A stretch of DNA of 64,000 bases from Pegoplata infirma. Taxonomy: Eukaryota > Arthropoda > Insecta > Diptera > Anthomyiidae. Below, in pieces: positions 1-64,000 of the stretch. A program made the position numbers and the translations under genes. The DNA lies in NCBI GenBank assembly GCA_963921195.1, contig OY992540.1, positions 62,318,844-62,382,843 of the forward strand, read 5' to 3'. Position 1 is the stretch's first letter; every line of letters starts with the position of its first letter. The notes below the pieces were generated by a model. It searched no databases and had not been told where the DNA came from. It worked only from the letters and a program-made list of their open reading frames with translations.

Positions 1-1
1 T

Positions 2-559
2 GTTGATGGGGGCGTGGAAGCCGACGTAAGATACAGAATGAGTAAAGCGAGATCTGCATTTGGTCGATTAAACAGGATATGGCGATCATCCCAGATTTCA
101 TTAAAGACAAAAGTTCGCATATTCGATTCTTGCGTTAAATCTACTTTACTCTATGGGAGTGAAACCTGGCTAACAACAAATGACATATCACAGAAACTGC
201 AAACATTCGTCAACAAATGTCTACGTATTATTTGCCGTATATTTTGGCCAAATACAATCTCCAATATTGACTTGTGGAGAAAAACGAACGAAGAACCTAT
301 TAACCGTCAGATTGCAAGAAGAAAGTGGAAGTGGATCGGTCACACTCTGCGCAAACCGTCCGAAAGTATAACAAGAAGTGCATTAGAATGGAACCCTCAG
401 GGCAGCCGCAGTCGAGGACGTCCAAAGAACACATGGCGAAGAACAGTTGTAGCTGAACTTGAAAAATCCAACAGAACATGGAATGAGATTAAGATGTATT
501 GTAATGATAGAAATAGATGGAATTGTCTTGTAGAAGCCCTATGTTCCCAAGTGGAATAA
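2..559 (+). CDS. RTE-like retrotransposon reverse transcriptase, C-terminal part, cut by window edge
   Basis: The frame is open from the first bases of the window to a TAA at 557-559, about 186 codons. It reads as the region after the catalytic palm of a non-LTR reverse transcriptase: LLYGSETW (thumb region), then KWKWIGHTLRK and GRPKNTWRR, which recur near the C terminus of RTE-like polymerases. The protein would copy its own mRNA at a chromosomal nick. No ATG near the start is a credible initiation site; the reading simply runs in from the left. A poly(A) run follows the stop within 10 bases, as expected for the 3' end of a retrotransposed copy. The catalytic YADD motif and any endonuclease lie outside the window, so whether the copy is intact cannot be judged. 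The clade (RTE rather than a related one) is from memory of the C-terminal motifs. Confidence 0.75.
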   Translation, partial: VDGGVEADVRYRMSKARSAFGRLNRIWRSSQISLKTKVRIFDSCVKSTLLYGSETWLTTNDISQKLQTFVNKCLRIICRIFWPNTISNIDLWRKTNEEPINRQIARRKWKWIGHTLRKPSESITRSALEWNPQGSRSRGRPKNTWRRTVVAELEKSNRTWNEIKMYCNDRNRWNCLVEALCSQVE

Positions 560-566
560 ATAAAGG

Positions 567-596
<30 letters not shown>
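567..596 (+). repeat. poly(A) tail of the RTE-like element
   Basis: An uninterrupted run of about 30 A lies just after the reverse transcriptase stop codon and an AATAAA-like motif. It marks the 3' end of the retrotransposed copy. Its right edge abuts the dispersed repeat that starts TGTATTAATATTTTAG. Confidence 0.85.
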
Positions 597-598
<2 letters not shown>

Positions 599-1450
599 TA
601 TTAATATTTTAGTTTGTGCACAAACGATTTGTCATTAGTAGGGATGAGATTTCCATGCAAATGCATGTTTTTTGTCGATAGTATAAAAATGATATCGACC
701 AATTATCTTTCCGAATCAAGAAATTTGCGTTAAAATGGCATCGATTTGTTTTTGCATATTTTTGCATATTTTGGTGAAAATGCGTATTTTTGCATATTTT
801 GGTTTTAAATGCATATTTTGTGCATATTTCAAACTTTTAAGTGCATATTTTTGCATATTTTGGCATAAATTAGCAAAAACACAAATTGAAATTTATTTGT
901 TTCAAAAACTATTTTAAATTTTAAAAATTTCTTTTGAAAATAATAAAAATTATTTTTTTTTTCTTTTTAATTTTTTTATAGATATTCTTAATTTCTCAAA
1001 AACTCTTGCTTATATAAAGTTTTAAATATGACTATTTAACACGGCGTTATTTTTTGCTTTTTAAGAAGTTTTTCCTATGAAAACAAGATTTTTATTGCAC
1101 ACATTTTATTTTTTAGTGCATATTTTTAGGTTTTTAAGTGCATATTTTGGATTTTTTAGCGCATATTTTAAGCGCATATTTTCGATTTTTTAGTGCATGA
1201 AAATCTCATCCCTAGTCATTAGACTCGTTTGCTACTTTGTAGTAAACCGTTTCAATTTTTGCTAAATAATCTTGACAATGGAATCTGACAAATTGTGACA
1301 CCCGTGTCGATTAAGTCTTTCAAAAATGACCAACATAAATAAATTTAAAACAAAAAAATAATGTTCTTGAAATACTATGAGAATATCATGGTTTTAATTA
1401 GTAAAGAAAATAATGACCTCGAGCCAGAATAAACATCTTCAAAATATTCT
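597..1450 (+). repeat. dispersed repeat (TGTATTAATATTTTAG family), copy 1, split by a MITE
   Basis: The sequence at 597-638 plus 1215-1450 matches 12145-12425 nearly base for base, including GTTTGTGCACAAACG, the stretch around AATCTTGACAATGGAATCTG, and GACCTCGAGCCAGAATAAAC. The two halves are separated here by the hAT MITE at 639-1214. Related pieces, some inverted, lie at 11541-11935 and about 59600-59690. No coding capacity was seen. The family is unknown to me. Confidence 0.8.
639..1214. mobile_element. hAT-type MITE, 8-bp target duplication GTCATTAG
   Basis: Terminal inverted repeats read TAGGGATGAGATTT on the left and its complement on the right with one mismatch. They are flanked directly by GTCATTAG at 631-638 and 1215-1222. 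An 8-bp duplication and TAGGG ends are typical of hAT transposons, and the duplication fits the known nTnnnnAn preference. The interior has many diverged GCATATTTT units (about 745-866 and 1105-1170) and no transposase, so the copy is non-autonomous. The paralogous sequence at 12178-12190 shows the uninterrupted target, so both boundaries are supported independently. Confidence 0.93.
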
Positions 1451-1779
1451 ATATTTACTTTTTGATGGCAACAAAAAAATTATGCCTTCCTGATATGTGT
1501 TTGTACGAAACCAGAAAATATTTTTCTCTTATTTTTCTAACATTGCAGCAGTTTTGCAATATTTCTTGTAGCATCTCTTCCTCTTAGAATATAATAGTGC
1601 TGGTAAATTTTTTCGCAGATTTTTCCTTTTTTTTAAAAACATCATCGCATGTATAAAAAAAGGCATTCCATGCAAAATCAGAAATTCTTGGACATGAAAT
1701 AGAAATAAAATGAAATATTTTTTATTAATTTTCTTAATTTTTTTTTGGATATTTAAGCTTTTTTTAAAAAAAAAACACT

Positions 1780-2070
1780 GAAGGTTTCGGACTGTTTCAA
1801 AAATTCGATTTAAATTTTTAAAAGTTAAAAATTAAGTAAAAATTAGTTTAACATTTTTTTTTTTAATATTTTTTTCTAAAAAATGTTGTCCAAGTTTTTT
1901 TAAGATATTAAAATTTTTTACTGGTCAAAATTAATCGAAAATTTTAATTTCTTAATTTTTTTTAAAAAATCGTAATTTTTCAAAACCGATTACTCAAAAC
2001 AAACTTGGAATAAAAGCCTGAAAATTGGTGTGCAAATTAAGTTTAGTACGTACTGAAACATATCAAAAAA
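1780..2070. mobile_element. fragment of GGGGCATTCC foldback element (outer part of one arm)
   Basis: The stretch from AAGGTTTCGGACT to ACTGAAACATATC matches the right arm of the foldback elements at 60203-62237 and 33498-35352. Shared landmarks include AATGTTGTCCAAG (other copies have AACGTTGTCCAAC), the GATTACTCAA segment and the TTAGTACGTACT region. It stops about 45 bases short of the expected GGGGCATTCC terminus. The MITE at 2084 follows almost immediately. Confidence 0.75.
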
Positions 2071-2083
2071 TTAGCGATATCTA

Positions 2084-2658
2084 ACAAGGAAGGTCTTTTA
2101 CATGGCATCCACCGAATGTTCTGAAATTTGCATATAGAAAAGAGGGGATCAACATAAGAGTTACCTGGTTTTTAGCTGCCTACTCTCACATTAAGCGGGT
2201 CAAAAGGGAGGGGGGAAAATGGGTATTTTTCATCTTTTGAGACTTTTTGGTATTTCTTCAAGAGAAACTATATGAACATTTAATACAAATGGAAAAGGTT
2301 TTTGAAGGCCTATCCAATGCCGTATCGGTCGTGTCAAAATTCGGCTTCCTTAAGTTCGTTATTGTCAAAAATGTATAAACGTTGGGGTAGTTTATATGGA
2401 GATGTATATCTGTACGACCCCCAAAATCATATATAATAATCTCTATTAAAATTATGCTGACCCATATTTTTCCGTTTGGCGAAATTCCTGCTAGTTAGGA
2501 TTTTATTCGGTTTTTCCCGAGAGGCCATATTTTTTCATAAGGTGGCAACCCATTTTTAAATTTGAGAATGGACAGCTAAAAACACAGGTAACTCTTATTT
2601 TTTCTCCCCTCATTCCAATATTTAATTTTCAGGACAACCGGTAAGTGCCCTTCCTTGT
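2084..2658. mobile_element. MITE with ACAAGGAAGG terminal repeats, copy 1
   Basis: The ends read ACAAGGAAGGTCTTTTACA on the left and, inverted, ACAAGGAAGGGCAC on the right. Further in, CTCTTAT and GGTAACTC blocks are mirrored. About 575 bp and no open frame. A second copy, in the opposite orientation, lies at 37991-38571 and shares the interior, including the TTCGTTATTGTCAAAAAT and GGCGAAATTCCTGCTAG segments. The left flank is TA in both copies; the right flank is AA in both, so the target duplication is unresolved. Confidence 0.85.
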
Positions 2659-3589
2659 AATTGAGCCATGTCTGAAAATCTGTGATTTGATATGGACTGC
2701 CCCATATGTAGAGACGTGCACAATCCGAAAAAAAAACATTTTATTTCGAAATAACTCTAGACATAGAGTGTTTGCAAAAGAAGAAACAATAACAACAACT
2801 ACAAAGCTAACATCACAACAAATATGATGCTAAAATGTACTTTTAGACATATACAAATTTATTTTCGTGGCTACAAAAAGAATGCAAAAAAAACGTTATT
2901 GTTTAAATTTATGAAAATATATTTACACATGGAGTTATGTATATTTTTTTTTTTTGGAAATTGTAGTTGAAAGAAGAATTTCAAGAGCATACAAATCAAA
3001 TACACTGAAAGGAAAAATATGAAAAAACTTGGACTAACAACAACTTATTTTAAATGACATCGACTTGAACTTAAGAGAACAGAAACGTTTTGTGTTTAAT
3101 TTAAATTTAACATTTAAAAATTTAAAAATTTAAGAATTTAAAAATTACTAACATGGGATTTTGTAACATTTTTAAATTTAGGTATTGAACGTGAGGCCGT
3201 ATGGTCCCCTGAAAAGAATAACTAATCATTTCAACTTACAATAATTTCGCTACGGTTTTTTTTCTGTGTACAAATTTAGAGTTTGGGTAAAAATGTTAAA
3301 AATCTTTCACTAAATTTTTGTAGTGTATTTTTTTTTTTTTAACTTCTTTTATTTTTTCACAAAAACACACAGCACCTTAAATAACAACAATAAACATTGA
3401 AATCGTGTACACGTGACTAAAGCTTTATTACAATTATTCTTCATTAATTTTATTTTTTATCTACTGCGGAAGAAGATAACATAGAATGTTTAGATGACTT
3501 TAAAGAATATTTTTTTTTTTTGATAAATGCGGAAAATTCTAGAATGAGTTTTGAAAAGTAAAACCAATGCAGAAAAAAAAATCAGAAAA
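2659..3589. other. AT-rich intergenic sequence, no gene seen
   Basis: No convincing frame, RNA gene or terminal repeat was found. There are short TTTAAAAA-type runs near 3110-3150 and T-rich stretches. The last 50 bases grade into CAGAAAA-rich sequence that resembles decayed monomers of the following array. Confidence 0.6.
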
Positions 3590-4490
3590 AATTCAGAAAA
3601 ATAGAAAATTCAGAAAAACATAAATTAATTAGATTTATTTTCAGAAACTAATAATTTTTCTACAGGAAAAATTACTTAGAATCTTATACTTTTGCTTTAG
3701 GAAAAATGTCTCAGATTCTGCAACTTTTTCTAAAAAAAATTACCAGAACCTGATGCTTTTTTATAGGAAAATTATTTATAATCTAAGATTTTTTCTATAG
3801 GAAAAATATATCAGAATCTGAGACTTTTTCTATTGAAAAAAAAATCTTAGAATCTGAAAAAAATGTCAAAGAATTTAAGATTTTTTCTAAAGGAAAAATA
3901 TTTTAGAATCTGAGTCTTGTTCTATAGTAAAAATATAATAAAATCTAAACCTTTTTCTTTCTGATACTTTTTCTATAGGAAAAATGTCTTAGAATCTGAG
4001 ACTTTTTCTATAGGAAAATTGTCTCAGAATCTGAGATTTTTTCTGTAGGAAAAATGTCTCAGAATCTGAGACTTTTTCTATAGGAAAAATGTCTCATAAT
4101 CAGAGACTTTTTCTATAGTAAAAATGTCTCAGAATCTGAGACTCTTTCTATAGGAAAAATGTCTCAGAATCTCAGACTTTTTCTATAAAAAAATGTCTCA
4201 GAATCTGAGACTTTTTCTATAGGAAAAATGTCTCAGAAAATGAGACTTTTTCTATAGGAAAAATGTCTCAGAAAATGAGACTTTTTCTATAGGAAAAATA
4301 TAACAGAACCTGATGCTTTTTATAAGAATATTAGTTAAGAATCTAAGACTTTTTCTATAGGAAAAATATTTCAGAATCTGAGGCTTTTTCTATTGGAAAA
4401 ATATCTTAGAATCTGGGAAAAATGTCTAAGAATCTATTACTCTTTCTATAGAAAAAACGTCTCAGAATCTGAGACTTTGTCAATAGGAAA

Positions 4491-7400
4491 AATGTCTCAG
4501 AATCTGAGACTTTTTCTATAAGAAAAATGTCTCAGAATCTGAGACTTTTTCTATAAGAAAAATGTCTCAGAATCTGAGACTTTTTCTATAAGAAAAATGT
4601 CTCAGAATCTGAGACTTTTTCTATAAGAAAAATGTCTCAGAATCTGAGACTTTTTCTATAAGAAAAATGTCTCAGAATCTGAGACTTTTTCTATAAGAAA
4701 AATGTCTCAGTATCTGAGACTTTTTCTATAAGAAAAATGTCTCAGAATCTGAGACTTTTTCTATAAGAAAAATGTCTCAAAATCTGAGACTTTTTCTATA
4801 AGAAAAATGTCTCAGAATCTGAGACTTTTTCTATAAGAAAAATGTCTCAGAATCTGAAACTTTTTCTATAAGAAAAATGTCTCAGAATCTGAGACTTTTT
4901 CTATAAGAAAAATGTCTCAGAATCTGAGACTTTTTCTATAAGAAAAATGTCTCAGAATCTGAGACTTTTTCTATAAGAAAAATGTCTCAGAATCTGAGAC
5001 TTTTTCTATAAGAAAAATGTCTCAGAATCTGAGACTTTTTCTATAAGAAAAATGTCTCAGAATCTGAGACTTTTTCTATACGAAAAATGTCTCAGAATCT
5101 GAGACTTTTTCTATACGAAAAATGTCTCAGAATCTGAGACTTTTTCTATAAGAAAAATGTCTCAGAATCTGAGACTTTTTCTATAAGAAAAATGTCTCAG
5201 AATCTGAGACTTTTTCTATAAGAAAAATGTCTCAGAATCTGAGACTTTTTCTATAAGAAAAATGTCTCAGAATCTGAGACTTTTTCTATAAGAAAAATGT
5301 CTCAGAATCTGAGACTTTTTCTATAAGAAAAATGTCTCAGAATCTGAGACTTTTTCTATAAGAAAAATGTCTCAGAATCTGAGACTTTTTCTATAAGAAA
5401 AATGTCTTAGAATCTGAGACTTTTTCTATAAGAAAAATGTCTCAGAATCTGAGACTTTTTCTATAAGAAAAATGTCTCAGAATCTGAGACTTTTTCTATA
5501 AGAAAAATGTCTCAGAATCTGAGACTTTTTCTATAAGAAAAATGTCTCAGAATCTGAGACTTTTTCTATAAGAAAAAGGTCTCAGAATCTGAGACTTTTT
5601 CTATAAGAAAAATGTCTCAGAATCTGAGACTTTTTCTATAAGAAAAATGTCTCAGAATCTGAGACTTTTTCTATAAGAAAAATGTCTCAGAATCTGAGAC
5701 TTTTTCTATAAGAAAAATGTCTCAGAATCTGAGACTTTTTCTATAAGAAAAATGTCTCAGAATCTGAGACTTTTTCTATAAGAAAAATGTCTCAGAATCT
5801 GAGACTTTTTCTATAAGAAAAATGTCTCAGAATCTGAGACTTTTTCTATAAGAAAAATGTCTCAGAATCTGAGACTTTTTCTATAAGAAAAATGTCTCAG
5901 AATCTGAGACTTTTTCTATAAGAAAAATGTCTCAGAATCTGAGACTTTTTCTATAAGAAAAATGTCTCAGAATCTGAGACTTTTTCTATAAGAAAAATGT
6001 CTCAGAATCTGAGACTTTTTCTATAAGAAAAATGTCTCAGAATCTGAGACTTTTTCTATAAGAAAAATGTCTCAGAATCTGAGACTTTTTCTATAAGAAA
6101 AATGTCTCAGAATCTGAGACTTTTTCTATAAGAAAAATGTCTCAGAATCTGAGACTTTTTCTATAAGAAAAATGTCTCAGAATCTGAGACTTTTTCTATA
6201 AGAAAAATGTCTCAGAATCTGAGACTTTTTCTATAAGAAAAATGTCTCAGAATCTGAGACTTTTTCTATAAGAAAAATGTCTCAGAATCTGAGACTTTTT
6301 CTATAAGAAAAATGTCTCAGAATCTGAGACTTTTTCTATAAGAAAAATGTCTCAGAATCTGAGACTTTTTCTATAAGAAAAATGTCTCAGAATCTGAGAC
6401 TTTTTCTATAAGAAAAATGTCTCAGAAGCTGAGACTTTTTCTATAAGAAAAATGTCTCAGAATCTGAGACTTTTTCTATAAGAGAAATGTCTCAGAATCT
6501 GAGACTTTTTCTATAAGAAAAATGTCTCAGAATCTGAGACTTTTTCTATAAGAAAAATGTCTCAGAATCTGAGACTTTTTCTATAAGAGAAATGTCTCAG
6601 AATCTGAGACTTTTTCTAGAAGAAAAATGTCTCAGAATCTGAGACTTTTTCTATAAGAAAAATGTCTCAGAATCTGAGACTTTTTCTATAAGAAAAATGT
6701 CTCAGAATCTGAGACTTTTTCTATAAGAAAAATGTCTCAGAATCTGAGACTTTTTCTATAAGAAAAATGTCTCAGAATCTGAGACTTTTTCTATAAGAAA
6801 AATGTCTCAGAATCTGAGACTTTTTCTATAAGAAAAATGTCTCAGAATCTGAGACTTTTTCTATAAGAAAAATGTCTCAGAATCTGAGACTTTTTCTATA
6901 AGAAAAATGTCTCAGAATCTGAGACTTTTTCTATAAGAAAAATGTCTCAGAATCTGAGACTTTTTCTATAAGAAAAATGTCTCAGAATCTGAGACTTTTT
7001 CTATAAGAAAAATGTCTCAGAATCTGAGACTTTTTCTATAAGAAAAATGTCTCAGAATCTGAGACTTTTTCTATAAGAAAAATGTCTCAGAATCTGAAAC
7101 TTTTTCTATAAGAAAAATGTCTCAGAATCTGAGACTTTTTCTATAAGAAAAATGTCTCAGAATCTGAGACTTTTTCTATAAGAAAAATGTCTCAGAATCT
7201 GAGACTTTTTCTATAAGAAAAATGTCTCAGAATCTGAGACTTTTTCTATAAGAAAAATGTCTCAGAATCTGAGACTTTTTCTATAAGAAAAATGTCTCAG
7301 AATCTGAGACTTTTTCTATAAGAAAAATGTCTCAGAATCTGAGACTTTTTCTATAAGAAAAATGTCTCAGAAGCTGAGACTTTTTCTATAAGAAAAATGT

Positions 7401-7934
7401 CTCAGAATCTGAGACTTTTTCTATAAGAGAAATGTCTCAGAATCTGAGACTTTTTCTATAAGAAAAATGTCTCAGAATCTGAGACTTTTTCTATAAGAAA
7501 AATGTCTCAGAATCTGAGACTTTTTCTATAAGAGAAATGTCTCAGAATCTGAGACTTTTTCTAGAAGAAAAATGTCTCAGAATCTGAGACTTTTTCTATA
7601 AGAAAAATTTCTCAGAATCTGAGACTTTTTCTATAAGAAAAATGTCTCAGAATCTGAGACTTTTTCTATAAGAAAAATGTCTCAGAATCTGAGACTTTTT
7701 CTATAAGAAAAATGTCTCAGAATCTGAGACTTTTTCTATAAGAAAAATGTCTCAGAATCTGAGACTTTTTCTATAAGAAAAATGTCTCAGAATCTGAGAC
7801 TTTTTCTATAAGAAAAATGTCTCAGAATCTGAGACTTTTTCTATAAGAAAAATGTCTCAGAATCTGAGACTTTTTCTATAAGAAAAATGTCTCAGAATCT
7901 GAGACTTTTTCTATAAGAAAAATGTCTCAGAATC
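4491..7934. repeat. homogenised core of the 35-bp array, about 98 monomers
   Basis: Almost every monomer here is identical and carries the TATAAG form, which makes the second hairpin stem fully Watson-Crick. Rare variants serve as markers: AAGCTGAG at 6426 and 7371, AGAGAAATG at 6481, 6586, 7426 and 7531, CTAGAAG at 6616 and 7561, and AATCTGAAAC at 4851 and 7091. High uniformity in the centre and decay at the edges is the pattern expected from repeated unequal exchange. Confidence 0.95.
6426..7605. repeat. 945-bp (27-monomer) duplication inside the array
   Basis: Four marker variants recur in the same order at a constant offset of 945 bp: 6426/7371, 6481/7426, 6586/7531 and 6616/7561. 945 is exactly 27 x 35. 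The full extent is not visible because most monomers are identical. It is a direct record of one block duplication. Confidence 0.92.
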
Positions 7935-8744
7935 TAAGACTTTTTTTGTAGGAAAAATGTCTCAGAATCTGAAACTTTTTCTGTAGGAAAAATGTCTCAG
8001 AATCTGAGACTTTTTCTGTAGGAAAAATGTCTTAGTTTCTAATACTTTTTCTATAGGAAAAATGTATCAGAATCTCAGACTTTTTCTATAAGAAAAATGT
8101 CTCAGAATCTGAAACTTTTTCTATAGGAAAAATGTCTTAGAATCTGAGACTTTTTCTATAGGAAAAATATCTCAGAATCTGAGACTTTTTCTATAGGAAG
8201 AATGTCTCAGAGTCTGAGACTTTTTCTATAGGAGAAATGTCTCAGAATCTGAGACTTTATCCTAAGGAAAAATGTCTTAGACTCAAAGACTTTTTCAATA
8301 GGAAAAATTTCTTATAAACAGAGGGTTTTTCTGTAGGAAAAATGTGCCAGAGTCTGTATCTTTTTCTATACAAAAAATTTCTTAGAATCTGAGACTTTTT
8401 CTTTGGGAAAAACTTCTAAGAAGCTGAGAATTTTTTCTGGGAAAAATGTCTCTGAATCTAGAATTTTTTCCATAGGAAAAATGTCTCAGAATGTAAGACT
8501 TTTTCTATAGAAAAAATTTCTCAGAATCTAAGGATTTTTCTGTAGGAAAAATGTCTCAGAATCTGAGACTTTTTCTAACGGCAAAATGTCTTCGAATATG
8601 AGTAATTTTCTATCGCAACAATGTCTCAGGATCTGATACTTTTTCTAAAGAAAAATGTCTCTGAAGCTGAGACTTTTTCTAACGGAAAAATGTTTCAGAA
8701 TTTGAGAGTTTTTTTTTTAACGGAAAAATGTCTCAAAACCTGAG

Positions 8745-9190
8745 ACTTTTTCTATAGGAAAAATGTCTCAGAATCTGAGACATTTTCTGTAGGAAAAATG
8801 TCTCAGAATCTGAGACTTTTTCTATAGGAAAAATGTCTCAGAATCTGAGACTTTTTCTATAGGAAAAATGTCTCAGAATCTGAGACTTTTTCTATAGGAA
8901 AAATGTCTCAGAATCTGAGACTTTTTCTGTAGGAAAAATGTCTCAGAATCTGAGACTTTTTCTATAGGAAAAATGTCTCAGAATCTGAGACTTTTTCTGT
9001 AGGAAAAATGTCTCAGAATCTGAGACTTTTTCTATAGGAAAAATGTCTCAGAATCTGAGACTTTTTCTGTAGGAAAAATGTCTCAGAATCTGAGACTTTT
9101 TCTGTAGGAAAAATGTCTCAGAATCTGAGACTTTTTCTATAGGAAAAATGTCTCAGAATCTGAGACTTTTTCTGTAGGAAAAATGTCTCA
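8745..9190. repeat. secondary uniform sub-array with mixed TATAGG and TGTAGG monomers
   Basis: About 13 monomers are near-identical apart from CTATAGG or CTGTAGG in the second hairpin. From 8884 to 9059 these forms alternate, giving a local 70-bp dimer. The block is flanked by much more diverged monomers, so it looks like a second, separate amplification. Confidence 0.8.
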
Positions 9191-10409
9191 GAATCTGAGA
9201 CTTCTTCTATAAGAAAAATTTCTCAGAATCTGAGACGTTTTCTATAAGAAAAATGTCTCAGAATCTGAAACTTTTTCTATAAGAAAAATGTCTCAGAATC
9301 TGAGACTCTTTCTACAAGAAAAATGTCTCAGAATCTAAGACTTTTTCTATAAGAAAAATGTCTCAGAATCTGAGACTTTTTCTATAAAAAAAATGCCTCA
9401 GAATCTGAGAATTTTTCTATAGGAAAAATATCTCAGAATCTGAGAATTTTTCTATAGGAAAATGGTCTCAGAATCTGAGAATTTTTCTATAGGAAAAATG
9501 TCTCAGAATCTGAGAGTTTTTCTATAGGAAAAATGTCTCAGAATCTGAGAATTTTTCTATAGGAAAAATGTCTCAGAATCTGAGACATTTTCTGTTGGAA
9601 AAATATCTCAGAATATGAGACTTTTTGTATAGCAAAATGTCCCAGAATCTGAGACTTTTTCTATAGGAAAAATGTCTCAGAATCTGAAACTTTTTCTATA
9701 GGAATAATTTCTCAGAATCTGAGACTTTTCTATAGGAAAAATGTCTCAGAAACTGAGACATTTTCTGTAGGAAAACTATCTCAGAATCTAAAACTTTTTC
9801 TATAGGAAAAACGTCTCAGAATCTTAGACATTTTCTACAGGAAAAATGTCTCAGAATCTGAGATTTGTTTCTATAGGAAAAATGTCTCTTAATCTGATAC
9901 TTTTTCTATAGGAAAAATTTCTTAGAATCTGAGACGTTTTCTATAGAAAAAATGTCTCAGAATCTGAGACATTTTAAATAGGAAAAATGTTTCAGAATGT
10001 AAGTCATTTTCTATAGAAAAATTGTTTTTAAATCATTTCTTTATGAGAAATGTATCAGAATCTAAGACTTTTTCTATAGAAAAACTGTCACAGGATCTGT
10101 GACACTTTCTCTCTCAGAAACTGTGACGGTTTTGATTTCAGAATCGGAGAAATTTCTGTATCAATAAAATCTTAGAATCTACAACTGTATCTTAAGAAAT
10201 CGTTTCTCTAAATTGAGACTTTTAATTGAGGAACAATTTCTTGTGTGGCAACAAAAGTTCAAAATCCAATAATTTGCTTTAGAAAAATTGATAACCGTCT
10301 GATACAATTAATATTTTAAATCATGTCTAAAATTTTAAATTTTTTGGAAAACTTGCTCAAGAATTTTAAATTTTTGGGAGAAAAGTTATTGGGATCTTGT
10401 TTCCCTGAA

Positions 10410-10531
10410 TCAGTTACATTTAAGTTCAGGAAAAGACGGCGCGCGAAAAAATTTCAAAATATGTGCAGATATGTAAATTAAAAAAAAAAATTTTGGGCCC
10501 CATGCGAAAAAAAATCCTGCATACGCCCCTG
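10410..10531. mobile_element. right terminus of the hAT-like element that carries the 35-bp array
   Basis: The block from CAGTTACATTTAAG through AAAGACGGCG, ATTTTGGGCCCC, GCGAAA and ATCCTG to ATACGCCCCTG is matched in the same order by 25729-25836, the right end of a complete hAT-like element. The expected target duplication on the right would be CCATGAAG (10532-10539). I could not find a matching left terminus or CCATGAAG upstream of 3590, so the left boundary is lost or diverged. Confidence 0.8.
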
Positions 10532-10539
10532 CCATGAAG

Positions 10540-11540
10540 TGTAATTCAATCAGTTTAATTCCATCAGTTTCTGTTCTTTTCCCAAGTAATTCAAAATTTA
10601 GATGGGGCTCATCCAAATCGATGATTTTTTTTTTGTTAAAAAATATCATTAATAATTTTAATGGTTGAATGAATTATTTCATTTATCATATTATTAAGAA
10701 TAATTAAAATTATCATATAATCCCCTTTAATAACACTCCCATTCTTCTTTTTTGTTGTATTATTTTTTATTGTTATAATCCCTTAATTATTACATACAGA
10801 ATAATGAACAACAACATGTATGTATTGTGTTGTAGCAATATTGTATTATATTATGTAAATAAATGCAATCAAAAGAGATTATAAAAGATTAAAACAATTA
10901 ATTTCTCATAATCTATTTGATGTCTTTATTGTTTTATATACATTTTTTTTTAAACATTTTGTTTCTGTTAAACTGTTAACTACATTTTACACATGTAGTA
11001 TGTTTATTCCTTTATATCTTTGTCTGTATCTGTTTATTTGTCTATCTATCTATTTGTCCGTCTAAACTATTCACCATTTTAATGTCTATCAACCCGTCTA
11101 TCAAGTAAATCTCTTAGTCTGTCTGTCTGGCTGGCTTTTTCTCTGTGTTTATTCCCTGTTAATAAATAAACAGTTTATACAAAGCACTGATTAGTCACTG
11201 ATTAAACTCATACACATACACAAATACATGCACTCACACACATGGTAAATGGTAACTTTGTAAAGAAAAAATTTTACAAAAATAGAAAATGGGAAATTCA
11301 CAAGGAAATACATAGTACGAGTAGTATGAATCGTACATTTATTTGTTTAATTGTCTAACAAAAGGGAAACAACAATAACAACAGCAAATATTATTTAGTT
11401 AAATACTTAATGAAGTTAAATAAACTAGCAAATGCTATTAAATATGAAGTGATCAAATATATGTTGATAGTAGTGGCAAAGTATTTAATTACACTGTGCA
11501 GCACGATTATTCTTTCAAAGGAGTTTAAAATAAATAAAAA
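10540..11540. other. AT-rich intergenic sequence with short tetranucleotide runs
   Basis: No gene seen. CTGT/CTAT-type simple repeats are scattered between about 11020 and 11140 (TCTATCTATCTATT, GTCTGTCTGGCTGGC). ACACACA-type runs lie near 11210-11240. Confidence 0.6.
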
Positions 11541-11935
11541 AATTCTGATTAATTTTTATTAAACAATAAAAATTGTTTTATTCGACCTTTAAAATATTAT
11601 ATTTTGAGGATGTTTATTCTGGATCGAGGTCATTATTTTCTTTACTAATTAAAACCATGATATTCTCATAGCATAATTTTCAAGAAAATTATTTTTTTGT
11701 TTTAAATTTATTTAGGTTGGTAATTTTTGCAAGACTTAATGTTAAATTTAAACAAAAAAATAATAATTAAAAAAAATATTTTTCTGGAAAATTATGCTAT
11801 GAGAATATCATGGTTTTAATTAGTAAAGAAAATATTGACCTCGAGCCAGAATAAACATCCACAAAATATAATATTTTAAAGGTCGAATAAAACAATTTTT
11901 ATTTTTTATTTTTTAATAAAAATTAATCAGAATTT
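11541..11935. repeat. palindrome made of two opposed copies of the dispersed repeat
   Basis: The arm 11541-11701 is the reverse complement of 11768-11935, with few mismatches over about 160 bases. Landmarks are the AATTCTGATTAATTTTTATT edge, GGTCGAATAAAAC and GAGAATATCATGGTTTT. Both arms belong to the family at 597-1450 and 12145-12425. A spacer of about 65 bases separates them. Confidence 0.88.
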
Positions 11936-12144
11936 GAACATAATGGTTGGCACGCCATAGTGATGAATAACCCTAATATGGATTATTACACTTACAACAA
12001 CAAATAACATATTGTTGTAGTCCAATGGACTATCATATGTAAAATTGTTTTAAATATTTTTGTTGGTTATTGACAATCGTTGTCTTACTAGCATAGTACA
12101 ATTTCTTCGTCTTTCTGATTCCCTTTGTGGATAGAGGCGAATAT

Positions 12145-12425
12145 GTATTAATATTTTAGTTTGTGCACAAACGATTTGTCATTAGACTCGTTTGCTACTT
12201 TGTAGTAAATCGTTTCTATTTTTGCTAAATAATCTTGACAATGGAATCTGACAAATTCCGAAACACGTGTCAATTAAGTCTTGCAAAAATGCTTGCAAAA
12301 ATGACCAACATAAATAAATTTAAAACAAAAAAATTATTTCCTTGAAAATTATGCTATGAGAATATCATGGTTTTAATTAGTAAAGAAAATAATGACCTCG
12401 AGCCAGAATAAACATCCTCAAAATA
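12145..12425 (+). repeat. dispersed repeat (TGTATTAATATTTTAG family), uninterrupted copy
   Basis: It matches 597-638 plus 1215-1450 and contains the single target GTCATTAG (12178-12185) where the other copy carries its MITE. It has an extra TGCTTGCAAAAA duplication near 12290. It continues into the CTCGAGCCAGAATAAACATC motif common to the family. Confidence 0.85.
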
Positions 12426-12484
12426 TAAATAAAAAAAAAATTGTTCTGTATTTATTGTTGACCTGTGTTGAATATTTATGTTGT

Positions 12485-12852
12485 TGGGTTTTGTTTGGCT
12501 TAAGGTCATAAAAATTATAAATAAAAATATATTTAACATTTAAATTTCATAACATAAAAAACAAAAAATAACATTTATGAATACATACATTTAAAACACT
12601 GTTTTGTAACACTTTTTTGTAATTTATAATATTACAGTGTTTTAAATGTATGTATTCATAAATGTCATTTTGTGTTTTATGTTATGAAATTTAAATGTTA
12701 AATATATGTGTATTTTGTAGACCCTGATGATGACCATCGATGATCGGTCGAAATATCGGAAGGAAAAATAAGAAAAAAAACAAAATTTAAAATACAAAAA
12801 TTGTGCAGACTTTTATTTATAATTTTTATGACCTTAAGCCAAACAAAACCCT
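12485..12852. repeat. long inverted repeat
   Basis: GGGTTTTGTTTGGCTTAAGG at 12485 reappears inverted at about 12833-12852. The inner arms (about 12525-12605 and 12638-12718), built on AACATTTAAATTTCATAAC and ACATTTATGAATACATAC, are also inverted. The right half has about 90 extra bases including GATGATGACCATCGATG. There is no coding. It is probably a foldback-type MITE, but I could not define a target duplication. Confidence 0.75.
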
Positions 12853-14408
12853 ACTCAAAAAAAAAATTATTGAATCTAATTTTAAAACAAATAATAATAA
12901 TAAAATCACTCGCGCAATCGCGTGATTTAATTTACTGCTTTCGTTTTCACGCCCATCTCTGTATGGTACCATAAATGCAAAAATAATTGAAATGGGCTCA
13001 ATTCGTTGTTTTTGCAAATGTATGTTGCTCATACGTAACCTGACCAATAATCCCGCTTTTGGCCGGATTATCCCACTTTTTGGAGTCTCATCCCGCCTTG
13101 ATTTTCCGTACAGCTCTGTAAGCAAAAGGCCCGTTTTTTCCCGCATTTTGACTTTTAGAAAAGAAGAATTTATAATTTTTCAAACAATGTTTTGAGTATG
13201 ATTGTCCAGTAGTTTTTTTGAATTTATTTTTGATCACATAAATATGGTAACATTTAGAATTTTTTACCGTGTTAAAAAAATGTAAAGGATATTACTTCTA
13301 AAATTATGTTGGTTTTCGAAAAAATTTCCTAAAACTTGTAAAATGTTCGATGATGTCGATTTTATTGTTTAAATTTAATTTTTGATGTCGGTCCTGCACG
13401 CCTTTTTTTTTATTTTGCAAAATTCAATTCATTTGTTCAATAAATTTATTTATTTTTTCTTAATCGATTTTCTTTTAATGTATTAAGAAAATGTCTTTGA
13501 AGTAACGCCTTGACAAGCAATTGAAATGTCAAATTGTCAATGTTATAGAAAATATGTCTGTTTAAAACAAATATGAAAATTGTTTTAAAGCAATTGATGG
13601 AAATGCATGAAAGACATTCATCATTGAGCTAATAACTTATACAGCACTGAATACATCTGCGTATGTTAGAGTGGTGCCTTTCAAAAGTTTTGTGTGTCAT
13701 TTCGATAGATTAAAAAAAAAAAAAAACTTTTCTTTTGAAATCTACTAACAAAGAGTAGGAAAAAAACACAAATTTTTTAAGAGAAATATATTTCCATAAT
13801 TTTAATTTTTTTTAGTGTTATAGATTTTAAAATTTTTTGAATAGACTTTAATAATAGCTAAATTTGGTACTATATGGTTTTGAATTGAGAAAAGTTTGAA
13901 AGAAAAATTTTAATTTTTCTAAAAATTTAGACATCCTGGTTTGTTTCTTACTAGTTTCATATTATCCAGTTATAATAATCTTCAGAAAAACTTTTAATGT
14001 CAAATTTATTTAGTTAATAGTCAATAAAACTCTATATGTGAAAATTATTAACAGATCGCAGCCGACAAGGATTGAACTCATCATCATCTGTAATACTTTT
14101 CTATTAACTGCTTGTAACGTACAATCACTCTAGACCGATACGCCAAGTAGGCTGTTAAGCACGTATCAACTAAATCTGATTTTTTCAATTCGAGTGTGGT
14201 TGTTGCTGTTGTTTTTTCTAACAGAAGACTTTGTTATTGTAATTATGTGTAAACAAACTTGGTACTTTTGCTATGTTTTTTTATAACTCAAATTAATATA
14301 AATAGAAAATTTGCAATATTATTTAAATATTTCGGAAAGAAATATTGTTTTGTGGTCAAAGTAAAGTTGATTTGTAAGCCTCTTCAAAAAATTTAAAAAA
14401 ACACATAG
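12853..14408. other. AT-rich intergenic sequence with a possible tRNA-like relic
   Basis: No gene is supported. On the minus strand at about 14070-14150 there are a weak A-box (TGGCGTATCGG, one base off consensus) and a B-box-like GAGTTCAATCC. They are too far apart for a tRNA, so a decayed SINE head is the most I can propose. The minus-strand stretch at 12826-13146, rich in GCGGGA, looks like decayed repeat rather than a gene. Confidence 0.45.
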
Positions 14409-14974
14409 CCCCAGCAAAAAAAGAGCTTACCATTCACTACAAAATTCACCACAACTTATGAGCCAGATGTACTTCTTCTTCAGCTGAAACACTGATGAAT
14501 TTTATATGGGCGTGACACACAATATCACTAGTGTTTAGTATGTACATATATATTAACATCTTTATCACAACTTCTGAAGTAGTGATCGGGATGTTAATAT
14601 AACTTGACCTTTTGGAAGTGCTTTTTTCATCACTTCTTTAGAAGTATATATTTCTTGGCATTTTGGATGTGATTATGTAATTTTTATATGGTGATTTAGA
14701 AGTGATTTTTTCATCACTTCTTGATAAGTACATATTTCATGACTTTTTGGGATTGATTTTAAGATTTTTTTTTTTTTAGTATTTACACTAATAATAATTA
14801 AAACCAAAACGATATTTTTAACAATGTATAATATTTATTATGTAATATTTAGACTTGAAATTGTTAAGATTAAATCGATGTTTTTAATAATTTAGTTTAG
14901 CTAATAGGAATTATTAATTAAATGTGGATGTATATATTTTTCTAATAGTTTTTCATGCGCTTAATCCGAATCTG

Positions 14975-15532
14975 CACTCAAAAAATTATGTTAGTAAAAT
15001 CAACTGAAAATGTCAGTTAAAATAACTACTTTGTAAGTTGTTTTGGGGTCAACTACTTTTTCAGTTAAATCAACTAACAATGTTAGTTATTTTAACTGAC
15101 AAAAAACAACTGACTTATGTAGTAAAAACAACTAACATTTGTAGTCAAAACAACTAAAATGTAGTAAAAATTAAATAATCAATATATATTTTTTTTTCCA
15201 AAAAATTTTCAAAAAAAAAATTGAAGACCAAATTTTTTTTTTTTCAAAAAGTTGTGAAAATAAAAAAAACGAAAATTTATTTTTATTTTTTGGAAAAAAA
15301 ACTTTAAAAATTTTTCAGATATAAAAAAAATTAAATTAACTACTTTAAATAACTGTTACTACATCACAGTACTTTTTTGTTAGTTGTTCAAAAAAACGAC
15401 TTAAAATAACTAACAGATATAGTTGTTTGATATTTTTCATACAAAAACAACTGAATTTGTAGTTGAAAACAACTGACTACTGTAAAATATACAAATAACT
15501 AGCATCTAGTAACTTACATAATTTTCTGAGTG
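14975..15532. mobile_element. MITE with CACTCA...ATTATGT ends, copy A
   Basis: It starts CACTCAAAAAATTATGTTAG and ends ACATAATTTTCTGAGTG; the ends are inverted repeats of each other. The interior is full of AACTAAC/GTTAGTT and AGTTGTTTT motifs in both orientations, and has no open frame. A near-identical copy in inverse orientation lies at 16111-16674. Bases outside the ends are TG on both sides. Confidence 0.88.
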
Positions 15533-16110
15533 TGGCCTTAGAAGTGATTTATCTTATTTTGAGATATTTAGATTTTCGATTGACAGTACTGCATTAACTC
15601 AGATATTCGCAATGTTCGGGACCTTATAAAACCGAGAATTATTTTATGATGTATAATTAGTTTAGCACATCTAAAAATACTTCACTTATTCTTCAAATTA
15701 CTTTTGCAATCCTTAAGATATCTTTTTTCATTACGGAGATATCGACCGATAAAATTATTGCAATTCCGGCCCTAAAAAATAAAAGAAAACAAATTTGAAA
15801 ACCAACCAATTTGTCTTGTTGATATATAATAGTACCGAATTCGAAACTCTATTAGAGGTGCATCTAAGCCCGGCATCAATTTGGGTATCAATTTTAGGGT
15901 AAATTTTCAGGGTGCCATACAAAAAATCTTTATTTGGGCTAACATTATAGAGCTTCGCCATATCGGATAAAGATTTATTTTAAATAAAATTAATAAAATT
16001 CTTAAAAGTACATAGAGTTCTTAGTTTTATATTCAATTTAAATTTTTATTATTCGGTTAACCGAATAATTCAAATTTATCCGATTATTAACCGATTAAAT
16101 CTCAACCCCG
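15533..16110. other. spacer between the two opposed MITEs
   Basis: Unassigned AT-rich sequence of 578 bases. Its right end carries ATTCGGTTAACCGAATAAT and ATTAACCGATTAAA motifs that continue after the second MITE at 16675 (GATTAGCCGATTAAAC), so the second MITE split an older repeat. Confidence 0.55.
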
Positions 16111-16674
16111 CACTCAGAAAATTATGTAAGTTACTACATGTTAGTTATTTGTATATTTTACAGTAGTTAGTTGTTTTCAACTACAAAGTCAGTTGTTTTT
16201 GTATGAAAAATATCAAACAACTATTTCTGTTAGTTATTTTAAGTCGTTTTTTTTGAACAACTAACAAAAAAGTACTGTGATGTAGTAACAGTTATTTAAA
16301 GTAGTTAATTTTATTTATTTTATCTCTGAAAAGTTTTAAAGTTTTTTTCCAAAAAAAAAAAAAAATTCGTTATTTTTATTTTTCACAACTTTTTTTTTAA
16401 AAAAAAACTTGGAAAAAATTTGGTCTTCAATTTTTTTTTCTGAAAAATATTTTGAAAAAAAAAATTATATATTGATTTTTTTATTTTTAGTACATTTTAG
16501 TTGTTTTGACTACAAATGTAAGTAGTTTTTACTACATAAGTCAGTTGTTTTTTGTCAGTTAAAATAACTAACATTGTTAGTTGATTTAACTGAAAAAGTA
16601 GTTGACCCCAAAACAACTTACAAAGTAGTTATTTTAACTGACATTTTCAGTTGATTTTACTAACATAATTTTTT
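16111..16674. mobile_element. MITE with CACTCA...ATTATGT ends, copy B, inverted
   Basis: This is the reverse complement of copy A over essentially its whole length. It begins CACTCAGAAAATTATGT, matching the inverted right end of copy A, and ends ACTAACATAATTTTTT, matching the inverted left end minus the last few bases. Copies A and B form a potential stem of about 560 bp with a 578-base loop. Confidence 0.87.
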
Positions 16675-17520
16675 AATCGCGATTAATTATTTGCCCGATT
16701 AGCCGATTAAACCAAAACCTCGATTAATTGAATACCCTAATGTTTAGAAGAGTTTTTATTCATTTTGTGGCTATAATTCAGCCCTTTTTTTTAAAGGCTA
16801 CCACCTTTTTTTGGTTATCTTTTTTAGCCCTTTAAGCACTTTTTAAGTCATTTGATTTTTACCATAATCTGGAAACTTTTTATTGTTTTTTTTTGTACAT
16901 AATTTACAAAACAACTCCAAAAATTATAAAAAAAAAAAATGTTTTTATACATGTAGTTAAAAAAAACATCCAATAAATAAAATGAAGAGATAAAAAAAGT
17001 AATTCTCTCATTTTAAATCAGATATCGTATATTTTTAGAAGAGTTTTTGTACCTTTAAACGGCAGCTCTTTTTTGGTTATATTTAACCCTTGTCTTTTTT
17101 AAGGGCTAACAGTTTTTTTGTTATCTTTTTAGCACTTCTTGAGTCATTTGGTAATTTTAACAAAAATCTGGAAACTGTATTTTTTTATAACATAATTTAC
17201 ATAACAAATTCGCTTTTGCGGCATATCAAGTTAATTCATTTATAAAATTTAACTTTTTATTAAATCAGATAAAATTATAAAAAAAAATATTCAACAAAAC
17301 AAATCCAATACTTAAGTTCCACAAATTTGTACTTTTCAATTGCATTTGTAAACACATATGAAAATGGTACTTCTAAATCATTGAGGAAAGAACTGGTGAA
17401 AGTTGTTATTATTGGCATTTTTTTAGCAGTTTTGGAAGTGCTTATAAAAGTACTTCTTATGGAATATGAAGATCGGCACATATAGCTACTATGTATGTAG
17501 TGAATCACTTATTCTTTTTG
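16675..17520. other. unassigned AT-rich interior of the candidate composite element
   Basis: Two partly similar blocks of about 300 bases (16740-16890 and 17030-17170) share AGAAGAGTTTTT, CTTTTTT and TTAGCACTT-type segments, suggesting an old local duplication. No coding potential. Confidence 0.45.
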
Positions 17521-17572
17521 CACCACTTCGATTTTTTTTTGCTGGGGCGGATCTGGTGTGCGCATTGACGAT

Positions 17573-18304
17573 CCCAGCAAAACTTAGATTACAAAATAAG
17601 GTATAAAATAAGGTATAGGATCTCTTATTTTATACATTGCAGCATTGATGATTTTAACAGGCGATGAGACTCAAAATAATGCATCCACATTATCACAAAG
17701 AATACCAGTAAGGTATAAAAGAAGTCATAAATTTATAACAAAGAATACGAGTAAGGTGTAAAATATATGATATTTTATAGGTTACGAGAAATGGAATAAT
17801 ATAGCATACCAGAATATAATATATAAGGTGTTACGAGTAGTGAAAAAGTAATTTTGTATTAAATTTACTCACGTGATTGTAAGTGAGTGTAAGTAGATAA
17901 AATATGCTCGTGAGTGTGTGTCGTTAGAAATTTTCTGTCGTGAGCCCATCTCTAGTTTTAACTTATGCATTTTTTTATAAAATAATTATTTTTTATTTTA
18001 TTGTAATGCATTATGCATCCAATTATAAATAATGCATAATTTCAAACTATCAAATAATACATAATGTAACCAAATATAAGTCATCCATGATTTAATGTTT
18101 AGAAATAATAAATAATAAATACATTTTTTCCAATAATCATGCATTATGTAGCAAATTATTAGTAATGCATTATTTTTCACTTGAAAATTATACGTTGTGG
18201 AACAAATGTTTATAAGATATCATAAAATAATGCTACAAATAAGTTATATATATTACCCGGTAATGTGTTATACAATCACTTCCCATTACAAAAGTTTTGC
18301 TGGG
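17573..18304. mobile_element. MITE-like element with CCCAGCAAAACTT ends
   Basis: CCCAGCAAAACTT at 17573 is mirrored by AAGTTTTGCTGGG ending at 18304 (one base differs in the inner part). The interior has GATAAGGTATAAAA-like repeats, TGCATTATGCAT-rich DNA (about 17998-18180) and a truncated copy of another MITE at 17856-17954. No duplication of the target was recognised. Confidence 0.65.
17856..17954. mobile_element. truncated right end of the TAGAGATGGGC hAT MITE
   Basis: It matches 28681-28817: TAAATTTACTCACGTGATT, AGTGAGTGT, ATATGCTCGTGAGTG and the terminal GCCCATCTCTA. The left part of the element and the left duplication are missing. Confidence 0.8.
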
Positions 18305-18466
18305 ATATATTATTATTGGAAAATATATTAAAGAATTAATTAAATTTTCCATTACACACAAAAAATTTTGTAATTAAATTCAACCGAAAAAACGTTTATA
18401 ACAAAAACGTTTATAACCTACAAAAACCTTACTTCTGTAAAATAATTCGGTATAATCAGTCACAAA

Positions 18467-19622
18467 TAGAGTTTTTCTTTTCCCGGACTTTTTCATTTCC
18501 CGGGAAAGCGGGATTCGTTTTTAAATTTCCCGGGATCCCGGGAATTCCCGCAAAAACTAAAAACCCAAATTTTTTGTCAAAAAAATGTATAAAAACCTTA
18601 TGAATGCGATTACACTATTTATAATGTTTGTTAACACCATAAAAACCTTATTAAGTACCTCTAAAACAAACAAAAACATAAGTTTCGAGAAATAAAAGAA
18701 CAATTTTTGTTACACAGTTTTTACAAAAAGAAAAGTCCTAAATATGTCGAAGTCTTTTAAAAAGTATTTTTAAGGGAATATGTTCTTTCACATCGCTTTA
18801 TCTGTTTTAATAAAAAAATTAATCATTAAGTTCATTTTTACAATTGGTTCTCAAAGCTTTGCCTCTAAAACACAATAGTGGTATTCAGAGTCTTACTTGC
18901 CAACCCTGGTACTGGTGGTAAAACAGCACTTTTTAAAATTACTTTTCAAAATACATGTATTTTTTGAAAGAAGTAGTCTTTTGCTACATTGCAAGGGCTG
19001 GCAGAAAGACTCTGAATATCTCTAATGAACCTGATTCAGAGGAATTTCTCAATTATGTCTCTGAAACCGAATGTAACTCTTTCAGAGAAATGAAATTATA
19101 AGAAAATTTACCTAAAAAAATTATTAAAAAATTTCAAAATTCTAGTTTCTAAAAGAAAAACCTGTTAATTTCAGAGTCATTCCTTACACAAATTTTATAT
19201 CAATTTATCGATTTAAAAACAATAATGTCCAGAGACATAAATATTTTCTATAGAAACAAAAAGAAAATTTTTCAGCTTCTGAAAAAAGTATCAGGTTCTG
19301 TAATTATATCCTATCGAAGATTTAGATATTGTGAGACTTTTTTCATTTCGTAAGTCTTACATTTTATGACATTTGTTAGTTAGAAGGGGTCTCTTGGAAT
19401 ACTTTTTAAGCCCTCCTGGTCCCTGCGTACGTTTCTGCCATCAATTATCGAGAATTTTAATAAAATCTCTAAAAAATCACATACAAAATAATCAATAGAA
19501 GTCGAAAAATCAACAATTTCAAAGAAATTTAAATTCCCGGGAATTCCCGCTCTATTTCCCGGGATTTCGGGATTGAAAATTTACGGGAATTCCCGTCCCG
19601 GGAATTCCCGTGAAAAACTCTA
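18467..19622. mobile_element. hAT-type element rich in CCCGGG, target duplication GTCACAAA
   Basis: TAGAGTTTTTC at the left end is mirrored by GAAAAACTCTA at the right. GTCACAAA flanks it at 18459-18466 and 19623-19630. Both ends carry clusters of CCCGGG and GGAATTCCCG (18484-18550 and 19537-19608), which stand out in the AT-rich surroundings. It is 1156 bp with no transposase. The relative at 52576-53762 has almost the same length and the same CCCGGG-rich ends. Confidence 0.93.
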
Positions 19623-19630
19623 GTCACAAA

Positions 19631-20250
19631 TCATACAACTGATAAAAATATTTTTCCGTAAATTTTGTACTTTATTTTTTTAACAACTGTATAATACAAA
19701 CTATACTTTAGTTTCCTTGGAAACCGAAAGATAAAGCATTTAAAAAAAAACTTTAACTAAAAACTTTTTCAATAACCATAGATAGTTACTGTAAAGCTTT
19801 TCTGGGTGTAAGTTTCTGATTACTCTACTTTACAACTGAACGCATGTGTTATTGTGTATGGAGTATGTCAGCAGATGAAACGGAAATACAACACACTCAA
19901 AAAAATACTCTGTTGAAATGCCATCAATCACTTCTAATTAAAATTAAAAATGTTTACTTGATTTTTCTGCTAGAATTAAGTTTTGTGGAATACTCATATT
20001 AAATATTCACGCTTTTGATGTGATTTATTTTTCCCAAAGATCGAAACATTCGCTTGGTTTTGGTAGAAGTCTTATCAGACGAGCATCAGCAAAGGCTTTG
20101 TTTTATTTTCTATTATATTTCTTATCCTTATCAAAGACGGTCGAAACTCGCCTCCTTTCCAGTTCTGGCATTCGCATATTGTCGAAAAAAACTTATAGCT
20201 TCTAAAGGGTAAATTTCCGAAAAAAAATATATTTTTATCATTCATATAAC
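19631..20250. other. intergenic sequence, no gene seen
   Basis: It contains one CACTCAAAAAAATACTCTG (about 19895-19913) that resembles the left end of the TA-flanked element at 57952, without a visible partner. Otherwise unassigned. Confidence 0.5.
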
Positions 20251-21720
20251 AACAAGTAAAAAAGTTAAATTCGGCCTTGCCGAATGTAGTGATACCATCC
20301 ACAATTTATAAAAGATTATTGCAAAAACTTTATTTTAAAGGAAATTTCTTTTGAAAAAAAAATGTTTTGAAAAAAAATTTCCACAAAAAAAAAATGTTGG
20401 TAAAAAAATCCGCGATTTTTTTATTTTTTTGTCAAAAAATATGTTCGTACTTGTTTAAATACCATTTGGTGTTCAATTATGTTCACATAAGTCAACCAGC
20501 AGCCAAATTAAAGCATTTTGTATTTTTATGTTATGTTGAATAACATAAATAATAAATGTGTTAAGTTTCCGTCATCTTTGTGTAGTGTTTTGGCCATGAT
20601 CACCATTTTCACAGACAGACAGACGGACATCGCTAGAATGTCTTAAAATCGATCGACGATCATGAATATTAGAGTGTCCTTTATTTTGTAAATGTTGAGA
20701 CGGTACCCGCTTATTTTTTTCCTTTTGACTGAAAAATAACTGAGGAAAGTTTTACGCCCCAACGGCCACGCCTTCCCTACGCGACGAGGCCTAAAAAATG
20801 ATTTTTCCATACAAACCAACATATTTTTTTGATTTTTAATTTTTTTTTTTATTAATTATTATATTACTTGGTTAGCTTATTTACGACAAAAAATTTAATT
20901 TTGGTGGGATGAGACTTTCAGATCTAAAAAATTTTGCTATGTTGCTTAAAATGATATATATTCATAAAAAAATATTATCTGTGACATCTTTATCGTGTTC
21001 TAAGAAAGGGTAAAAATTTTATTTATGATGTTTTGCGATAAACGATAAAGAAGTCACAGATATGAAAAATATTTTGTTTTGAATATATATCATTAAAAGC
21101 AACATAACAACTAAAACTGTTGCCTGTCAAAACTAAAAAAATGGTTTTTTAAAATTTTTTACCGTAGGACCCCACAGCTCTAATTTTTTTTTTCGAAAAA
21201 GATAACGATATCACAGATATGAATAATATTTTTTTGAATATATATCATTTAAACTAAAGCCGTTGCTTGTCAAAACTAAAAAAAATATTTTTTAAAAATT
21301 TTTTACCGTAGGACCCCAACGGCTCTAAAGTTCTTTTTTAATTTTTTTAGAGCTGAAAGCCCTATCCCACCGAAATAAAATTTTTTGTCGTGAATAAGCT
21401 AACCAAGTAATATAATAATTAAAAACAAAAAAATTAAAAATCAAAAAAAAAATTTTGGTTTGTATGGAAAAATGATTTTTAAGGCCCCGTCGAGTAGGGA
21501 AGGCGTGGTCGTAGGGGCGTAAAATTTTTCCTGAGTTATTTTTGAGTCAAATGGAAAAAAATGAGCTAGTACCGTCTTAACATTTCCAACATTTATAAAA
21601 TTAGGGACACTCTAATGAATATATATACTTTATGTGGTCCCAGAATGATATTTCGATGAGTTACAAACGGAATGACAAACTTATATATACCCTCTTTCAC
21701 TAGAGTGGAGGGTATAAAAA
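20251..21720 (+). repeat. GAGGGTATA dispersed repeat, complete copy split by a hAT element
   Basis: It begins AACAAGTAAAAAAGTTAAAT followed by GGCCTTGCCGAA, and ends in the hairpin ATACCCTC...CACTAGAGTGGAGGGTAT. Other copies or parts lie at 22400-22640, 35353-35450, 40370-40420 joined to 49085-49480, and inverted at 54342-55129. Shared internal landmarks are GACAGACAGACGGACAT, AATCGATCGACGATCATGAA and the CGAAATATTGGTC region. There is no coding frame. The repeat type is unknown to me. Confidence 0.8.
20670..21614. mobile_element. hAT-type palindromic element, target duplication ATGAATAT
   Basis: The ends TAGAGTGTCC and GGACACTCTA are flanked by ATGAATAT at 20662-20669 and 21615-21622. The arms are long: AGGGAAGGCGTGG, TTTTGGTTTGTATGG, AAGCTAACCAAG and GGGATAGGGCTTTCAG-type blocks are mirrored, so most of the 945 bp can fold back. 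The inverted GAGGGTATA copy near 54430-54450 shows the unoccupied site ATGAATATATATAC. There is no transposase. Confidence 0.92.
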
Positions 21721-22050
21721 TTAACAAAATCGCTTATCCTTCAGTAAAATTTCCCATGGACTTGCTTACATATATTTAATTTTTTTTTGTGTACATTTTA
21801 TACACACACCCATACACAATATTTAATATATCTAACAAACAATCTTTTACATGCAAGTAAACAATAGTGACATATTTATGTGTGCTAAAGTTTGTGTAGG
21901 TAGACCATACACCTTATGTAAAAATTTATTAAGTTTAGTTTGATTTTTCCGAATCCTATAACCATTAATAATTTTTTTTTTAAGAAAAAAAATTGGCTGA
22001 GATGCTGTGGGCGGCCTAATTTCCTTTTCCCTATAAGTTTTAGTATTTCA
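21721..22050. other. AT-rich intergenic sequence, no gene seen
   Basis: No frame, terminal repeat or RNA motif recognised. It contains an ACACACCCATACAC stretch only. Confidence 0.5.
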
Positions 22051-22062
22051 TTAGTATTTAAA

Positions 22063-22182
22063 GACAGGGACTAGTAGGGAAACCAATTACGGTCCCGTGG
22101 TATCACAATGGACCTCAGAGTCTACGTGTGTTGACGTAAAACGTCAGCAGCCACTTACAACCTAACCTAACCTAACTAACCT
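22063..22182 (+). mobile_element. 5'-truncated LOA-like retrotransposon, 3' end only
   Basis: From GACAGGGACTAGTAGGGAAA onward it matches 48595-48709, the end of the intact retrotransposon: the stop codon, the TATCACAATGGACCTCAG and GTCAGCAGCCACTTAC segments, and the CCTAA-repeat tail. TTAGTATTTAAA flanks it at 22051-22062 and 22183-22194. Only about 120 bases were copied, a typical product of incomplete target-primed reverse transcription. Confidence 0.93.
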
Positions 22183-22399
22183 TTAGTATTTAAATTTTTT
22201 GATTACAAGATTTTTGCCTTCTGTTTTAAAGTTTACCTCCAAAGAAATTTTTGGATCTTAAAATTAAAATTATTTGTTGTTTTTGTGCATGTTTTTTTTT
22301 TTTTGTTTGTTTCTGAATTATTGTTAATTTGCTTCCAAAACATTAAGAAACATTTTTTTGTTTAAAAATTTTTCGGAAAAATTTTGTAAAATATTTTAA

Positions 22400-22880
22400 T
22401 GGAGAAACCAATCTGAAATTCTTGGTTTTGCTAATAACTTCTGAACACCTTACCCAAATTTGCTGAAATATATTAACAACCTGACCAAGAGAATTTCAAA
22501 TACACGTGCTTAGCTTCAGTAGCCTCAGAGTTGTCTTTTAAAAATCAGCGCGGTCAAGGATCATGACTATAGTGACATATTTTTCGAGGTGTTAAAAACT
22601 TGTAATCACCCTCTATCAATATAGTGGAGGGTATACAAAAAATATAGTAAGTACAAAATTTGAATGTAGGAAAAAATTGTCAACGCCTGATTTTTAAATC
22701 GAACCGCTTAAAAAACATATAAAAGAAAAGAAAAAAAACTGTTCCCTGGACTGATTTTGGCCATTTAGGAACTTTAGCTGTCTTCTTAGAATGTCTTAAG
22801 ATCGATCGTAGATCAACACACTTTACCCACATAATGACAAAAAGAGCATACCTTTATACTGCAGCTGTAGGGTATAAAAA
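22400..22880 (+). repeat. two partial GAGGGTATA-type repeats in tandem
   Basis: 22400-22640 has AACCAATCTGAAATTC, the ACTTCTGAACACC segment and an ending TAGTGGAGGGTATAC. 22640-22880 has CTTAAGATCGATCG and ends GCAGCTGTAGGGTATAAAAA. Both are decayed and lack the AACAAGT head. Confidence 0.6.
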
Positions 22881-23040
22881 TGTATACAAATGATTGATAG
22901 AGTCATTCATACATAGAAACAGGTACAAATAAATACTGAATACATATGTTTTTCAAAGTATAGGACAAATAAACATTAAAAAACAAATGCACCACAGTAT
23001 CATCCCCATCAAATTTGTTGGTCGACAACAGTGGCGTACA

Positions 23041-23078
23041 CAGGGGGGGGGGGGCCCGGGGGCCCGGGCCCCCCCCGA
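23041..23078. repeat. GC-only palindromic tract at the element's left end
   Basis: A G-run, then GGGCCCGGGGGCCCGGGCCC, then a C-run: 36 of 38 bases or more are G or C, in a region otherwise near 70-75% AT. The tract is self-complementary and lies 12 bases inside the terminal repeat. It could form a very stable hairpin. Confidence 0.9.
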
Positions 23079-23739
23079 AATGATTTCACAAATTTCACTA
23101 TTCGGTATTAAATATTATGTACAATGTAAAAAAAACTTCTTAAAAAAAATTTAAAAACATTTCAGAATCTGAAATTTTTCTGAAGGAAAATTTTTCGAAT
23201 CTGAAAATTTTTCTGCCAGAAAATGTCTCAAAATCTGAAAATTTTTCTTTAAGAATTTGAAACGTTTTAACTTAAAATTCTTATAGAAAATTGTCTCAGA
23301 AACTGAATACAAAAAAGGGATCTAATTGTAAGTAGTTTGTAGTAACAACTTAAAAATTTATTATTAGTTCATATCTTCTCAGAATCTGGTATTTATTCTG
23401 ACTTTTTCTATAGAAAAAATTTCTTAGAATCTGAGACTTTGCCTTTGAAATAATGTTCCAGATTCTGAGACTTTTTAGTATAGTATCTATGTATGTATAT
23501 AATGTCTCAAAAATTTTGACTTTTACTCAGTATCGAAGACTTTTTCTTTAGGAAAAGTCTCAGAATCAGAGATTTTTTCTATATAAAAATATCTCAGAAT
23601 CAGAATTTGGGAAAAATTTATTAAAATCAGACACTTATGCTATCTAAAACTTTTTTTATTATAAAATGTCTTAAAATCTGAGATTTTTCTTAGGACAAAT
23701 GTCTAAGATTCTAAGACTTTTTTCATAGGTAAAACTGTT

Positions 23740-24864
23740 TATTTTCGTCCCTTCGCGATTTTTTTTTTAAGTTTGAACTACAAAAAATTCTTGTACCGAT
23801 ATGCTATACATATACTGCAAAAAAGTTATGAAACATTTAGCGGTTTTCCAGTGGTGCAGAAATTTTCAAAAAACATACACATAACTCCTTTTTTAAGTAC
23901 TTTTTGGAACAAAATTTAAATAAATGGAAATATTTTTTACACATAACTCCTTTTGCTTATGAAACCATTCTTATTGTTAATTTCTTTTCGAGAGGGACAA
24001 ACACTAAATATAGTTTGTTGGCGGTTTAAAGCGACATTTGTTAGGCAAGGTTCTTAAAATTTTAATATTTAAAAGCTCTTCACTAAACAGCGAATAACAG
24101 ATTTTTCGCAAAACTGGTGCTGATTTTTTGTTTTTTCTTGTAAATATTCAAGAGCTTTGACATTAATTGACATCTGAGAAAGATGCTGCACTTAAGATAC
24201 TAAAATTTTCCGCCGTCCTATGATTTAAATGATTTCAAAAGGCTTGCTTACCCGCCATTTAGGATTTAGATAGCAGGATGAAAAAATGCAAATATTTTCC
24301 AAAAAAATCTTGACAAATTCATTTAAAATACTTGGATGCTATGTGTGAGCCTCATATTACTAAAAAAGTGGTCCATTTTGTCACGTTCTGTTACTTTTTT
24401 ATCAAAAAAAGTTATGTGTAGCTTAACACATAACTCCTTTTCAGACCTTTTTTTAGTATGACGAACACATAGCTCCTTTTACTAACTTTTGAACCAATCA
24501 AGATATCAAAAAAAGGTTTAGTGAGTAAACGTATGACTAATAGGGGATCATAAAGATGTAATAAAAAAAAATTTCAAAAACTGCACATGACTCCATTTTT
24601 AGGCGCAGCGACGATATTATGTTTCAATTTTTGGTGTGTCGAGAATATAATTAACTATAACATTGTTACAACAACCATATTGTACTTTTGGATGTAGCAA
24701 TTATTTTGTCATGATTGAAGGGACTATTAAATGTCTAAAACAACCATATAAATGTTTAAATACAATTTTAAAAACAATAACTTGATTGCTGCAATCATAA
24801 ATGGGTTTAGAGATCATAGTATAGTTGCCGTGATCATGTCGCAACCATATTTTTTCTCTGCGTG
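23740..24864. other. non-repeat block inside the hAT-like element
   Basis: It interrupts the 35-bp monomers on both sides. It has at least four CATAACTCCTTTT-type motifs (about 23880, 23940, 24430, 24470) and, near its right end, ACAACCATAT motifs and GCAACCATATTTTTTCTCTG. It may be a nested insertion, but I found no target duplication. Confidence 0.45.
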
Positions 24865-25844
24865 AATTTCTTTAGGAAAAATGTCTCAGAATATGAGACT
24901 TTTTCTTTAGAACCTTATGGTTTTTCTTTAGGAAAAATGTATCAGAATCTGATGCTTTTTATGGGAATAGGAATGTATTAGAATCTAAGAATTTTTCTAT
25001 AGGAAAAATTACTTCATCGATAGGAAAAATGTATCAGAATCTGAAATTTGTTCTATAGGAAAAATATCTCATAATTTAAGACTTTTTCTATTTGGAAAAT
25101 ATCTTAGAATCTGAAACTTTTTTATAGGCAAAATGTCTCAAAATCTAAGACTTTTTCTATAGAATAAATGTCATAGAATCTGAGACTTTTTCTTAAGGAA
25201 AAATGTCTCAGAACTTGATAATTTTTCTTTAGAAAAAATGTCTCAGAATCTGATACTTTTTTTTTTGAAAAATGCCTCAGACTTTTTCTATGGAAAAAAT
25301 GTTTCAGAATCTGAGACTTTTTTATAGGAAAAATTAATCAAAATATGTGACTTTTTCTATAACAAAAAAATGTTTCAGAATCTTAGACTTTTTCTAACGA
25401 AAAAATGTCTCAGAATCTAAGACTTTTTCTAAATGATAAATATCTTAGAATCTAAGACTTTTACTACTTGAAAAATATTTCAGAATCTGAGACTTTTCCT
25501 ATAGAAAAAGTGTCTCAGAATCTTGGAATTTTTCTATAGAAAAAATGTATCAGAATCTGAGTGTTTTTCTATAGAAAAAATGTATCAGAATCGGAGACTT
25601 TTTCTATAGGAAAAATGTATCAGAATTTGAGACTTGTTTCATAGGAAAAATGTCCCAGAAACTGTGATTTATTCTATAGGAAAAATGTCTCAGAAGCTGG
25701 GAATGTATCAGAATTTGGTTACTCTTAATCAGTTACATTTTGTTTCAAGGGAAAGACGGCGGAAGAAAAAGATATGCAAATTAAAAAAAAAATAAAATTG
25801 GGCCCCCTGCGAAATAAAATCCTGGATACGCCCCTGGTCGACAA

Positions 25845-27455
25845 TAAAAATTGCGTTGGCTGATAGATTTAGTGCTCAAAATGGAAACAAAAAATGGAAT
25901 TTAAGTAGCCAAACAGCAGAATATGTTAGTTTTTACAAGTTTGTTTGTTTGTTTTAAGTTTGTTTGTTTTAAGTTTTCGTTCAACCCAGGTAACTAGTCC
26001 TGACCGTAGGCTAATGTACGTGAACTTGGCGAATTTAATATTTAACTCGTCTTCTTTTGAATTTTATTTTTTATATCCGCTTAGAAAACTAAATTTTATT
26101 TTTTATATCCATTTAGAAAACTACTACAATATTTATACCGACATACAAATATTAAACACCATTCCATTTACATTTCATTCAACGACATGTGCGAATTTCT
26201 TTTTGTATGTATGGGGTGTGTGTATGTAAGTATGTTATGTACATATTGTAGATATAAATCAACTATAATCAAATTATTTACACTTGAATGGTGTTTATTG
26301 ATAAATTATGCCACAAATAATATTTTGATAGCATCAATTATGGTTTTATTATTTACCCAAAGACAACAACAGCAAAAAAAAAAAAACAAATAAAAAAGCA
26401 ACAAAAAAATGTTCATAAACGGTAAAACATCAAAAATATGACAATACTGAATAAGTATTAAAGAAAAAAATACATCCACACAAATATCTTACATGTGTAA
26501 AAGTATCGTTGTATTAATCTTATCCTTCTAAAGATAACATATGATTTTATTATTGGTTTCATGTTAAAAAAAAAAGCACACACACACTCACTCACACAAC
26601 CCCATACAGATGTTTTCTGAGGAAACGGAAATATGTAACAATAACAGGAGAATAACAAAAAAAATATAAAAATGAAGATGTATAAAACACGTTCGTTCAT
26701 CATAAAATTCTTGACAACGGCAACAACATGTTGTTGTGTGTTGTAGTTATTTACCACCTACTGTGGTAACATGTCAAATGTTATTTGTTGTCGATGAAAA
26801 TGATAATGATGGTGATGATGCCTCTTGGTGGGTGTATTAACAAATTTTGTGTTTAACATCTTCCTTAGTCGCTTTATTATGTTTGATGATGATTGCTTGC
26901 ATGTAGTTGTTAATAATAACAATATCAACTTACTGCTTTTTACTTAAGGCTGTTGATCGTTTTTTTTTATTGATTTGTGATGATTGATTTAAAGTATTAT
27001 GAATAATGATTTTGTAACGAAAATAATGTTAATTTTACTAGACGTGTTTAATAGTTTTACTTGGTTGTGTTGTAAAAAACTAAAAGGATTTTTAATTTTT
27101 TGTGATTTTTATGAATTTTCCGGATATTATTTTCCAAGAAATCTAAGATTTAACGTGTTGTCAAAGTCTGAAAATTCATGCGGCATACGTAAAATACTTA
27201 AGAAAGTTTGTTAAACAAATGAAGCATTTTGTATGTCATAGTAAGTATAAAGTCCTGCCTTGGACCCAGTGGATAAGAAAATTAATTTTTTTCGGATGTA
27301 AAAAAGTTATTGAAATACTGATGAAATTGTGTTACTTAAGTGCAAAACGCATAATAAATGAATCTGTATACATTTATCGTGAGAACAAAAATGTCCCCCC
27401 AACGTTCCCAGCCAACCAGTCGTCTGTATTTAGGAAAAAATATCGGTCCAAACCG
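25845..27455. other. AT-rich intergenic sequence, no gene supported
   Basis: About 1.6 kb with several short frames of biased, low-complexity composition and no recognisable domain. Local features: TTTGTTTGTTTTAAG repeats near 25940-25975, a duplicated TTTTATTTTTTATATCC (about 26060 and 26095), and CACACACACTCACTCACACA near 26577-26596. Confidence 0.5.
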
Positions 27456-27857
27456 TGGGTGCTGTGGCTTAGTGGTTAGCGCGTTGGACTACTAGCCAGC
27501 AAGCCTGGGTTCGATTCCCGGCTCAGGCAGAGCAACATTTTTTCAGATATTTATTAGTTTCTATTTATAACTAATATCTATCGCAGCACCCTCCTTCGTT
27601 GATAAATAGCACTAAAACGTCAACGAAGTAAAATAATAAAATAATGGCTATTAAACACAGCTTCAAAAATAATTCGCCAAATCAATAACAGATGGCGATG
27701 CAACAACTGTACTCAAAATTATCAACACGCGCAATTCAGTGTTGCCATACTGAAGCCCTTCTATCTTTCAAATCTTTCATCTCTCTTCTATCCCCTTTCC
27801 GAAAGAAACATCACGGTTACATTAGTAATTGATAGGCAGCATTGCCTGAGTGTTGTT

Positions 27858-27890
<33 letters not shown>
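27456..27890 (+). mobile_element. tRNA-derived SINE with poly(A) tail
   Basis: The head has an RNA polymerase III A box TGGCTTAGTGG at 27465-27475 and a perfect B box GGTTCGATTCC at 27508-27518, with a T-arm CTGGG/CCCGG. An anticodon-like stem GTTGG/CCAGC closes an 8-base loop. The acceptor strands do not pair (GGTGCTG against CTCAGGC), so it is not a working tRNA gene. About 340 bases of unrelated body follow, then roughly 28 A. That is the SINE plan: pol III promoter head, body, A tail, moved by a partner LINE. No flanking duplication was recognised and the exact 5' edge is approximate. Confidence 0.75.
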
Positions 27891-27892
<2 letters not shown>

Positions 27893-28333
27893 GCTACCCC
27901 GAAGTTTGACATGAAAAATATGGAGGTTTTTGTTAAAATAACAGTTTTTCAACAGTTAACTATAATTAGTTTGACAAAAACCTTTAAAACCATTATTTAG
28001 GTACAGAATTTTTTAAAATAAGCACAGGTAATAAGAAGTTGAGAAAATTTCCTTTTAAACATGCCCTCTTGAATAGCATTATTTCTGGATTTCCTGAGCA
28101 CAAAATTATCTCGTACAAAACTGGAAGCTTGATATTGATTTTTAGGACTGAATACCGGTATTTCCAGGACTGTAGAAAAATACAAAAATATCCTACAAAT
28201 ATATTTTTCTTGATGCTTTTATAGTGATTTAAATTTAATTTGGGCCAATTCCGATCATCAGCCGGTGGCACCATTCCATAAAAATTTTGTAATTTTGAAA
28301 AAGTTTTGTAAACTTAAAAAACTTCGATAAAAT
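27891..28333. other. intergenic sequence, no gene seen
   Basis: Short overlapping frames on both strands have no recognisable composition or motif. Confidence 0.5.
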
Positions 28334-28341
28334 GTCTGCAC

Positions 28342-28817
28342 TAGAGATGGGCACATGAGTAGATTAGAGCGTGATTGAGTGTGCGTAAGTGAGTGTCAAT
28401 TTTTTTTTTTTTACTTAGCTTGTGTGATTTTTTTCCTCTTCATATTTTCTTTCCTAACAGAAAAAGCCGCAAAAAATTGTAAAATTTGTCTAAACTTAAG
28501 ATTTCGTCTGAAAAAAAAGCAAAAAAAAATTTTAATTTCGCTGAACTTTAAATTTTGCTGAAAATTTTTAAAATTCTCTGAAATTTTAGTTTTTGATTTT
28601 TTTTGTAAAAATAGGAGTTTCGTGAGTGTGAGTCAACGTGAGTGTGAGTGAAGTTTGCGTGAGTGCACGTGAGTGTGAGTTTTATTAAATTTACTCACGT
28701 GATTTTAAGTTAGTGTGAGTAGAAAAATATGCCCGTGAGTGAGTGTGCGTGATTCAAAAATCCCTGTCGTGAGCGTGAGTGAGTTTGAGCCAAAAATCTC
28801 TCACGCGCCCATCTCTA
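28342..28817. mobile_element. hAT-type MITE with GTGAGTG repeats, target duplication GTCTGCAC
   Basis: The ends TAGAGATGGGC and GCCCATCTCTA are flanked by GTCTGCAC at 28334-28341 and 28818-28825. The 476-bp interior has many GTGAGTG and GTGAGTGTGAGT units at both ends around a T-rich centre. No coding. A truncated relative is at 17856-17954. Confidence 0.95.
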
Positions 28818-28825
28818 GTCTGCAC

Positions 28826-29357
28826 GGTTAAAATAACGATATTTGGATCAAATTAAGTTTAAATAAAAGTTTGTCTCAAGCTCCACTGAGGTTGAGATTT
28901 TTGAAAAAAAATGTTGGAATAACCGAAAATTTCAAATTGATATATCTCGAATGCCGGTCAACCGTATCAAGAAATTTTTAAATCATGATAATGTTTTGCG
29001 GAAGATTTGGGTGTACGTTCCAAAGCAAAGTTTTTTCAGAAAAAAAATGTTATATTACTTTGCTATTCCATGCAAAACGAATTGAATTGAAATTGAGGAC
29101 CCCAGTAAAAACCAAAAGAGCTGTACATTTCGTAAGTGAGTGCAAAAATAAGTGCTAAAAGTGTTTTTACATTTTGGAGAGTACAAAAGATTCGGCACCA
29201 ACGAATATAACACTCTCACTTGTTTTATGTACATTTGATAAACAAATGGAAAATTTTTATGTGAAAAGCTTTGACTTGGTGAAAAAGTAGTTTTGGTAAA
29301 TTTTTTTTTCACGAAAAACATTCGTCAACTGACTGTTGAAGTGTGAAGTCGTTTGAA
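28826..29357 (+). other. leader region before the CR1-like ORF1
   Basis: No gene. It probably includes the 5' untranslated region of the CR1-like element, whose first ATG is at 29358; the 5' boundary is not visible. Confidence 0.4.
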
Positions 29358-30284
29358 ATGAATAGTCCTCCTAAAACTCTTTGCGCAAAGTGCTTTAAAC
29401 CAGCAACTACTAAATTTATTTGTTGTCATGTGTGTAGGGCAAAATATCATTTTGTTTGTGCTGCAGTGGATGAGAAATTGTGTGAATTTTTTAACAAAAA
29501 TAAAAACTTCGTTTTTAATTGCAACGAGTGTTTAAGTGTTTCCTCTGGTTTGCTTTCGCATATTTCTTCTATGTCACTTGATTTGCAAAAACTACAACAA
29601 TCAATAGTTACAACAAATACATTAGCTAATGATGTTAAAGAGCTAAAGCAAAGGTTCGACGAACTTCTAAAAAACCTTGAAGCATCAAAAGAACAACAAA
29701 AATTGCATGTTTCTAAAAATTCTAATATTCGTGTCAATAAGGCGTTCAATGGTAGTAGTGTTAATCAACCACACAGAAGAGATGATGTTGCTGGTGGTTC
29801 AAACATGTTGGCTGCACAACTTGAAGATGATGATGATGATGTTGCCTCTTCTATTTTGTCTTTTCCTACTGCTAATTCAAATATATGTGATACGGACAAC
29901 CAACAAAATGTTTGGAAACAAGTTCGTAGGCGAAAACGAAAAAATCAAATCGTAGTTTGTGGACAAAAAGAAACTGATGATCTTGATGTGATGGTAAAGA
30001 AAAAGTATGTGCATATTTCTTCTTTTAAACCAATTGTAACAGCTGATCAAATTATTGCATTTGTAGAGAACAATACAGAAATAGGAAAAGAACATTTAGA
30101 ATGTACGAGGCTAGTTAAAAAAGATATGGATGAATCAACATTAAAATTTGTAAATTTTAAATTAGGAGTAAATCCATGTTTTTATGATGATGTCATTAAA
30201 TCTGAGGTCTGGCCTACTAATATTAAAATTCGCCCTTTTGTGTTTTACCCAAGGAAGTTAGTGGAGCTTCCAATGCAGTTGTAA
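29358..30284 (+). CDS. CR1-like retrotransposon ORF1 protein with PHD-type zinc finger
   Basis: The frame is 308 codons from the first ATG. Residues 9-58 give a complete C4HC3 pattern (C9, C12, C23, C26, H31, C34, C55, C58), a PHD-like finger of the kind found in ORF1 of CR1-type LINEs. A coiled-coil-like stretch follows at about 70-115 (leucine-spaced, KELKQRFDELLKNLEASKEQ), then an acidic run near residue 157 and a basic KQVRRRKRKNQ near 190. In such elements ORF1 binds the RNA and forms the particle with the reverse transcriptase. The frame itself is intact although the downstream polymerase frame is broken. The C-terminal end overlaps the polymerase frame in another phase. The start is set by the ATG nearest the zinc finger; the frame is open a few codons further upstream without an ATG. 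Confidence 0.75.
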   Translation: MNSPPKTLCAKCFKPATTKFICCHVCRAKYHFVCAAVDEKLCEFFNKNKNFVFNCNECLSVSSGLLSHISSMSLDLQKLQQSIVTTNTLANDVKELKQRFDELLKNLEASKEQQKLHVSKNSNIRVNKAFNGSSVNQPHRRDDVAGGSNMLAAQLEDDDDDVASSILSFPTANSNICDTDNQQNVWKQVRRRKRKNQIVVCGQKETDDLDVMVKKKYVHISSFKPIVTADQIIAFVENNTEIGKEHLECTRLVKKDMDESTLKFVNFKLGVNPCFYDDVIKSEVWPTNIKIRPFVFYPRKLVELPMQL

Positions 30285-32485
30285 AAAATTCTTCAAATTT
30301 AAAATTTTCCTATCAAAATGTCTCGGGTATGCGCACTAAATCAAAACAATTGTTTCAATTTTCGTCTGAAGGTGATTATGATATTTATATTATTGTGGAA
30401 ACATGGTTGAACAAAGAATTTTATGATGTTGAGTATTTTAATCCGAGGCTCTACCATACATACCGTAAAGATAGAGATGAAAAGTTAACTAATTGTTCAC
30501 GAGGAGGTGGTGTAATGATTGCTGTTAAAAAAAAAGCTGAAATCATACGTGTGTACTGATATCAAAGTGGGTGATTTATTAGATCAGCTATTTGTGGTAA
30601 TTCCAGCTATTGATGGTAATATTTTTTTATGTGTGTCTTTTGTATGCGGATGATTTAAAAATTTTTCTGAGAGTCCGTAATCTAAATGATGCTTTGAGGT
30701 TGCAATATGATATTGATATCGTGAACCTATATTCAAAATATGCCAACTCAAATTTGACGGAAATGAGTTTCCGATGGCAAATAGCTCCCCTATGTAATAC
30801 CTATCTGCCATAAAAATTTCAGAGCAAAAAAATAATTTGTTGTCGTTTTACATCCATTTTTGTTATTCTGCTAACTCAAAGTACATATTTTTTTGGTGGA
30901 AATAAATGCCAACTCCCATTGTAAATTACCAAAAATTTTTCAAAAATTTTTTTAAAAAAAATTAGACCACATATCTTATTGCATTTGCCATGCTAAACAC
31001 GAATCTTGTAAAGATTTTGATATCTAATGACTGGTTCTCGAGATATTGCCATTTTAAAAATATCGGTAAATAGTGTTTGCAAAAAAAAAAATTGCTTATA
31101 TTTATGTAACTTTCAAACTATTTATTAGATTGAAACATTATGAATGGGGCAAATAAAGTCAATGATATAAGCTTTCAAAATAGCTGGTTTGGAGTGACCC
31201 TATTGCAATACAGCGTGAGTTACAGAGTGCCAAAGTTGACCACCCTGAGATTAAAAGGCTTTCGGAGCTAGTAACTTTTAAAAATATGCAAAGATTTTTA
31301 ATTTTTTGTTCAGTTTTTGCAATTACCGTACTAAGGATAACAAAAACCAAAAAAAAAAAAAAATTTTTAAATTTTTCCAAAAAAAATGTATTTTTATTTT
31401 CCGACAAAATATGCCAACTCTAAAAAAATATTTGTTTTTTGATATAGTAATAAATGCCATCTCTGAAAAATATGCAAACAAGTGCAAAATATGAAAATTT
31501 TTGCATAGGTAAAAATTGTTTAGAATATTTAAACCATCTTGTGGAAGGTACATTGTTTATTTTTGCAATAATACGCGAAATAACTAGTTTTTTAGCTCTC
31601 CTGAACAGTAAGCTTTTTCGAGTTGGCATTTATTGAATATAGTTCGACGATATGTTACATAGGTGGTGTATAAATAATAATTTACAAATGAACCTTGACA
31701 AATGTGTTCACGTATCTTTTTCTCGCTATCGTTATCCGTTTTTAATGGATTTCAGATTTGGTTCTAATGTTTTAAAAAATGTTCACGAAGTTGAAGATTT
31801 AGGAATACTTTTTGATAATAAATTAACTTTTATACCACACTTGGAAAAAATTATTCCAAAAGCTTATTCTACATGGGCCTTTATCAGAAGAAGTTGTAGT
31901 GACTTTCGTGATCCGTATACTTTAAAGTTATTATTTAATTCATATGTTAGGTCGAAACTGGAATATGGTGCTCTGATTTGGAGCCCTCATGCTGATATTT
32001 ATATCAAGCGAATAGAGAGAGTCCAAAAACGTTTTATAAATTATGCTCTAAAAGCAATACATTTTACTGAACCCCGTCCTTCTTTCGAGTCGCGTTGTCT
32101 GTTAATAAACATGGAAACATTAGAGTTTCGTCGTAAAATTCAATCGATGTTGTTTACATATGATTTAATTAATAATAATATTGATTGCTCTTATTTGTTG
32201 GAGAAAATTAATTTCAATGTTCCGTGTAGGCTCTTGCGCCATCATGATTTATTTTATGTTGGAATCCATAGATATAATTATGTCATGAATAGCCCCATTA
32301 TCAGATCATTAACCAATTTTAATTTTTTAAATCGAAAAATACATGAATATTATTCTGATAATGTTTTGAATGATAGTAATAATCAAGTTGAGAAAAGCAT
32401 AATTGAATTTAATACTTCAAAATCCAATTTAATACTTCAAAATCCATCAACATGTAAATATCAAAATACATTAAGAATAATGTAG
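30285..32485 (+). pseudogene. CR1-like retrotransposon polymerase, deleted and interrupted
   Basis: The start reads as an endonuclease N terminus: YQNVSGMRTK at 30311-30340, then VETWLN and GGGVMIAVKK. A frameshift follows near 30550, and by 30643 the frame reads YADDLKIF, the reverse transcriptase active site. Most of the endonuclease and the first half of the reverse transcriptase, several hundred codons, are therefore gone. A MITE (30730-31639) then interrupts the coding. From 31652 an open frame of 277 codons carries the thumb and tail: MLHRWCINNNLQMNLDKC, then DLGILFDNKLTF and SKLEYGALIW. It ends at a TAG just before an (AAAT)n tail. It is inactive as it stands. The clade is inferred from the PHD-type ORF1 and the YQNVSGMRTK start. 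Confidence 0.8.
30730..31639. mobile_element. TA-flanked MITE inserted in the CR1-like polymerase
   Basis: The ends TATTCAAAATATGCCAACTC and, inverted, TATTCAATAAATGCCAACTC are mirrored, with TA on both outer sides (30728-30729 and 31640-31641). The motif GCCAACTC recurs inside at about 30908 and 31413. About 910 bp, no transposase. TA duplication suggests a Tc1/mariner-type mobiliser, which is inference. Confidence 0.8.
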
Positions 32486-32528
32486 ATTAATTTCGCTAGT
32501 CTGTAAGGAACTTTGTTCTATAGACTGT

Positions 32529-32531
32529 AAG

Positions 32532-32590
<59 letters not shown>
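32529..32590 (+). repeat. (AAAT)n tail of the CR1-like element
   Basis: About 14 AAAT units follow CTGTAAGT some 45 bases after the polymerase stop. Short tandem tails in place of poly(A) are typical of CR1-type LINEs. Confidence 0.85.
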
Positions 32591-32599
32591 AAACAAACT

Positions 32600-33060
32600 T
32601 ATGTTAAAAAAAAATTTGATGAACCAAAAATTTTTGGTGAAAAAAAATTTTTATGAAAAAAAGTTTTTGATGAATTTTTTTAATGAAAAGAAAAATTTTT
32701 GCAAAAAAGTTTTTGATGAATTTTTTTGATGAAAAGAAAAATTTTTTGCAAAAAAAAATTTGATGAAAAAAAAAAATTTTTTTTTGAAAAATAATTTTGT
32801 TACTTTTTGATAAAAAAAAAATAATGAAAAAAAAATTGATGAAAAAAAAATTTGATAAAAAAAATTTGATGAAAAAAAAATGATGAAAAAAAAATTGTTG
32901 AAAAAAAAAAATTTATAAAAAAAAAAAGTTTGATGAAAAAAAAAAATTTATGAAAAAAAAAATTGATGAAAAAAAAAAATTGATGGAAAAAAAATTTATA
33001 GAAAAAAAAATGATGAAAAAAAAAAATTTTATGAAAAAAAATTTTTTTTTTCTAGAAAAA
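32600..33060. repeat. low-complexity GATGAAAAAAA(ATTT) tract
   Basis: Irregular units of GATGAAAAAAAAATTT and GATGAATTTTTTT with slipped A and T runs. No gene. Confidence 0.85.
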
Positions 33061-33497
33061 TAATTATGTTACTTTTTATTCACCAGCTGGTGAAAAACGG
33101 TTTTATTCACCACGAGGTGAATTATTATCCAAGTTACAAGCCCAAGTTATTAAAATTTTTGGTTTTAAGAAAATGAAAATAGTAATTCTTATTTTCTTTT
33201 TCGTTAATTGTTAGCTTATATAGTCAAACTGAGGTGGCGTCCTGCAACTTTTTTTAAATTAGACACCAGCCTAAAAACATTATCATGTTAAAAAAAAAAT
33301 TTTTAAAAACTGTAAATTTCGATAGACCAAAATACAAGATTTTTGATTAAAACAAAAACAAGGAAAAATGTTAAATACTGATGAAATGGAGTAAGGAGAC
33401 ATTTTCCTAGTAATTTGAGTGAAGTTCTTTTAGTTTGAACTGCGTCGTGCATTCAACAGTCGGACGAACATTCATAGAGTAATCCCTGAGTAAATAT
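33061..33497. other. intergenic sequence, no gene seen
   Basis: It contains the small inverted motif TTCACCAGCTGGTGAA (33081-33096) and CACCACGAGGTG nearby. The right part may be a decayed GAGGGTATA repeat, because the foldback element at 33498 is followed by a piece of that family. Confidence 0.4.
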
Positions 33498-35352
33498 GGG
33501 GCATTCCAATACAAAATTTTTTTAAATTTTTTTGGATATGTTTTAGTACGTATTAAATGCAACTTGCTCTCAAATTTTCAGATTTTTAGACCAAGTTGGT
33601 GTTGAGTAATAAATTTTTCAAAATGGCGATTTTTTCAAAAAAAATTAAAAATTTTAAATTTTCAATTAATTTTGACCAGTAAAACATAGAGATATCTTAA
33701 AAAAAATTGGAAAACGTTTTGTTGGAATTTAAATGAAGTTTCAGAAAAAAAATGTGTAAAAGTTATTTGAAGTAATTATCACTTATTTTTTATCGTTTAA
33801 AAATTAAAATCGACTTTTTGGAAAGGTCCGAAACCTTCGATTTATTTAAAAAAAAAGTCTACAAATTCTACTCTAGATTACGAAACTTTTCAGCCATAAT
33901 TCGAGATTTGATCAAAATTCGTTCTATTTTTTTTTTTTAATTTTGAAAATTGCACGATCGGACATGGGTAAGGCGTTCAGCATGGTCCTTGAAGTTTAAA
34001 AAACGGATTACGAGGAAAAATATGAATTGTTTTCTGTTTTAACATTTTTTTGTATTTTAAGTAAAGTTTAAACTCTAGTGGTCACAGAATTATGATGTGG
34101 AGTAAAATGCTTTTCTAATAAGGTACTAAAAACTAAAATCGGTTGAAAATCAGCCAAGTTATTTCAACTTCCCCAGGCATCTAGGGCGTGTCATACTACT
34201 TGTTTAAAGAATACGAGTCCCATTTTTTAAATTTAGTGAAATTATCTACTGTAATAACGTTTTTTCATTATTCTTGTTTCAGTGTAATATTTTTTTGGTT
34301 TTTCCAAATTTTTAAACAAAAAAAAAAAAAAATTTAAATGTAGATTTTAAAAGGGTGTTGAAAATGCAGGCATTTTTAGCATTAATTTAAAACAATATGA
34401 AAAACTTTTCATCTAACTACATTTGAACTTGAGGAATAAAAAAATGTTATTACAGTAGAAAATTTTAATAAATTTCAAAAATACAATAGCTTAATCAAGT
34501 GGTCTGTGACACGTTTGATGTCTCGGGAAGTTATAATACTTAGCTTGGCTGATTTTCAACCGATTTTAGTTTTTATTATCTTATTAGAGAGGCATTTTAC
34601 TCCGTATTATAATTCTGTAACCACTTGAATATAAACTTAGCTTAAAATACCAAAGAAATTGAGAAAACAAAAAAAAATCATATTTTTCCTTGTAATCTGT
34701 TTTCTAAATTTCAAGGCCCATGAAGAACGCCTTACCCTTGTCCGATCGTTCTTAATTTTTGTGAGACGTATTCTTACCTCCAAATGAATATATCTAGGGT
34801 AAGTTAGGGTCAGTATCTACCAATTTTTTTTTGTTGGCACCATATAAAATAAATCAGAATCAAAAAATAAAAGGTGCAATTTTTAAAAATTTAAAAAAAA
34901 ATATAACAAATTGCGATCACATCTCAAATAATGGCTTAAAAGTTGCGTAATTTAAAGTTGAACTTTAAGACTTTAAAAAAAAAAAATCTAAGGTTTCGGA
35001 CTTTTTCAAAAAGTCGTTTTTAATTTTTAAACGTTAAAAAATAAGTGATATTTACTTCGAATAATTGTTTAATATTTTTTTTCTAAAACTACATTTAAAT
35101 ACCAACAAAACGTTGTCCAACTTTTTTAAGCTATCTGTATTTTTTACTGATTAAAATTAACTGAAAATTTTAATTTTTAAATTTTTTTGAAAAAATCGCC
35201 ATTTTGAAAAATTGATTACTCAACACCATTTTGGAATTATAGTTTGAAAACTGGTATACAAGTTGCATTTAATAAGTACTAAAACATATCCAAAAATAAA
35301 ATAAATCGAAAGGGGTCGGGTCTAATGTGAGTGGTTTGGCCTGGAATGCCCC
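33498..35352. mobile_element. foldback element with GGGGCATTCCA ends, copy 2
   Basis: It starts GGGGCATTCCA and ends TGGAATGCCCC. The two halves are inverted copies: GATATGTTTTAGTAC, GTGTTGAGTAAT, AACGTTTTGTTGG, GATCGGACA, GAAGTTTAAAAAACGG and TTTCTACTGTAATAACG blocks all have mirrored partners. The left arm has lost about 40 bases near the terminus. There are no frames. Same family as 60203-62237. The right flank is a GAGGGTATA repeat. Confidence 0.88.
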
Positions 35353-35450
35353 ATATACTTTATGGGGTCCTAGACCAATATTTCGAGGTGTTACAAACGG
35401 AATGACAAACTTACATATACCCTCTACGACTAGAGTAGAGGGTATAAAAA
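35353..35450 (+). repeat. 3' end of a GAGGGTATA repeat
   Basis: ATATACTTTATGGGGTCCTA, AATATTTCGAGGTGTTACAA, then ACCCTCTACGACTAGAGTAG and the closing GAGGGTATAAAAA. It abuts the foldback element directly, so that element inserted into, or next to, this repeat. Confidence 0.85.
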
Positions 35451-36238
35451 CGTTTTGATAACCATGTTTAATATTTTCCAAAAATGTATTTTCTACAATA
35501 CTACGGTTGTCGAAGTGTTAATATTTCTTAACATAACGTAAAATTACTGTAACAAAAGATTTATAAAGACCACTAACTTTAAAATTTACTTTTTTTTATT
35601 AATTTTTTTTTTTTGTTGTTTTGGCAGTTTTTCATTTAATAATCTGTTCGAATGACTACTGTAACGTGAGTTTGCATCATGTACGCGATACACATCAATG
35701 CATCAAGACCGGAGGAATCCTCTTAATTTGAACTTTGAAAAGCACTTTTCGTGGTATTTTCTTATATATTTTTTTTTGCGCTGCTGTATACAGCAACTAC
35801 TCTATGCATTTCATTGTCGGAACTTTACAAGGAACGAGAAAAAAAATCGGTGATGGTATAAAAAAAAGGTCGATCAACTTGACTGTAAAATACACTTCAG
35901 GTAAAAGATGAAAATTGTTACAACTATAAGAAATTTAAAAAAAATCTTTAAAAAAATCTCAACTTAACCTGTGTTGTCACTTGATTTTTTTCAGATTTTC
36001 TTATTGTAAAACAATTATTATTTCTCAGAAATAATATGGACTCAAAATGAAAATTCAGTTATATATCTTTAACAACAAAAGTTGTCAATTCAATTAAATT
36101 GTTTGTTACTTTCACAAAATGTCAACTAAAAAAAACCTACAACACAAACACTTAGTTTCTGTGTGTAAATTCCACATTGAAAACATGAAATTCTCATAAA
36201 AGAAAAACTGATGAAAATTAACCTTGATGAAACAATAA
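35451..36238. other. AT-rich intergenic sequence, no gene seen
   Basis: Nothing recognisable. Most short frames are low-complexity. Confidence 0.5.
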
Positions 36239-37272
36239 CACTGTGCTATTGGCAAAAATTAACAAGCTGGGTACCCTGCTGGTAAAGCTAATTCGGGTAC
36301 GCTGAATTCAGTGGTGCTAGCCGTTTTTCAAAGTAAGCGCTCGTATTCGCAATATTCGCGATTTAAAGGCCTAGGTACTATAATAATGAAATTTGTTTGC
36401 TTTTGGGATAGTTTTTAAATATAAATTTAGAAAATCCATTGTTTTTTTTTTTGCGAAAAAAAAATTTACCGCGAAAATTTTTTTTTTTCGGAAAATTCTG
36501 TGTCTGTAATTTATCGTATTCCATTCATTTTTATAAATTAAAAGGAAAAATTTGCGCAAAAAAAATCGCGTTATTCGCGTCATTCGCGATTTAAAGGCCT
36601 AGGTACTACAAAAATGAAATTTGTATGCTTTTGGGATAGTTTTTAAATATAAATTTATAAAATCCATTGGTTTTTTGGCGAAAAAAAATTTTACCACAAA
36701 AAAAAATTTTTCGCGAAAAACAAAAAAAAAATCCGCGAAAAAAAAGTTTTTTTCCAAAATTTTTGTGCCGTATTTACTCATTTTCATAAATTAATAGCAA
36801 AAAAAAAATGGAAAAAAAATTCGCAAAAAAAAAACGCGAAAAAAATCACGGTATTGTGGTTTGTTATGTTAGTTTAACAGACTTGAATGGTTTTAAATTT
36901 AAAATTTATCGCAAAAGTTTAAAAATATCGTTTTTATTGTACTTGAGCATCAAAATTTTAAATCGCGAATATCGCAATACGAGCGCAAATAAAAATTGGA
37001 AAAATAAATCGCAAAAAAAAATCGCGTAAAAAATTCACGGTATTGTGGTTTGTTATGTTAGTTTAACAGACTTGAATGGTTTTAAATTTAAAAATTGTTG
37101 CAAAAGTTTAAAAATATCGTTTTGATTTTACTTGAGCATTAAAATTTTAAATCGCGAATACGAGCGCTAACTTCGAAAAGCGGCTAGCCCCCCCAAATTC
37201 AGCGTACTTGAATTAACTTTACCAGTAGGGTGACCAGCTTGTTAAAAAAAAGTGTCAAATCCGAGCACAGTG
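36239..37272. mobile_element. inverted-repeat element with CACTGTGCTC-type ends, TAA flanks
   Basis: CACTGTGCT at the left and GAGCACAGTG at the right, with TAA directly outside both ends (36236-36238 and 37273-37275). The arms mirror AACAAGCTGG, GCTGGTAAAG, ACGCTGAATT, GGTGCTAGCCG and GCGCTCGTATTCG. Each arm carries a tandem duplication of its own: 228 bp on the left (36361/36589) and 189 bp on the right (36851/37040). A 3-bp duplication with CACTG ends resembles CACTA (EnSpm) elements; that assignment is tentative. No transposase. Confidence 0.75.
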
Positions 37273-37990
37273 TAATTAATAAGCAACGCTTCTCTACTAT
37301 TGTTTATCTAAACCAGAAGCTCACCTATATATTGTAACATTCTAACCCCTTCCATTATGTAGGGTATTCAATAAATAAAAAATATTTTTAAACATGTATT
37401 GCTTAGAAGAAAGAAAAAAATGACATGAACTAGAGACGTTTTTAGTGTTCTTGTACTTCGATTTATTTTTTTTTTACTTTTTCATATCGTATATGGAACA
37501 ACAACTACAAAAGCCAGAAAAACGGTATAAAAGCATTTCTTTTGTTATTGCCGAGTTGTTAGAAGAAACTCAACAAAAATCTAGGAAAAAAGGAAAACTT
37601 TAAAAATTAAACAACAACAATGGCAGAAAAACTATAAAAAAAAATAGATGAAGAAAACGACTTAAAGTAGTAAAAACAAACGTGCAACATTGAACAGCTA
37701 CTAAAAAATGCACACATTGCAACATTAGTGTTTAGATTTAGATTAGCCAAGGCAGCTGTAGTAAGCAATAGTAAGAACAAAACAAAAAAATGTATAAAAA
37801 TGATGTAAAGGACAAAAAATGAAAAAATAAAATGAATGTAGAAAGTAACAAAGGCACAAACACTATTTCCTATTAGAAGTGATCTTAAGAAAAAGGAAAT
37901 ACATTTCTTTATGCATGCATTAATAAAGGCGTAGTAGAGGAAAGGGGAAATTGTGTAAATGTGCATCTTTGAATTTTAACTGCTGCACTA
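37273..37990. other. AT-rich intergenic sequence, no gene supported
   Basis: A 119-codon minus-strand frame at 37607-37966 is composed almost only of F, L, S, I and Y, as expected from A-rich DNA read in reverse. I do not regard it as a gene. Confidence 0.55.
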
Positions 37991-38571
37991 ACAAGGAAGG
38001 TCTTTCACAGGGCACCCACCGATTGTCCAGAAACTTAAATATTAGAATGAGGGGGAAAAAATAAGAGTTACCTGTTTTTTTTTTAGCTGCCCAATCTCAA
38101 ATTTAAAAAAGGGTTGCCACCTTATGAAAAAATGAGGGCTTTCGGGAAAATCCGTATAGAAGCCGAACTAGCAGGAATTTCGCCAAACGAAAAAGTACGG
38201 ACAGCTTAATTTTGATAAAGATTATTATATATGATTTTGGCGGTCGTACGTATATACATCTCCATATAAACTACCCCAACGATTATTAATTTTTGACAAT
38301 AACGAACTTAACGAAGCCGAATTCGGACACCGCCGATACATAGGCCTTCAACGAATCTTTCGGCCTGTATAAAATGTTCATATAGTTTCTTTTGAAGAAA
38401 TAGGAAAAATCCTCAAAAAACGACAAAAACCCGTTTTCCCCCTCCCCTTTGACTTGCTTAATGTGAGATTGGGCAGTTTTAAAAAAATAGGTAACTCTTA
38501 TTTTGCTCCCCTCTTTCCTATATGTAAGTTTCAGGACACTCGGTGGGCGTCCTGTGAAAGACCTTCCTTGT
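37991..38571. mobile_element. MITE with ACAAGGAAGG terminal repeats, copy 2
   Basis: ACAAGGAAGGTCTTTCACAG at the left and, inverted, ACAAGGAAGGTCTTTCACAG at the right: 20 identical terminal bases. The interior matches 2084-2658 in reverse orientation. Flanks are TA on the left and AA on the right, as in copy 1. Confidence 0.9.
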
Positions 38572-38628
38572 AAGGGAAAAAGCATACTGAAATTAAAAAA
38601 ATTTTTATTTAAAAATACTTCATTTCCA

Positions 38629-38975
38629 GACCTGACCCCCTTCGGTCCCCTTCATGTGTTAGTACATATTAAATGCAACTCTCACACGAATTTTCAGACT
38701 TTTAGGTCAAGATGGTGTTAAGTAATCAGTTATTCAAAATGGCGATTTTTTTCAAAAAATGATTTTAATTTTCAAACGTTAAAAAATAAATGGTTGTTAC
38801 TCTGAATAATTTTTTAATATTTTTTTCTAAATCTTTCGTATAACAAAACGTTGTCCAACTTTTTTTAAGATACCGAAATTTTTTACTGATCAAAATAAAT
38901 TGAAAATTTTGATTTTCTTAATTTTTTTGAAAAAATCGCCATTTCGAAAAATTGATTCCTTAACACAAACTAAAT
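38629..38975. mobile_element. short, internally deleted GGGGCATTCC foldback copy
   Basis: Outer left-arm sequence (CGACCCCTTTCG-like CTGACCCCCTTCGGTCC, TTAGTACATATTAAATGCAA, AAGATGGTGTTAAGTAAT) runs directly into right-arm sequence (TTTTCAAACGTTAAAAAATA, AACGTTGTCCAAC, AAATCGCCATTT). This is a solo short form. It is cut at its right end by the retrotransposon relic that follows. Confidence 0.65.
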
Positions 38976-38984
38976 GACTGAAAA

Positions 38985-40320
38985 TTGTTCTTGTTGAACT
39001 TGTCTTGTTCACAAAAAGGACTAAGATAGACAGGTTTGTTCTTCCCAAACTAGATGGAATCACCCTAGAACTATCTAATGAGGCGAAATACCTAGGTGTA
39101 ATCCTGGACTCAAAGCTTTCCTGAAAAAGGAATACAGGGGAAAGCATGAAAAAGTCGTTATGTGCTTTTTACACCTGCAGAAGAACTTTCGTAAGAAGGT
39201 GGGGTCTTAAACCGTATATTATACTCTGGATGTATTGTGCGATAATTAGACCAATACCTACCTACGGGGCCCTTGTGGGAAGCAGCAGATAAGAAATCAT
39301 ATCTCTGCAACCTTCAGAAGGTACAACGACTGGCGTGCTTGGGTATCACTGGTGTTATTAGATCAGCACCACAGCAAGGCCTGGAAGTGATACTAAACAT
39401 TCAGCCCGTAGATATCTACATCAAGAGCACAGCGGCAAAATCGGCTCTCAGACATAGAGAGTCGCAAATGCTTAAGCAACGCTCTTGGGGACACTCGACC
39501 ATATTAAGTACGATGGGCGGGACGGAATTAGAACAGAAAACCGACTATAAATCACCACAGACGAACTTTGATAGGAAATTCGAGGACCAAATACCAACTA
39601 GGGAAGACTGGGCGGAAAACACTTTTATTACGGGGAATGCTCTGTATACTCTGAATGCCTCGGAATCAGGGCCTCAGTGACCGGGCAAGTGTAGTGTTTT
39701 GCAGGCCGAAGTTCTTGCAATCGACAAAGCCGCGCAGATGGTTATGACAAAGGACCTAAGTCCTTGCCCCATTAACATTTATGTGGATAGCCTTGCAGCT
39801 CTGAAAGCCTTAGAATCGAATACTGTAAAACCGAGAATTGTTAGTAACTGTATACAATCCCTTCATCGAATCAGTCAGCACACAGTTAAGCTAATCTGGG
39901 TCCCTGGACATAATGGGGTCGATGGTAACGAATTAGCTGACGAATGTGCAAGAGATGGCTCTGAGTCGGTGGGGGAACGTGTCGAACCTAATACCACGAT
40001 TCCTATAGTGGAGTTCATGAGCGAAATTGATAGGATATCGGAAAATAGGATGAAGGATAGGTGAATATCACTGACCACGTGCAGGATATCTCGAACCATG
40101 TGGCCACTGCCGGATCCTAAGAAGACAAAAAGTCTTCTTACCTTTGGCAAACGGACGGTTAGCCTATTAGTAGGAGTACTGACAGGACACTGTATAATCG
40201 GCCGAATGGCCGCTCGTATGGGAATTCCTGATAGGAACTTTTGCAGAAGTTGTGGGGAAGTGGAGGAGGAGGAATCAGTTAAGCACTTGTTTTGCCACTG
40301 TCCGGGACTGATGAATTGAC
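38985..40320 (+). pseudogene. decayed LOA-like retrotransposon polymerase, 5'-truncated
   Basis: Starting near 38993 the translation reads ELVLFTKRTKIDRF and EAKYLGVILDSKLS, then a stop and shifted frames that continue with RRWGLKPYIILWMYC, and VQRLACLGITGVIRSAP (thumb). From 39699 an RNase H part follows with QAEVLAIDKAA, INIYVDSLAAL and LIWVPGHNGVDGNELADE, so three of the four acidic or histidine sites are present. The first site, with its TDGS-type motif, appears lost. A tail CRSCGEVEEEESVKHLFCHC gives the CCHC finger. It is the same clade as the intact element at 43565 but a different, older family. Inactive. Confidence 0.85.
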
Positions 40321-40369
40321 CACCGTGCAATGCTTTAAAAACTTGTTTACGTTTAACACGTGGCATTAA

Positions 40370-40420
40370 AAATAAAACCAATCTGAAATTCAGGGTTTTG
40401 CTTATAACTTTTGAACCACT
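40370..40420 (+). repeat. GAGGGTATA repeat, left piece
   Basis: AACCAATCTGAAATTCAG and CTTATAACTTTTGAACCACT match the interior of the family (compare 49246-49262). The continuation is displaced to 49085 by the insertions between. Confidence 0.7.
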
Positions 40421-42517
40421 GGGTGATTCCATGTCAAACCGCACAAAAAACTGTGATTTTCGGATTTGTCACCTCCGATTTTAATGAAATTCGCAAAAAA
40501 TATTTCACATGCGTTGTTTTCATAAAATGATTACCTTACAGGCTCCAAAAATTTTTAGTTTTCGAAATATGGCGTCTTGAAAATTGGCAAAAACGTAAAA
40601 TTATCAATAAGGTGCACATACAAAGTCACCCATAACTTTAAAACTATAAAACCCACAATTACCAAATAGGTACCATTTGAAAGCTGAAAGGATTACCTTA
40701 AAAGTGACATTCACAATTTTTTCTTCTAATGAAAGGTCAAAGGTCATATTTCAATGTCTAATGTTCAAAGACCTATATCTTAAAATCATATATTTTTTAA
40801 ATTCTCAAAAAAATATATGATAACAATCAAGTCTTTCCCTACATTTGCATCAAAATTTCAGGGTGGACACTCATATGGTTCCAAAGTTACAGAAGAAAAT
40901 GTGCTCGAAGGCAAGGTTTTTTCTACGAGTTCATATAAAAAATATTGCACAAACAAAACAATATACATAGTCGTAAACAAAGGTGCGGGCCGAGAACAAG
41001 GCTTAAAACTTTTTATGTATTTTGAGTTATATTGTAGGGGTTTTCTTGTTCTTTTACAAGGAAAGTCCTCGAAAGTGTACATACCTGATTTCTTTAAAAT
41101 TTGTACACAATCTAGAAAAAATAAGTCTAAAATCAACCAGTCTGAGCTTGTCGGCCTAAATTCAGGTTAAACGGGGTTAAAAATTACCCATTTTCAGTTA
41201 TTTTAAAGTTTAGGTACTTTATATTGATGCCATATATAACAGATCGGTATCATTCGAAACCTATATTCTTCCATAGTAGGGAAATTGGAATGGGGTGGGG
41301 GAACCGTATGTTCAAAGCGGAATAAAGCTCATAAAAAAGAATATAATCAAGCATAAAAATGGTTTAGAAATGAAAACACTAATGTTTCGAACTTCTTCAA
41401 ATTTTTGCCTTATTTTATTTTGGACACACTAATAAAGATTTTTTTTTTAATTCGGATGAAACCCGACCTGTAAGAAAAACTGACAATAAAAAATTCATAT
41501 GATTGCTTAATTTAAAAGGAAAATAGTACCAATAATGAATTTGTTTTACAAAAACTATAACAAAAACTATACATTTTTAACAAAAACAATTATGCAACAA
41601 ATAAAATGTCTCAAACAGACGCCAAAAATTTTTTTTCAAATGAAACGGATCTGATATAAGTGGCATCAATGTACCTAAAAGTTAAAATTACTAAAAATCG
41701 GTCATTTTTGACTCCCGTTTAACCCTTTAAAACTAAATTAAGACCAATAAGCTCAGACAGGTCGATGTTAGATATTTGTTGTCTTTCATGGGCATAAATT
41801 TCAAAGAAATTAGGTATGTTCACTTTGAAGATTTTCCTTGTAAGAAAACAAGAATACCCTACAATAAAATTCCGTTTTGATAGTGAAATCAAATTCAGGA
41901 GGTCGAAATATTAATAAATAATGGGTTCAGTTTTTAGGTCCGTCCCATTGTTTGTTTACTGCTAGCAGCATGCTAGCATGTTATGCTGCTTCGTGTGAGT
42001 AAGCTTTTGCATATGAACTCGTAGAGAAAATCTTGACTTCAAGCACGTTTTCCTCTGTAACTTTGGAACCATATGAGTGTCCACCCTGAAATTTTGATAC
42101 AAATGTAGAAAAAAACTTGATTGTTATCATATATTTTTTTAAGAATTTTAAAAATATCGCATTTTGAGATATAGGTCTTTGAACATTAGACCTTGAAATA
42201 TGACCTTTGACCTTTTGTTACAAGAAAAAATTGTGCATGCCACTTATAAGGTAATCCTTTCAGCTTTCAAATGATACCTATTTGGTAATTGTGGGTTTTA
42301 TAGTTTTAAAGTTATGGGTGACTTTGTATGTGCACCTTATTGAAAATTTTACGTTTTTGCCAATTTTCAAGACGCCATATTTCGAAAACCGAAAAGTTTT
42401 GGAGCCAGAAAGGTAATGATTTTAGGAACACTATCCATTTGCAATATATTTGTCAAATTTAATTTAAATCGAAGGTGACAAATCCGAATGCTGTGTGGTT
42501 TGAGGTGGATTTGCCCC
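40421..42517. mobile_element. long palindromic foldback element, second family
   Basis: The arms of about 1 kb mirror each other: CGGATTTGTCACCT, AAATATGGCGTCTTGAAAAT, GGTGCACATACAAAGTCACC, ATAGGTACCATTTGAAAGC, AAGGTCAAAGGTCATATTTC, GGGTGGACACTCATATGGTT and ATTGATGCCA all occur inverted in the right half. The centre lies near 41400-41500. The outer ends are less alike (GGGTGATTCCATG against GGGGCAAATCCACC inverted). ACT follows the left flank and the right end. Frames inside, such as 40817-41170, are mirrored artefacts without domain signals. Confidence 0.85.
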
Positions 42518-42657
42518 ACTGCACTATAGGAAATTTTACCCTTTTTTTGGCCAAAATTATTTACAGCCAAACGGCTGGACCGATTTGACTGATTTTTTTT
42601 TATTTGACTTTTGGAAGACTCTTTAGAGGGAGGGAGTGACTCTTAAAGGTTTTCATA

Positions 42658-42810
42658 CACTCAAAAAAAAAAAATAGTAAAGTTACCTAAAAAATTAGTT
42701 CCAAACAGGGTTCCCGGGTTATAAGTTGCCGCATCTAAGATTTTTTAGATCCTTGATAGATTATATGGTTTTCTAAACTGTTTTTACAATATTTTTTTTT
42801 TTTTTGAGTG
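42658..42810. mobile_element. small MITE with CACTCA ends, TA-flanked
   Basis: CACTCAAAAAAAAAAAATAG on the left and a T-run plus TTGAGTG on the right, with TA outside both ends (42656-42657 and 42811-42812). Only 153 bp. Its ends relate it loosely to the CACTCA families at 14975, 16111, 55298 and 57952. Confidence 0.65.
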
Positions 42811-42916
42811 TACACTAACTTTCGAAGATAACAGTAGAAATTTATTTTAACAATGTTAAGAAGTGTCAAACAAATCTACTTTTTAATAAGGATTTTATTC
42901 AAAAATTTTATTTTTG

Positions 42917-43381
42917 AGTTCCAAGTCGTCAACTACATTTCGAAATGCCACTACGGGCAGCCGTAGATGATGCAAGAGCTAGGGGCTCAACTTCCCTATT
43001 TAGATCTTTAGAGATTTCTGCTGTAACTCGTATTTTTGTTCTCGCAGATTTTGACAAAAAAGTTAATTGCGGTCGCACAGGTTTCGATTTAGTGGAGGCA
43101 GGCTGCGTTTCAAGTTTTTTTTAGCCAAGTATTGCCTTTAAGCCAAACAGCATGCTGTCTTTCAAAAAATTTCAAACTCCTACAACTCTTAATCCTTTTC
43201 ATATTTATATTTGAACAAAATATTCTTAATTCCTCCTTTATATATTGTTTAAAGTTTTCGAAACATTCACTCTCAGCAATGTATGAAAAGAAATGGTCAG
43301 AAATAGCGGCTCCTTATCCACCTCTGCTTTATTTCTCTCGCCATGTATTAAATAACTCTGAATTTGGCACTCAGTAGTCAC
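42917..43381 (-). pseudogene. decayed coding exon of the GCACTATAGG transposon
   Basis: Reading the minus strand from 43381, a consensus-like splice acceptor (T-rich tract, then TTTTTCCAG) precedes codons for VPNSELFNTWREK, two further stops, then SDHFFSYIAESECFENFKQY and RIFCSNINMKRIKSCRSLKF. A frameshift then leads into KPVRPQLTFLSKSARTKIR and ISKDLNREVEPLALASST. The KP-x-RP-x-x-x-F-x-x-x-S-x-R-x-K pattern is one I associate with uncharacterised arthropod transposon proteins; this is from memory and unverified. A possible first exon (ATG at 48811 to 48793, MENNVK, followed by GTGAGT) lies beyond the retrotransposon and is in phase. Three in-frame stops and one shift show it is dead. Confidence 0.5.
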
Positions 43382-43646
43382 CTGGAAAAATGGGTATAAA
43401 AAAAAAGTTTGCACATATCCGACCTTGAAATTTTTTAAATTCGGAAGGTAATTGATTGTCCTAGAGAACTTTTATGGTTTTATAGCTAACATATGCTATA
43501 ATTTTTTTTAAAGTCAAAATAAAATTCCAATTCATACTTCAATAAGTTCATCTTAAGGTCACTTGACCTAAAATTGTTCGTAATAGGTTTGTTCGTAATA
43601 GGTATTTTTGTGATATTTTCATTACCACATCAAGGAAAATGAAAAT

Positions 43647-45050
43647 ATGGACACAAATGATACCGATTTAGTTCGAGGCTCTGCCTCACCGACTGGTGCT
43701 GGTCCTAGCACTGGTCTTAGGGTTGCGACCTTGAAGTCCGGCCTTGATTCTGGTAGGGGTGCTCAGCCTAATATTGGTGGTAAAAAGAAAAAGAAACTTA
43801 AGCCATCAAAGGTCAGGCACAACCAGAGAAGGCTTTGTTTGAAAATAATTAACAGACTAAGCCAACTCGATGGAACGAAGCTCTCCGAACGTGAGAGGGC
43901 GTCGCTATCATGGGCGAAAGGAGTCATTGAAGAACAGGACAAACTTTCGGCAATGCGCGCATCTGACAAACAGAGCGCTGTTTCGGCCTCGTCATCGAAG
44001 TCTGGTAAAAGGTTGCGCTCGCCCGACGAGAAACCTTTACCTAAAAGATCTAAGGTGACCGGCAACGTCTGGACTCAGTCTTTTAGTGAAGTGGTGAAAG
44101 GTAACTTCGTTAGGGCTGTGATAAACAGGCAAAATGGGGATTGTAGTATTCCAAGGGACAAGTGGAGTTTAGTTGAAACTAAACTAAATGAAATCTACTA
44201 TAGGCTTCTTGAGAGTATGCCTGATTTTCTCCCTACTACTGTCAACGCAGGTTGGTATCAGGGGCCAGTAAAACTCGTTGCTTTTGGAAACGAAAGATCC
44301 GCAGCCGTGTTTAAGGTGGCCATTAGCCAAGTGGGAGAGTTATGGCCTGGAGCCAGACTGGACGTTGTGGAAAAACATGATATCCCCTCGCAACCCAGAG
44401 CTCATGCATGGATCCCAATGGCTACAAGTGACACTGCGGTGATTCTAAAGATGATAAAAGTCTGCAATCCTGACCTTCCAACTCAGAATTGGCAAATTGC
44501 CAGATTGGGTGAGATGGAGGGCGCTCGTCGTCAAGCAGTGGTCTTGGTTAATGAGGAATCGCTTCCGCTTTTAGCCAGGACTGACGGCATTATTAGATTT
44601 GGCTTTTTTCATATAAGAGTCAATGTCTACAAGGGCGACCAGAAGCCTATTTTGGAAGCAGACAAGCCAGTGGCAGAGTCGGCTGGGGAGGAGAATCTGG
44701 AAAAGGTTGATATTCAGCTGACCGATTCTAGGCTGATGGGAGATGCATCTGGCATTTTCGAAACCGAATCTGGTAACGAATGCGACCTCTGTGATGGCAC
44801 GGAGGATAAAGCTGATGCCACTATGGGTGACATTCAGGACGAGGCCCATGCAGTGAGGAATTCGGAGAGTTCTGTTGCCTCCGATTCAGAACAGATGGGA
44901 CACTTATCTGGCTTATTCGAAACCGAATCTGGGGACGAATGCGACCTCTATGATAACACGGAGGATGAAGCCAATAACACGGTGGTGGAAAGGATGGTGG
45001 AAAAAAAGCAAGATGTTGCGGTTCCTACAAATAAACCTCCATCACTGTAA
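43647..45050 (+). CDS. LOA-like retrotransposon ORF1 (nucleic-acid-binding particle protein)
   Basis: 467 codons from the first ATG after the leader. Residues 46-62 are strongly basic (five consecutive K, then KPSKVRHNQRR), and 121-136 (KRLRSPDEKPLPKRSK) looks like a bipartite nuclear localisation signal. Residues about 150-330 form a compact domain with AGWYQGPVKLVAF and PGARLDVVEK; it resembles the DUF4780 domain of insect retroelement ORF1 proteins, from memory. No CCHC knuckle is visible here. The C terminus is acidic and carries two copies of a unit built on FETESGNECDL and FETESGDECDL, 53 residues apart. The last 38 bases overlap the ORF2 start, in a different phase. Its expected role is to package the element's RNA. 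Confidence 0.88.
   Translation: MDTNDTDLVRGSASPTGAGPSTGLRVATLKSGLDSGRGAQPNIGGKKKKKLKPSKVRHNQRRLCLKIINRLSQLDGTKLSERERASLSWAKGVIEEQDKLSAMRASDKQSAVSASSSKSGKRLRSPDEKPLPKRSKVTGNVWTQSFSEVVKGNFVRAVINRQNGDCSIPRDKWSLVETKLNEIYYRLLESMPDFLPTTVNAGWYQGPVKLVAFGNERSAAVFKVAISQVGELWPGARLDVVEKHDIPSQPRAHAWIPMATSDTAVILKMIKVCNPDLPTQNWQIARLGEMEGARRQAVVLVNEESLPLLARTDGIIRFGFFHIRVNVYKGDQKPILEADKPVAESAGEENLEKVDIQLTDSRLMGDASGIFETESGNECDLCDGTEDKADATMGDIQDEAHAVRNSESSVASDSEQMGHLSGLFETESGDECDLYDNTEDEANNTVVERMVEKKQDVAVPTNKPPSL
44735..45050 (+). repeat. 159-bp tandem duplication inside ORF1
   Basis: GATGGGAGATGCATCTGGC at 44735 recurs as GATGGGACACTTATCTGGC at 44894, 159 bases (53 codons) later. GAAACCGAATCTGG and GAATGCGACCTCT repeat at the same offset. 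The phase is kept. Confidence 0.9.
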
Positions 45051-48000
45051 GGCAGCCTCAGCTGCACTATTGCTGCGCCTGACGACAGGAGCAGTTGACT
45101 TGGTTTTTATCCAAGAGCCCTGGGTGCGGGGTGGCAGGGTTTGCGGATTGAAGACCCCTGGGTTTAAGTTGATGGTTGCCAAAGGTGAGGGCTCACCAAG
45201 AGCCTGCATCTTGGCGAAAAATGGCTTAAATATATTCTTTTTATCAACTTTTAGTGATATGGATGTTACAGCGGCTAGCTTAGAGCTTCATGGGAAATCT
45301 ATTTGGCTCGCCTCTGCGTATTTTCCTAATCCGGGGCCAATACCCCCTGAGAAGGTTGGCGGTCTGATTCGGGAGTCTGAATCTAGGGGACACCAGTTAC
45401 TAGTGTGCTGTGATGCTAATGCACATCATTCGATATGGGGTAGTACAGACACAAATGATAGAGGCGAATCACTTTTGGAGTTTTTGTTAAGCACTAACCT
45501 GTATATTTGTAACAAGGGTAGTGAACCAACTTTCGTTACAAGTACGCGGCAAGAGGTTCTTGACGTAACACTTGTATCAGATACATTGTCTGACAGAATT
45601 GATGACTGGAGAGTTTTGGAAGAGCATTCTTTCTCAGATCATCGCTACATTGAGTTTTTACTCAGGGAGCGTGCCCCGGTTGAGACAGTCTCTAGAAATC
45701 TGAGAAGAACAAACTGGGTGAAATATAGGGAGACTTTTTCTTTGCTTTTGGATGAAGTACCCCTATCTGAACCGCATAGTTTAGCGGAAATTGACTGTCT
45801 GGTTGACCATATAACAAATGTTTGTAATAGGTGCCTGGATGCGTCTTGCCCTTCTGCAAAGCCTAGAGGAAAAAAAAAGCCACCTTGGTGGTCAAATGAG
45901 TTGCAGACGAGCAGAGATTCCTGCAGAAAGCTCTTTAATAAGGCTAAATTTTCAAGAGCGGACGAGGACTGGTCTGCATACAGGCTGCAACTTAAGAGTT
46001 ATAAAAAGATGATCAGAAATGCAAAATGTGATTCTTGGAAAAACTTCTGTGGAAACATAGAAGACGTTTCTGAGGCATCCAGGCTGCGCAAGGTTCTGGC
46101 TTCTTCTCCTTGCACCCTAGGATACCTGAAAGATCCTAATGGGGTGTGGTCTTCCTCCAGTGGAGAGTCGCTGGATCTCCTTTTAAACACGCATTTTCCG
46201 GGCAATTCCATGACGCCGTTTCAAGCTTTGGAACGTTCTGACGCCCAAGCATCTGAAATTGCTTCGGAAATAATAAATATGCCAACATTAATCTGGGCGA
46301 TAAAAAGCTTCAGGCCCTATAAATCCCCGGGACCTGATGGTATAATCCCGGCTGAGTTGCAGCAAGTGTTGGACTATATAGCCCCGTTGCTGTATAATCT
46401 ATACACAGCATGCATCAACTGGTCGTATATTCCTTTAAAATGGAGGGATACCAGAGTCGTATTTATCCCGAAGGCTGGGAAAAGTTCCCACACAGCTCCG
46501 AAGGATTTCAGACCAATTAGTCTGTCTTCTTTTTTGTTAAAGACAATGGAACGAATGATAGACTCATATTTGCGTAGAGTGATTGACCCGAGGTTGCTTT
46601 CGACAAAGCAACATGCATACAGCAAGGGACGATCAACGGAAACATCTCTTCATGAGCTCGTTGGTACCATCGAGAGATCGCTTTCGGTAAAGGAGTACAC
46701 TATGGTGGCCTTTCTTGATATTGAGGGGGCTTTTAATAATGTCATTCCAGAATCGATAATATTGGCATTGTCTGGTCTGGGAGTAAAGCGTGAAATCGTT
46801 TTAATGGTGGAAAACCTACTTGCCAATAGACGTATAACGTCTGAATTGGGAGCGTCCGTCATATCTCGATTTGTCAATAGGGGCACACCACAAGGAGGTG
46901 TTCTTTCGCCGCTTCTTTGGAACCTGGCACTGAATTCAATGCTACTATCTCTAGAAGCACGTGGTTGTTATGTTATCGCATATGCTGACGATGTCGCGAT
47001 AGCGATAAAGGGGAAGCATCTGCCAACATTGCGGGACATTCTTCAGGGTTCTCTGAAAGATCTGTCTAAATGGGCAAGAGACTGTGGTCTAGGAGTTAAT
47101 CCCAGTAAAACAGAGCTTGTTTTGTTTACAAGGAAAAATAAGATTCCTGCTTTTGATCCTATTTCTCTGGACGGTACTGAAATCACCTTCTCAGATGGAG
47201 CCAAGTATCTTGGGGTATTTCTAGATAGGAAGCTGAATTTCAGGCGTAATATTGAGGAACGGGTGAGAAAAGCAACGATTGCTTTGTATTCCTGTAAAAG
47301 GGCCATTGGAAAACGATGGGGTTTTAGCCCTCAAGTCGTTCATTGGATCTATACAGCAGTGGTGCGTCCAATTTTGCTGTATGGAATCATTGTCTGGTGG
47401 CCTGCTTTGGAAACAAAAGCGAACTTTGTCTTTATCACGAAGGTACAGAGAATGGCGTCAATGTGCATCACTGGTGCTCTTCGTACTACACCTACGGCTG
47501 CATTAGAAATCCTCCTTCACCTGATACCCTTGGACATATTGGGTAGGCAGTATGCGGCTGCGTCGGCAATTCGACTTAATAGCACGCTGCAATGGAGGAG
47601 CAGTGATTGTGGCCATAGCGCGATCTTGAAAAAGATAACAATACCACAAAATGTGGACTGTGCTCCCTCTTTGAGCCTCTTTGAGCGCCACTTTACCACT
47701 ATGATACCATCCAGGGAGTCTTGGATGGGGGATACTCCGGGTAGTGGAGCTACCATAAATTTTTACACAGATGGATCGAGGCTGCACGAACAAGTGGGCT
47801 TTGGGGTCTATTCGGAAGAGCTTGGATTGAGCCTGGCTCGTAGATTGCCAGATCATTGCAGTGTTTACCAGGCAGAGATGCTGGCAATAAAGGAAGTGGC
47901 TGACTGGTTGAGCTGCAATGTCTTGTCTACAACCGCAGTCAACATCTATACTGACAGTCAAGCCGCGGTCAAGTCCCTGGATTCAATGTTTCTGAAAACA

Positions 48001-48606
48001 AGATCTGCCCTTAACTGCCGCACGTCTTTAAATGAGATGGCCAAGCAGTTTAACATACGACTCATATGGGTCCCAGGGCACAGAGACATTCCAGGGAATT
48101 GCAAAGCCGATGAGCTTGCAAGACTAGGAACTACCTTACAGGTTCCAACAGAATTGGAATGTGTTGGTATGCCTCTAGAAACTTGCAAGCAAAACCTACG
48201 GCTTTGTTCTGCGACGGAGACTAATCAAAGATGGGCAAATGGATGGACGTGTGAGACAACACGACTGATTTGGCCTTCTCTTAATCAGGGGCGCACAGGC
48301 GAGCTGATATCGCTTCCAAGAGAAGATATTTCGACGGTGGTTTCTATAATTACCGGACACTGTCTTATAGGGAAGCACGCAGAGCGGTTAAATGTGCCGT
48401 CGAATGACTTTTGCCGAAGTTGCATGGATGAAGAGGAGTTGGAAACTATCGAACACTTTATTTGCCATTGCCCGGCACTTTCTGGTCAGCGACTTGCTTC
48501 ACTAGGATTTAGGGAGATGTACGATCTTTCTGATTTGTCGGATGTCAAAATTCAACATCTAAGGAGTTTCATAAGAAGCTCAAACTGGTTTAACGACAGG
48601 GACTAG
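45013..48606 (+). CDS. LOA-like ORF2: endonuclease, reverse transcriptase, RNase H
   Basis: 1197 codons from the ATG at 45013, chosen because it sits directly before the endonuclease start LRFLQINLHHCK; the frame is open further up without a better signal. Domains: AP-type endonuclease about 1-225 (QINLHH, QEPW, CDANAHHSIWG, SDHRY), reverse transcriptase about 430-720 with LDIEGAFNN, GTPQGGVLSPLLWNL and YADD at 657-660, thumb with GRRWGF-like KRWGFSPQVVHWIYT, RNase H about 915-1050 with YTDGS, AEMLA, YTDSQ and WVPGHRDIPGNCKADELA (all four catalytic sites), and a CCHC finger from 1134 (CRSC...EHFICHC). Together these nick the target, copy the RNA and remove the template. The start is inside ORF1, 38 bases before its stop and in the +1 phase, so translation by re-initiation or frameshifting is implied. 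Confidence 0.93.
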   Translation: MLRFLQINLHHCKAASAALLLRLTTGAVDLVFIQEPWVRGGRVCGLKTPGFKLMVAKGEGSPRACILAKNGLNIFFLSTFSDMDVTAASLELHGKSIWLASAYFPNPGPIPPEKVGGLIRESESRGHQLLVCCDANAHHSIWGSTDTNDRGESLLEFLLSTNLYICNKGSEPTFVTSTRQEVLDVTLVSDTLSDRIDDWRVLEEHSFSDHRYIEFLLRERAPVETVSRNLRRTNWVKYRETFSLLLDEVPLSEPHSLAEIDCLVDHITNVCNRCLDASCPSAKPRGKKKPPWWSNELQTSRDSCRKLFNKAKFSRADEDWSAYRLQLKSYKKMIRNAKCDSWKNFCGNIEDVSEASRLRKVLASSPCTLGYLKDPNGVWSSSSGESLDLLLNTHFPGNSMTPFQALERSDAQASEIASEIINMPTLIWAIKSFRPYKSPGPDGIIPAELQQVLDYIAPLLYNLYTACINWSYIPLKWRDTRVVFIPKAGKSSHTAPKDFRPISLSSFLLKTMERMIDSYLRRVIDPRLLSTKQHAYSKGRSTETSLHELVGTIERSLSVKEYTMVAFLDIEGAFNNVIPESIILALSGLGVKREIVLMVENLLANRRITSELGASVISRFVNRGTPQGGVLSPLLWNLALNSMLLSLEARGCYVIAYADDVAIAIKGKHLPTLRDILQGSLKDLSKWARDCGLGVNPSKTELVLFTRKNKIPAFDPISLDGTEITFSDGAKYLGVFLDRKLNFRRNIEERVRKATIALYSCKRAIGKRWGFSPQVVHWIYTAVVRPILLYGIIVWWPALETKANFVFITKVQRMASMCITGALRTTPTAALEILLHLIPLDILGRQYAAASAIRLNSTLQWRSSDCGHSAILKKITIPQNVDCAPSLSLFERHFTTMIPSRESWMGDTPGSGATINFYTDGSRLHEQVGFGVYSEELGLSLARRLPDHCSVYQAEMLAIKEVADWLSCNVLSTTAVNIYTDSQAAVKSLDSMFLKTRSALNCRTSLNEMAKQFNIRLIWVPGHRDIPGNCKADELARLGTTLQVPTELECVGMPLETCKQNLRLCSATETNQRWANGWTCETTRLIWPSLNQGRTGELISLPREDISTVVSIITGHCLIGKHAERLNVPSNDFCRSCMDEEELETIEHFICHCPALSGQRLASLGFREMYDLSDLSDVKIQHLRSFIRSSNWFNDRD

Positions 48607-48689
48607 TAGGGAAACCTATTACGATCCCGTGGTATCACAATGGACCTCAGAGTCTACGTGTGTTGACGTAAAACGTCAGCAGCCACTTA

Positions 48690-48709
48690 CAACCTAACCT
48701 AACCTAACC
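48690..48709 (+). repeat. AACCT-repeat 3' tail of the LOA-like element
   Basis: Four AACCT units close the element, and the adjacent target base pair TAAGG continues the pattern by chance or by choice. The truncated copy at 22063-22182 ends the same way. Read on the other strand, the unit is TTAGG, the common insect telomere repeat. Confidence 0.9.
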
Positions 48710-49084
48710 TAAGGTCACTTCAATTTTTCCAATAAAATCGATCTAATAGATGAGTTCACCAACATTTCACTATTTATCATTAAGGTACTCACCTTTGACA
48801 TTATTTTCCATTTTTTACTTTTTAAAAACTATAAATTCTTAATATAAAAACTTTTGTTAGAAGCTATCACAAAATTCGCTGCTCTCAATCGTTATTTTAT
48901 AACTAAGTAAGAAATTGCAAGAAAAACTACTGATAAAGTGACAGTACATCAATTCTGTCGAAAAATTGAGAAAGAATTGTTTACTTTGTTAAGTTTTTTT
49001 TATATTAATGTGAAAAAAAATAATGTTTGCAAAAATTTTAATTTTGACTTTTGGCCAAAAAATGGGTAAAATTTCCTATAGTGC

Positions 49085-49480
49085 ACTGGACTGTTTGAGC
49101 TGAACTTCAATACCAAACAGACCTGTGGAACGGCAAAGATACGTGCCAAGTTTCAGCAGTCTCATTATTGTCTTTCGAAAGTTATCGTGTTTTTTATCTC
49201 GTAAATCCGCGAAAAACCCTTGCCGAAATTTACTCTTTTGCTCATAACTTTTGAACCACTGGACCGATTTGGCTGGATTGCAATACTAACCTCACCAGGT
49301 AAATGGCCAACATGTATGCCAAACTGTAGTCTTTCAAAAGTTAGCGTGTTTTCTACGGACAGACGGACGGACGGATATCGCTAGATCGACTTAAAAACGA
49401 TCCAGGATATTTCGATGTGCTACAAACGGAATGACACACTTATATATACCCTCTATCACTAGAGTGGAGGGTATAAAAAA
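49085..49480 (+). repeat. GAGGGTATA repeat, right piece
   Basis: It resumes at ACTGGACTG, includes CATAACTTTTGAACCACTGG, ACGGACAGACGGACGG and AAACGGAATGACACACTT, and ends TATACCCTCTATCACTAGAG, then TGGAGGGTATA. The left piece is at 40370-40420. Confidence 0.8.
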
Positions 49481-49723
49481 TATAACTGTATAAGAACTGA
49501 ATTTCTGCATTCTTACTCAAATATATATAACTTTTACAATTTTCAACGGATTGTTTTAAAATCCATCTTAATTTCGTGGTATTAGATCAGACTTGACCGC
49601 CAAATAGAAAATCGAATTCAAAAAAAAAATCTTTGTGAAATTTACAATGCAATTTTATTTTTTTTCCTAATTTAGGTAAAACTGAAGCAATATTGTCGGT
49701 GTATCGATAAATAGCTTCTAAGG

Positions 49724-50048
49724 CAATGGTTCCCAACCTTTGATTCTCGCCCCACTGGGGGGCTATTTGAATGCTTCAGGGGGGCAACGAGCAAATTTTT
49801 AAGTTTTTTTTGTTAAAAAACTAAAAAAAAAAATTATTTTAGTTAAATTATTTAGTTGGTTGTTGAAAACTTTTTGCTAAAAACTTTGTTTAAAAGATGA
49901 TTTTAACAAAAAGTTTGCTTAACTACAGGTAAATTTTTAATTTTACAACAAATTTTAAAAATTTACAAATTTTTTTAGTGTAGGGGGGACATTTTAGCTT
50001 GTTTAACTTAAAAGTGGGGCATGGCCCAAAAAAGGTTGGGAACCATTG
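49724..50048. mobile_element. hAT-type MITE, Buster-like, target duplication TTCTAAGG
   Basis: CAATGGTTCCCAACCTT at the left and AAGGTTGGGAACCATTG at the right, flanked by TTCTAAGG at 49716-49723 and 50049-50056. G-rich GGGGGGC and AGGGGGG stretches lie inside each end. The ends resemble the CAGNGGTTCTCAACC ends of Charlie/Buster elements, and the duplication fits the nnnTAnnn rule known for Buster. 325 bp, no transposase. Confidence 0.94.
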
Positions 50049-50056
50049 TTCTAAGG

Positions 50057-50514
50057 TGATATTTATATTGGAAAATGTTGTATGTAGTGTTGGTAGATCA
50101 TTAAATTGCCTTTAATTTAAAACCAAAAACATTGAAATCGATCAATTTGTTCTGGAGATATTTTAATTTAATTAAAAGCATTTTTTTTTAAGATGAAAAT
50201 TTTAAAAGTTGGCAATATCTCGAAAACTGATTTTACAAAAAAAAAAAATAAATGCAAATTGTCGTGGAACGCAATTTTTTTTTGTAAACTAGTGTAGTTT
50301 AGTAAAAAATTTTGCAAGTGCATCTTTAGTTAACGTTTTTCGACAAAATTTCATGTCCACATTTTTTGACCAAATCCGATTAAAGCCTTTCGAATATATT
50401 TTTAAAACAAAATTTAGTGGGTATTTCCAAAAAGACTTTAAATTTTACTTTAAATTTCAATGACTTTTATAAGAAAACAAGGAAAGAATAATTGCAAGCA
50501 AGTTTAAGGAATCA
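50057..50514. other. AT-rich sequence, no gene seen
   Basis: Unassigned. It may be the left outer part of the inverted repeat that follows. Confidence 0.4.
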
Positions 50515-51265
50515 TAAGCCAAGATAATGTGCTCGATTCGGAAGTACTCCTTTACCACTCACCTACTTTTTCAACATTTGATATCCTCTCGAATTTAAAG
50601 ATTTTTAAATTTTTTTCAAGTAATTTTTGAAGATACTAACAAGATATTTCGACGGCTCCATTCTAAAACATGCTAAGTCTAAAAAGCTAGTTTTGAGATA
50701 ATCGCCTTCAAAGTTTTTTGACGATATCTCGGGAACGATATGAGATAACACCTTGAGACCTTCTGTGTTCGAATCACAATTGTAATAGAATTTATTTAAA
50801 ATTTATAAATCTGTAGTAGATTTAAGTAACTTGCAATGATATTCTAAGTTCAGATAGCATGTTTTAGTTTGGAAAAAATTTAATATTGAAATTATTTTTT
50901 ACTACTAAGAAAGAACACTTAGCATAAAACAAAAAAAAAATCTAAAATCTAAGCACATCATGCCGTGTATACATAAAACATTTACTAAGGATGTTTTTTT
51001 AAACTTTTTTAATTTTACATAGTACATTTGTGTTTATAACTTTTGATAGGATAGTCCGATCAATAACAAAATTTTACAGAATCTAAGTTAAGAAACGACG
51101 AATTTAGAAATGCTACTCCCAGCAAAACATGTTATGTCGACTTAGCATGTTATGGAATGGGGCCGTCGATTTAGTTTTAACAAGAAGAAAAATTTTTAAC
51201 TTAAAATTCAAAAATATAAAATTAGGTAAATGGTGAAAGAGTGAGTACTCCCGAATCGAGTAAAA
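50515..51265. repeat. inverted repeat, probable foldback element
   Basis: CTCGATTCGGAAGTACTCC at about 50531 is mirrored by GAGTACTCCCGAATCGAG near 51240. Further in, CGACGGCTCCATTCTAAAAC and ACATGCTAAGTC (50653-50680) are mirrored at about 51137-51172. The arms are diverged and the terminal sequence is not clear. No coding. Confidence 0.65.
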
Positions 51266-52140
51266 TGTATGTTGAATTCGATATAAAAACAGTGTATTTC
51301 ATAGAAAATGGTTAATCGTAAACGCATGATTTTTTTGTCGATTACGACTAATTGCGATTACGATAACGATTTTAATCGTTTTACAAACTCTAGGTTGGCG
51401 GGTATAAAAATCACAAAATAGAATACAAAAATATTAATAATTGCATACTATTGTACATTCTTCATACTTAGTTTTTTTATGATCCAAACATATTTTCATT
51501 TCTAATTACATTTTACTTGTTGTTAGAACATGAAAAATCTAAATCATTTGTATGATTATGTTTTTCCTCACAAAAATGCTGTAACATCTCATTAACACTT
51601 CATAAAATACTAAACAAACAAAAAATTAAAACAAAAAGGTTTCCCAAAATACAAAACACCAAAAATGAGATCAACACACCAAAGCCATTAAACGAATGAT
51701 TTTTTAATTCATTCATTTATCCAACTCCCCCGGAAAAAAAGAGTAAACACTTTTAATCCTTGTGTATAAAACCACGAATCTGGTTGTTAAATACACATTT
51801 AACAACGAAAATACATACTCACAAAAAAAATGAAGGAAAATCAACACACACACACACATCATTTTTCTTACACTACCACTGGGGATCTATCTTTTCTATT
51901 TAGAGAATCCATAGATGAAACCCATAGACACATGTAATCACGCAAATAGCACAAATTGAAGCTTAAACAAGCCTTTTGTTTCATCTTTTTCTTCGTCAAA
52001 ATAGAAAAAGAACGAAAAAAAATATATAATGCACACTGAGAACCTAACAGAAACCGACAGTAGAGTATTGGGCATAGCAGAGGTTTGAAATCAAAATTCA
52101 TTTTTAAATTAATTTAATTGAATTTTAAATTTGTCTTAAT
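51266..52140. other. AT-rich intergenic sequence, no gene supported
   Basis: A 77-codon minus-strand frame near 51868-52101 has no recognisable features. ACACACACACACA occurs near 51846-51858. Confidence 0.5.
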
Positions 52141-52500
52141 AAAAACAAGTAAGGGCGTTATATACATACGGTCAAGACTGAACATATAATACCCTACACA
52201 AGTGTTTTCCGGAAAATCGGGGGGTGTAGGCAAAATCGCCCAAAAAAGAAAACGAAATTTCACCCAAAAATTTTTCATACAAACTTGGGCCAAAAAGTTT
52301 TCTTAAAAACTTGGGCCACTTTTCATATGAAAAGTTACCCAACATTTTTGGGCAAAGTTTCGAAATACAAAATTGGGTTATTTTATTACGAAAAATAGCC
52401 CAAAAATAAAATATGAAAAATTGCCCATTTTAAGTTTGGTTTACAATTTTGTCAAAATCTTAAAATGTCAAAACCGAATTAAGTTCCAATGAAACAGCCA
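52141..52500. repeat. dispersed-repeat head and GCCCAAAA-rich tract
   Basis: AACAAGTAAGGGCGTTATAT resembles the head of common fly repeats. From 52230 to 52450 there are many GCCCAAAA and ACTTGGGCC motifs. Inverted counterparts (TTTTGGGTCATTTTTCAT, TTGGGCAAAATTTCG, TTTTTGGGTAATTTTTCAT) flank the repeat at 54342-55129, which suggests an older foldback element spanning about 52200-55205 and now filled with insertions. Confidence 0.5.
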
Positions 52501-52575
52501 ATAGAGAAATTAAATACCCTACATAGTGAGTGGAACAACCTAAAACAAATAGTTTAATTATTTTTTAGAAACAAT

Positions 52576-53762
52576 TTGGTTTTTTTCCCGGGAAATCCCG
52601 CAATTTGGATTTTCCGTTTACCCGGGAATTTTTATGCGGGATCCCGGGAAATTAAAAATGCTGGAAAAAAAATAAAATCCGCTGAATTGATCTAAAAAAT
52701 CTGCTGATTTAAGCAGAAAAATCTTTTGATTTTAGCATAGAAATCTGCTGATTTCAGATATACAATCTAAGCATCCTAAATGTATTTTATTGATGTAAAA
52801 AACTTAAAAAGAATTTAAGCATAATTTTTCAGGAAAATTTTAAAATTTTTATTCATTTTCTTGAAAACAAGATAACCATACATATAATAATCTAATTTCT
52901 GTAAGTTTTAAAAACTAAATGACAGAAAATTCAGTTAAAATATCCACTTCAGCAGAAAAATCTGAAGTTGTTTTATAGATTTTTCAATAGAGTTGTTCTT
53001 CTGAGTGTATTAAATTGGAAAAAAATCAATCGATGTTAAGACCAAGCCCCAATACACACTTTTATAAAACATAAGACATTTCTTTAAACATGTTTTAAAA
53101 CGCGACTGAGAACAGTCTATAAAATGAGTCTAATATCCATACTATAATAGGCAGGCTTTCGAATTTTGCTGGTAAATTTACTTTGTATTCATTATTCTAA
53201 ACTATGACGGAATTGGACCATTTTTACTACAAGTCCCTATACAAACCGCCATTTCAATATTCACATAAATCTCCCAAATTCCATTGCAATTTTTCTTGAA
53301 GGTGTTTGTTTTTTGGTGATCTTATTAAGTCTGATCATAACCAGACCCTTTTTGGACTTATTTCACAATAATTAAAGATCTTACCAAATATGGATCCAAT
53401 CATATGATGACTCTAGTTTTCATTATTGTTACGTTTTTGTTTTCAATGTCATATCTCTAGTTTTTTGTGTTATTTTTTTATATTGTTTAAAGAAAAATCC
53501 TTTTTCGTGATAAAAAATACTGTAAGAAATTATAAAATCAAAGTTCCTAAGTTAATACGAAATTTAAATGGACATATTTGTGAACTAATTTCTCAAACTT
53601 ACTTTTTTAGCCAGTTTTTAAGATTTTTATAAGAATTTTTCTTAATATAAACCCTTTTATATGGAAAGGAAATTCCGCAGCGGGATCACGGGATCCCGGG
53701 AAAATTAAAAAAATGTCCCTCTTTCCCGGCAAACGAAAAAGTGCGGGAATAAAAAAACTCTA
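52576..53762. mobile_element. hAT-type CCCGGG-rich element, target duplication GAAACAAT
   Basis: GAAACAAT lies at 52568-52575 and 53763-53770. The right end is intact (AAAAAAACTCTA, that is TAGAGTTTTTTT inverted); the left end has decayed to TTGGTTTTTTT. CCCGGGAAATCCCG and GGGATCCCGGGAAATT near the left, and GGGATCACGGGATCCCGGG near the right, match the style of 18467-19622. Length 1187 against 1156 bp. No transposase. Confidence 0.85.
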
Positions 53763-53862
53763 GAAACAATACAGCGAATAGTTTTGTTTTTTATAAATTA
53801 TATACTTAACTAACCAAAAAAAATCTGATAAACAACGTTCCTGTTGTGGGGTAAATCATAAA

Positions 53863-53942
53863 GGTTCTGGTGGGAATCGAACTGACAACCCCTGCACTTA
53901 CTTCCAGATTATCACACTTCATACTAATCTACCGCTGCCAGT
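53863..53942 (-). other. tRNA-like sequence, probably a SINE or tRNA relic
   Basis: The minus strand holds AGTTCGATTCCC, a good B box (53872-53883), about 50 bases after an imperfect A-box-like TGGCAGCGGTAG. The T-stem pairing is poor and I could not draw a full cloverleaf. No A tail was found. Confidence 0.35.
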
Positions 53943-53973
53943 AGAAAATCGAAAGTAATGAATTAAAAAACAC

Positions 53974-54095
53974 CATGGAGGTGCGATGAAAGCGCCGCAG
54001 GCGAAAAATTTTAACAACAAATTTTAACAAAAAATCGCGCGATAAAATTTGTTGTTAAAATTTTTCGCCTACGGTGCTTTCTTCGTACCTCCATG
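53974..54095. repeat. 122-bp near-perfect hairpin
   Basis: CATGGAGGTGCGATGAAAGC at the left is mirrored by GCTTTCTTCGTACCTCCATG at the right. GGCGAAAAATTTTAACAACA and its complement complete stems of about 52 bases. The loop of about 18 bases is ACAAAAAATCGCGCGA. It is either a tiny MITE or a transcribed hairpin. Confidence 0.88.
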
Positions 54096-54341
54096 CAATT
54101 TTTTCGATTTCTTCATAATTTATGTTACACACATATTTTTTTTTCATCAATTACATACTTATATGTATCTTTTTCAGACCATATTATCAAGAAGTCAACA
54201 AGTCAAAAATATTAATAAGCATACGTAACAAAAAGATTTGTCTTAAAATTTGTTTTTTTTTTTAAAAAAAATCTTTTTTGGAGAAAATGTGTTTTCGGAT
54301 TTTTTTTTAATTTTGGGTCATTTTTCATTTCTTTCTTGGGC

Positions 54342-55129
54342 TTTTTATACCCTCCACTCTAGTGATAGAGGGTATATATAAGATTGTCATTCCGTTTGTA
54401 ACACCTCGAAATATTGGTCTAGGACCCCATAAAGTATATATATTCATGATCCTCGATCGATTTTAAGACGATCTGTCTGTCTGTTGAAAACACGCTAACT
54501 TTTGAAAGACTTTACGGAGGCTCCTGAAGTTTGACGTATATGTTGGGCATTTACCTGGTCAGGTTAGTATTGCAATGCAGCAAAATCGGTCCAGTGGTTC
54601 AAAAGTTATGAGCAAATGACTGAATTTCGGCAAGGGTTCTTCGTGAATTTACGAGATAAAAATCAAGCTAACTTTCAAAAGGCAGTTCTAAGGATGCTGA
54701 AGCCCGGCATATATTTTTGTCGTTCCCCTGGCCTGGTTCAAAAGTTATTAGCAAATCCGTGAATTTTAGATTACCTTCACCTTAAATTCACGTGTTGAAA
54801 ACCCGTTAAACATGTTTTAAAAACATTGTAGTCACAAAAATATTTTACAAGGTATTTTTATCACTCAAAAATATTTTTACACTAAAAAAAAAAAAATACA
54901 CTCGAAAAAATTTTACACTCAAAAAAAAATTTTACACTCAAAAAAAAATTTAGTAAATTATTTTTTTTTTTTTTCAAAAATTAGTTTAAAAAAAGTGTTT
55001 TTACACAAAATAAAATATTTATAATCAAAAAATTTTTTTTCACGTTAGAAAATTTACTATCACTTAAAAAGGGCATTGTTGGTGGTATTCATAGATTCGG
55101 CCAAGTCGAATTTAACTTTTCAACTTGTT
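54342..55129 (-). repeat. GAGGGTATA repeat, complete copy on the minus strand
   Basis: On the minus strand it runs from AACAAGTTGAAAAGTTAAAT (55129) with GACTTGGCCGAATC to the terminal ATACCCTCTATCACTAGAGT hairpin and GGAGGGTATAAAAA (54342). It has the same internal order as the copy at 20251-21720, without the hAT insertion. Its interior near 54880-54990 has TTTTACACTCAAAAAA runs. Confidence 0.8.
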
Positions 55130-55297
55130 TTCGTTAATTTTGGGCAAAATTTCGACTATTTCTTTTTGGGTAATTTTTCATATTTTCTGGGCGATTTTTC
55201 ATAAATGTTTTTAGACAAAAAATATATTTCAAACTTATTTTTTTAAATAATTAAATAAAAAGTGAATTTTGTATAACCGAGTAAAAATTTTAATATG

Positions 55298-55693
55298 CAC
55301 TAAGAAAATTATGTCATTAACTGTTTGTAGCTTATTTTAAAAAGTAATCAGTAAAGTCATTTTAAAAGAAAAATCACTTATTTTATAAAGGATTTATTTT
55401 TTTTACTGTTTCTGTAGTTTAAAAAAAATAATTTACTGTAAAAAAAACGAATTTTCTGTTACATTTAATTTCGGCAGTAAAAAAGTTCTTCTATAGTTTT
55501 ACTGTTTTTCAATACAAAATAACTGAATATTCACTAGTTTTTTAATGTTTTGGTTAGTCATTAAATTAACATTTAAAATTGACTGTAATATGTTTTTATT
55601 TTAAATGAAAAAACAGTGGAATGGTTTTTAAATAAAATTTCATTTGTTTTAAGTGAATATTCACTGGAATTTGCCTACATAATTTTTTGAGTG
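55298..55693. mobile_element. MITE with CACT..GAAAATTATGT ends, diverged
   Basis: CACTAAGAAAATTATGT at the left and ACATAATTTTTTGAGTG at the right, with TG outside both ends as in the copies at 14975 and 16111. The interior is different (AACTGTTTGTAG, AAATCACTTATTTTA), so it is a separate subfamily. Confidence 0.7.
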
Positions 55694-56150
55694 TGGCGTC
55701 ACATAAAATTATAAAACGTTTGATCTGTCCTCGTATACAATTAGATATAATTTTATCCCAAAAGGTGGTTAGAATTGCAATAAATTTGATTTATTAATAT
55801 CTCATTTTATTCAGTTGTATATAATTTGATGCAATTTTGTCCGAAATTTGTCTCTGCCCGAGTAAAAATGTTTTTATATAATCATATATTTTTTAATATA
55901 ATTATATATAAATTTATCAACCACTTGATCCCAAAAATGGAGGATCCATTAATATATGATTATATCTTATTAGATCTAATTTTATATAATTAGATATAAT
56001 TAGATCCCAAAAAATTGAACGGTAAATTTCATTTAATTTGATATTGAAGATCATATTATATCTAATTAGATAGTATCCAATGGAATCAAATTGTGGTTGG
56101 ATACAATTAGATCTAATAATATCTAATTGTATAAAATTTTTGTCGGGATA
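55694..56150. repeat. TTAGATATAATT-rich tract
   Basis: Many variants of TTAGATATAATTAGATCC and ATATAATCATATA. GCCCGAGTAAAAATG at 55857 matches the left end of the element that follows, so part of this may be a related truncated copy. Confidence 0.5.
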
Positions 56151-57076
56151 CCCGAGTAAAAAAAAGTTATATGACGCAATATTTAATTATATATGAACAG
56201 ATATGCTTTTATGTAAATCCATATTAATTTTGATCCGAAAATTGGCGGATCGAATATTATACGATTATATCAAATTCTATTATTTTTGATAAAATAATAT
56301 CAAATTTGATTAAGTTTGATTCCAAAAATGGGTCTATCTAATTGTATTAAATCATATCTTATCCGTTAAAATTAGATAAATTTTTATAAAATTAGATGAA
56401 ATCTGGTAAAATTTTTTGGAATTTTAAACGTTAAAATAATAATTATTTTATCAGATTGGATACATTATCAATTAGAAAAGTTTTTATTACATTCTTCGGA
56501 ATTTTTTCGGGAATTAGCAATTTATTAAAAATTTGTCAATTTTTTTTCTAAAATCATTTTTAAGGGAGTTAAAAAATTCCAAAAAATGTTTGTGTGTTAG
56601 AAAATTTAAAAACATTTTTTCGGAACTTAAAAATTCTTCAAAAGAATAAAATTTCTCCTAAAAACATTTTCAATGATTTTTTTACTCCAAAAAAAAATGG
56701 CCAAAAAAATTTTGTGTACGGCACAATAAAATTTTTCATAAAATTTTTTAGGACTTGGAAATTTTTAATTTTTTTTTTAATTGTCCGGGACTTAGAAAAT
56801 TTTAAAAGTTTTTTTCTGGATACAATTATAAATAAAATCATATATCTTTTTATCTGCCATATCTAAAAATTTCCAACCTTATATGTCATATCTAATTTCA
56901 TATAGATCGGTATATAAATAGATATGAATATGTATGTTATCATATTAAAAAATAAGGAAAAATACAATTCTATATATAAACTTATATGTCCATATCAAAG
57001 TTCATGTATAACCATATATAAATATAAATAATTATATATTAGCATATATGGTTATATCAAATCTTTTTTACTCGGG
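56151..57076. mobile_element. MITE with CCCGAGTAAAAAA ends, TA-flanked
   Basis: CCCGAGTAAAAAAAAG at the left, CTTTTTTACTCGGG at the right, with TA outside both (56149-56150 and 57077-57078). The interior is extremely AT-rich, with many ATATGATTATATC-type inverted motifs. The 90-codon frame at 56594-56866 is low-complexity and not a gene. Confidence 0.8.
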
Positions 57077-57078
57077 TA

Positions 57079-57950
57079 TGGTGAATATTTTTTGGTGGCA
57101 ATAACATACATCCGAAACTCGATTTTTTAAACCGTTTTAGCAATTATTTTTAGCATTTTCTCTCAATATACTGTAATAGAATAAAGAAAGTGCCAAAAAT
57201 ATTGCTGCTAAAAACGTTTTAAAACTGTACGTGTGAATAGGGTATTAGATCTTCATAAAGCAATAAATAAGCAGTACAAAACTAAAAAATAATTACGGGG
57301 TGCCGACGATTGATTCTGGTGGAGGATCCACAGTCAAAGTCAAGATTGACCATTAAAAAAAATACAAAAAGATTACTATTAAAGCAATCTTAAATTTGGC
57401 TCGTTTTTGTTGTTTGTGTAAAGTTTTTGGATTTAATGTGTTCTGAATAAAATTTTATGTCCAACATTCTTGTAGAACATATCATATTTGCCATAATTAT
57501 ATCCTATGATCCTATTTTTTTTTTTTTTTTTGAATATAATAATTTTTTTTTTTTTGATCCAAGTATTTTATTTAATTTTTTTTTTTACATTAAACCGTCG
57601 TCTCGTTGTGTCGAAAAAACCTAGACGACCCCCAGTTTCAAAGGCTAGCACGCTACCAACTAGCCAACAGGGGTCCCTTTTTAATTATATATACAAACGT
57701 ACCCAAAATTTTAGATGTAAAGAACACATAGTTTTATATACCGATACGCTGCGAGAATTGGCCAAAGGGACTGAAATTTAACCCCCCACCACCCTACAAT
57801 AAAATTCTGATGTGTTCTTCAAAAAAAAGAAATTAAATTTTTCAAAAAAATTTCTGAATCGGCACAGACAAATGGCAATTTTACTTAAATTTGCCTGGAT
57901 ATTTAAAAAAATTGACAGCAAATTTTTTTTTTAATCTTTCCCAGTTCAGT
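57079..57950. other. intergenic sequence with a possible tRNA-like relic
   Basis: Around 57597-57680 the minus strand reads GGACCCCTGTTGGCTAGTTG, then GTAGCGTGCTAGCC, similar to a tRNA D-arm region with an A box, but no clear B box follows. Otherwise unassigned; long T runs at 57515-57590. Confidence 0.4.
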
Positions 57951-57951
57951 A

Positions 57952-58756
57952 CACTCAAAATAATAACTCTGCTAAATTACAGAAAAACTCTGCTAATTTA
58001 ACAGAGTACACCATACTTTTCCAGCTAACAACATTTCTTGGTAATTTTACAAAAAAACTCTGTAAAATGATTTTGACAGAAAAAACTGTTAATTTACAGA
58101 GTTTATAGTAAAATACTGGTTAAATATGAAAGCTTTTTTAAAGAGAAAACTCTGTAATTTTACTACAAAACTCTGTAAAATGATTTGGACAAAAAAAACT
58201 GTTAATTTACAGAGTTTCTAGTAAAATATTGGTTAAATAAAACACCATTTAGCAAAGAAAACTATGTAAATTTAAATATATTTGTAAAATACATTTGATA
58301 CAAAAATAAATTTACAGAAAAACTCTGTAAATTTACAGAGTTTAGGTATGTTATTTTGTAAAATTTTTATAAGATTTCTGAAAAAAAATTTTTGCTAACT
58401 TTTTTTGCTACTTTTCAACTTTTTCTCACAAAAAAGAAAAATTTCATAAAAAATTTTGATGCTTGGTAACAAAAAAAAAAAAAAACTACTCAAAACAGAA
58501 AACTTTTTTGGTTATAAAAAAGTACGAAGTATTTTGCTTAGATTTGTATTTTAGCAGAAAACTATGTTAATTATCTGTAAAATTAAGATTACAAAGTAAA
58601 AGGTAATATAACAGAGGAAACTTTGTTTTTTTGTCACAACAAAATACAAAGTATTTTCTTTAAATCTGTATTTTGACAGAAAACTCTGTCAAATATCTGT
58701 TGAATTGAGATTACAGTCATTTTACAGAGTATTTTACAGAGTTATTATTTTGAGTG
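57952..58756. mobile_element. MITE with CACTCAAAATAATAACTCTG ends, TA-flanked
   Basis: The 20-base end is mirrored exactly at the right (CAGAGTTATTATTTTGAGTG), with TA outside both (57950-57951 and 58757-58758). Inside, CTCTGTAAATTTACAGAG motifs recur, and a block of about 113 bp is duplicated in tandem (TGTAAAATGA at 58061 and 58174). 805 bp, no frame. Confidence 0.92.
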
Positions 58757-58758
58757 TA

Positions 58759-60202
58759 GTCTTTGTTTCTCATAGCTCCAAATGTAAGTCTATACGTGAA
58801 ACTGGTGGGTCTAATGGGTCAGTAAATCGGTAAATGATTTCGTGAACCCTTCGTGAAGTATTTACAAAAGAAATATTTTGATTACTTTAAAGCTCTTCTC
58901 TGTGTATAGTATTTTTGTGCCTTTACGTTTTTTTTTACGTTTTACTCTTGACTCTTTTTGCTTTGAGTTCAGTTGTGTTGTGTTAGTGTTCTGGATTCTG
59001 GATTGTGTTTTACGTTTTTTTTGTGTTTTACACTAAAGTTGCTTTGTGTTTAAGCATGCATGTGCGTGCTTACTTGCTAATGCCTCATGTGGTTGATGTA
59101 TGCTGTTTTAATTTTTTTTTTTTTCGTGTGTGTTTGTTCTGGGCTGTGTTTGTTCCATCTTGTATTTGGTGTGTTCTTTGTATCAACGATACATGTTGGT
59201 TGCTCCCTTTTTTTATTGAATGTATGGTTTTGTTGTTGTTGCTGTTGAGATGTTTCTTGTAGCTGTAGATGTTGTTCTTCTAGCCGATTTTGTTGTTGCT
59301 ATTGTTGTGTAAAAGGAAATTTTCGTTCTTTAAGCATACATTACATACAAAAAAAAAAATAAAGGATAAACAGGAAATCAAGTATCATCATAAGAACCAA
59401 AAACAATAGTGATGTGTGTGTTAGAGTTTTTTTTTGTAAGTATGGTGGAGCAAAGGTTTTAAGATGTCTCAAAATCTAAGATTTCAAGGATCTGAGATTT
59501 ATTTCAGACGAAAAGTTTTTCAGAATCTGAATTTTTTTTTATACATACAAAGAAATTTCTCAGAATAAATTCCGACTATTTTTTTTTTTTTAAATAAAAA
59601 TTGTTCTTTTTGACCTTTGAGTAGGTTTATTATAGCTCGAGGGCCATTTTTGCAAGATTTAGCCGACATGTGTTTCGGAATTTGTCAGATTTCAAGTTAA
59701 AAAAATGCAGAAGAAAAATTTAATTTCCAAAAATTATAGACATTTCTGGTATTCTTATACCGGTTTCAAACAGTCCAGTTAGTGTTATCATCAGCAGGAT
59801 TTTAAATGTCGGTTTTCTTTCTAATTTCTATTTGAAAAATGTCACAGAATTTGTTACATATGTATCAAGCTACATTCCCACTGTAATTTTGCTACCGCTT
59901 GTACAAAATTCCTGTTGGTGTGTCTGTATCTCCGTCTACACGTTCATATGTGAGCATTACATTTGAGTAGTGCTTTATGTGATAATGATGACGTAGCAAA
60001 ACAATCAATTAACGCATTGATAGGCTATCAACCAGGCAATTTATTTCACTTGCGTAAATCCATTATAAATCTTATAATTGCCTGTTTAAATCAAAACAAA
60101 AAAATTATCCAGAAGAACCCTTAGCAAATAGTATAGGAAGTAAGAAGAGGAAAACATAATCCTACTTCCAGACGAAAAAAATACGCACACACACTTATAC
60201 AT
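58759..60202. other. intergenic sequence with old repeat fragments
   Basis: No gene supported; the 85-codon frame at 59005-59262 is T-rich noise. 59463-59560 holds decayed 35-bp-type motifs (AGATGTCTCAAAATCTAAGA). 59600-59690 is an inverted, diverged piece of the TGTATTAATATTTTAG repeat (GCTCGAGGGCC, TTTGCAAGATTTAGCCGACA). Confidence 0.5.
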
Positions 60203-62237
60203 GGGGCATTCCAGGCCAAATCACTCACTTTTAGACCCGACCCCTTTCGATTTATTTTATTTTTGGATATGTTTTAGTTCTTATTAAATGTAACTTGGAC
60301 ACCAACTTTCAGCCTTTTATTCCAAGATGGTGTTGAGTAATCAATTTTTTAAAATGGCGATTTTTTCAAAAAAATAGAAAAATTAAAATTTTCAATTAAT
60401 TTTGACCAGTTAAAAATATAGATATCTTAAAAAAAGTTGGACAACGTTTTGTTGGTATTTAAATGTAGTTTTAGAAAAAAATATTAAAAAAATTATTTGA
60501 AGTAATTATCACTTATTTTTTAACTTTTAAAAATTAAAATCGACTTTTTGAAAAAGTCCGAAACCTTCGATTTTTATTTTACAAACGTCTAAAAGTTCTA
60601 CTCGTAATTACGCAACTTTTAAGCCATAATTCGAGATGTGATCGCAATTTGTTCTATTTTTTTTTTTCAAATTTTGAAAATTGCACCTTTTATTTTTTGA
60701 CTCTGATTTATTTTATATGGTGCTCCAAAAAAACTAAATTGGTAGATACTGACCCTAACTTACCCTAGATATATTCATTTCGAGGCAAAAATACGTCTCA
60801 CAAAAATTAAGAATGATCGGACATGGATAAGGTGTTCCGTATGGGCCTTGAAGTTTAGAAAACGGATTACAAGGAAAAATATGAACTTTTTTCTGTTTTC
60901 TCAATTTTTTTGGTATTTTAAGTTATGTTTTAATTCAAGTGGTTACAGAATTATAATACGGAGTAAAATGCCTCTCTAATAAGGTACCAAAGACTGAAAT
61001 CGGTTGAAAATCAGCCAAGTTATTACAACTTCCCCAGGCATCTAACGTATGGCAGAACACTTGATTAAGCAATATAATACGATTTTGGAAATTCATTGAA
61101 ATTTTCTACTGTAATAACATTTTTTTATTCTTCAAGTTCAAATGTAATTAGATGACAAGTATTTTTCATATTGTGTTTTGCTAACATTTTTTAAATTAGT
61201 GCTAAAAATGCCTGCATTTTCAACACCTTTTGAAAATTCTATTTTAAAAAAAATTTCTTTTTTTTGTTTTAAAATTTGGAAATGCCAAAAAAATATTACA
61301 CTGAAACATGAATAATGAAAAAATGTTATTACAGTAGAAAATTTCATTAAATTTAAAAAAAGGGACTCGTATTTTTTAATCAAGTTGTATGGCACACGCT
61401 AGATGCCTGGGGAAGTTGTAATAACTTGGCTGACTTTCAACCGATTTTAGTTTTTAGTACCTTATTAGAAAGGCATTTTACTCCACATCATAATTTTGTA
61501 ATCACTTGGATTAAAACTTAATTTAAAATACCAAAAAAATTGCGAAACAAGAAAAAAATTCATATTTTTCCTTGTAATCCGTTATTTAAACTTCAAGTAC
61601 CATGCTAAACGCCTTACACATGTCCGATCGTCCTAAATTTTTGTGAGACGTATATTTACCTCCAAATGAATATATTTAGGGTAAGTTAGGGTCAGTATCT
61701 ACCATTTTTTTTTTTTTTTGAGCTCCATATAAAATAAATCAGAGCCAAAACATAAAAGGTGCAATTTTAGAAATTAAAAAAAAATAGAAAGAATTGTGAT
61801 CATATCTCGAGTTATGGCTTAAAAGTTGCGCAATTTAGATTAGAATTTTTATAGTTTTTTACAAAAAAATCGAAGGTTTCGGACTTTTTGAAAAAGTCGA
61901 TTTTAATTTTTAAACGTCAAAAAATAAGTGATAATTACTTCGAATAATTTTTTTATATTTTTTTTCTAAAACTACATTTAAATACCAACAAAACGTTGTC
62001 CAACTTTTTTTAAAATATGTATATTTTTTAATGGTCAAAATTAATTAAAAATTTCAATTTTTTAATTTTTTGGATAAAATCGCCATTTTGAAAAATTGAT
62101 TACTCAACACCATCTTGGAATAAAAGGCTGAAAATTGGTGTCCAAGTTGCATTTAATAAGGACTAAAACATATCCAAAAATAAAATAAATCGAAAGGGGT
62201 CGGGTCTAAAAGTGAGTGATTTGGCTTGGAATGCCCC
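60203..62237. mobile_element. foldback element with GGGGCATTCCA ends, near-perfect 1-kb arms
   Basis: Starts GGGGCATTCCAGGCCAAATC and ends with the mirror of GGGGCATTCCAAGCCAAATC. Over the outer 140 bases I count only a handful of differences between the arms. Mirrored blocks continue to about 61150 and resume from about 61310 (TTTCTACTGTAATAACAT; CTGGGGAAGTTGTAATAAC), leaving a loop of about 170 bases. ATACAT occurs at or within two bases of both ends, a possible target duplication. There is no transposase, so it depends on another element. Confidence 0.93.
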
Positions 62238-63256
62238 ACATACATATATTTTTACTACGCAAAAAAGACTTATAGCTCTAATTAATACAATTCGACAATG
62301 CGTATAAGTATACACACATACAAACACACATGACTACCAAAAGTTAGATAGTTTTTGTGTTCTGGCAACAAATTTTGTACTTATGAATTGGTTATGGAAG
62401 AAAGTTTAAGCTTTAAGTGCAATACTAAATGAAACATTCCATATAATTTCATATTTTTGGAAAATTTCCTTAATTGTTGAATATGGGGTGAAATATGTAA
62501 TTTCAGGATTTTTTGAATTTCAAAACAAAACAAAAAAAACACTGGCAAAATAGCAATTTGAACCAAAGAATTTGAAATTCAGAAGCATTTTGGAAAAATT
62601 TAGCTAATAGCAACAATTTTATAAGGGTGTGTGAAAACGACTCTTAATGTCAAATAAATGGTCGAGGGTAGGAAAATTTTCACATAACGACTGTCTAACC
62701 GAACTTTCTTCCAATTTTTCCAAGGAGTAAAATAGTTGCTAAACTTCGTCGTTATATATGATATCAGACACAGGGTTGTCAGATTATTTTGAGCTCTGTC
62801 GCCAAATGCAATGTCAAAAATCGCCAAAAGTCGCCAAACCATTATTTTCTTAGTTTTTGTACTTTTTCTTTTGTTTTTTAGATCATCAAAAAAAAATTTT
62901 TTTTAGAAAATTAAATAAAAATTAAAAAGTCGCCAAAAATCAAAATATATTTTTGTTAATTTTTATTAAAAACAAAAAAAAATATAATTTATGAATACAT
63001 AAAGTGGTACTTTGTTTACCATATAAATACTATTATATATACACTTAAAAACTACTCAAAAAAATTTTTTTTTGACTAATATTAAAAGTTTGAGATCTAA
63101 GTAACAGTAAATGTGGTTATAATATAACACTCACATAATTGCAAACATCATACAAACTCATTATACCCTGTACCACAGTGTGGTGTAGGGTATAACTAAC
63201 AAACTTCATAAGAAAATATTTTCTGTTTACCGTTAGTTTTTTCAAGCTTTGCAACC
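62238..63256. other. intergenic sequence, no gene seen
   Basis: It contains a hairpin TATACCCTGTACCACAGTGT / GGTGTAGGGTATA at 63162-63195, similar in plan to the GAGGGTATA hairpin. ACAGGGTTGTCAGATTATTT at 62772 and AGTCGCCAAA repeats nearby look like a decayed transposon end, without a partner. Confidence 0.5.
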
Positions 63257-63722
63257 ATAGAAAATATTAGAAGGTACACAGTGTTGTATTTGATGTATTT
63301 TCCAATATGGTGGCAAAATGCTTGTTCTTCCTAATCTTACACGAATTTAATATTAAATTAGATTCTTTGTTTTTAAAAAATGGTATTTGTCTTTTATTTA
63401 ATTAAATTAATTGTTTATTTTGCTTTATTGTTGTTCCCCCTTATGTTGCATTGTTTTTATTAAACGTCAAAAGTTACATAAAGTGCTGTCCATAGAAAAG
63501 ATTAGAAGGTACGCAGTGTTGTATTTGATCTATTTTCCAATGTGATGGCAAAATGTTGTAAATTAATTGATTATTTTGCTTTATTCAACGTTTTTTAAAG
63601 ATAATACGCATAATTGATAGTTTAAAAACTTTTTTCCCTCTTTTGGTGTTTGCTTTGTTGTTGTTCTCCTTTATGTTGCATTGTTTTTATTAAACGTCAA
63701 AAGTTACATAAAGTGCTGTCAC
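63257..63722 (+). repeat. tandem duplication of about 230 bp
   Basis: CATAGAAAATATTAGAAGG at 63257 recurs as CATAGAAAAGATTAGAAGG at 63491. TTATGTTGCATTGTTTTTAT and AAACGTCAAAAGTTACATAA recur about 230 bases apart. The second unit also has a short rearranged middle. Confidence 0.85.
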
Positions 63723-63838
63723 TTATACTTATTAAAGCGAAATACGACTCTGTTTAAATTCTATTTTTTTCTATAGTGCTGTCACTAATACTTATTCAAG
63801 CGAAATACGACTCTGTTTCAATTCTATTTGTTTCTATG
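63713..63838 (+). repeat. 63-bp tandem duplication
   Basis: GTGCTGTCACTTATACTTAT at 63713 and GTGCTGTCACTAATACTTAT at 63776; both continue through GCGAAATACGACTCTGTTT. It overlaps the end of the preceding duplication. Confidence 0.9.
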
Positions 63839-64000
63839 TTTGCAACAGAGTAAAAAAATAGTTTTGACGTTTGTGTGGCATTCATTTTAAAATGATAACA
63901 AAAAATAAAAAGGTTGCCAGATTTATAAATCTACACTCAAAAATAAAAAAAAACATTAAACTAAAAAAAAATCGCAAAATTTATAAAAAAAAAAAAAAAT
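63839..64000. other. A-rich sequence at the window end
   Basis: No gene. AGGTTGCCAGATTTATAAAT at 63912 and CACTCAAAAATAAAAAA near 63935 are reminiscent of transposon ends but have no partner inside the window. Confidence 0.4.

Follow-up and report, generated by a model that had tools for sequence, protein, structure and literature searches.

A 35-bp double-dyad minisatellite array in Pegoplata infirma is probably the expanded interior of a hAT-like DNA transposon

The tandem array at 3621..10241 (plus strand) of the window, the whole 64,000-nucleotide stretch of Pegoplata infirma DNA analysed here, is very probably what the interior of one truncated copy of a non-autonomous, dispersed DNA transposon has expanded into; the transposon is best described as hAT-like. 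This element makes 8-bp target-site duplications and carries an array of 35-bp double-dyad monomers in a fixed orientation. The limits of the window array were drawn from a monomer listing, Tandem Repeats Finder and matches to the interiors of complete elements, to which it is similar across the entire interval. Its length is about 6.6 kb, and the word "giant" used for it in a preliminary description of this DNA was an overstatement.

The monomer, GTCTCAGAATCTGAGACTTTTTCTATAAGAAAAAT, is built of two back-to-back dyads. All 14 of its 14 stem pairs are present, a score that none of 20,000 shuffles reached in any rotation (best 13), so the 35-bp two-hairpin unit recognised earlier from the letters alone is borne out. 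We found no earlier description of the 35-bp repeat in the literature searched, and exact monomer strings were also without match. Rfam gave no match over the window at gathering thresholds. Scans of viral contigs, from which records of this genome may be excluded, returned no stretch with the monomer core and none with the transposon end. A retrotransposon frame elsewhere in the window has domains for endonuclease, reverse transcriptase and RNase H; Calliphora vicina is the only organism named among the 120 listed of its 189 relatives.

Within the array, a homogenised TATAAG core occupies 4494..7923 (plus strand). It consists of 98 head-to-tail, ungapped monomers, 81 of which are identical, with 17 substitutions in 3,430 bases, in agreement with the earlier estimate of about 98 nearly error-free units. 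Both stems are perfect in 87 of the 98 core monomers versus none of the 22 left and none of the 62 right edge monomers (counting those with at most 3 gaps), and the difference in stem pairing expected between core and edges is thus confirmed. The edges had been said to read mostly TATAGG. This holds for column 28, which is G in 18/22 left and 51/62 right monomers, but the strict motif is found in only 9/22 and 23/62, and TGTAGG accounts for another 12/62 on the right. Edge monomers differ from the TATAGG consensus at 3.9 positions on average on the left (n = 22) and 2.9 on the right (n = 62). They are older, divergent members of the same family, and the TATAAG core between them is far more homogeneous.

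Traces of how the array grew are visible in two places. Four variant core monomers come back 27 monomers (945 bp) downstream: the variant pattern of monomers 56-61 (6419..6628, plus strand) is found a second time in monomers 83-88 (7364..7573, plus strand), a pattern that either a duplicated block or an error in the assembly would leave behind. Misassembly of a repetitive stretch could account for both the size and the homogeneity of the core, the 945-bp repeat included, as mis-joined reads would also yield near-identical monomers and a variant pattern spaced 27 monomers apart. We consider this quite unlikely; comparable homogeneous arrays exist elsewhere in the assembly, for example 80 monomers at locus L027 and 41 at L013. 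The second trace, seen in the monomer listing, is a smaller amplified block at 8800..9184 (plus strand) of 11 monomers, six TATAGG and five TGTAGG, which are otherwise exact. More than one form was therefore amplified inside this single array.

Evidence for a transposon host comes from comparison of the window against itself with arrays masked. The right flanks of the two arrays, 10399-10531 for the first and 25718-25836 for the second, match at 74%, and that of the first includes the right, AT-type end of the transposon at 10414..10531 (minus strand), with its terminus TACGCCCCTG at 10522-10531. A search of the window and the 4 kb upstream did not reveal the left end of this first element, which makes it a truncated or rearranged copy. 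The second array, at about 23160-25700 by Tandem Repeats Finder and the monomer listing, is a divergent array of the same family. It lies within a complete transposon copy at 23029..25836 (plus strand), recognised by its ends, duplication and array; this copy runs from CAGTGGCGTA at 23029 to a TACGCCCCTG that ends at 25836. Both ends are directly flanked by GTCGACAA, an exact 8-bp target duplication with its left copy at 23021..23028 and its right copy at 25837..25844 (no strand assigned). Such a layout, with short inverted ends inside an 8-bp target duplication, is that of a DNA transposon. The preliminary description had missed the transposon ends and the second array, as well as the 945-bp block repeat and the 8800-9184 block.

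The element has the ends CAGTGGCGTATACAGGGG... and CAGGGGCGTATCCAGGATTTT.... In the assembly (1.384 Gb, 813 contigs), the exact 21-base terminus has 1,763 copies (883+880), and a reversed-pattern control has none. For a sample blind to the array, the first 8 termini on the list were each fetched with 4 kb of sequence, and the minisatellite was found within this distance at all eight, with 12 to 55 monomers of at most 7 differences. Seven of the eight also have the other end and a duplication that matches: all 8 bp are identical in six, and in L035 the 6 letters that could be compared agree; in L031 the other end was not found within the 4 kb fetched. The seven elements represent five distinct duplications, since L032, L034 and L036 have one in common, ATCCGACC. 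The best pairwise matches among these three are 93.8-96.3% identical, so they are probably one insertion that was copied, or else insertions into the same repeat.

Two loci chosen by other means, L009 (406-5991) and L024 (6214-8105), each hold a complete element whose ends are of the CAG type and whose 8-bp duplication is exact. Together with the seven array-blind elements and the window element at 23029-25836 they give ten complete elements. Each of the ten contains 4 to 28 monomers (at most 7 differences), and 152 of these 153 monomers point the same way relative to the element ends. The constant presence of the array at array-blind ends and its single orientation indicate that the minisatellite is a regular part of the element. 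A hAT-like, non-autonomous transposon therefore carries the minisatellite, and local amplification of the window copy followed later. As in transposon-borne satellites, elements that inserted independently all have the tandem repeat inside them. The monomer consensus of the complete elements is TATAGG (column 28: G 80, A 52, T 17, C 4), so the TATAAG core of the window is best read as a derived form. With lengths of 1,797-5,586 bp (n = 10), the complete elements exceed the approximately 400 bp given for MITEs in PMC9659126. Their longest open frame is a repetitive one of 273 aa in L036, and the dispersed element is apparently a non-coding DNA transposon.

The termini and the duplication suggest a superfamily. 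Elements of the hAT superfamily have short inverted ends starting with YARNG and an 8-bp target duplication. The G-rich end reads CAGTG in 8/10 complete elements and CAATG in 2/10, which fits this rule; the other end reads CAGGG in 10/10, with one inner mismatch in L009. The 8-bp duplication is exact in the window element, L009, L024 and at 6/8 array-blind ends. By end motif and duplication length, the element appears best placed as hAT-like. Mar of Drosophila is a hAT-derived, non-autonomous and non-coding family with short inverted ends and 8-bp duplications; we know of no kilobase minisatellite interior in Mar-like hAT families. The assembly contains at least 150 matches to hAT dimerisation domains (all 150 scored of 946 candidates), and none of ten transposase loci fetched from these 150 matches has the element ends within about 1.5 kb.

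That the host is a genuine transposon but not a hAT seems unlikely to us, given ends that match the hAT motif together with the duplication. Such a host could belong to another superfamily with 8-bp duplications, as the lack of a hAT transposase with these ends at the ten fetched loci would allow, or it could be a foldback-type element, which the head-to-head arrays at some loci recall. Long terminal inverted repeats made of tandem repeats, as in foldback elements, are however not what the complete elements have: their array runs in one orientation only.

The relationship between array and element was also approached from the opposite direction, using 20 loci on contig C1 that were chosen for exact monomers and do not sample arrays at random. 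Ends of the element are present in 4/20 (L009, L020, L024 and L025); those of L025 are degenerate, and the main array of L024 falls outside its element. Another flank, of 357-391 bp at 87-91% and stopping at ...TTTTTGTGTG, is common to L011, L016 and L022, and the array of L013 is flanked by 28-bp inverted repeats. The remaining 12 loci have no assigned host. The minisatellite extends beyond recognisable copies of this hAT-like family, and arrays that have no element ends either had hosts that decayed or moved into other elements. A generic search of the same loci for inverted ends with 8-bp duplications recovered L009 and L024. Most of its other top-ranking end pairs are AT-rich and probably fortuitous; the exceptions are L013 and L028, which have palindromic 8-mers. 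Smaller similarities were also noted: L012 and L014 have 86 bp of flank in common at 90% identity, and L023 and L028 are further examples of loci with short flank matches or inverted repeats.

Some sampled loci, such as L017, hold head-to-head arrays; no orientation switch was called in the window array. To place the switches, each base was labelled by strand and phase and the mirror axis of each switch was determined by dynamic programming, a switch being called robust when at least 70 bp lie on both sides. A cruder first version had put 9/20 switches on the two dyad axes and 16/20 within two steps. With dynamic programming, the window and the 20 loci together have 9/41 unfiltered and 7/16 robust switches on a dyad axis, and eight added loci have 1/30 and 0/2; simulated random joins of window monomers lie on such an axis in 11/120 cases. 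The robust total of 7/18 differs from this simulated rate (binomial p = 0.0007), although the seven axis switches are spread over four loci, with L011 alone contributing three, and are not all independent. The unfiltered total of 10/71, which includes many short and doubtful switches, is only a little above the simulated rate. Dyad axes are enriched among robust switches, so dyads may shape rearrangement, and we take this as a lead with modest support. Since the reverse complement of a 17-bp dyad is nearly identical to the dyad itself, arrays may flip at dyads; fold-back or inverted-repeat recombination could produce such flips. PMC11724301 describes a fold-back mechanism for short inverted duplications.

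The preliminary description had also proposed that the fully paired form of the monomer is the one that spread, and this largely fails. Exact TATAAG monomers number 66,440 in the assembly (32,474 + 33,966) and exact TATAGG monomers 32,212 (16,449 + 15,763), an excess of about twofold in figures that count copies and not independent expansions. These two forms alone amount to at least 98,652 exact monomers, or 3.45 Mb and 0.25% of the assembly as a lower bound. TATAGG forms long runs, including 28 adjacent exact copies at C1:2734851-2735830, and 35 adjacent monomers with G in column 28 are found in L013. In L017, the largest sampled array, a third form dominates with 76 exact copies and only 11/14 pairs in the register of the preliminary description. 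The second half of this third form is a perfect palindrome in a neighbouring register. Given that TATAGG is the element consensus, TATAAG has fared well, with about twice the copies, but TATAGG and a less paired third form spread too; the copy counts leave room for a moderate advantage of the paired form.

Folding energies and divergent monomers add little to the case for pairing. TATAGG had been thought to weaken one pair; in the isolated second dyad the difference from TATAAG is about 0.5 kcal/mol with DNA parameters and nil with RNA parameters. The idea that TATAAG folds better is contradicted by a three-monomer RNA, in which the TATAGG form (-55.2) is more stable than the TATAAG form (-50.5). 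Compensatory change was examined in 89 distinct divergent monomers against 2,000 shuffles. Paired cells number 930/1,147 versus 919 in shuffles (76/2,000 reach 930), both stem sides are changed in 28 versus 20.8 (73/2,000 reach 28), and 14 are changed yet paired versus 10.2 (236/2,000 reach 14). Co-change relative to expectation is 1.35 times in partner columns and 1.16 in non-partners. This slight excess gives no real support for selection on pairing.

These results bear on whether a free-standing satellite or minisatellite, driven by its own hairpins and favouring the fully paired form, could explain the array with the transposon ends being incidental. We judge this very unlikely. The fixed orientation and presence of the array at all eight array-blind ends argue against it, as do the long arrays built by TATAGG and the third form, the slightness of the pairing excess in divergent monomers and an energy difference of only about 0.5 kcal/mol. 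It would be consistent with a core of fully paired TATAAG monomers, the roughly 2 to 1 genome-wide ratio of exact TATAAG to TATAGG copies, the 16/20 monomer-chosen loci without ends of this transposon and the preference of robust switches for dyad axes. The earlier interpretation as a whole thus stands in part: the dyads are real and robust switches favour their axes (7/18 vs 11/120), but the paired form is not the one that alone spread.

Under the transposon explanation that we prefer, a transposase encoded elsewhere would spread short arrays, and unequal exchange or replication slippage would then expand a single variant at individual loci. Such an expansion step could have left the 27-monomer block repeat as its footprint, and arrays may flip orientation at dyads. 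Another, more speculative possibility is that the double-dyad monomer is an agent in its own right: its near-palindromic 17-bp hairpins would allow fold-back during replication or repair, so that arrays flip at dyad axes, amplify and pass between unrelated transposon families, here the hAT-like family and one or more others. We regard this as doubtful; if true, it would mean a minisatellite spreading across mobile elements.

Similar associations between transposons and satellites have been reported. According to the review PMC9659126, miDNA4 of Xenopus tropicalis (Scalvenzi and Pollet 2014) is a non-autonomous Tc1-mariner transposon with an internal satellite motif. The fly element resembles it in holding a satellite motif within a non-autonomous DNA transposon and in combining dispersal with local amplification and homogenisation. 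Unlike miDNA4 it has ends that point to hAT, an 8-bp duplication, a 35-bp monomer of two dyads and complete elements of 1.8-5.6 kb. Tetris, a foldback element of Drosophila virilis that the same review lists, has TIR-220 repeats that seeded longer satellite-like arrays, as described in PMC4079207. The fly element is likewise an apparently non-autonomous DNA transposon whose internal tandem repeats seed longer arrays; however, the Tetris repeats are about 220 bp long and lie in terminal inverted repeats, whereas the fly array is interior and runs in one orientation in complete elements, though head-to-head at some other loci. By analogy with these systems, the window array can be regarded as a striking case of a known kind, the transposon-borne satellite, rather than as a new mechanism. 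It offers a clear case in which a transposon interior is the seed of satellite-like arrays. The ancestral form is readable from complete elements and the derived, amplified form at single loci, so that a single genome allows one to measure both how a transposon turns into a satellite and what hairpins contribute to the inversion of arrays.

Other repeats were also found in the window. A non-LTR retrotransposon occupies 43614-48606; a frame of 478 aa lies upstream of a 1,249-aa open frame with endonuclease, reverse transcriptase and RNase H domains, and the closest database relative among the matches listed is 92% identical. Self-comparison of the window showed that a 2 kb stretch at 60198-62243 matches its own reverse complement at 85%, and that related pieces lie at 33529-35358, 1758-2071 and 38654-38987. 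The repeat at 60198-62243, with its relative at 33529-35358, resembles a large palindromic transposon. At 36797-37160 a tandem duplication of 189 bp (92% alike) lies within A-rich sequence.

In the complete copy of the hAT-like transposon at 23029-25836, the array is broken by about 1.1 kb of non-array sequence (23735-24865), possibly a nested insertion. Another complete element, at locus L036, carries in reverse frame a 273-aa open frame of repeated SVPFECIRLF-like units, which may or may not code for protein. At locus L017 the array (1558-8759) is arranged head-to-head in runs of 90 and 97 monomers, with a third monomer form, distinct from TATAGG and TATAAG, predominating (76 exact copies).

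The minisatellite may have further hosts. At L013, a TATAGG array is bounded by 28-bp inverted repeats (3036-3063 and 5948-5975, 96% alike), making this a candidate host element. Three loci, L011 (6025-6407), L016 (5849-6239) and L022 (6784-7137), share the right flank of a second repeat family, which ends in ...TTTTTGTGTG and adjoins the minisatellite. If this flank family is a distinct transposon, the minisatellite array would be present in two families.
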